Assembly: GCA_000482145.1 (NCBI GenBank)
Contig: AUXH01000143.1
Location: 1-34,932 of the forward strand
DNA length: 34,932 bases
DNA from: Strigomonas culicis
Taxonomy: Eukaryota; Euglenozoa; Kinetoplastea; Trypanosomatida; Trypanosomatidae
Direction of reading: 5' to 3'
Part shown: positions 1 to 34,932 of the stretch, piece by piece
Layout of the letters: every line of letters starts with the position of its first letter
How positions within the stretch are numbered: position 1 is the first letter of the stretch
Made by a program: the position numbers and the translations under genes
The notes under the pieces: generated by a model
Databases searched by the model: none
Told to the model about the DNA's origin: nothing
Seen by the model: only the letters and a program-made list of their open reading frames with translations

Positions 1-62
<62 letters not shown>
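1..62. repeat. (CT)31 dinucleotide microsatellite
   Basis: An uninterrupted CT repeat begins at the window edge and may extend beyond it. It lies about 40 bases past the stop of the dynein gene. In the minus-strand transcript it therefore reads as a purine (GA) repeat in the 3' UTR or downstream spacer. It is not a pyrimidine tract for a minus-strand splice site. Confidence 0.97.
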
Positions 63-65
<3 letters not shown>

Positions 66-100
66 GGTGTGTAAGGCATGTGGCGCCTTGTCTGTTCGTC

Positions 101-3100
101 TTACACCGTGAGAATGAAGCACGCGACGCCGGCGAGGGCGCGCTGCACGTGCTCGCTCTCGGAGCTGCACGGCACCGTCAGCGGGAACACGACCTGCTCC
201 CGCAGCGGGTTGTTGTACACCTGTATCGTGTCGTGGCCCCTCATCTTCGCACTGAGCCGCTCCGCGCTGACCCAGCCGACCTTCAAGTTCGTGCCGATCG
301 GCACGGACGACGGCGCGTTGACGGCCGGGGCAAGCAGCTTGCCGTCCTTCATGACGGCGCCCTGGATGCAGATGGTGCTGCCGAGCACCGTCACGCTCAC
401 GCTGAGGTCGCTCGTCGCCCCGCCGCCGACGATCGACGCGACGAGGCGAAGGTCCACGAGCGCGACCTGGCTCTGCCGCGCGGTGTGCTGCCGCAGCGCG
501 TTGAAGAAGGTGTCCGGCCGCAGAAAGTTGGATAGGTCGTACGCGGTCGAGGACGACAGCGGCGTCTTCATCCACTCCTGCACGGTGGTGTAGCGGCGCG
601 TCAGCAGCGTGAGCCACAGTTTCGCCTCGCGCGGCCCGTCCATGCGGTCCATCCAGCGCGGCGGCACGCGCCCGCCGGCAAACTCCATCGCCTCCTCGCG
701 CAGCTGCGAGGGCGGGATGAGGGTGCCGTCCGACATGGCGCGCAGGCTCTCGAAGAAGGCCTCCAGGTCGTGCAGCAGCTGTGCCAGCAGGTTCACCTCA
801 CTCACGAAGAAGACCTCCATCGGCGCGGGGTCGCCCGTCGCGGCGACGGTGCGGGTCGCGACGGCGCCGGTGACGCCGCACGTCTTCCACAGCTCGAGCA
901 CCGGCGCGAGGAGGGTCTTCCAGCCCTCCGTCGGCGTGCTGTCGCCGGCGCCGGACGCGCCGAGCCGCGTCACCATCACGCGCAGGTCCTCCGTCAGCGC
1001 GGCCGCGATGCTCTCCTGCACCGCGCGGTTGGAGTTGTCCGGCAGGTGGAACAGCGCTGGCGGGTCGACGTCCGGCAGCTTGTCGCGCACCTCCGCCACG
1101 ATGGCGCCGTGGTCGTTCGTCATGGGCACGGAGAAGGAACTGTAGAGCGGCCGGCTGCCCTCGAAGAGAATCTGCGGCGTGAAGTACGTCTCCAGCAGCA
1201 TCACCAGCACGTCCTCGTCAAAGGGGTTGTCGAGCCGCCCGCCGTAGATGCAGTTCAGCATGACGCCCTTCAGCGTCGTCCAGTCCAGGTTCGGCTGCCG
1301 CGCCATGTTGAGGAGCACGTCGGAGGCCGCCTTGAGGTCCGCCGGCGAGAAGCCGTAGCGCTGCACCCACCCCTGCGGCACGTACGTGCGACGCTCCTGC
1401 ACAATGCCGTGGAACCATGCGAGGCCGAAGAGCAGCGAGGCACACTTGCCGGACTGCCCGCCGATGAACTTCTTGTCCCACGTCTGGTACGTGCGCAGCA
1501 GGTTCTGCTTCACGCCCGGGGGCGACTCTACCGTCACCTTCACGGACAGCCGCAGCAGCACGCTCGGGAAGAGCGCGTGCTCCTCCGTCGTCACGATGAG
1601 CCGGAAGTCCTTGTGCGGCTCCGGCATCGCGCAGAGCTCCTTCTCGAGCACCGCCGCCCAGTCCAGCACAAGGTGCAAGTTCTTCAGGAAGAGCCAGTCA
1701 CCGGCGGCGGTGCTGCGCCGCAGCTCCTGCATCGCCTCGTCCGTCTGCCCTCCGCCGAGGGCGATCTGGTGGAAGCGGTCCTTGCCGATCGTGTGGTTTG
1801 CGACGTCCTGCACCTCCAGACTCGGGTCCGCGCCGCTGGACGTGATGAGCAGCACCGGCGACAGGGGCGACGCCCGCACAATCGTCTGCCGCAGCGACTC
1901 GTTCGGCGTCAGCGACTTGAGCTTGAGCTCCTTCAGGATGACCGTCGTCGCGAGCGCCGGCATGCGGTCCGGGCGGAAGATGTTGATGAGCAGCAGCTGC
2001 TCCACGGTCGGCATCGTCTTCACCGTCGTCTCCGGCGTCGCGGAGTTCATGAGCGGGCCCCACTTGGCGCTGTCGGACAGGTTCCACTTGTCGATTACCG
2101 TGAGGCCCTCGGGAAAGGACGCGAGGGAGGTGAAGAGCGGCTTCGACGACAGCGGCGCCCACGGGGGGAGATCCACCGCCCTGTCCGGGGCCGCCGCCGT
2201 GCCCACGGAGCCGACGAGCGCGCTCCACAGGTTCGTCGGGTACCGCACGGCGTAGAAGCCCTGCAGCAGGTGCAGGCCGAAGGCGAGCCGGTCCCGCTTG
2301 AACACGCTGACGGAGACGGAGTGGAAGCACGTCTTGGCCATGTTCTCGATGAGCGCGGGGATCTTCTTGCTGAGGCTGTCATCGCCCTGGTACTCCTTGA
2401 GCGTCTTGGTGAACATGAGGATGAAGTCCTGCAGACCGTACTGGTACATGTGGTTGAGCTGCTCCAGGTCCTTCATGAGGAAGTACAGGAGCGAGCCCTG
2501 GCGGCCGAAGGGGCGGTAGACCTCGCGCTTCTCGTCGAGCTCCTTCTGCAGCGTCTGCGACTGGGCGAGGGAGGACTGGATGTTCGCGGCCTGCGACTTC
2601 ACCTCGTTGAGTGAGGTGACGAGCTGCGTGTTCTCCAGCAGGTCGCCCTGCGAGTCCGCGAGCTCGCGCAGCAGGCGCTCTTCCAGCCCGCTGAGCAGCA
2701 CCTTCAGCTCCTCCTCCTTCTTGAGCAGCTCCACCTTCTGCTCCTCCAGCTCCGGCTTCTCGTGCTTGATGGTGAGGCCCAGCAGCTGGCTCTCCAGACC
2801 CGTCCCCGTGACGGAGAAGTTCACGTCCGTCAGCAGCGCCGACGCATCGGGCGGCAGCTTCATATCCGTGCTGCGGCTGAAGAGGATGATGCGGAACGAC
2901 TCCTGCCAGTCCACCGTCTTGTTACCGACCTGCACGATGCGCTTCGCGCCGGCCGAGATGAGCTCCTTGCGCAGGATCGGGTACAGGATGGGCTCGATGG
3001 AGCCCACCTCCGTCACGAGCAGCGTCTTGCCGAAGCGGATGGAGAGCTCGAGCGTGTGCGCGAAGCGCTCGTTGTACAGCGAGGTCACCTCCACGACGGC

Positions 3101-6100
3101 GTTCTGCGCGCGGAGGTGCGCCTTCGCCCACTCGATCGCCTGGTTCGCGGGGTCAATGACGAGCGGCGTCTGCACCGTGTCGAGCGTCACGATGGCGTTC
3201 TCGAGGCTCAGCTCGTCGCCCGGCAGACCCTCCGCCTTGAACTGCAGGAGCTCGCTCTCCGTCCGCATGAACTCCGTCACGTTCACGAGCTTCTCGAAGC
3301 CGAGACGCGAAGACCACTGCTTCACGTACTTGGCGCGCGTGTCCTCCGTCTCACGGCCGAGGTACGTCAGAAAGGCGGCCGCGACGAGCGCGCGCTTCGG
3401 CATGGTCATGTTCGCCTCACGGATGGTCTGCACGTCGGCCGCCCAGCGCGTCTTCTCGACGCTGAGCTTCTCCAGCAGCTCCTGTGCCTTGTTCAGCTGC
3501 TTCTCCGCCTTCTCGAGCTTGGTGCGCAGCGTCTCCGCGTCCTTGCACTTCTTCGCGAACTCCTCGCGCAGCCCCGCGACGAGCTTGTCGATCTTCTTGA
3601 GCTTCTTGCGCAGCTGCTCGAGCTTCTCCTCGCCCTCCTTCTGGTTCTGCTCCAGCTGCTCCAGCTGCCGCGTGAGCGGCGCGATGCGCTCCATGATGGT
3701 CGAGTACTCCACCATCGCCTTCACCCACTCCGCCATCGGGGCGGCGGCGACGGAGGCGCGGTGGATCACCTCCGGCTTGAAGGAGGTCGCCTTCTGCTGC
3801 AGCAGCTTCGAAACGCTCTGCCGGATCTGCGGCGTGACGTTGTTCACGTTGAAATCGAGAATGCGCTCCTTGGAGCCGCGCTCGCCGAGGAACTTGCGCA
3901 TGGACGGCCACGACACATCGTTGACGCCGAGGAGGGCGAGCACCGCCTCCAGCACGTCGCGAATCGGCTCCGGCGGCGATTTGAGCGACCGGATCTCGTT
4001 GAGCTGCTCCGTGCGGATCGTGCTCACCGCGTCGCGCGCCGCCTCCATCATCGGCCGGATGCTGCCGAGCTCCTCCTCCACCTTGCCCCGCTTCTCTGTC
4101 AGATCCTTGTTCTCCTCCTTCAGCTGCTCCTGCAGCTCCGTCGCGCTGTCGCGCTGCTCCTGGGAGTTCTGCATGTTCTTCTGGATTTCGTCCAGCGCGC
4201 TGTCGGCCTCTTTCTGCATGCGCTCCACGTCCTCCTTCTTCTTCGCCACGTCCTTCTTGATCGCGTCGACGCTCTCCTCGCCCTCCTTCAGCTTGGCGAG
4301 GCCGGTCTCGAGGCGGCGGACGGCGTCGCCGGTCGTCTTGCTCTTGATCCGCATGATGCGCTGGTACGTCTCCGTCATCACCTCAAAATGCTTCGGCGTC
4401 GAGCGCTCGCCCAGCCCCTGGTGGATCGTGTACAGCTCGCGGTGCAGGTGAAAGCCCTTGTTCGCGGGGTCCGCCTCGAGCGCGGCGATGGTGTCCTTCA
4501 GTCGCGTCTTGCACATGGTCTTGATCACGTCGCCGCTCCACGAGCCCATCCACAGCAGCGTACAGTTGCTGAGCAGCCCGGGGTTCGCCTGCAGCCGCAC
4601 GAGGAAGAGCTCGTGGTGGTTGTCCATGACGAGCGACACACGCAGGTTGCGCTGCAGGCGCGCCAGGAAGTAGTTGTAGATGGGACCGATGAAGCCGTCG
4701 TTCGCCGCATCCTCGCGCAGCGGGTTGTACATGGCCTCCATCTCCTCCGTCGTGAAGAGCCCGGGCACCTCGCCGCTGCTCACGAGGCCGTTCACGAGCT
4801 CCAGGAAGGATTCGTCGACGATGTTCTGGTCCTCGAGCAGGAGCGTCATGCGCACGTTCTGCATCGTGGCGCGCTGGATGAAGGTGCGCAGGTCGTTGCG
4901 GAACTGCTTGAGCCCGTAGTCCGTCGTCATGTTGAGCGTCGCGATCTCCATGCGCTGCATGTAGGCGCCGACGACCACCGTGTCGCGCCGGCCCACACCG
5001 GGGCGGCCGACCACGATGAGGTGCCCGGAGGGCCGCGAGAAGATGCGGTCGACGCGCGTGATCCAGGTGACCACCTCCGGAATGAGGATCATGTTCATCT
5101 CCTTGAACTCGCGACTGTAGCGCACGAGGCCGCTCTCAACCACCTGCAGCACCTCCTCGTACTTCTTCTGCTCCAGCTTGCGCTCCTTCGCGGCGACGTC
5201 GTTGAACCACGTGACAAACATGGTCGCGAAGCGGTCCTCCTTCGGCGCGGAGTAGCCGATGGACGCGAGCTGCTCAGCCAGGATCTTCTCCGCCTTCGCG
5301 CGGTCGTCGGCCGTCGGCAGGCAGTCCATGAACACGCGACTCGCCTCGTACGCGAGCACGGCGGGGAGCATCGTCTGAGAGTCCATCTTGTACATGAGGG
5401 CGCTGCGCAGCCAGTTGGTCAAGTGGCGCGGGCAGAACTGGAAGTGGGCGTAGGCCTCGCCCTCAAAGCGCCGCCGGATCTTGTCGTAGAAGTTGATGTT
5501 GAAGACCGCGAGCTGCTGGCCGCCGTCGTACGCCTTGCCCTGCCCCAGGTCGCTGGACTTGAGGATGCCGGCCCAGTAGGTGCCGTACACCTGCGTGAGG
5601 CTCGCCTTGGAGGGGTAGGTGGTCGTCACAACGTTGACCACCGCCAGCAGACGCGGCGCGACCGGGTAGCGGCCGGCCGACACGGTCGGGTTCATCGTCG
5701 CGACGAACTGCACGCCCTCGAGCCCAATCCATTCTAGCTCCTCGTTGTAGAAGCCGCGGTACAGCAGCATCTGGTGCAGGATGGAGTGCAGCTCCACCGT
5801 GCCGTACTTGTCCGGCTTGGGCAGGTTGACGCCGCGCAGGACGATGATGGCGCGCTCGCACTCGCGCGGGCGATAGACGCGCCCAGTGTTGGTGCTGAAG
5901 AGCGCGCACACCTGCTCGATCTTGCGAATGAGGTTGACCGAGTCGGTCTGCGCGCTGCAGTTGATCGTCGTCGTGCGGAACGCCTTGTACGCGGAGAGGC
6001 AGTGGTGCAGCAGCGCGCTCTTGCCGCAGCCCTCGGGGCCGACAACAAAGATGGGCTTGCACTTCTTGTCCACGAGCAGCGGCGTGAGCGCCGCCGTCAT

Positions 6101-9100
6101 GCGCTGCACCTCGGCAGTCATCACCATCGGCATCGTCCCCTTCAGGAAGTCGTCCGCCGTGATGGTCGTCGAGAGGTCCGCCGCGTACTCCGCGAGACGC
6201 TTCTTCTTGACATCCCAGTAGGTGTCGAGCGGGCGGCTGTCCGACACTGGCTTGAGGCTGCTCGTCTTGAAGAGGAAGCCCGCGAGCTGCGCGGCCCCCT
6301 CCGTCGTCAGCGCGCTCCCGAGGCCGCGCAGCAGCGAGAAGATAAAGTCGGACTCGCTCTGCGCCGTAAGCGTGTGGTTGAGGCACGCGTTGAGGAGGCC
6401 CATGCGCGTCGTGGGCACGGACAGCATGTCCAGGTGCAGCGCCTCGTCGATGGCCGGGTACGCGTAGCGCTTGATCCACGGCGTCACCTGCGTGCTCACC
6501 GCGGTCGGCTGCGTCGACATGACGGACTCCACGACGCTGTCCATCTGCACATCCTTATCCGAGAGGAAGAGCACACCCATGCGCGAGACGGTGGCCGGGG
6601 AGGCAAACTCGAGGCTGTGCGTCTCAAAGACAAAGTTCACGTTGGAGCCAAACTGGATACGCACACCGTTCGGCATCGTCAGCAGCTTGTTATCGTCGAG
6701 GACGGAGTTGAGCGACTCGATCCACTCCGGGTCGATATCACCGTCGCACCAGATCCACGGCCGCGACTGCGGCGACGCCTTCACCGCCTCGCGCGCGGCG
6801 ACGGTGAGCACACCGTCGTACCACTCGCGCGTGTCGGGGTCCATGTAACCCAGCAGCCGCCGGCGCGGCATCGCCTTGGGGTTCATGACGTGCAGCGGCA
6901 CCTCGATCTTCATCACCTCGAGCGCCTTGCGGAGGATGTTCAGCACGGTGCTCTTGCCGCTGCCGCTCGGCCCCACAAGCACGACACCCATGCGCTGGCC
7001 GAGTGCCTCGTAGAGCTGCAGCACCTTGCGGGTCTGCGACGTGATCGTCTGGAGACCGAGCGCTGTGACCGCCGTCTGGATCGCGCTCTCGAGCTCGCCG
7101 TAGGTGACCTCGCGGCTCTCGACGCCGGGGAAGATATCGCGCAGCAGCCCCGTGAAGAGCCGCGCGTCGTCGAACGTGAGCTTGCTGAGTGTGTTGATGT
7201 TCAGCGACTGCACCAGCAGCTCGCACTCCTGCGCGACAGTGGTGCGCTTGCTGGGGTTCGCGCGCTTCCACTTCTGCTGCAGGGTGCCGCCGAGCCGCAG
7301 CACCGCCTTGAGCGGCCGCAGGCCCCAGTCGTAGTGCTGCTGCTTGGACATGAGCTGCTTGCACAGCTTGTACAGCTCCACCACGTTCTTCGCCAGCGCC
7401 TTCGCGTGGAGGAAGCCCTCCGAGAGCAGCATCGTGCCCGTGATCAGCTCGTTGTCCGGCACGCTCATCGCCACCTCGCGGAAGAGCTGCTTCAAGTTGT
7501 CCGGCAGCTTCGTACGGCCACCGTAGCCCTTGCCGGCCGGGTTGAGCGTGACAAAGATGCCGGCATTCGGGTTCACTTCGATGTTCTTGTGCAGCAGCGA
7601 GCAGTTCGGCTCATGGTTCTTGAGCGCCTCCTGAATGACCTGAATCATCTGCGAGATGGCGGACAGCTGGTCAATCTTGAGACGATTGAACTCATCGAAA
7701 CAGCCCCACGCGCCGCACTTGACGATGCCGACAAAGATGCGGCCCATGGACTTGAAGTCGATCCCCTCGTCACAGTTGAAGACGAGCACCTGACGACCCA
7801 TCGCCGACCCAAGCGCCTTCACGGACTCCGTCTTGCCGGTACCGGCCGGGCCATAGGGGTTGCCGCCGTAGCCGAGACCCATACCCTTCGTGAGCACCAG
7901 ATAGCACTTGTCCGTCAGGGGCGTGTGCACGAGTTTCGCCGCATTGCCTTGGTACTCGTACGTGTAGTCGAAGACCGTATCCACCATCTGCAGAAAGCAC
8001 CGATTCTTGTCGTTGAAGTAGTACCGCAGTTGCTTTTGCCAGTACCACTGCTTCACGTCCTGCACGTTCTGGGCCATGAGCAGCTCCACAATCTCAATGT
8101 TGTGGATGATATCGAGGATGAGCGCTTTAATCTTGAGGCTCGACACGGGGTCAATATCTCCCGGCGCCGACGTCAGCGCGTCGAGCTGCTTCTTGGACCA
8201 CGACAGCACCTCCTGCAGCGGCTTCTTCTGGACGATCGTGTTTTCGACAAACTTGGCGAAGTGGATCTGCAACGCCACCTGCAGGATCTGGGACGGGAAC
8301 TGGTGCACTACCTTGGGGTCCGTCACGTCGCTGTGGGCCGCGCACTGGACGAGCTGCTCCTGCAGCGTCGCCTTCATGCAGCCGTCAAGGCGGATGAGCC
8401 AGTCCTCCACGTCGTTGTCCGTGATGGCCACCGGCTTGGAGAGCGCGACGCACTCGTCATCGGCGGAGTACATGTGCGTGATCGACGTCTGCTTCTCATC
8501 GAACTTCACCCGGTGGATGCCCATGAAGAGCTTCTTGAGATGCGCCTGGATGACGGAGGGGTTCTGGCTGTGGCCGAGAATCTCCAGCAGGTCCTCGTCA
8601 CTGATGAAGTAGAAGCGCGGTAGCTTGTCGCGCTTCGCGTCCAGGAACTCCATCAGAGACTTCTGGCAGCGGTCGATCTGTTCCAGGATGCCCTTCAGCT
8701 TGTCATTGAAGTCGCTCTGCGAGGTGAGGGACATCACACGCGGGTCCGCCTCCACCTCGCGCAGAATGCCGACGAACTCCTTGTCGACGCGCTTGAACCG
8801 CGCCTGCTCTTGCGGCAGCGCGCCGCGGGCAAAGATGGGCTCCAGGTACGTCCACTTGCGCTGGATGCTGTTGAGCTGCGTGAGCGACTCCGTGAGCGCG
8901 ACCAGCTTTGCCTCCCAGCCCGAGGCCTCGTCGGCGAAGTGCTGGAAGAAGGGGCTGTCCTTGAGCGAGCCGATGAGGGCGAGGTTGTCGCTGACCTGCG
9001 TCATGACGTCCTTCCACTCCGTGATGAGCTTCACCTTGGCCGTACCATCGCTCGGCAGGACGAGGGTGAAGGTGGCCTCGAGGCCCCACGTGCGCAGGTC

Positions 9101-12100
9101 CTGCAGCGCCTCGCGCAGCTGGATCTCGCCCTGCGCGCGGGCCTGCAGCTGCTTCAGCTCCGCCTGCTTCTCCAGCACCTTCTCGTAGCAGTCGAGGACG
9201 TTGCCGAAGGTGAGCGTCGCGCTCGTGATGTTCTTATCGATCCCGAGCAGCCGAAACATCTCGTTCCAGTGCTCCGTCATCCAGCCGTCGCCGCGGATGA
9301 ACTTGAGGAGCGGCAGCAGCTCGTTCCAGTCCTGCAGCAGCTTCAGCAGATAGTTCGGTATCACGTTCTCCTCCCCGTCCTTGTCGCGGCCCTTCATCTG
9401 CTCGTCCAGTGTCTTCTTCCAATCCTTGCAGAAGTCATCGAACTGGTACGTGTGCGAGCGGAACGTGAGCCAGTCCTCCTCGCGCAGCTTCTTCAGCTGC
9501 TCTTGGAACTGGTCGTACAGACACCACATGGTGGAGATGGCCTCCACATCCCGCACCGTCTTGTCCAGCATGGAGAAGTTCGGCTTGGGCTGGTTAAAGT
9601 ACTCGCACTTGGACTCCAGCTCCTTCCCTTGTGCCTTGAGTTCCTCCATATCGACCTTCTGCGACTTGAGACCACTGAGCAGCTTCTCGACCGAGCTCGT
9701 CTTCTTCTCTCTGAAGGCCTGCATGAGGCTGCCCTTCTGCTTCTCCCAGTTGGTGGAGAAGCGCTGCACATCCTTGAGGAACTTCTGGATGAGGCTGTCC
9801 AGCGAGACGCGCATCTTGGCCACGGCCGACTCGATCACCTTCGTGTGGGACGACATGGCCTCGCGCAGGTGCTCCCAGCGCGCGCGTGTCGCGCTGATGT
9901 CGATGGAGGCGCCGGAGTGGGTGCGGAGCTCGCGGTTCTGCTCCTCCAGCGCCTTGAACTTGGCCTCGAGCTCTGGCATGCGTGCCTGGCACTCCTTGTA
10001 CTGCATGTTCGCCTTGCCCACCTCGTCCATCGTCGTCGGCTGGCGCTCAATGACGTTGGAGGCGTTGAAGACAAAGATGTCGAGCTCATTCACCGCCTGC
10101 TGGATGATCTTGCGCATCGCGTTGAGGAGGGACTCCTCGAGGCGGTGCAGCTGCTCGTCCACCGTGACCTTCACGGGAACCGTGCTGATGGCAAAGCAAT
10201 CGACCCGCATCGTGTCCTCGATCTTCTCGAGCTTCTCCATGTGCTCCTTCACCGTCTCGAAGCCCTGGACGAACTGCTCCGGCTTCTGCGCCCACTGCTC
10301 CACAATGGTGTCGAGGTCCGGCATGCCGCTCACCCCGCAGAGGCCGATCACGATGTAGGAGCGGAAAGCCTTTCGCACTTTGGTGAGCTTGTTGAAGAGC
10401 TCGATCGCCTTGGCGTGCACGATGAGGATGCGCTGCGTGTTGTCGAGGGGCATCTGCGGATAGATCTCGTAGCTGCCGCCGGACTCCCGTTTCGGCTGCA
10501 GGCCGCGGAAGCGGTTCGGGACGCTCACAAACTCGCGCAGCTTGATGTAGTACGCCTCGCGGATGGCCTCAAACGAAGGCTTGAACTGCACCATGCCCTG
10601 CTTGAAGATGAGCTCCACCTTGAACTCCTCCATGTTCTCGTGCAGGCTCTCCAGGCCGCGACGGTACTGGTACTCCAGCGCCTTGTAGATCTGGCAGTCC
10701 AAGAAGCGCCGCCACTCGTCGTAGTCCACGTACTTGTGCTGGAAGATGAACTCCTCGAAGCTGCTCCGCATCGTGTCGACCGCGCTGCGCCAGTGGTCCA
10801 TGTGCTTCGTGAGGTCCATACTGTGGAGCGCGATGACCTGGTTGAGCATGTCGCCGTGGAAGCGCCGGATGTGGCGGTTCTCGCTGCTCAGCGTCTCGAC
10901 CGTGTTCTGGAAGCGCATGTTGAGCCCCTCCAGCTCCTGGTGGTTGACGAGCGAGATGACGCGCCGCGTCGTGTCCGCGTAGAGGATCTGCGCGAGGCTG
11001 CGCTCCATCGCCTTGGCCAGCATCGCGCGCGTGCACGGCAGGATCTGGCTCAGCACCGTGTTGAAGTTCGCGACCGCCTGCTGCGTGCGCACCGTCGCCG
11101 CGAAGAGCTGCTCGCACGCGCGGATGGTGTTCTCGGCGCTGTCGCTCACCTGCAGCAGCCGCGCCGCCGAGTTGGAGCCGGAGCGGCCGAGGCCACTCGC
11201 GCCGTCGCCGCCGTGCGCGGCCGCCTGGCTGCTCGACGGGATGTCCCCGACCCAGCAGCGGAAGTTGTGCGTGTCGTTGATAAACTGCTGGATCGTCTGG
11301 TTCAGCGAGCAGCGGAGCAGCGTCGGCTGCGCGCGGTTGTCGACCTGGATCACGACCGCCTCCTCCAGATCGACCATCTTCTTGCACTGCGCCTCCACCG
11401 TCTCGCGCCACTGCGCGACGGCGGCCTCGCACCGCTTCTCGCACTCGCTGATGATGACGTTCGACTTGCTCGACACCATCTCCGTGAGCTCGGCGCCGGG
11501 GCCGAGCAGGCGGTAGGCCACCTCCGGGATCGACGCGCATTCCGCCGCGCAGCTCTTCGCGGCGCGCAGGCGCTGCAGGTCGGTGGACGCGCGCTTCTCG
11601 TTATTCTCAAAGCGCGTCTTGGCCGCCTCCATCTGCTCGATGAGGTACACCGCGACGCCCCGCAGCTCCTTCTCCATCGCCTTCTGCGTGTCGCCGCGCT
11701 GCAGCAGCATGCTGAAGGGCATGAGGGCGCGCACCATGGACTCGGACGGCGACGCGTGGAACAGCTTCTTCTTGACGAGGGAGCGGAGGTTCGGGTCCAG
11801 GAAGGCGAACTCGCCGTCGAACTTCTCGACGCGCTTCGCCCACTCCGCGCGCGGCGTCGCGCGGGCGTCGATCATGCTTGCGTTGTCGAAGATGATCTCC
11901 GGCTGCAGCGTGTCCGGCACCGTCTCGCCGAGCAGCGTGACGCTGTTCAGCAGCTCCCGCACGCGCACGACATCGTGCAGCCGCTGCGTCAGCTCGTCCA
12001 GGCTCTCGTCGTGGAACATGCCGCCGTCCCAGTCCTTCCACTTGCGCTTCGTCAGCTGCAGGACCGTCTTGTTCCACCGCCGGCAGAGCTGCAGCGCGGC

Positions 12101-13078
12101 CTGGATGTCCTGCAGCGACATGCGCCACGGGCCGCGCCAGTCGGCGCTGTGCAGCAGCACCTGCGCTTTGATGTATTCCCGCAGGTCCCCCGACACGATG
12201 GAGAGCAGCGAGACCGCGTTGATCTTCTGCCGCTCGTTGTGCGTCGAGGAGCCGTTCCAGAACTGCGTGAGCGACTGGTTGACCTGCTCCAGCAGCTCCA
12301 GCGCCTCGAGCATCGTGAAGGACTTGGAGCGCCACACGGGCGGCAGTTCGTTCTCGATCGACGCGGTCGCGTAGGAAGAGAAGGCGTGGGCGAGCGTCTT
12401 GGTGTCGATCCATATCTTCGCCAGAGGGCCCGGCGGCAGCTTCATGACACTGTACGAATTCTGCAGCATGGACAGCTCAATGTTCTCATCCTCGGCCCCG
12501 TCGTCCGTGGGCTTCTTCTTGCGCTTGGTGGGGCTGGCGGCCTTGATGTCTTGCGCAATCTCCACTTCCGTCTGGGTGTATGCCTTGATGCCGATCGTGT
12601 TCCTAAAGATGACGTCCAGGCGACTGCCGGTCGGGCACATCGCCTTGGGAAAGTCTGTCACGGCCTGCACCCCCTCCGTCGCGTCGCTGGACACGTCCAG
12701 GTACAGCATCTCGAGCATCAGGTTCACCGCGGGAAGGTCCGGCAACTCGTTGAGGTCCACCGGGACGGCTGACGCGTCCGCGGAGGAGCGCGCGAGGTAC
12801 TTGGTAAACGACACCGACTTGTCGCCGAGGGCTTCAAAGTCACAATCGGCGCCTTCTCCAAGCAAGCGCAGCGAGGTGCGGCCGGTGATCTCGCGCGCGA
12901 GCGCGGAGGTGAGCCGCTGGACCTCCTTCCCAAGATCCTGGGCGTTGGAGAGCGACTGGAACTCGAAGAGCACCCACCCGTCTCCACGGTTCACCTGGAC
13001 GGGGCCGAAGCGCACCTGCAGGTGGCGCTGCGCCGTGCTGGCCAGCTGCGCCTCTACTGCTACAAGTCCAGTATTCAT
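101..13078 (-). CDS. DHC2: Cytoplasmic dynein-2 (IFT dynein) heavy chain
   Basis: A 4,325-residue heavy chain of the retrograde intraflagellar-transport motor. AAA1 has GPAGTGKT (Lys1749) preceded by GNPY and followed by a CDEGID stretch. That combination is typical of dynein-2 rather than dynein-1 (CDETFD) or axonemal chains. AAA2 has GPSGSGKST (Lys2042) and AAA3 has GPEGCGKS (Lys2353). AAA4 has GRPGVGRRD, with Arg2697 in the Walker A lysine position; I recall the same Arg in other dynein-2 chains. The stalk coiled coils span about 2920-3210, with the microtubule-binding tip near 3030-3125. AAA5, AAA6 and the C-terminal domain follow. The length is close to metazoan DYNC2H1. The start is the ATG at 13078 (MNTGLVAVEA). 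The open frame runs 67 codons further upstream but only translates a pyrimidine tract. Trypanosomatids carry two dynein-2 heavy chains reported to heterodimerise; which one this is cannot be told here. Confidence 0.95.
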   Translation of the reverse strand: MNTGLVAVEAQLASTAQRHLQVRFGPVQVNRGDGWVLFEFQSLSNAQDLGKEVQRLTSALAREITGRTSLRLLGEGADCDFEALGDKSVSFTKYLARSSADASAVPVDLNELPDLPAVNLMLEMLYLDVSSDATEGVQAVTDFPKAMCPTGSRLDVIFRNTIGIKAYTQTEVEIAQDIKAASPTKRKKKPTDDGAEDENIELSMLQNSYSVMKLPPGPLAKIWIDTKTLAHAFSSYATASIENELPPVWRSKSFTMLEALELLEQVNQSLTQFWNGSSTHNERQKINAVSLLSIVSGDLREYIKAQVLLHSADWRGPWRMSLQDIQAALQLCRRWNKTVLQLTKRKWKDWDGGMFHDESLDELTQRLHDVVRVRELLNSVTLLGETVPDTLQPEIIFDNASMIDARATPRAEWAKRVEKFDGEFAFLDPNLRSLVKKKLFHASPSESMVRALMPFSMLLQRGDTQKAMEKELRGVAVYLIEQMEAAKTRFENNEKRASTDLQRLRAAKSCAAECASIPEVAYRLLGPGAELTEMVSSKSNVIISECEKRCEAAVAQWRETVEAQCKKMVDLEEAVVIQVDNRAQPTLLRCSLNQTIQQFINDTHNFRCWVGDIPSSSQAAAHGGDGASGLGRSGSNSAARLLQVSDSAENTIRACEQLFAATVRTQQAVANFNTVLSQILPCTRAMLAKAMERSLAQILYADTTRRVISLVNHQELEGLNMRFQNTVETLSSENRHIRRFHGDMLNQVIALHSMDLTKHMDHWRSAVDTMRSSFEEFIFQHKYVDYDEWRRFLDCQIYKALEYQYRRGLESLHENMEEFKVELIFKQGMVQFKPSFEAIREAYYIKLREFVSVPNRFRGLQPKRESGGSYEIYPQMPLDNTQRILIVHAKAIELFNKLTKVRKAFRSYIVIGLCGVSGMPDLDTIVEQWAQKPEQFVQGFETVKEHMEKLEKIEDTMRVDCFAISTVPVKVTVDEQLHRLEESLLNAMRKIIQQAVNELDIFVFNASNVIERQPTTMDEVGKANMQYKECQARMPELEAKFKALEEQNRELRTHSGASIDISATRARWEHLREAMSSHTKVIESAVAKMRVSLDSLIQKFLKDVQRFSTNWEKQKGSLMQAFREKKTSSVEKLLSGLKSQKVDMEELKAQGKELESKCEYFNQPKPNFSMLDKTVRDVEAISTMWCLYDQFQEQLKKLREEDWLTFRSHTYQFDDFCKDWKKTLDEQMKGRDKDGEENVIPNYLLKLLQDWNELLPLLKFIRGDGWMTEHWNEMFRLLGIDKNITSATLTFGNVLDCYEKVLEKQAELKQLQARAQGEIQLREALQDLRTWGLEATFTLVLPSDGTAKVKLITEWKDVMTQVSDNLALIGSLKDSPFFQHFADEASGWEAKLVALTESLTQLNSIQRKWTYLEPIFARGALPQEQARFKRVDKEFVGILREVEADPRVMSLTSQSDFNDKLKGILEQIDRCQKSLMEFLDAKRDKLPRFYFISDEDLLEILGHSQNPSVIQAHLKKLFMGIHRVKFDEKQTSITHMYSADDECVALSKPVAITDNDVEDWLIRLDGCMKATLQEQLVQCAAHSDVTDPKVVHQFPSQILQVALQIHFAKFVENTIVQKKPLQEVLSWSKKQLDALTSAPGDIDPVSSLKIKALILDIIHNIEIVELLMAQNVQDVKQWYWQKQLRYYFNDKNRCFLQMVDTVFDYTYEYQGNAAKLVHTPLTDKCYLVLTKGMGLGYGGNPYGPAGTGKTESVKALGSAMGRQVLVFNCDEGIDFKSMGRIFVGIVKCGAWGCFDEFNRLKIDQLSAISQMIQVIQEALKNHEPNCSLLHKNIEVNPNAGIFVTLNPAGKGYGGRTKLPDNLKQLFREVAMSVPDNELITGTMLLSEGFLHAKALAKNVVELYKLCKQLMSKQQHYDWGLRPLKAVLRLGGTLQQKWKRANPSKRTTVAQECELLVQSLNINTLSKLTFDDARLFTGLLRDIFPGVESREVTYGELESAIQTAVTALGLQTITSQTRKVLQLYEALGQRMGVVLVGPSGSGKSTVLNILRKALEVMKIEVPLHVMNPKAMPRRRLLGYMDPDTREWYDGVLTVAAREAVKASPQSRPWIWCDGDIDPEWIESLNSVLDDNKLLTMPNGVRIQFGSNVNFVFETHSLEFASPATVSRMGVLFLSDKDVQMDSVVESVMSTQPTAVSTQVTPWIKRYAYPAIDEALHLDMLSVPTTRMGLLNACLNHTLTAQSESDFIFSLLRGLGSALTTEGAAQLAGFLFKTSSLKPVSDSRPLDTYWDVKKKRLAEYAADLSTTITADDFLKGTMPMVMTAEVQRMTAALTPLLVDKKCKPIFVVGPEGCGKSALLHHCLSAYKAFRTTTINCSAQTDSVNLIRKIEQVCALFSTNTGRVYRPRECERAIIVLRGVNLPKPDKYGTVELHSILHQMLLYRGFYNEELEWIGLEGVQFVATMNPTVSAGRYPVAPRLLAVVNVVTTTYPSKASLTQVYGTYWAGILKSSDLGQGKAYDGGQQLAVFNINFYDKIRRRFEGEAYAHFQFCPRHLTNWLRSALMYKMDSQTMLPAVLAYEASRVFMDCLPTADDRAKAEKILAEQLASIGYSAPKEDRFATMFVTWFNDVAAKERKLEQKKYEEVLQVVESGLVRYSREFKEMNMILIPEVVTWITRVDRIFSRPSGHLIVVGRPGVGRRDTVVVGAYMQRMEIATLNMTTDYGLKQFRNDLRTFIQRATMQNVRMTLLLEDQNIVDESFLELVNGLVSSGEVPGLFTTEEMEAMYNPLREDAANDGFIGPIYNYFLARLQRNLRVSLVMDNHHELFLVRLQANPGLLSNCTLLWMGSWSGDVIKTMCKTRLKDTIAALEADPANKGFHLHRELYTIHQGLGERSTPKHFEVMTETYQRIMRIKSKTTGDAVRRLETGLAKLKEGEESVDAIKKDVAKKKEDVERMQKEADSALDEIQKNMQNSQEQRDSATELQEQLKEENKDLTEKRGKVEEELGSIRPMMEAARDAVSTIRTEQLNEIRSLKSPPEPIRDVLEAVLALLGVNDVSWPSMRKFLGERGSKERILDFNVNNVTPQIRQSVSKLLQQKATSFKPEVIHRASVAAAPMAEWVKAMVEYSTIMERIAPLTRQLEQLEQNQKEGEEKLEQLRKKLKKIDKLVAGLREEFAKKCKDAETLRTKLEKAEKQLNKAQELLEKLSVEKTRWAADVQTIREANMTMPKRALVAAAFLTYLGRETEDTRAKYVKQWSSRLGFEKLVNVTEFMRTESELLQFKAEGLPGDELSLENAIVTLDTVQTPLVIDPANQAIEWAKAHLRAQNAVVEVTSLYNERFAHTLELSIRFGKTLLVTEVGSIEPILYPILRKELISAGAKRIVQVGNKTVDWQESFRIILFSRSTDMKLPPDASALLTDVNFSVTGTGLESQLLGLTIKHEKPELEEQKVELLKKEEELKVLLSGLEERLLRELADSQGDLLENTQLVTSLNEVKSQAANIQSSLAQSQTLQKELDEKREVYRPFGRQGSLLYFLMKDLEQLNHMYQYGLQDFILMFTKTLKEYQGDDSLSKKIPALIENMAKTCFHSVSVSVFKRDRLAFGLHLLQGFYAVRYPTNLWSALVGSVGTAAAPDRAVDLPPWAPLSSKPLFTSLASFPEGLTVIDKWNLSDSAKWGPLMNSATPETTVKTMPTVEQLLLINIFRPDRMPALATTVILKELKLKSLTPNESLRQTIVRASPLSPVLLITSSGADPSLEVQDVANHTIGKDRFHQIALGGGQTDEAMQELRRSTAAGDWLFLKNLHLVLDWAAVLEKELCAMPEPHKDFRLIVTTEEHALFPSVLLRLSVKVTVESPPGVKQNLLRTYQTWDKKFIGGQSGKCASLLFGLAWFHGIVQERRTYVPQGWVQRYGFSPADLKAASDVLLNMARQPNLDWTTLKGVMLNCIYGGRLDNPFDEDVLVMLLETYFTPQILFEGSRPLYSSFSVPMTNDHGAIVAEVRDKLPDVDPPALFHLPDNSNRAVQESIAAALTEDLRVMVTRLGASGAGDSTPTEGWKTLLAPVLELWKTCGVTGAVATRTVAATGDPAPMEVFFVSEVNLLAQLLHDLEAFFESLRAMSDGTLIPPSQLREEAMEFAGGRVPPRWMDRMDGPREAKLWLTLLTRRYTTVQEWMKTPLSSSTAYDLSNFLRPDTFFNALRQHTARQSQVALVDLRLVASIVGGGATSDLSVSVTVLGSTICIQGAVMKDGKLLAPAVNAPSSVPIGTNLKVGWVSAERLSAKMRGHDTIQVYNNPLREQVVFPLTVPCSSESEHVQRALAGVACFILTV

Positions 13079-14100
13079 TGAATGGCAAGAGAGAGAAAGA
13101 AAAACAAAACACCAAAAAAAAAAAATGTAGAGAGAAAAGGGTACCGCACGAAACGTTGCAGTTCTCTTTCTTAGACACGCACACCTGACGACGTAGTAAA
13201 GCACAGTCGTAAAAGAGTATATAAAAGGAACTCTTATGTGGAAAAAGATTCCGTTCAACAACAAAAAACAAATTATCAATCAAAAATCGAATTGCTATCT
13301 ACAGAAATAACAGAACAGGGAATGAAAAAAAAAAGAGTAAAAAATGCTTATTCTATCCTGCGTAAAAAAAAAAAGAGTGAAATTGGGAGGAAGAAAGTAT
13401 CGTGTAGTAGCCTGGACCTTTTGAAAATTTACAAACAAGACATCTATCAGGTGGGCAAGAGGATCTCCTGAGCACGTGTATTTCCGCATACACAATCCCG
13501 TTATGAACATACAAGAGAAAGAAAAATATAACATTATTAGTAATATAATCAACATGCTTGTCCTTTCTGTCGAAAGAGCATGGGAAATCCCATATAGACG
13601 CAAAAAGAGACAAAAAATATATGAGCTCAACAACAGCAAAGAGTGTGCACATTCGTGGTAACCTGCCGTTACGCAACATACAGATTTAGGTACGTGTTCC
13701 GCGCACAGCACTCAAACACAGAACACACAAAGATAAACAAATAACAAAAAGAAAAAGAAAAACCAGTACACCATCTATGGGAACGCCGACAAACACACTC
13801 ACACACAAAAAAAAAGAAGTACAAAGATGTAATAATTGACAGGAAACGCGAAAAACAAACACAAGTAGGTACCGTCCATACAACGACTAATACATCTGGG
13901 GCTACCCATGTTATCCTTGCTCTTTCCGTTCAACGGGACAGATCGTAGGTGCAGAGGTTCTAAAATAAAAAATAGAGCTTTTGTTGATTTGTATAAGATT
14001 TCAGGCAATGGGTGTCACCAAAAACGAAGAAGAAAAGGTATACGCTCTTCCTACTACTACCACCTTCACCGTCAGTGCTTGTGCGTGTCAATCGGCGCCT
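13079..14100 (-). other. Spacer between TBCCD1 and the dynein-2 heavy chain, no gene seen
   Basis: About 1 kb of AT-rich sequence with many A runs on the plus strand, so it is U/C-rich in the minus-strand transcript. It should hold the TBCCD1 3' UTR and the dynein 5' UTR. The few open frames (up to 138 codons) are low-complexity Phe/Ser/Leu translations of pyrimidine tracts. No tRNA box B or other RNA signature was seen. The last AG before the dynein start in transcript sense is at 13164-13165. The 85 bases from there to the ATG are pyrimidine-rich and contain no AG. Confidence 0.75.
13083..13138 (-). promoter_or_regulatory. Pyrimidine-rich, AG-free leader upstream of dynein-2
   Basis: Read on the minus strand this is a T/C tract ending a few bases before the dynein ATG. 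Such tracts normally precede a trans-splice acceptor AG. Here no AG lies between the tract and the ATG, so the acceptor is probably at or above 13165 and the tract falls inside the 5' UTR. Confidence 0.5.
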
Positions 14101-15723
14101 CTACTTGCCGACGGCCGGCTGGTGCAGCAGTTCCAGCAGCCCGTTCGCCTGTCCATTCTTGTGCAGCCACTCCACAAACATGCTCTGCACCTGCGTGCGC
14201 AGGTTGTTGGCGAGGTCGGCGCGGCCCTCCTCCTCCAGCCGCGTGTAGGCCTCCTGCAGGTCGCGGGAGATGTCCTGGAAGCGCAGCATGCGGTTCTGTA
14301 AGGCGTCCGCGTAGGGCTGCGGCACGGTGCACGGATTCGCGCGCGTCATGATCATCGCGTTGCCCTGCGGCGCCACGGGGAAGCAGATGGGCGAGAAGTC
14401 GTCCGGCGGCAGCACGTACGCCGACGACGGCAGGCCGACGTTCCAGAAGTTCAGCTTGGGGTTGATGCCGGTGAGCAGCAGGTGCTCCTCCAGCGTCGAG
14501 TAATGCGAGTTGTACGGCGCGAGGAGGAGGTTCCGGTTGGGGGCGGCACCGGCCGGCCCGCCGTTGAGGACGACCGGGGGCGTGTTGGTGCAGACGAAGA
14601 TGCGGACGTTGCTACAGTTGCTCACGACGAGGCTGCCGCACAGCACGGAGATGGTGCAGTGCTCGCAGTGATCCACCGCGAGCACGCCGCTGACGGGGCC
14701 GAGCGCGACTGTGCAGTTGCGCAGGTTCGACAGCCGCGTGTGCGGCAGCGGCGACGCAACATAGAGGCTCGTCTGCGCGCAGTCCGCCACGGTGAAGTTG
14801 GACGACAGCAGCTGCATCATGAGGTCTAGGTTGAGGATGGGGGAGGTCGGGATGTACATGGTATCGCGCAGCCCGCGCACCACAATGTTGTTGGGAAAGC
14901 TCACGCCGTCCTTGTTGTCCTTCAGCGTCTTCTTCACCTCATCCGCGGTAAAGATGCGCGGCCGAATGAACTGCGCGAGCATCGCGATTTCGATCGTCTT
15001 CTCGTTGCGCGGCCACAGCACCGCGACGTTCGTTCCGAAGGGCTGCTCTGTCCCGTTCACGAACTCGCGCAGCAGGTGACGCAGCTCTAGCACGTCCACG
15101 TACGTCAGGCGGCCCTGCCGTGTGACCGACACCGCCGTCAGGTAGTCGTGCAGATACTGCCGAACGTGGCTCACGACCGCCTCCTGCGTAATCGCGCCGA
15201 GCACGCACCGCGGCGGCCGTTCCAGCAGCAGCTGCGCGAGCAGGAAGATGATGAGCCCGGGGAGACTCACCTGCCGGCTCGCGGAGACGAGTGGCCAGCG
15301 CGCCTCATCCACGCTGCCGCCCATCTTGTGCAGCAGGTTGCGGTTCGCCTCCTGTCGGAACTCCGCAATGCGCTTCTGCGCCGCGTCGGCGTTGCTGCTG
15401 TAGTAGGACGGGCTCGCCTGCATGCAGCCACCACTAAGCGCAAAGAAGACGTCGAAGACCGCGTAGGCAGTCTTCTCTGGCAGGCCTAGGATGCTCGCGG
15501 ACAGCTCACGCCAGTTCGCCAGGGAGATTGACGTGAGATTGCTCGACTCCTGCCGCAGCTTCATGATGGAGGCCGTCGTGAGGCCGCTCGGCGCGTCTAG
15601 CAACAGCCCACAGTTTTCGAAGAGAACAGGGTTCACGCAGAAAGAAACCGGGTTGTTGCTCGCACTCGCATCCGCCGCGGCCGGCGTTGAGCGTGCCGAG
15701 GGGCTCGTCGCAGCTCTGGACAT
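14101..15723 (-). CDS. TBCCD1: TBCC domain-containing protein 1 (TBCCD1)
   Basis: A 540-residue protein related to tubulin cofactor C. A helical N-terminal part (about 30-225) is followed by PFGTNVAVLWPRNEKTI (228-244), a stretch typical of TBCCD1. A Cys-rich beta-helix (about 300-385) has CAP/TBCC-like repeats such as NCTVALGPVSGVLAVDHCEH. Next comes LAPYNSHYSTLEEHLLLTGI (401-420), a recognisable family signature, and a C-terminal helix (about 455-525). In trypanosomes TBCCD1 is reported at the basal body, bilobe and anterior cell tip, where it helps keep flagellum, kinetoplast and Golgi connected. Human TBCCD1 is also centrosomal and is thought to lack the GAP arginine of TBCC. The start at 15723 is the first Met of the open frame; residues 1-25 are Ser/Ala-rich and probably disordered. 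Confidence 0.9.
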   Translation of the reverse strand: MSRAATSPSARSTPAAADASASNNPVSFCVNPVLFENCGLLLDAPSGLTTASIMKLRQESSNLTSISLANWRELSASILGLPEKTAYAVFDVFFALSGGCMQASPSYYSSNADAAQKRIAEFRQEANRNLLHKMGGSVDEARWPLVSASRQVSLPGLIIFLLAQLLLERPPRCVLGAITQEAVVSHVRQYLHDYLTAVSVTRQGRLTYVDVLELRHLLREFVNGTEQPFGTNVAVLWPRNEKTIEIAMLAQFIRPRIFTADEVKKTLKDNKDGVSFPNNIVVRGLRDTMYIPTSPILNLDLMMQLLSSNFTVADCAQTSLYVASPLPHTRLSNLRNCTVALGPVSGVLAVDHCEHCTISVLCGSLVVSNCSNVRIFVCTNTPPVVLNGGPAGAAPNRNLLLAPYNSHYSTLEEHLLLTGINPKLNFWNVGLPSSAYVLPPDDFSPICFPVAPQGNAMIMTRANPCTVPQPYADALQNRMLRFQDISRDLQEAYTRLEEEGRADLANNLRTQVQSMFVEWLHKNGQANGLLELLHQPAVGK

Positions 15724-16320
15724 GAGAGGTGTTCCGGTTACAGTAATAATACTTTGTGTGTGTGTAGGTGCGTGTTTGTGGTTGTCTACTCTCTAGGGCT
15801 GCACGGTAAATGCGTGTGTATATACAGGTTCTATAGTGAATGCAAAACAACAACAACCACAAAATAAATAAAAAATAAAAAATATTACAACTCACTGTTT
15901 TTTTCTTGTAGGGGAAATGAGAAGAACACGCATGAAAAAAGATAGAGGGGGGGAAGAGAAGAAAGAATGAAATAAACTATGTGAATGGAAGGGGTCAAAT
16001 ACTTATAATGCTAGGCAATATATATATATGGGTATCATTCGAATAATAGTTTTTTTTTTAATGAATATAGAGAAAAATAAAGAATGAAAACAAGAAACGA
16101 AAAAGAGAAAGCTGATGATATTGGAAAAGTGGAAAAAAAGAGGGGGAGAGCTTTCTTCTTTCAGGAGATATTACATTCAGAAGTATCAAAGTACTATGTA
16201 TATCCACCAAGATAGATGATGAAAAAAAAAGAAAAAAAAAGAAAGAAAGTATTGCAACGTAGAAATGGACAGAGCAAAAAAGCAAATGGTGAAGTAGTGA
16301 ACAAAAGAATGTCTGTTTCT
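15724..16320 (-). other. Spacer between the EGF-repeat gene and TBCCD1, no gene seen
   Basis: About 600 bases of AT-rich DNA with plus-strand A/G runs at about 15925-15970 and 16060-16150 and a short TA repeat at 16018-16029. It should contain the 3' UTR of the gene ending at 16321 and the TBCCD1 5' UTR. In transcript sense the nearest AG before the TBCCD1 ATG is at 15752-15753, preceded by a CA-rich stretch, so the acceptor is uncertain. No credible coding frame. Confidence 0.7.
16018..16029. repeat. Short TA microsatellite
   Basis: Alternating A and T over 12 bases within the spacer downstream of the EGF-repeat gene. Short AT repeats of this kind recur in other spacers of the window. Confidence 0.8.
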
Positions 16321-17646
16321 TCAGCCAAAGGGGGCTCTCTTTTTGTCTCTTCTACTGTCCCGTGATCGCACATGCTGCTCGGAGGGCGGAGCTTCGTTCT
16401 CATAGTACTGCGCCTCGTAGAAAGGCTCGCACATTTGCTGCTCGTCGCACTGCATACGCTGTGAGGCGCGAGAGCGATGTGGCCGGTGTGCCATCGCTGA
16501 CCGCGCAAGATGGGTGGGAGAGGGCTCCTCGCGGCCGCCATAATGGCTGTACTCGTGTTGGTACGTGTCCTCTCCATGGCACACGATCTCTCTGGCAATC
16601 GAGAGCGCAGGCGGATAGACGTCGAGCGTCTGCTGGGCACGGTGGGCAGCGGGCGGTGGCGCAAGGCGCAAACACGCGCTCCGCGTGACACCATCGTGGT
16701 CCGCGTAGTCCATGTGTGGCACCTCCTCGTACTGATTGGGGTCGCCGTAGTAGGCCGCCTCGCTGCCCTCCTGGTGGTAGCCCACGGCACGAGGCTGGGG
16801 GTGGGCCACGCTCGGGAACGCATAGGACTTGGCTGGGCTTGCTGGCTGCGGCGGCGGCGGCGGCGGGGTCCGATGAAACTGGTTATAATTGTTGTGTTGG
16901 TTGTCTTGCGCCCGCATGCTGAAGGACGCGGCCAGAAACATCATCATGGACTGCTGCTGCTGCTGCTGTTGCTGCAGCAGCAGCAAGGGCAGCTGCTGGT
17001 TGCTCAGTGACAGCTCCTCCGGGTCTTTATAGCGATTGCGCTTCGATGCTTGCATGATCTCCAGCTGCTCCTGTCGATACTGCTGCTCCTCGTAGTGGCG
17101 CCTCTCCTCCTCTTCCTGCTGCCGCTGCTGCTGCTGGAGCACCGCCCGCTTCCTCGCGCGCTGTCGGCGGCAGCGGCAGCAGCAGCAGCCCAGGATGAGC
17201 GCGAAGAGGGCAGCGCCGCCGACACAGCAGGCGACGATGATCACCGTCATGACGGTCGAGCTCGAGGCGGTGGAGGCCACATTCGGCGCCGTCGTGCCGG
17301 CCTGGCTCGTGCAGTACGTCACCTGCCCGGAGAGGATGTCCTGATTGTTCAGCAGGTCCGTGCTCCACCCACTGTCGCACACGCACGTCTCTTCTGTGCT
17401 GCTCCACGTGCCGTGATTGCAGTTGACGTCGCTGTCACTCGTCGCCCACGCGGACCGCATCGCGGCGCCGTTACGGTGGGCCACGCTGCAGTACAGACGC
17501 TGGCCCCGTGCGTTGTGTGCTGGATGTCGGAGGTCCGTGGTCCACCCCGCGTCGCAGACGCACACACCCTCCGTGCGGCTCCAGCGACCGTGGTGGCAGT
17601 CGGCGGTATCGCTGTCCGGCCCCCCAGGAGACGCACCGGCGTACAT
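16321..17646 (-). CDS. Single-pass membrane protein with two EGF-like repeats and Gln-rich tail
   Basis: A 441-residue protein of unknown function. Two tandem Cys-rich repeats lie near residues 17-53 and 76-112. Both follow the pattern C-x-HG-x-W-S-x-T-E-x-x-C-V-C-D-x-GW-x-TDL and end in a Tyr-Cys pair, as in EGF-like modules. A Ser/Thr/Ala linker leads to one membrane span (about 132-153). Directly after it is a cluster CCCCRC (154-159), a plausible palmitoylation site, and an Arg/Lys stop-transfer segment. The tail is Gln/Glu-rich (170-200), has a Leu4-Gln8 run (221-232), then low-complexity Pro/His/Tyr sequence. The start is the ATG at 17646. A GTG lies five codons upstream, and an in-frame stop at 17698-17700 blocks further extension. 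No signal peptide precedes the Cys-rich repeats, which is odd for an ectodomain. The base pattern looks coding throughout. Confidence 0.8.
   Translation of the reverse strand: MYAGASPGGPDSDTADCHHGRWSRTEGVCVCDAGWTTDLRHPAHNARGQRLYCSVAHRNGAAMRSAWATSDSDVNCNHGTWSSTEETCVCDSGWSTDLLNNQDILSGQVTYCTSQAGTTAPNVASTASSSTVMTVIIVACCVGGAALFALILGCCCCRCRRQRARKRAVLQQQQRQQEEEERRHYEEQQYRQEQLEIMQASKRNRYKDPEELSLSNQQLPLLLLQQQQQQQQSMMMFLAASFSMRAQDNQHNNYNQFHRTPPPPPPQPASPAKSYAFPSVAHPQPRAVGYHQEGSEAAYYGDPNQYEEVPHMDYADHDGVTRSACLRLAPPPAAHRAQQTLDVYPPALSIAREIVCHGEDTYQHEYSHYGGREEPSPTHLARSAMAHRPHRSRASQRMQCDEQQMCEPFYEAQYYENEAPPSEQHVRSRDSRRDKKRAPFG
16951..16985. repeat. CTG/CAG trinucleotide repeat with internal switch
   Basis: Six CTG units, one TTG, one CTG and then CAG units follow one another on the plus strand within the gene ending at 16321. 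Read on the minus strand this encodes Leu codons (CTG) and then Gln codons (CAG), giving the LLLL-QQQQQQQQ run at residues 221-232. The switch from CTG to CAG makes the tract partly self-complementary. Confidence 0.9.
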
Positions 17647-18033
17647 GACTCTGTTAAACACACTGTAAATAGAGAGAGAGAGAGTGAACCGTCTTCTCTA
17701 ATGAAAGGAAATGAATAATAGAATAGACTGAAATCGAGTTATTTTGCTATGTGCAAACGTCTGGGCATATATAGTAAAGAAGAGAGAGGGATCAGAGAGA
17801 GAAGAACATACAAGCGCTACATATACGCACATGAAGAATGCCAATAGTCAACAGACGAGACATCGACCGCTGTGTAGAGCAGCCGTCGCTGCCCTCTTGC
17901 GTCACTATTGGTTTATCCCTTTGCGAGACAGATGTATTATTCATTATGTATATATGACTGTATGTTCACATATCACCTTACGGGTGACCGACAACAACAA
18001 CAACAGAAAGATAAGGTTTACTCTTAAAATCAT
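17647..18033 (-). other. Spacer between CWH43-like and EGF-repeat genes
   Basis: 387 AT-rich bases holding the 3' UTR of the CWH43-like gene and a very short 5' UTR for the next gene. A plus-strand AG repeat at 17671-17684 reads as a clean CT tract in transcript sense. No coding frame or RNA gene was recognised. Confidence 0.75.
17663..17684 (-). promoter_or_regulatory. Candidate spliced-leader acceptor of the EGF-repeat gene
   Basis: In transcript sense a (CT)7 tract is followed by ATTTACAG, the AG being at 17664-17663. This is a textbook polypyrimidine tract plus acceptor. It would leave a 16-base 5' UTR before the ATG at 17646 and supports that ATG as the start. Confidence 0.7.
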
Positions 18034-21000
18034 TTATTTATTTCTATAACTAAAGTTAAACTGTGACCGCTGGATGTCCGTATCCGAGAGATCGTTGACA
18101 CCCCTATCATCCGTAAACCGTTGCCAGTCAAAGATATCCATCACGAAGGGCATTGTCCTCACCGTCGCCTTGTGCGCAGCGTCCTCGCCGTCTTCTGTAC
18201 CGGTCTTATACAAGGTGTACTGACAGTACCGATCCACAAACTCGAAGCGCGGGTGATCCACGGTGTAGCGGTTCGTCAGATTATAGTAAAAGGTGCGCTG
18301 GTTTTTCTTGTCGGGGACGCGCCGAAAGTTATGGTCGACGGGCTTCGGCAGCGCGCCCTCCAGCTTGGCAATCTCCGGCACATGAAGAAGCTTGTATTCG
18401 ACGTTGAAATCCTGGTGCTGACCCTCCGCGTAGGGCTCAAACGTGTCCACCTCAAGTCCGCCGCGCTCCTTCAGCTGCACCCACGGCCGCCGGACATAGA
18501 GCTCGAGACCGGTATCGCGGAACTTGCCAGGCTGGACGGGGTCCGTGTACTGCCCGTAGTGAGCGGACTCGCCAGGGTGGGTGACGAGGTAGCCGAGGAA
18601 GAGCGACGGCCCCGCATTCTCCCGCGCGATCTTGCCCAGGAACTTCGACTGCAGGATACCGTCCGCGGCGTGCTGCGTGTTCCCAAAGTGCCCCACATAG
18701 GTGTGGATGATCGCCCCGTACACGTCCAGCTCCGCGTGGATGAGGCACGCGAGCTCGCCGATGGGCGACGGCATGATGTACCGCTTTACGCTGCGGATAG
18801 GGTAGCGCGAGATCATGGCGCAGCCGTACGTGTCGTCGAGCGACGTGGGGCCGTAGTCCGTGTAGGCGTACCCAGTGTAGTAGGACACATACTCGACCAG
18901 GTCCTTCTGGTTGTTGACCAAGTGCATCGTGTCACTCTCCAGCAGCCCCACGACGCCCGGGTCGTAGCGGCGCACCATCTCCACGATGCGGTGGGAGGAG
19001 TCCACGTTGTAGTTGTCCAGCGCGAAGTGGACCGTCCAGATGAAGCCGGAGAAGTGCGAGAGCGCCTCCGCGGCACCGAAGACGTCTCTGCGCTGGTCCT
19101 GCGTGAGGTGCCGGAGCCCGTACTTGGCGTCCACGTACTGGCTCTCCTCCGTGTCCGTCACGTTCTTCCGCATCTCGTCGTATTGCTCCTCGTACTGCGC
19201 CTCCAGGAAGGCCTTGGCCGATTTCTCGATCTCCGGGTCCGTAACGCCGTTGCGGACGATGCGCAGGTCCAGCATCATGTGGTGCAGGTGCGCCACCTCC
19301 CGCGGGAACTCCACGGCCGTGTTCTTGCCCGCGGGGTAGGTGACGCCGTAGTAGCCGAGGCTCGTGCGGCCGATGAACACGGCCAGGAACGCGAGGGGGA
19401 GGATGCAGACGAGAAAGGTGTTCAGCGACCGCTGCCGCCGGGCGAGGGCGACGGCGTCGGCGGACAGCAGACCGCTGCCGGGGCGCTCCGTGGCCTCCTT
19501 GTGCGCCCCCCGCGCCGCGCGGCGGGCGATGTACAGGGTCAGCAGGTAGCACGTCAGCACATGCACGAGAAAGGTCCCGCGGGTCCGTTCCCGCATGATC
19601 CACCCAAAGGGGATGAACGGATACGTCGTGCACAGCACGTAGAGAAAGCAGAATAAGAGCGCCGAGGCATAGGTGCAGCACTCGAAGGAGCGCAGCAGGC
19701 CGCTCTCCCGCTTGTACAGCTGCGCGTCGGTCACCTCGGCCGTGTTGCTCAGCAGGTTCATGTTCTTCTCGACCGCGATGCTGCTCTTCAGCGTGTGCAG
19801 GTGGTGGAAGCGGCGCGCCGCCGTGTGCACGAGGGTCAGCTCCGTCACCACCGGCAGGAGGGCGCCAACAATGAAGACGACGACGAGGCCACCGGCAAAG
19901 GCAATGTGCTTGGAGCCATAGAACTCGGTCGTCCGCCAGTGTTCCAGGCTCAGGTCCTCCAACTTTGTGTCCTCCGTGACCGGGTACTTGTCGTGGCGCA
20001 CCTCGTAGCTGTGGTTCGTTTGCGAGGTGCCGTAGAGCAGCAGCAGCGCGCCCACGAGCAGCAGCACGCCGACGCGCAGCCACGAGCCGCGCAGGAAAGC
20101 GTGAAGCACGCGCTGCACACCACTGCGGCGGCGGTCGTTCCGGCTCGTGGCGAGCTGCGGGTACAGCGGCAGGACGTCCGTGGAATAGCAAATGCCACAG
20201 ACGAGAAAAAAGACGACGAGGAACGAGGCGGGGAACGGCTCGATCGCCAGCAGGCGAGGAATCAAATTCGCGGACACGAAGAAGTTCATCACCAAGGCGC
20301 ACGTGACGCCGAACAGCACGCCGAGCAGAGCGGGCGGCACGGCCGGATAGCTGAGCGCGAGCTGCCACATGGTGTTCGGCTCCCGGCTGTCGTCCAGCGC
20401 CGCGTCGGCGGCACGCGCCTGTCGCGCGGACGATGGGTTCTCTCCGTCCTCCCCCTTCTCGCCGCGAGGCACGTCGTCGCCGTGCACGTGGGGCTGGCGC
20501 TTGGGGCTCGCCGCACCTGCAGCCGCGTCTACCTGCACGTTGCCGAACATGGCGTGGCGGTAAATGGCGAAGGTGAAAATGAGGCCCAAGACAATGCCGA
20601 CGATCGCTGTGTAGAGCGGCTCCGTGTAGATGGGCGAGAGGCTCACGTAGAGGATGCGCAGCAGCATGCCGAGCACGAGGCCCATCGGCAGCGCGAAGAC
20701 AAGGCGGCGGTAGTCCTCCGTGCGGTCCTCGCCGTGCGCCGAGGCGGACGACGCCGGCGACGGGTACAGATAGCGCGCGAAGGTGGCCAGCGGCACGAAG
20801 AAGCCGCCGATGGACACCGCCAGCAGCTTCCCGCGCGGGTTCCCCGTGACGAGCACGTGGAGGTGGGACAGCGCCGCGCAGAGGTAGAGAAAGACGTACA
20901 TGGGCACGGTGCGGTGCGACGTGCCGGCCGGGTTGTGGGGCGGCTTGAACCACGTCTTGGCGAAGAAGCTGGGGCCCGTCAGCCTCTTGCGCAGCGCCGG

Positions 21001-22212
21001 CACGCGCAGCAAGATGGGCGACGTGAAGAAGACGACGGAGGACAGCTCCCACGAGATGGACATGGCGACGAGCGGCAGGTAGTACATGTGCGACACGAGG
21101 TGGATGATGCACTCGAAGAAGAGGTGGCCCCAGTAGATGTCGCACAGCCACATGGTCAGCTGCGACGGCGCGCAGCAGAAGCGGAAGCGGTGCAGGATGA
21201 CGTCCGGGCGGAGAAAGGGCTCGCCCGACGTCGCACCAGCCGGGCCCTCGGCCTCCGCGGTGCTGCCGATGCGGACGGCGCTCGACACACCACCCTCCTC
21301 CGCCTGCAGCAGGTCAGCTCCGCCCGCCGCTGCCGCCTCCGCCGGGCCGGCCGGCGCGTGCACCAGCGCCTCGCTCGTCTGTCCAGGCAGCAGCGGCGCG
21401 GCGGGAGACTTGAGGAGACTGGTGAACGACTCGGGCGACAGGCCCATCCACCAGCCGTCCAGCTTCATCTCGAACCAGCAGCTGCCGTCGTAGGCGATGT
21501 TGCAGGTCGCAAAGATCCACTCCCACATATTGGCGAGCGAGAAGCTGCCGTCGGCACAGGTTGCGAAGTGCCGCAGATAAAAGACCAGCACGCCCAAGGA
21601 CGCCACCGCCTCGCCGATCATACACACCCGCTTCAGCTTGTACGACACCTGCGCATCGCGGCGAGAGGTGTAGATGCTGAAGTTATAGCTGTTGCGTGAG
21701 ACCAGCGTCGTAATCAGCACCTGCATGATGAAGCACAGCAGCACGTACGGGCAGAAGCCGAGGTTGTGGTACGCCAGACTCTCGTTGGAGTTCACCATCG
21801 TCCACACGATGGCTGCAACCAACCGCCACGCGTCGACCCAGAGCATCAGGATGGTCAGGCCGGCCGAGCTGGTCAGCAGCTGCCGCGGTTGGTACACGAG
21901 CTGCTTCAGATCCGACATGCCCCCGCACCCTTTTTGCCAAAAGGTGTTGAAGAGGGTGATGGTGGAGCCGATGCGAAAGGCGGCGCAGAGCACAAAGGCC
22001 ACACGCCAGAGCTGCCGCTCCGGCTGGGTGTCGCCGATGGTTGTGCTAATCGACGGCCAGAACTCCCAGTGGTCCTCCCCGCAACCAGTGATGAGCAGCT
22101 CCTTTGGGTGCTGAACCAGCCCCACAAAGAGGGCGAACAGCAGGCCACATCCACTGATCAGCGCGTAGATGAGAGGGCAGTAGGCATAAGGAATATAGAA
22201 GACATGCTTCAT
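18034..22212 (-). CDS. CWH43: CWH43-like GPI-anchor lipid remodelling protein (PGAP2-like plus PGAP2IP-like)
   Basis: A 1,392-residue polytopic membrane protein. The N-terminal part has a first span at about 10-30, a lumenal CGEDHWEFWPSISTTIGD stretch with the PSIS-x-x-IG pattern of the FRAG1/PGAP2 family, and several further spans. A long multi-span central part follows. The C-terminal ~300 residues form an endonuclease/exonuclease/phosphatase-like fold: GLLESDTM (Glu1092), YGPTSLDDTYG, a YVGHFGNTQH motif and a late PVDHNFRR. Yeast Cwh43 has the same order and puts ceramide into GPI anchors in the ER/Golgi. By analogy this protein would remodel GPI lipids of surface proteins (inference). It is roughly 440 residues longer than the yeast protein. 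The extra length includes hydrophilic low-complexity insertions at about 265-345 and 560-625. The ATG at 22212 is chosen because the first span begins right after it. Confidence 0.85.
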   Translation of the reverse strand: MKHVFYIPYAYCPLIYALISGCGLLFALFVGLVQHPKELLITGCGEDHWEFWPSISTTIGDTQPERQLWRVAFVLCAAFRIGSTITLFNTFWQKGCGGMSDLKQLVYQPRQLLTSSAGLTILMLWVDAWRLVAAIVWTMVNSNESLAYHNLGFCPYVLLCFIMQVLITTLVSRNSYNFSIYTSRRDAQVSYKLKRVCMIGEAVASLGVLVFYLRHFATCADGSFSLANMWEWIFATCNIAYDGSCWFEMKLDGWWMGLSPESFTSLLKSPAAPLLPGQTSEALVHAPAGPAEAAAAGGADLLQAEEGGVSSAVRIGSTAEAEGPAGATSGEPFLRPDVILHRFRFCCAPSQLTMWLCDIYWGHLFFECIIHLVSHMYYLPLVAMSISWELSSVVFFTSPILLRVPALRKRLTGPSFFAKTWFKPPHNPAGTSHRTVPMYVFLYLCAALSHLHVLVTGNPRGKLLAVSIGGFFVPLATFARYLYPSPASSASAHGEDRTEDYRRLVFALPMGLVLGMLLRILYVSLSPIYTEPLYTAIVGIVLGLIFTFAIYRHAMFGNVQVDAAAGAASPKRQPHVHGDDVPRGEKGEDGENPSSARQARAADAALDDSREPNTMWQLALSYPAVPPALLGVLFGVTCALVMNFFVSANLIPRLLAIEPFPASFLVVFFLVCGICYSTDVLPLYPQLATSRNDRRRSGVQRVLHAFLRGSWLRVGVLLLVGALLLLYGTSQTNHSYEVRHDKYPVTEDTKLEDLSLEHWRTTEFYGSKHIAFAGGLVVVFIVGALLPVVTELTLVHTAARRFHHLHTLKSSIAVEKNMNLLSNTAEVTDAQLYKRESGLLRSFECCTYASALLFCFLYVLCTTYPFIPFGWIMRERTRGTFLVHVLTCYLLTLYIARRAARGAHKEATERPGSGLLSADAVALARRQRSLNTFLVCILPLAFLAVFIGRTSLGYYGVTYPAGKNTAVEFPREVAHLHHMMLDLRIVRNGVTDPEIEKSAKAFLEAQYEEQYDEMRKNVTDTEESQYVDAKYGLRHLTQDQRRDVFGAAEALSHFSGFIWTVHFALDNYNVDSSHRIVEMVRRYDPGVVGLLESDTMHLVNNQKDLVEYVSYYTGYAYTDYGPTSLDDTYGCAMISRYPIRSVKRYIMPSPIGELACLIHAELDVYGAIIHTYVGHFGNTQHAADGILQSKFLGKIARENAGPSLFLGYLVTHPGESAHYGQYTDPVQPGKFRDTGLELYVRRPWVQLKERGGLEVDTFEPYAEGQHQDFNVEYKLLHVPEIAKLEGALPKPVDHNFRRVPDKKNQRTFYYNLTNRYTVDHPRFEFVDRYCQYTLYKTGTEDGEDAAHKATVRTMPFVMDIFDWQRFTDDRGVNDLSDTDIQRSQFNFSYRNK

Positions 22213-22225
22213 CTAAAAAGAGAGA
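22213..22225 (-). promoter_or_regulatory. Candidate spliced-leader acceptor abutting the CWH43-like start codon
   Basis: In transcript sense TCTCTTTTTAG is followed immediately by the ATG at 22212. If this AG (22214-22213) is used, the spliced leader joins directly to the start codon with no gene-derived 5' UTR. Another AG at 22231-22230 would leave 17 bases, but its upstream tract is poor in pyrimidines. Confidence 0.5.
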
Positions 22226-22771
22226 TGTACTATTCTTTGAAATATGCAGAAAAACAACAAGTGTATAACGTGAGGGAACAAAAAATAACAACAACCAAAA
22301 GAAACACAAGAAATCTATTAAGTGCTTCTTGTTTTTTTTTCTTTTTTGAGTTTGTAGGCTTGAGTTACAGATAAACTTTCCTTTTTTTTTTCTTTTGAAT
22401 GCAGACTCTACGAAAAGGTCTTCTAGCACACACGTTCCACCACTTCCGATATTGAAAAACGACACCGGATGGAACGAATGATATGACGTAAATGATAGTA
22501 GATAGACCGTAGACGAAAACTAGAGAGAGAAAAAAAAAAGAAAAAAAAAGTAATACTACAAGTAGAAACCAACAAGCAAGCAAACAAGACAAGCACCAAT
22601 GCGGTCATGAAATGCAACAGTACCACCCGAGCGATGTGCTGGTGTAGAAGTATTTATTTTATTAGTGCAGCTTAATGTAGATTTAGTTTTCTGTAAGCAC
22701 GGCCATGTACAATGAATTCAACCAACCCATTTACACACAAAGAAAAAAAAGAAGATGAAAAAGGGGAGGTA
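22213..22771 (-). other. Spacer between the 98-residue protein gene and CWH43-like gene
   Basis: 559 AT-rich bases. Plus-strand T runs at 22329-22346 and 22380-22396 read as A runs in the transcript. An A/G tract at 22521-22549 reads as a pyrimidine tract. The region should carry the 3' UTR of the small upstream gene and the CWH43-like 5' UTR. Overlapping short frames here are Phe/Leu/Ser low-complexity and not credible. Confidence 0.7.
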
Positions 22772-23068
22772 CTAGAAATTATTGTGATGCGGGTGCTCCG
22801 ATCCGTCCTTGGGGCCATACCCAGGAGTGTCCAGGTACTTCGGTACGTTGGCTAGGGGCGTGTCGATGCCCAGGGCAGACTTGGGGTTCGCCTGGTACCA
22901 CTCCTCCTTGAAGGGTTCCTGGATCGCCACGTAGCGGAAGCAGTCCCGGCCACCATAGCTCCAGATGAAGATGCGGTACGTCCCGACGAGACCGACGACC
23001 GTGGCGATCGGCCACACCATACAGATCGCATACACTTCACAGCGTCGCATCCAACCCGGAAGACCCAT
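22772..23068 (-). CDS. Small single-span membrane protein, unknown function
   Basis: A 98-residue protein with one clear hydrophobic helix (about 12-35, EVYAICMVWPIATVVGLVGT and following) after a short basic start (MRRC). A soluble tail rich in aromatic, Pro and charged residues follows and ends in HPHHNNF. There is no long cleavable presequence. I do not recognise the family. The shape, a short N-terminal anchor with a soluble tail, is shared by supernumerary subunits of mitochondrial respiratory complexes, but that is only an analogy. Third-position GC is high, as in its neighbours, and the frame fills a position where trans-splicing signals are plausible. The nearest AG in transcript sense, at 23096-23095, would give a 26-base 5' UTR. 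Confidence 0.75.
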   Translation of the reverse strand: MGLPGWMRRCEVYAICMVWPIATVVGLVGTYRIFIWSYGGRDCFRYVAIQEPFKEEWYQANPKSALGIDTPLANVPKYLDTPGYGPKDGSEHPHHNNF

Positions 23069-23373
23069 GGCAAAGCAGCAGTGCCGTCCGTTAACTGGAT
23101 GTAAGTAACTAAGTCGTGGTAAGTGAGGGCACTAGCAACGCGAACAGACAGAACCGAGCGGTGGGGAAAGACAGGCGTACAGACAGGGGGGCAGTTTCGT
23201 GGGGCACGTGATTGAAGAAGCAAACGCCCAGGCAATGCGTTCAGATGACCTCGCTACACAAGTAACAGGTGATTACACACATACACGCACACGCACACGC
23301 GCGCACATATATGATGAATGTAGAAAAAAAGAAAAAAAAACTAATAATCAAAAACACCCTGCATCTATTCCTC
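23069..23373 (-). other. Spacer between aminopeptidase and small membrane protein genes
   Basis: 305 bases with an AC-rich simple repeat near 23274-23310 and A/G runs at 23326-23340. It should hold the aminopeptidase 3' UTR and the acceptor for the small gene. No coding frame beyond shadows was seen. Confidence 0.7.
23274..23310. repeat. AC-rich simple repeat
   Basis: Imperfect alternating purine-pyrimidine sequence (AC, GC, AT steps) in the spacer downstream of the aminopeptidase gene. It reads as GT/GC repeats in the transcript. Confidence 0.8.
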
Positions 23374-24987
23374 CTACCCGCGATAAGCTGGGAAAATCAC
23401 CTCCATGAGGAGGCTGACGCCAAAGCCGGTGGAAACGTTGCCACTCATGGCAGGGGAGGCGATATCCACGTGCACCCAGTGCCCCGCGAACCCGTCGCAC
23501 AGATGGTTTCCGATAAACTGCCCGGCGCAGCTCACCTGCGCGTTGTTGCGGTTCGTCACGCTGTTGCGGTAGTCCGCGGAGTTACTGGCGAACTCCGCGT
23601 TGTGCAGCTCCGGGCAATAGAGGACAGGAAAGCAGAGGTCGCCGGAGACCCTGCCGGCGCGGCGGAAGCGCTCCTCTCCGTCCTCCGTACTGCAGTAGAT
23701 CGCCGCGTGCAGGCGGCCTGTCGCGATGCCCTGCGCGCCGGTCAGCGTCGCCATGTCCACGACGAGGTGGGGCGTGAAGGGCAGCTCGGCGGTCGCGTGG
23801 TAGACCCCGTCGCCGAGCACCAGCCGGCCCTCCGCGTCCGTGTTGTTGATCTCAATCGTCTTGCCGGACTTCATGAGAATGATGTCGTCGTTGCGCTGGG
23901 CGAGCGGGCCCACCGCGTTGTCCGCGAGGCACAGCACACACGCGATCTGCGCCGGCGCGTCCACCTCCACGAGCGCCGTGAAGCCGCAGAAGACGGCGGC
24001 CGCCCCGCCCATGTCGTCTTTCATGCCGCACATGTTGGGCCCGCTCTTGATGGAGAGGCCGCCCGTGTCGTACACGATGCCTTTGCCGACGAGGGCAATC
24101 TTCTCCTGCGGCGCGATGCCGTTCGCGGGCTCGTACGTGAGCGTGACCAGGTGCGGCGGGTACTGCGCCGCCTTACCCGTGCCCCAGAGCCCGCCGTAGC
24201 CGCGCTCCCGCAGCTCGTCACCCTTGATGACCTCAATTCGCACCGTGTCCTTGCCCTTGATGTGCATCTCCGCGACCCAGTTCTCCGCAATCGCGGCGAA
24301 CGTGACCGTGTCGACGAGGTTCGTCGGCGCATCCACCAGACGGCCGCAGCGCTGGATGCCGGTGCTGACCGCCTTGAAGGCGCGGACGGCGCCCTCGTCG
24401 TAGTTACAGCTGCCGTCCGGCCGCTGCAGCGCCACGTGGATGCGCGGCACCTCCGCCTGGTACGCGTTCAGCGCCGCCTTCCGCTTCGCCGTGAAGCGCG
24501 AGACGGACCGCGACACGGCGGACACCACCGCCAAGTCGTGCGTCGCCTCGCCAAAGAAGACGACGTAGAGCGTCTTCTTGGTGGCGGTGGCGGCGACCGC
24601 GTGCTTGACCGCCTTCGTCAGCAGATCCGGTCGCGACGGGCAGTTGTGGCGCGACGCCACGTCCTTCACCACCTTCGCGATGATCTTCCGCGTCGGCGTC
24701 ACCTGTTCGTAGTCGCTCTTGCCCTCCAGGCTCGCGCGCAGGAGGGGGTGCGCGTTGAAAAAGGCGGCGAGCGCGGCGCTCGTCTCGGCCGCCTTTGGCC
24801 ACACGTCGCCGAGTGTGAGGAACAGCACAACGTCCTTCTCCGCCTCCCACGGCGCCTGGGCGTCGTCCACCACGAGCGGCACGGACGCGAGGTCGACGAC
24901 GTCCACGTTACTGGTGAAGTTCTTGTGGCTATCGATGTAGGACTGCACATTGCTCTCCTCCGCCGCAATCTTGGAGTGCTCCGGCAT
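23374..24987 (-). CDS. M17 family aminopeptidase, NPEPL1 type
   Basis: A 537-residue zinc/manganese leucyl-type aminopeptidase that removes N-terminal residues from peptides, probably in the cytosol because no targeting signal is seen. The catalytic domain has GKGIVYDTGGLSIK (Lys302, Asp307, Lys314), MKDDMGG (Asp325) and the family signature NTDAEGRLV (Asp384, Glu386, Arg388). These cover the usual metal ligands and both catalytic residues. The stretches LADNAVGP, DMATLTGAQGIATG, YCPELH and TGFGVSLL match the NPEPL1 branch better than classical LAP3. Residues 1-200 form the variable N-terminal domain. The start is the ATG at 24987 (MPEHSKIAAE). The open frame continues 99 codons upstream, but that part is Phe/Ser/Leu low complexity from a pyrimidine tract. 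In transcript sense no AG lies between 24988 and 25053, so the 5' UTR is at least 66 bases. Confidence 0.93.
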   Translation of the reverse strand: MPEHSKIAAEESNVQSYIDSHKNFTSNVDVVDLASVPLVVDDAQAPWEAEKDVVLFLTLGDVWPKAAETSAALAAFFNAHPLLRASLEGKSDYEQVTPTRKIIAKVVKDVASRHNCPSRPDLLTKAVKHAVAATATKKTLYVVFFGEATHDLAVVSAVSRSVSRFTAKRKAALNAYQAEVPRIHVALQRPDGSCNYDEGAVRAFKAVSTGIQRCGRLVDAPTNLVDTVTFAAIAENWVAEMHIKGKDTVRIEVIKGDELRERGYGGLWGTGKAAQYPPHLVTLTYEPANGIAPQEKIALVGKGIVYDTGGLSIKSGPNMCGMKDDMGGAAAVFCGFTALVEVDAPAQIACVLCLADNAVGPLAQRNDDIILMKSGKTIEINNTDAEGRLVLGDGVYHATAELPFTPHLVVDMATLTGAQGIATGRLHAAIYCSTEDGEERFRRAGRVSGDLCFPVLYCPELHNAEFASNSADYRNSVTNRNNAQVSCAGQFIGNHLCDGFAGHWVHVDIASPAMSGNVSTGFGVSLLMEVIFPAYRG

Positions 24988-25352
24988 CGGCGCGTGTAGA
25001 AAAGTGAGTGAGAGATGAAAAAAAAAAAACGATAAACAATCAGTATATGCAAACTGGGTACTGTATGTTTCTTCGGAAAAAACGTGAATACTAAAAGAAA
25101 AGAAAAGAAAGAGGGTTTGAGTAGAGAAAAGAGGGAGCAACCGAGGAGTTGAAAATAATAGTAATAAAAAATGGACGACAGAGCTGCACAGCACAACAAA
25201 AAGACAACAACTCGAACCCATGAAACAAAAGAAAGAGAAGTCAATGATAATACGAATAAACAAACAAATGAACCCCATGATCATTCAACGAAGAGTGCAA
25301 GAAAGCTTGGGGTGACATACACTGCAGAAACTGAATCATGCGACACCTAGCG
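24988..25352 (-). other. Spacer between kinesin and aminopeptidase genes
   Basis: 365 AT-rich bases carrying the kinesin 3' UTR and the aminopeptidase 5' UTR. In transcript sense a T11 run and a C/T-rich stretch (24995-25030) lie between the last AG (25055-25054) and the ATG. More pyrimidine-rich sequence (about 25075-25140) lies upstream. No gene seen. Confidence 0.7.
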
Positions 25353-28300
25353 TTATAGTGCCAGGTGTGCCAAAACATCGAGCAGCTTATCGAGGGCATC
25401 GCTGCTGCTGTCGGCACCGTCGTCGTCCACGGTGGACAAGGAGGAACCGGCAGCAAAGCTCTTGTTGAAGCACTCAATCGCCAGCGTACAGCCCGCCTGC
25501 TGCATCTCACTCAGCCGCTGGACGCTTCCCTTCGTGATGGTGCGCAGAAAAACGTCGGCGTCGATCGGCGGTGTGTCGCTCGTCCGCGTGCGCACGAAAG
25601 GGATGCCGGCGGCGGCGTCGGCCGCCTCCTCCTCCCCCGTATCGAGCTGGTCTGTCGCGACCGAGGAGCCCGGCCAGCTCTCGGCGTCGCCCATCTCGTT
25701 GTCCGGGGTGAGTGGCGTCTGCGGCCCCCCGCTGCGGCCCAGCTGTCTGGAGCGCGCCGTCTGCAGCGCGAACGTGTCCCGCTCGCGGATCTTCTGCAGC
25801 GTGTTGAGGTTCTCGTCGATGGCGCGATAGAAGACGTGCTCGCGCTGCTCGTCGCTGGTCGTGATGTCGATCTCCTCGTCCCTCTCGTCCACCGCCGCGG
25901 GGCCGCCGTCGCCGTGCTTGGCGGCGAAGAGGCGGGCCTCCGTTGTCTGCCACACAACGTCGTACCCCGCGGCGCAGAAGAGGCTCTCCTCGCACTCCAC
26001 GCCGGGGTTCTCTTCCACCACCTGGCGCACCGTCGCGACGACGGCGTCGTAAAAGCCGTCCATCTCGTCGTCCGTGCGGTCCTCGGCGTAGTCGGGCCGC
26101 GCGCTGTCCGGCCGCTGCGGGTGGGCGTGGAAGGACACAAAGAGCGTGTGGCCGATCATGCGCACGAAGGCGCGGCAGCTGCCGTGCCCCACCACCCACA
26201 CCGTGTGCTGCCACAGCGTCGCGCACGACGTGGCTGTGGGGACCACCCCCGCCAGCGACGGCGCCGCGCTCGCCGCCGCGGCCGCCGTCGGCGAGCCGGT
26301 GGACAGCGAGCGACGGCCGCCGCCGCCCCGCGCACCCTCCGCCCCGGCGTCGTTGCTGAAGCTGGAGAGGGGGATGGCCGGGCTCTCCGCCAGCACGGGC
26401 TGCGCATGCAGCGGGCCCACGTAGACGCCGCGCACGAGCTCCACGTCCGCCGCGAGGCGCGCGACCAGCTTGCTGAAGAAGCACAGCGGCGCGATGCGCA
26501 GGCGAAAGCGATAAAAGGGACCGGAGAGAAACTTGGAGAAGTGCAGCACGACGCAGCTCGGCGGCCGTTGCTGGAAGTTGGACGGCAGCAGCAGAAAGGT
26601 TTCCCATGCCGACGTGGGCTGTGCGCCGCGGAACGGCGCGAGCGGCGCACTTGGCCTGCATTCCAGCGGCGGCCTCTCCGTCCGCTCCGCCGTCGTCGCG
26701 GTTGTGGCGGATGGCTGTGGCGGCCGGTTCGCGTCCAGCGCCGGGGAGATGATGCGGCCGCGCACGGTGACCACTGGCGTGGTCGCGTGAGACGTCGCCG
26801 TTGAGGAGGACGCATTGAGGCTGTCGGCCGGCACCACAAGCCCTTTGTGGCGCATCGGCGTCGGCCCTCCGCCATTCGCCGTCGCATTCAGTGTAAATGG
26901 GTTGGGGTTCGCGCGAAAGCTGCTGAAGCGCACACGGCTGCCGCGTATCACCCAATCGCACATCTCCAGGAACTCCACGACGCCGAGGAGGTCCGGCAGC
27001 TGCGCAAAGCTGGACGTCTTGCGCCGCGCGGCCACCGCCGCGGCACGGCCGCCCACGGCCTCCTGCCGCGTGAGCGACGTGAGCAGCACCGAGAGCACAC
27101 TGAAGGACAGCGCGCCCTGCGGCAGCAGATGGTACTTATCCGCCACGGCCACGTGCGCGGCGTCGAAGGGGAGAGAAGCGGCAGCCGCTCGAACTTCCCC
27201 TTTCCGCTGGGACGGCCGCGACGCGTACGACGTGAGCGCCTCCGGCGTAGCCAAGAGCACGACGCGCTGCCGGTGCTGCGCCCCGCCGGCCAGCACCGCC
27301 CTGGCGCCCGAGGCGGACGGCACGGGGATGGGCGGGATCGCGGCGGCGGCGCTGTCCGGCGCCGCCCCCTGCACCGTCACAAAGCCGCACGCGGCGAGCA
27401 CGCTCCACAGCTGGTACAGCCACGCGGTGTCCAGTATGACGTACTTCTTCAGCCGCGCATGGCGGAAGGCGTGGTGCAGCACGCCGAAGCTCTGCAGCAG
27501 CTGCGTCTGCGCATGCAGGTCACTGCGCGCCGCCTTGTAGTGCGGGTGGACGGACTTGGCGAGCTGGCGGTAGTCTGCCGCCGGCAGGCACCACTTGTGC
27601 GTCTGCCGGATCTGCTGCAGCACGTCCTCCAGGTGCGTGAAGCAGCGCGCTGGCACGAGCCCGTTGGAGAAGTCGACGTCGCGGCGGCAGCACTGGTGCG
27701 CGTGGTCACTGAGCCACCACAGCAACTCCCGCCAGCTCTTCACGTTCGCGAAGTCGAACGAGTAGACGTCCTGGCCGATGGGCGCGGGCGCCTTCGTGTG
27801 CTTCTCGAACGGCGACCACGGCTGCGGCTTCGGCCGCGGCGCGGCCGCGCCGGCGTGAACGCTGTCGACCGCAAAGCGGCCGACGATGACGGGTCGCATC
27901 GCCGCGTTTGGCTGCAGCAGCTGCAGGTACGTCTCGACCTCCCGCTCCACCACGCGCATCGCGTCCTGCATCTCCTGCCGCCCGGCGGCCTGCCGCGCGC
28001 CGGGCGACCGCTGGGCCGCCTCGTCGCGGTAGTACCGCAGGAACAGGTCCGCCTGTGTCGCCACGAGAAGAATGGAGACGTCGCGGTTGTCGGTGCGACC
28101 GAGGATCAGCTCGAGCGTCGTCTTGAAGAGCTGGAGCGACGGCGCCGCGGGCTGCACAGCGGCGGGGCTCGCCGAGTCGTCGTCGCCACCGGGAGCCCCG
28201 CGCGCGCCGCGCGTGACGAGGGAGAAGGTGAGGATGTACGTTACGCGGCGAGAGGGAACTACGTCTAGCAGGGGCAGAAAGCACGGCGCGCCGCCGAGGT

Positions 28301-31300
28301 CGAAGAACACGAGCTGCATGCCATTGTCCTCACTGCTGTCGCCCGCGATGCCCTTGCGCACCGTAATCCTGGAGCTCTGCAGACCAAACGTCGGGAGCAC
28401 GCCTGGCGCGCCCGGCTTGCTCATCGCATCGTCTTTTCGTTCCTCTGAACGGAAGAGATTGCTGAAAAAGCCCTGCAACGTATCTTTTTCTGACACGTCC
28501 TCGTGCTTCTGCTTCGCACCACCCGAGAGAAGCGATTCGTTCACACGCCGCAGGTTTTCCTTGAAGGAGGTCTTCCCCGCGCCCGACTCGCCAAGGAGCA
28601 CAAAGCTGTGGCGATTCAGCAGACGTTTCTCTTCATTGAAAGTCGCAAAAGGCTCCCCCTCCGGTGCATCGGTAATTGGGTTCGCGTCGGAGAGCCGATT
28701 CTCCTGTCGAACGCTGGGCTTATTGGGGGACGCCGACGGCACGGCACCAACCACGGGCAGCGCGGTGGCGCCGCCGCTGGTGCCGCGAGAGGCGAAGGGC
28801 GAGAAGTCCAAACGGGGGAGGACCGCCGCGACGGCCGGCGGCGCCTCGCCCGCCTCCGCCCCGACCGCCGCGTCACCCTCCTCGGCGGCGGCCGTTGCGG
28901 CGGCGCGGCGGCGGTCGACCAGTTCGCGGCCCTCCGCCACGGCCCCCGCGGCCGGTCCCTCCGCGCCGAGCCGCGCGGGGGAGGCGTCGGCCGAGAAGAG
29001 AGACGCGCCGCGCACGGCCGCCGCGCGCTCCCCGTCGCCGCGCAGCATGACCGCCGCGACGCTGTCCGACCACGTGCTCGGCCCGCGCGAGCCGTCCCGC
29101 TCCACCGTCGCGTCGAACACGATGGCCGACCGCGGCTCGACCGGCGGCGCCCGCACCACCGGGGACGGGGCCCCGCGCGAGACGCTGCGCGCCCCGCGCG
29201 CCGTCGCGGGCGGCTCCGCCGGGTCGATGAAGCGGAACTGCGGTCCGTCGACGTAGCCGAGCGAGAGCACGTCGCCGCTGCGCAGCATCGTCTCCTTCCC
29301 CAGGAGCGGGATGGGGCTGTAGTTGAGGAACGTGGAGCAGCCGAGGGACGGACACGCCCGCACGGCGGACCTCACCGCGTCGCGGCGGAAGAGCACGTGC
29401 CCCTCGCCAATCGCCTCCGCGTCCTCGCGGGGGATGTAGAGGTACTGCGTCTCCTCCTCCTTCGGCTCCGCGGGGGGCGCCGCGTGCGGCCCGGCCGCGG
29501 GGGTGACCCCCAGCGAGGTCCAGGGCTTGCTGAAGTGGGCCGCGACCCAGTTGCCGACGCCGTCCACGTTCAGCAGGTACGGGTCGCTGCCCGCGAGGTG
29601 CATCGTGGTGCCGCGCTGCGCGGCCTCCTCCTCCTTATCCTTGAGGCTCTGCAGCACGGCCGCGGTCTCCGCCTCCCGCTCCGCCTCCGTCGCCGTCATC
29701 TGCCGTATGACGTCCTCCGCGCGCGCGAGCTCCTTCTGCAGCGCGCTCACGTCCACACGGGGGACGACGTCGCGGTCCAGCCTCGCCAGGGCCGTTGCGG
29801 GACTCGCCGGTGTATTGTCATACAGCTGCGCCTCGTCGACATTGCTGTCCACGTCGTCGGCGTCGTCGTCGACCGCCGCGCTGGGCGACTTGGTGCGGCG
29901 CTTCCTCGTGGACACGCGCGGCGTCTCGTCGCCCGCCTCACTTGCCGCGTCGCCCAGGTCGCTGAACGAGTCCGTGCTCACGCCGTCCGCGTCGTGCGCG
30001 GCCTCCCCCCGCGGCGTCCCCAGCGCCTCCGGCGACGCGGACGGCTGCGTCTGGAGCAGTCGGATCGTCTCGCGCAGTCGACTCACCTCATTCTCCAGCT
30101 CGCGGATGCGGCGGTCGCCGGCGCTCTCGTTCACAAAGGCGCGCGTCACGATGGACTTGGCGCGGTCGGCGAAGCGCAGCGTGCTGAGCGTCTCCTCGTA
30201 GTGCGCGGTGGAGGGGCTGATGTTGCTGAGCATGACCGTCTTGCTGCTCCCGCCGAGCGACTCCTTCAGGAGAAAGGTGAGGGTCGAGTCGCGGTACGGG
30301 ACGTGCTTCACGCGCGCCGTCTGCTGTGAGTTGTCCGCCAGCACACTGATGACGAGCCCGAGCGTCGTGAGGGAGAGGTTGATGAGGGCCCCCTCCTTCA
30401 GGACCTCGCCCTCCGCCCCCGTCGACTGGACTCGCTCGCTGCCGGCGAGGTCCACCAGGTTCATCTTGGAGCGCAGCTCGCTCACCGTCTCGCCGCCGTC
30501 CTGCGTCGTGCCCTTGCGGCGCTGCACGACCGTGATGGTGAAGATCGCGTGGCTGCGACTCGACGTGTCGTTCATCCGCGTCGAGGCGGTGTGGCGGTTC
30601 AGCGTGCCGATCGACATGAGCTTCAGCATCTGCTCTTTCCGCTCCACCGGGACCTCCTTCAGCCCCTCCACGTAGACGCCGAGGGTCGGGTGCTGCCGGA
30701 TGCGGAGGGTGTGCAGCGCGGCCTCCGCGGCGCTCTCCGGCTGGGCCCCGCTCCCGCGCTTCGGTCGCGTCTTGCGTGGCGTCGGCAGCGTGGACCTCGT
30801 GCCGCCCAGCAGGCAGCGGACGCGCTCGCGGTAGATTTCCAAATAGCTGACGTAGACGCAGAACTCCACCTCGGAGGGCAGCGTGACCGCGTCCGCCGCA
30901 GCCGCGGCCTCCACCTCCACGGCGACCCCCGCCTCGGCGCGCTGCACCGCGTTCTCCTGCTGCTTCGCCTGCATCTCCGCAAAGAGCGCGTCGCAGAGCC
31001 GCGGGATGAGCCCCGGGGCCAGGTCCATCCCGGCACCGCCCTCCGGCCCCATCATGGAGTAGCTCTTGCCGCTGCCGGTCTGCCCGTAGGCAAAGATGCA
31101 TGTGTTGAAGCCCTTCATGCTGTTCGCGAGAACGCCGAGGCCAATGTCGCGGAAGAGCTCTTCTTGTGTGCTCTCCGTGGGGTAGATGTGGTCGAAGGCG
31201 AAGCGGTGGCAGCTGTGCATGGGCAGCCCCTTCAGGTACAGGTCCTGGGCCTCCACCGACCACTCCTTGAACGAGATGGGGACGCCGCTCTCGAGGATAA

Positions 31301-31559
31301 CAAGGTTCTTTCCGTCCGGACTGATGAGGAGGGTCTCGGCGCTCCTCTTCACCGCCTCGCGCCTATCCCCCGGTGAGGACCGCACACACGCCCCTTGCTG
31401 CACCTCCGCGGTCCACGCCAGCTCGCGTGGATTCGGCGGCCGCGCGCGGACGCACACAATGACGTGTGCGTCCTCGAACTGTGGGGGCGTGGCGCCCCGA
31501 GGAGACGACGCGCCGGCGTCGCCGGTGTTTCCCGTCTCGGCAGCAACCGTAGACGCCAT
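25353..31559 (-). CDS. Kinesin-3-like motor fused to FHA and Roc-COR (Roco-type GTPase) domains
   Basis: A 2,068-residue protein with one continuous frame. The motor (about 30-475) has GQTGSGKSYSMMG (159-171), switch I NDTSSRSHAIF (330-340), switch II LVDLAGSERV (368-377) and YEETLSTLRFADRAKSI (454-470), closest by eye to kinesin-3. The usual INKSL is INLSL (393-397). A neck helix (482-503) and an acidic linker follow. Residues about 658-782 resemble the kinesin-3 FHA module, ending LRSGDVLSLG...FRFIDP. After 200 low-complexity residues comes a GTPase-like region (about 983-1290): P-loop GESGAGKTS (990-998), FDLGG (1086-1090), ATQAD (1167-1171) in place of NKxD, and RFAVDSV. Next is a COR-like region (about 1295-1860), including LLQSFGVLHH, KKYVILDTAWLYQLW, a LLLPSNF motif and PLCFFSKLVARL. 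It would be a microtubule motor with a built-in GTPase module. The motor call is near certain, FHA likely, Roc-COR probable. Confidence 0.92.
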   Translation of the reverse strand: MASTVAAETGNTGDAGASSPRGATPPQFEDAHVIVCVRARPPNPRELAWTAEVQQGACVRSSPGDRREAVKRSAETLLISPDGKNLVILESGVPISFKEWSVEAQDLYLKGLPMHSCHRFAFDHIYPTESTQEELFRDIGLGVLANSMKGFNTCIFAYGQTGSGKSYSMMGPEGGAGMDLAPGLIPRLCDALFAEMQAKQQENAVQRAEAGVAVEVEAAAAADAVTLPSEVEFCVYVSYLEIYRERVRCLLGGTRSTLPTPRKTRPKRGSGAQPESAAEAALHTLRIRQHPTLGVYVEGLKEVPVERKEQMLKLMSIGTLNRHTASTRMNDTSSRSHAIFTITVVQRRKGTTQDGGETVSELRSKMNLVDLAGSERVQSTGAEGEVLKEGALINLSLTTLGLVISVLADNSQQTARVKHVPYRDSTLTFLLKESLGGSSKTVMLSNISPSTAHYEETLSTLRFADRAKSIVTRAFVNESAGDRRIRELENEVSRLRETIRLLQTQPSASPEALGTPRGEAAHDADGVSTDSFSDLGDAASEAGDETPRVSTRKRRTKSPSAAVDDDADDVDSNVDEAQLYDNTPASPATALARLDRDVVPRVDVSALQKELARAEDVIRQMTATEAEREAETAAVLQSLKDKEEEAAQRGTTMHLAGSDPYLLNVDGVGNWVAAHFSKPWTSLGVTPAAGPHAAPPAEPKEEETQYLYIPREDAEAIGEGHVLFRRDAVRSAVRACPSLGCSTFLNYSPIPLLGKETMLRSGDVLSLGYVDGPQFRFIDPAEPPATARGARSVSRGAPSPVVRAPPVEPRSAIVFDATVERDGSRGPSTWSDSVAAVMLRGDGERAAAVRGASLFSADASPARLGAEGPAAGAVAEGRELVDRRRAAATAAAEEGDAAVGAEAGEAPPAVAAVLPRLDFSPFASRGTSGGATALPVVGAVPSASPNKPSVRQENRLSDANPITDAPEGEPFATFNEEKRLLNRHSFVLLGESGAGKTSFKENLRRVNESLLSGGAKQKHEDVSEKDTLQGFFSNLFRSEERKDDAMSKPGAPGVLPTFGLQSSRITVRKGIAGDSSEDNGMQLVFFDLGGAPCFLPLLDVVPSRRVTYILTFSLVTRGARGAPGGDDDSASPAAVQPAAPSLQLFKTTLELILGRTDNRDVSILLVATQADLFLRYYRDEAAQRSPGARQAAGRQEMQDAMRVVEREVETYLQLLQPNAAMRPVIVGRFAVDSVHAGAAAPRPKPQPWSPFEKHTKAPAPIGQDVYSFDFANVKSWRELLWWLSDHAHQCCRRDVDFSNGLVPARCFTHLEDVLQQIRQTHKWCLPAADYRQLAKSVHPHYKAARSDLHAQTQLLQSFGVLHHAFRHARLKKYVILDTAWLYQLWSVLAACGFVTVQGAAPDSAAAAIPPIPVPSASGARAVLAGGAQHRQRVVLLATPEALTSYASRPSQRKGEVRAAAASLPFDAAHVAVADKYHLLPQGALSFSVLSVLLTSLTRQEAVGGRAAAVAARRKTSSFAQLPDLLGVVEFLEMCDWVIRGSRVRFSSFRANPNPFTLNATANGGGPTPMRHKGLVVPADSLNASSSTATSHATTPVVTVRGRIISPALDANRPPQPSATTATTAERTERPPLECRPSAPLAPFRGAQPTSAWETFLLLPSNFQQRPPSCVVLHFSKFLSGPFYRFRLRIAPLCFFSKLVARLAADVELVRGVYVGPLHAQPVLAESPAIPLSSFSNDAGAEGARGGGGRRSLSTGSPTAAAAASAAPSLAGVVPTATSCATLWQHTVWVVGHGSCRAFVRMIGHTLFVSFHAHPQRPDSARPDYAEDRTDDEMDGFYDAVVATVRQVVEENPGVECEESLFCAAGYDVVWQTTEARLFAAKHGDGGPAAVDERDEEIDITTSDEQREHVFYRAIDENLNTLQKIRERDTFALQTARSRQLGRSGGPQTPLTPDNEMGDAESWPGSSVATDQLDTGEEEAADAAAGIPFVRTRTSDTPPIDADVFLRTITKGSVQRLSEMQQAGCTLAIECFNKSFAAGSSLSTVDDDGADSSSDALDKLLDVLAHLAL
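26100..27722 (-). other. COR-like domain region of the kinesin (residues ~1280-1820)
   Basis: By eye, RELLWWLSDHA, ARCFTHLEDVLQQI, LLQSFGVLHHAF and YVILDTAWLYQLWSVL match the COR-A pattern of a leucine-rich helix, a loss-of-depth loop and an ILDPxWL-type strand. LLGVVEFLEMCDWVIRG, FLLLPSNF and RIAPLCFFSKLVARL match the later 'mE-fdl', 'yLiPslL' and 'fP-glfsrLi' steps. LWQHTVWVV and AFVRMIGHTLFVSFHAH would close COR-B. Low-complexity insertions (about 1397-1425, 1550-1650, 1730-1775) separate the blocks. Confidence 0.65.
27690..28613 (-). other. Roc-like GTPase region of the kinesin (residues ~983-1290)
   Basis: Residues HSFVLLGESGAGKTSFKENL start a P-loop fold with a full GxxxxGKT/S. MQLVFFDLGG supplies a DxxG-type switch. 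YILTFSLV and SILLVATQADLFLR give the following strands, with ATQAD at the base-recognition loop. VIVGRFAVDSV and the helix at WRELLWWL fit the end of a Roc domain. The region between P-loop and switch II is longer than usual and polar. Confidence 0.7.
29214..29586 (-). other. FHA-like module of the kinesin (residues ~658-782)
   Basis: The block begins SDPYLLNVDGVGNW, comparable to the 'NPHLVNLNEDP' entry of kinesin-3 FHA domains. It continues with YLYIPREDAEAIGEGHVLF and ends LLGKETMLRSGDVLSLG then FRFIDP, comparable to the LRSGNRIIMG...FRF end of KIF1-type FHA domains. The canonical phospho-binding SxxH is not clear. Confidence 0.7.
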
Positions 31560-31972
31560 CTCGAGCTAAGCGTTGCTATAGATATATTGTAAACAACCAC
31601 GTTGTAGCGATAGGGATTCTCTATGCACCTTTATATACACAATCTAAAGATCACAACAGATCACAATGAGATTTACACTAAATAAATCAAAAGGAGTAAT
31701 AGTAAAAGAAAGTGAGAACAAAAACGTGTAACAAAAAAAAAGCAGTTGCTGCTACTTGTAAAATAAATACCACTTACAGAACATAATAAGAGAAGAACAG
31801 AGAGGAAAAAGAAAACCATAATTAATGGACATGAGAAGAAAACCTACGTCTGTGCAAAAACAACAACGGCGCTGCTTAACTATGTGCAGTCACAGCTATT
31901 AGTAAGCGGAATAAATAGAAAAAGTGTTAAATGAATCATCACGGGTTTACAACAGTGAAAGGGCGAGAAATT

Positions 31973-32030
31973 AGAAAAAAGAAAAAAAAAGAAAAAAAAA
32001 GAAAAAAAAGAAAAAAAGAAAAAAAAGAAA

Positions 32031-32061
<31 letters not shown>

Positions 32062-32062
32062 G
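31973..32062. repeat. A/G homopurine tract built of (A)4-9G units
   Basis: About 90 bases of uninterrupted purine on the plus strand, mostly repeats of G followed by four to nine A. In the minus-strand transcript it is a U/C tract 400-500 bases upstream of the kinesin ATG, large enough to direct trans-splicing or mark the boundary between the two mRNAs. Confidence 0.95.
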
Positions 32063-32260
32063 CAGAAGCAGCAACAGCAACACAATGGAAAAGCGATCAC
32101 TAACAATTGAGTAAAGCTGCAGAAAAGAGAATACAACAAGAAGGACAAGAATCCATTATGAAAAGCATTAAAAAAAAAGTTCAAGAAGCATGATGATGAA
32201 AGAGAAAAAAAAAAAAAGACACGACAGTAAAATTGTTATAGACACACACTTTATTTCTTT

Positions 32261-32283
32261 ATATATATATATATATATATATA
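32261..32283. repeat. AT dinucleotide microsatellite
   Basis: Uninterrupted alternating A/T over 23 bases, about 130 bases beyond the stop of the 202-residue protein gene, in its probable 3' UTR. Confidence 0.95.
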
Positions 32284-32416
32284 CGTGTAAGCGGAAAAAC
32301 GCAGGAGAAAAAAAAACCCTATTGAATTACATGGAGCATCCAATGTGTGCAGTGCCTTTTTATTAGCCTTTTTGATGTGCGTGTGTGTACCGACACCTCC
32401 TGCAGGTCCACCAGCT

Positions 32417-33025
32417 CTACTGTTTACCTCTTCCCCCCTTCGCCTGCCGCTGTTGCCGCCGATAGACATACGTGGCGCCGAAGACGGCGGAGAAAGTCGG
32501 CATCGGCGAACTCGACGGGGAGGCGATGTCGGCGACCGTGCGACTCACTGGCGGCGCCCGCACGGCGACCTCCGTCCACGTGGCGGCGCGCAGCGGCGCA
32601 GGGCTCACACACGCGCCGCCCTGCCGCTGCCGCTGCCCGCTCTCCTCTTGGAGGGTATCGGTGCAGGGATGGGGTGTCGCGGCCACCGGCAGCGGCGCAA
32701 TCGCCGGCGACGGAGAGGATGCAAGTGGGGGCCCGCTGAAGTCGATAAAAAACCCGAAATCCGGCAGATGCAGCGCACGGCGCCCCGCCAGTGGGATGGA
32801 GCTCTTCACAGCCGATGCGCTGGGGTGCGCGCCCCCCGGTCGACGGACCGTGCGCTCCTGTCGCTGCGGAGCTGCGGTGGCAGCCCAGGCGGGCGGCAGC
32901 TCCCGCACGACCGGGTCGCAGTGCAGCCCCATCGCCGCGCAGTGGACGGCCGCTGCGGTGCGCTGCAGGTAGTGGTAGGACGGCGCTGGGGGCTGGTTCT
33001 CCGGTGTGTGGGTCCGACGGTCCAT
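32417..33025 (-). CDS. Hypothetical protein, 202 residues
   Basis: A Pro/Ala/Arg-rich protein that I do not recognise. The N-terminal part holds a possible helix, YHYLQRTAAAVHCAAMGLHC (18-37), followed by DPVVRELPPAW. A hydrophobic patch LHLPDFGFFIDFSGPP lies in the middle. A Ser/Pro/Thr-rich segment and a basic C terminus (YRRQQRQAKGGRGKQ) complete it. No signal peptide or membrane span is seen. This frame is preferred over overlapping frames because its codons are strongly GC at third position, as in all the neighbours, it is on the shared coding strand, and its ATG at 33025 follows a plausible acceptor at 33062-33061. The overlapping minus frame, which reads the upstream CAA repeat as poly-Gln, starts beyond that acceptor. 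Confidence 0.6.
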   Translation of the reverse strand: MDRRTHTPENQPPAPSYHYLQRTAAAVHCAAMGLHCDPVVRELPPAWAATAAPQRQERTVRRPGGAHPSASAVKSSIPLAGRRALHLPDFGFFIDFSGPPLASSPSPAIAPLPVAATPHPCTDTLQEESGQRQRQGGACVSPAPLRAATWTEVAVRAPPVSRTVADIASPSSSPMPTFSAVFGATYVYRRQQRQAKGGRGKQ

Positions 33026-33917
33026 TTTCTTTTTGTTGTTGTTGTTGTTGTTGTTTGTGTCTTGAGGTAACGTGTAAAACAGATAGAGCGATCGTGTCTA
33101 GGGCTGTGAAGGTATCCTTCTTCACATGTGCAGTTGTTCGAAAAAGACAACGAGGAAAAGGAGAGGAAGAAGTGTAAACCCCATTCTATAGCAGCAAAAA
33201 AAAAAAAGGAAACATAAATAACTATCATGTTTGTAGAAACAGTACAGACAAGGTACAACAAAAAAGAGTAGGGGCAGATTCTGTTCTTTTCATAATTAGT
33301 CAGCCAAAGGAAAATATCAAAAACAAAAAAGAAGAGAATTAAAACAAAAGACTTTTTCTGTTAATTATCCACTTTGAAAGGGTATGATGTTTCTTTTTAT
33401 TTATTTATTCCAAATGGCTTCCCAATAATAATATCAAAAAAAAAAAAGAAATAAAAAAAGTATTTCGCTTCAAGAAACAGAGTTGAGTTACAAAGAAGGA
33501 AAAAGAAACTGAAAGACAGGGAATTCAAAAGAAAAAAAAAAGAAAGAGAAAACAAAGGAATCTGAAAGACAGTACGATAGTATAAAAACTACTTTCCACT
33601 CCAACAAACAGATGGATGACTCCTTTGTGGTTGCTTTTATATCTCATTCTCTTGTTCTTTTTTTTTTTTCTTTAAAGCACTTGTCCGCGCCCTGTGAATT
33701 AAGCACGCATGTCCCTTTTTTCTCTCAAGAAGATAAAACAACTGAGAGCAAACGTCCACGCGGTACGCCTTCCCTTTTTTTTTTCGTCTCCTTCCTTCAT
33801 AGATGTACGTATACTTGTTTAGCGTTGAATAAAAAGAAGAAGGGGCAATTTAAAAAAAAGTACTTTGTTCATTATTATCGGGTCTCTCTTTTAGATTTTT
33901 TTCGTCTCATTTTATAT
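33026..33917 (-). other. Spacer between tryparedoxin peroxidase and the 202-residue protein gene
   Basis: 892 AT-rich bases. Plus-strand T runs near 33657-33673 and 33775-33784 (A runs in the transcript) lie in the likely 3' UTR of the peroxidase. A/G runs at 33195-33210, 33435-33460 and 33528-33552 read as pyrimidine tracts. A plus-strand open frame from 33612 crosses into the peroxidase gene but is antisense and starts in low-complexity sequence. No gene seen. Confidence 0.7.
33033..33053 (-). repeat. (CAA)7 repeat in the 5' leader of the 202-residue protein gene
   Basis: Seven perfect TTG units on the plus strand read as CAA repeats in the mRNA, ending eight bases before the ATG at 33025. 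With the acceptor at 33062-33061 the 35-base 5' UTR would be almost entirely this unstructured repeat. Confidence 0.85.
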
Positions 33918-34517
33918 TTAGTTCTTGCTGAAGTAGCCATCCACGGAGCCCTTGGGGTCGGGCTTCATCGTGGCGGCGCCGACGTGCCAGTTGGCCGGGC
34001 ACACCTCGCCGTGCTTCTCCACGAACTGGAAGGCGTTGACGAGACGGAGCACCTCATCCACGCTGCGGCCGACGGGCATGTCGTTGACGGTGAACTGGCG
34101 GAGGTTGCCCGCGGGGTCGATGATGAACACGCCGCGGTAGGACACGCCGTCGTCCTCCTTGAGAACACCGTAGGCCTTCGCGATGGACTTCGTCTTGTCG
34201 GCAAGGATGGGGATCTCCATCTTGCCGAGGCCGCCCTTCTTGCGGTCCTGGTTCGTCCACGCGAGGTGGGAGTACTCGCTGTCGCACGAGCACGCAATGA
34301 CCTCGCAGTTGATCGCGTTGAACTCCTTCACGCGGTCCGAGAAGGCGCAGATCTCCGTCGGGCACACGAAGGTGAAGTCCATCGGGTAGAAGAAGAGCAC
34401 AACCCACTTGCCGTGGTAAGAAGACAGCTTAATCTTCTTGAAGGTGCCGTCCGCCTGCAGCGCCATCTCGTCGAAGGCGGGAGCGGGGTGGTTAAGCTTA
34501 GCGTCACCAACAGACAT
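33918..34517 (-). CDS. TXNPx: Cytosolic tryparedoxin peroxidase (2-Cys peroxiredoxin)
   Basis: A 199-residue typical 2-Cys peroxiredoxin that reduces hydrogen peroxide, organic hydroperoxides and peroxynitrite, drawing electrons from trypanothione through tryparedoxin. The peroxidatic Cys52 sits in [13 protein letters not shown], with Pro45, Thr49 and Arg128 completing the active site. The resolving Cys173 is in EVCPANW. The GGLG motif (95-98) and C-terminal YF (195-196), features linked to sensitivity to over-oxidation, are both present. The length and absence of a presequence point to the cytosolic form; the mitochondrial paralogue has an N-terminal extension. The start [13 protein letters not shown] at 34517 matches the family; 26 upstream in-frame codons are a pyrimidine-tract artefact. 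Trypanosomatids often carry tandem copies, but only one lies in this window. Confidence 0.97.
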
Positions 34518-34932
34518 GATGAAGAGGTTCGGTAGGAAGGGTAGAGAGAGTAGAAAAAAAAAAGACTTGTTTAATGAATGCGAGAAATGGTTCAACTACA
34601 CGCACACATGAAGAGAGAAAAGAGAAGAAGGAAGGGAAAAGGAAGAACAAGTAGTGTGTATCTACAAGGATCACGAAAGCAATTCATGCCAAAACTACAA
34701 AAAGGAGAGAACACTACTAATTGTCTCTTTTTGTTTGTATGTGTTTGTTACAATATATATATATATATGCAGTCTTTCCAGAGGGTAGAGACAGCCACAG
34801 CGCCCCCTTCCTTCTCTTTGACTAAGGACATAACAGTCATCACTAAAGACAACTAGATACGTTAGGATACTCTTTTTTTTTTCTTTGGCGGGGGTAGAGT
34901 GAATCCAATTGGTTTGACAAGTTCAAAGAGGA
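34518..34932 (-). other. Upstream region of tryparedoxin peroxidase
   Basis: 415 AT-rich bases to the window edge. In transcript sense the last AG before the ATG is at 34567-34566. It is followed by 48 pyrimidine-rich bases (a T run, then CTACTCTCTCTAC) without an AG. An A/G-rich stretch at 34611-34655 reads as a good pyrimidine tract upstream of that AG. An AT repeat lies at 34753-34768. No further gene is recognisable before the window ends. Confidence 0.65.
34753..34768. repeat. AT dinucleotide microsatellite
   Basis: Sixteen bases of alternating A/T in the region upstream of the peroxidase gene. Confidence 0.9.

What the first reader, a model, noticed from the sequence alone, without database searches (positions are those of the whole stretch)
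25353..31559. A kinesin-3-like motor fused to an FHA module and a Roc-COR GTPase module
Seen: one uninterrupted 2,068-codon frame with a complete kinesin motor, then an FHA-like block, a second P-loop (GESGAGKTS, 990-998), a DLGG switch and an ATQAD loop. A region with COR-like strand and helix motifs (KKYVILDTAWLYQLW, FLLLPSNF, RIAPLCFFSKLVARL) follows. Known: Roc-COR pairs define Roco proteins such as LRRK2, which binds microtubules; kinesin-3 members carry FHA but not Roc-COR. Inference: this is a motor whose dimerisation or cargo release could be switched by a built-in G domain. I know of no description of such a fusion.
Basis: partly seen in the sequence, partly recalled or inferred. Interest (0 to 1): 0.92.

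Follow-up and report, generated by a model that had tools for sequence, protein, structure and literature searches.

The report
Kinesin motor fused to LRRK2-like GTPase
One unbroken trypanosomatid gene encodes a kinesin motor domain joined to a module whose sequence profile and predicted fold match the GTPase core of the Parkinson's protein LRRK2, and GTP held by that module would likely switch the motor between an idle and a working form.

The parts
25353..31559 (-). whole coding frame, 2,068 codons, kinesin-FHA-Roc-COR protein (P0001)
   Evidence: its Roc-COR part has no other match in the genome at E<=1
30126..31475 (-). kinesin motor domain, residues 29-478; P-loop GQTGSGKS 159-166, switch I NDTSSRSH 330-337, switch II DLAGSE 370-375
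   Evidence: Pfam Kinesin 3.7e-98; the motifs are present in the 13 of 14 members that have a motor, one of them with GQSGSGKS
30045..30125 (-). neck helix / short coil after the motor, residues 479-505 (boundaries approximate)
   Evidence: conserved GDxxIRELExEVxxLRE in alignments; coil is inferred from sequence
29610..29747 (-). second likely coil, residues 605-650 (approximate)
   Evidence: alignment; inferred
29205..29606 (-). FHA domain of kinesin-3 type, residues about 652-785
   Evidence: Pfam FHA in 10 of 14 members at E<=1, not in the window protein; profile A5 to KIF1A FHA 1.7e-9
28635..29204 (-). low-complexity linker, residues 786-975
   Evidence: 11-20% identity to relatives over 800-975, versus 32-43% in Roc
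27660..28616 (-). Roc GTPase domain, residues about 982-1300
   Evidence: profile A3 stretch 8-142 to LRRK2 Roc; folds
28566..28592 (-). Roc G1 P-loop GESGAGKTS, residues 990-998
   Evidence: GxxxxGK[ST] in 14 of 14 members
27120..27662 (-). COR-A, residues about 1300-1480
   Evidence: Pfam COR-A E 0.0038 at 1307-1383, under the cut-off; 9 of 14 members at E<=1, best 4.5e-6
26604..26915 (-). low-complexity insert inside COR, residues 1549-1652
   Evidence: mostly pLDDT under 50 there; 59% A/G/P/S/T
25974..26603 (-). COR-B, residues about 1653-1862
   Evidence: structural alignment of the window model runs to LRRK2 1815, that of the ortholog to 1832; Pfam COR-B in 1 of 14 members, E 0.044
25356..25973 (-). 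C-terminal tail, residues 1863-2068, net charge -20
   Evidence: 21-35% identity to relatives over 1900-2068
31973..32062 (-). 90-nt pyrimidine tract upstream of the start codon, likely trans-splicing signal
   Evidence: role inferred from trypanosomatid gene structure

Best explanation
This gene encodes one polypeptide in which a kinesin-3 motor and its FHA domain are followed by a region whose sequence profile and predicted fold are those of a Roc-COR GTPase of the LRRK2 (Roco) kind, and the nucleotide held by Roc is predicted to switch the motor between a folded, inhibited form and an active dimer. In steps: (1) shown: the motor keeps its P-loop and switch motifs, so it is likely an active ATPase. 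(2) shown: Roc keeps the P-loop and a T-x-x-D base-recognition motif. (3) inferred: as in the kinesin-3 KLP-6, the parts behind the FHA fold back on the motor and block FHA-led dimerisation; here Roc-COR follows the FHA where KLP-6 has CC2, MBS and MATH. (4) inferred: GTP/GDP exchange changes Roc-COR pairing, as a bacterial Roco protein cycles between GDP dimer and GTP monomer, and so frees or locks the motor. I put the domain identity at about 0.97 and the switching step at about 0.5.
Confidence: 0.57

Rival explanations
1. Roc-COR is mainly a cargo or adaptor platform: it holds nucleotide more or less statically and binds a membrane, small GTPase or flagellar partner, in the role that the PH domain or MBS plays in other kinesin-3 motors.
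For: No tail lipid-binding domain is among the 25 of 31 families shown for the 14 members, so another part may bind cargo. The G3 Asp is Glu in 13 of 14 and the G4 Asp is lost in L. mexicana, which fits a weak enzyme.
Against: G1 is kept in all 14 and T-x-x-D in 13; a pure scaffold would not need them. Not exclusive of the switch.
Confidence: 0.27
2. The Roc domain is a second microtubule-binding site that tethers the motor, as LRRK2 Roc decorates microtubules.
For: LRRK2 Roc binds microtubules directly (PMC9758056, passages).
Against: The LRRK2 basic patches important for binding, 1356-1359 and 1383-1386, are not kept: in the alignment 1383-1386 face uncharged consensus positions, and by the same register (read) the window has Asn and Glu at K1358 and K1359. 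LRRK1, where the patches are not conserved, does not bind.
Confidence: 0.08
3. Two genes run together: the frame is an assembly or annotation artefact, as the public S. culicis record STCU_06478, which begins at Met 1046, might suggest.
For: STCU_06478 is a 971-aa protein without motor. GC dips to 0.56 near the Roc P-loop (28353-28652).
Against: Twelve relatives from Trypanosoma, Leishmania, Phytomonas and unnamed assemblies have motor and Roc-COR in one protein. No pyrimidine run of 18 or more lies on the coding strand of the frame. The longest contig given for the public record is 3,824 bases, too short for the whole gene.
Confidence: 0.02

Closest known systems
Kinesin-3 (KIF1A / Unc104, KIF13B, KLP-6)
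   Same: motor, neck, coil and FHA in the same order; best sequence matches of both motor and FHA
   Different: the part behind the FHA is Roc-COR; no PH or other known kinesin-3 tail domain was among the Pfam families shown
LRRK2 / LRRK1 (Roco group with kinase)
   Same: Roc, COR-A, COR-B in order; LRRK2 and LRRK1 are the closest solved folds, and LRRK2 the closest solved sequence
   Different: no leucine-rich repeats, kinase or WD40 matched by Pfam; a motor stands in front; Glu in G3 in 13 of 14 members
Bacterial and archaeal Roco proteins (Chlorobium tepidum Roco, Methanosarcina barkeri Roco2)
   Different: no leucine-rich repeats matched in front; kinesin and FHA instead
Public entries named 'Unc104-like kinesin' in Trypanosoma and Leishmania (6 of the 9 named relatives)
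   Same: they are relatives of this protein along its length
   Different: the names mention only the motor; in the precomputed table COR-A is listed for 2 of 12 proteins, the unnamed P0011 and P0012

Membership tests
Kinesin-3 | complete kinesin motor with P-loop, switch I and switch II | tested here: met
   (3.7e-98), motifs
Kinesin-3 | motor closest to KIF1/KIF13/KIF14 rather than to other kinesin classes | tested here: met
   best PDB matches; a motor phylogeny with named reference kinesins was not made
Kinesin-3 | FHA domain behind neck and coil | tested here: met
   family profile to KIF1A FHA 1.7e-9 (Afadin at 3.5e-5 is also listed); the window protein alone has no Pfam FHA match, 10 of 14 members do at E<=1
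Kinesin-3 | Pfam Kinesin_assoc region behind the motor | tested here: inconclusive
   10 of 14 members at E<=1, best 0.0018; window E 1.7
Kinesin-3 | plus-end motility, dimer when active | not testable with these tools
   needs purified protein
Roco (Roc-COR) | Roc GTPase fold with P-loop and base-recognition motif | tested here: met
   Pfam Roc itself in only 4 of 14 members (best 2.2e-4) and not in the window protein
Roco (Roc-COR) | COR domain directly behind Roc | tested here: met
   COR-A in 9 of 14 members at E<=1, best 4.5e-6; structural alignment through COR-B to LRRK2 1832
Roco (Roc-COR) | canonical G3 DxxG | tested here: inconclusive
   DLGG in the window protein, E-L-[SG]-G in the other 13 of 14 members
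Roco (Roc-COR) | GTP hydrolysis and nucleotide-dependent dimer cycle | not testable with these tools
   needs purified protein
Roco groups with leucine-rich repeats or kinase | LRR before Roc, or kinase behind COR | tested here: not met
   no such Pfam match in the window protein at E<=10

The most novel reading that the evidence does not exclude
Trypanosomatids own a molecular motor with its own built-in LRRK-type GTPase switch: one ancient fusion put a Roc-COR dimerisation module in place of the kinesin-3 tail, so GTP rather than cargo alone decides when the motor pairs up and walks.
Probability: 0.4. Interest if true: 0.92.

Novelty: new variant of a known kind. Interest (0 to 1): 0.82.

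Why it matters
LRRK2 is tied to microtubules and transport in ways still argued over. Here a Roc-COR module of the same predicted fold is covalently part of a kinesin, so its effect on a motor could be measured in one purified protein. The layout is not among the Roco groups described in the passages seen of a Roco review (PMC6337361), and it gives a likely tail function to kinesins of Trypanosoma and Leishmania that are named only for their motor.

Tried and rejected
Pfam COR-A against the whole genome gave no match at E<=0.001, not even to this gene, so single-sequence Pfam is too blunt here. Pfam Roc against the genome gave 38 matches, none on the window's contig C143. NCBIfam gave nothing useful for 8 Roc-COR regions. 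A profile search of A3 against the protein database returned one hit, the S. culicis fragment; it could reach only proteins of about 530-1,690 aa and scored only the 7,992 candidates sharing most words, so presence outside trypanosomatids was not really tested (searches were capped in the same way, at 7,983 and 7,986). T. brucei was not named among the 2, 12 and 1 hits; that is no proof of absence. The idea that Roc is a microtubule tether was set aside because the LRRK2 basic patches are not kept. The two-gene idea was set aside. Paper searches whose listings showed no description; of these, one search listed 20 of 73 papers and one search listed 15 of 21, and most papers were seen only as title and start of abstract. 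Looked into further: PMC2867816 (section 6 and 12 of 19 passages; 105 kinesin architectures, no occurrence of Roc or GTPase in the main text, its additional files not seen), PMC6337361 (passages; kinesin, trypanosom and Leishmania 0 occurrences), PMC13304329 and PMC3008729 (passages, nothing on this in them). In one search non-Roco GTPases (eEF2 and others) scored Z within 1 of LRRK2 for the poor window model; the better ortholog model separates them.

Full report
WHAT IS THERE. The frame at 25353-31559 is open for 2,068 codons and lies on the minus strand. The neighbours with clear domains are on the same strand: a peroxiredoxin upstream, then this gene, an M17 aminopeptidase, a Frag1/PGAP2IP protein, a TBCC-domain protein and a dynein heavy chain. 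Upstream of the start lies a 90-nt pyrimidine tract. Of 12 pyrimidine runs of 18 or more on the coding strand of the window none lies in this frame, while two lie near the 5' ends of other frames. The Roc-COR part has no other match at E<=1 in the 17.7 Mb genome, which has 53 kinesin-matching stretches. A public Strigomonas culicis protein is identical in 907 of 912 aligned residues but starts at Met 1046 and so lacks the motor; the window is therefore likely from S. culicis or something very close.

THE MOTOR AND FHA. Pfam Kinesin scores 3.7e-98. The closest solved motors are KIF13B, KIF1A and KIF14, and KIF1A/KIF13B for the Phytomonas ortholog. The nucleotide motifs are present in the 13 of 14 members that have the motor, one of them with GQSGSGKS in place of GQTGSGKS. 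Pfam FHA is missed in the window protein but found in 10 of 14 members at E<=1. A profile of nine FHA regions (the window and eight of the 13 relatives) finds KIF1A at 1.7e-9, then KIF1B, KIF1C and KIF13B, with Afadin next.

DISTRIBUTION AND HISTORY. Members with names come from Trypanosoma conorhini, T. rangeli, T. cruzi, T. theileri, T. grayi, T. congolense, T. vivax, Phytomonas and Leishmania mexicana, plus the Strigomonas fragment and four unnamed proteins. Trees of 13 members (the motor-less P0008 left out) for motor and for Roc-COR show no conflict at any starred fork; they differ only in the poorly supported place of T. theileri and T. grayi. The window row sits on a long branch in both, and the program warns that its place beside the Leishmania pair in the motor tree is unsure. 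No outgroup was used. One fusion before the spread of these genera is the simplest reading.

GTPASE MOTIFS. G1 GxxxxGK[ST] is kept in 14 of 14. G4 T-x-x-D is kept in 13 of 14, in 5 of them as GTHLD, the same letters that LRRK2 shows in the alignment; L. mexicana has ATHAH. G3 is DLGG in the window protein and E-L-[SG]-G in the other 13. So nucleotide binding is likely, while the hydrolysis rate is open.

HOW IT LIKELY WORKS. In KLP-6 the coil, MBS and MATH behind the FHA wrap round the motor, trap ADP and block FHA-led dimerisation (PMC9314371, abstract and passages). A bacterial Roco protein is mainly a dimer with GDP and a monomer with GTP (PMC5714945, abstract). Here Roc-COR follows the FHA, after a linker, in the slot of the KLP-6 lock. 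The inference is that Roc-COR nucleotide state sets lock and dimer. Which state is 'on' cannot be told from sequence. A scaffold role is the main rival. A microtubule-tether role is disfavoured because the LRRK2 basic patches (PMC9758056, passages) are not kept.

NOVELTY. Ten paper searches in an open-licence library listed no description (two searches listed 20 of 73 and 15 of 21 papers). The 2010 kinesin survey has no occurrence of Roc or GTPase in its main text; its additional files were not seen. The Roco review passages speak of three groups by domain layout, and the words kinesin, trypanosom and Leishmania do not occur in its text. The sequences themselves are public, six of nine named ones as Unc104-like kinesin, so this is a new variant built of two known families rather than a new kind.

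Noticed in passing
101-13279 (-): Dynein heavy chain frame of 4,392 aa with a cytoplasmic dynein-2 AAA model among its matches (7.4e-10), on the same strand as the kinesin-Roco gene.
   Followed up: partly
14101-15723 (-): TBCC-domain protein (2e-25), another protein of a tubulin-linked family on the same strand.
   Followed up: no
18034-22212 (-): Frag1 domain and PGAP2IP C-terminal nuclease-like domain in one 1,392-aa frame.
   Followed up: no
28353-28652: GC drops to 0.56 inside a frame of about 0.70, just at the Roc P-loop; cause not known.
   Followed up: partly
public record STCU_06478 (P0015): The public S. culicis protein begins at Met 1046 and its last residues no longer match, so the motor is missing from that record.
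   Followed up: yes
Roc G3 and G4, all 14 members: G3 Asp is Glu in 13 of 14 members; L. mexicana P0014 has lost the G4 Asp.
   Followed up: partly
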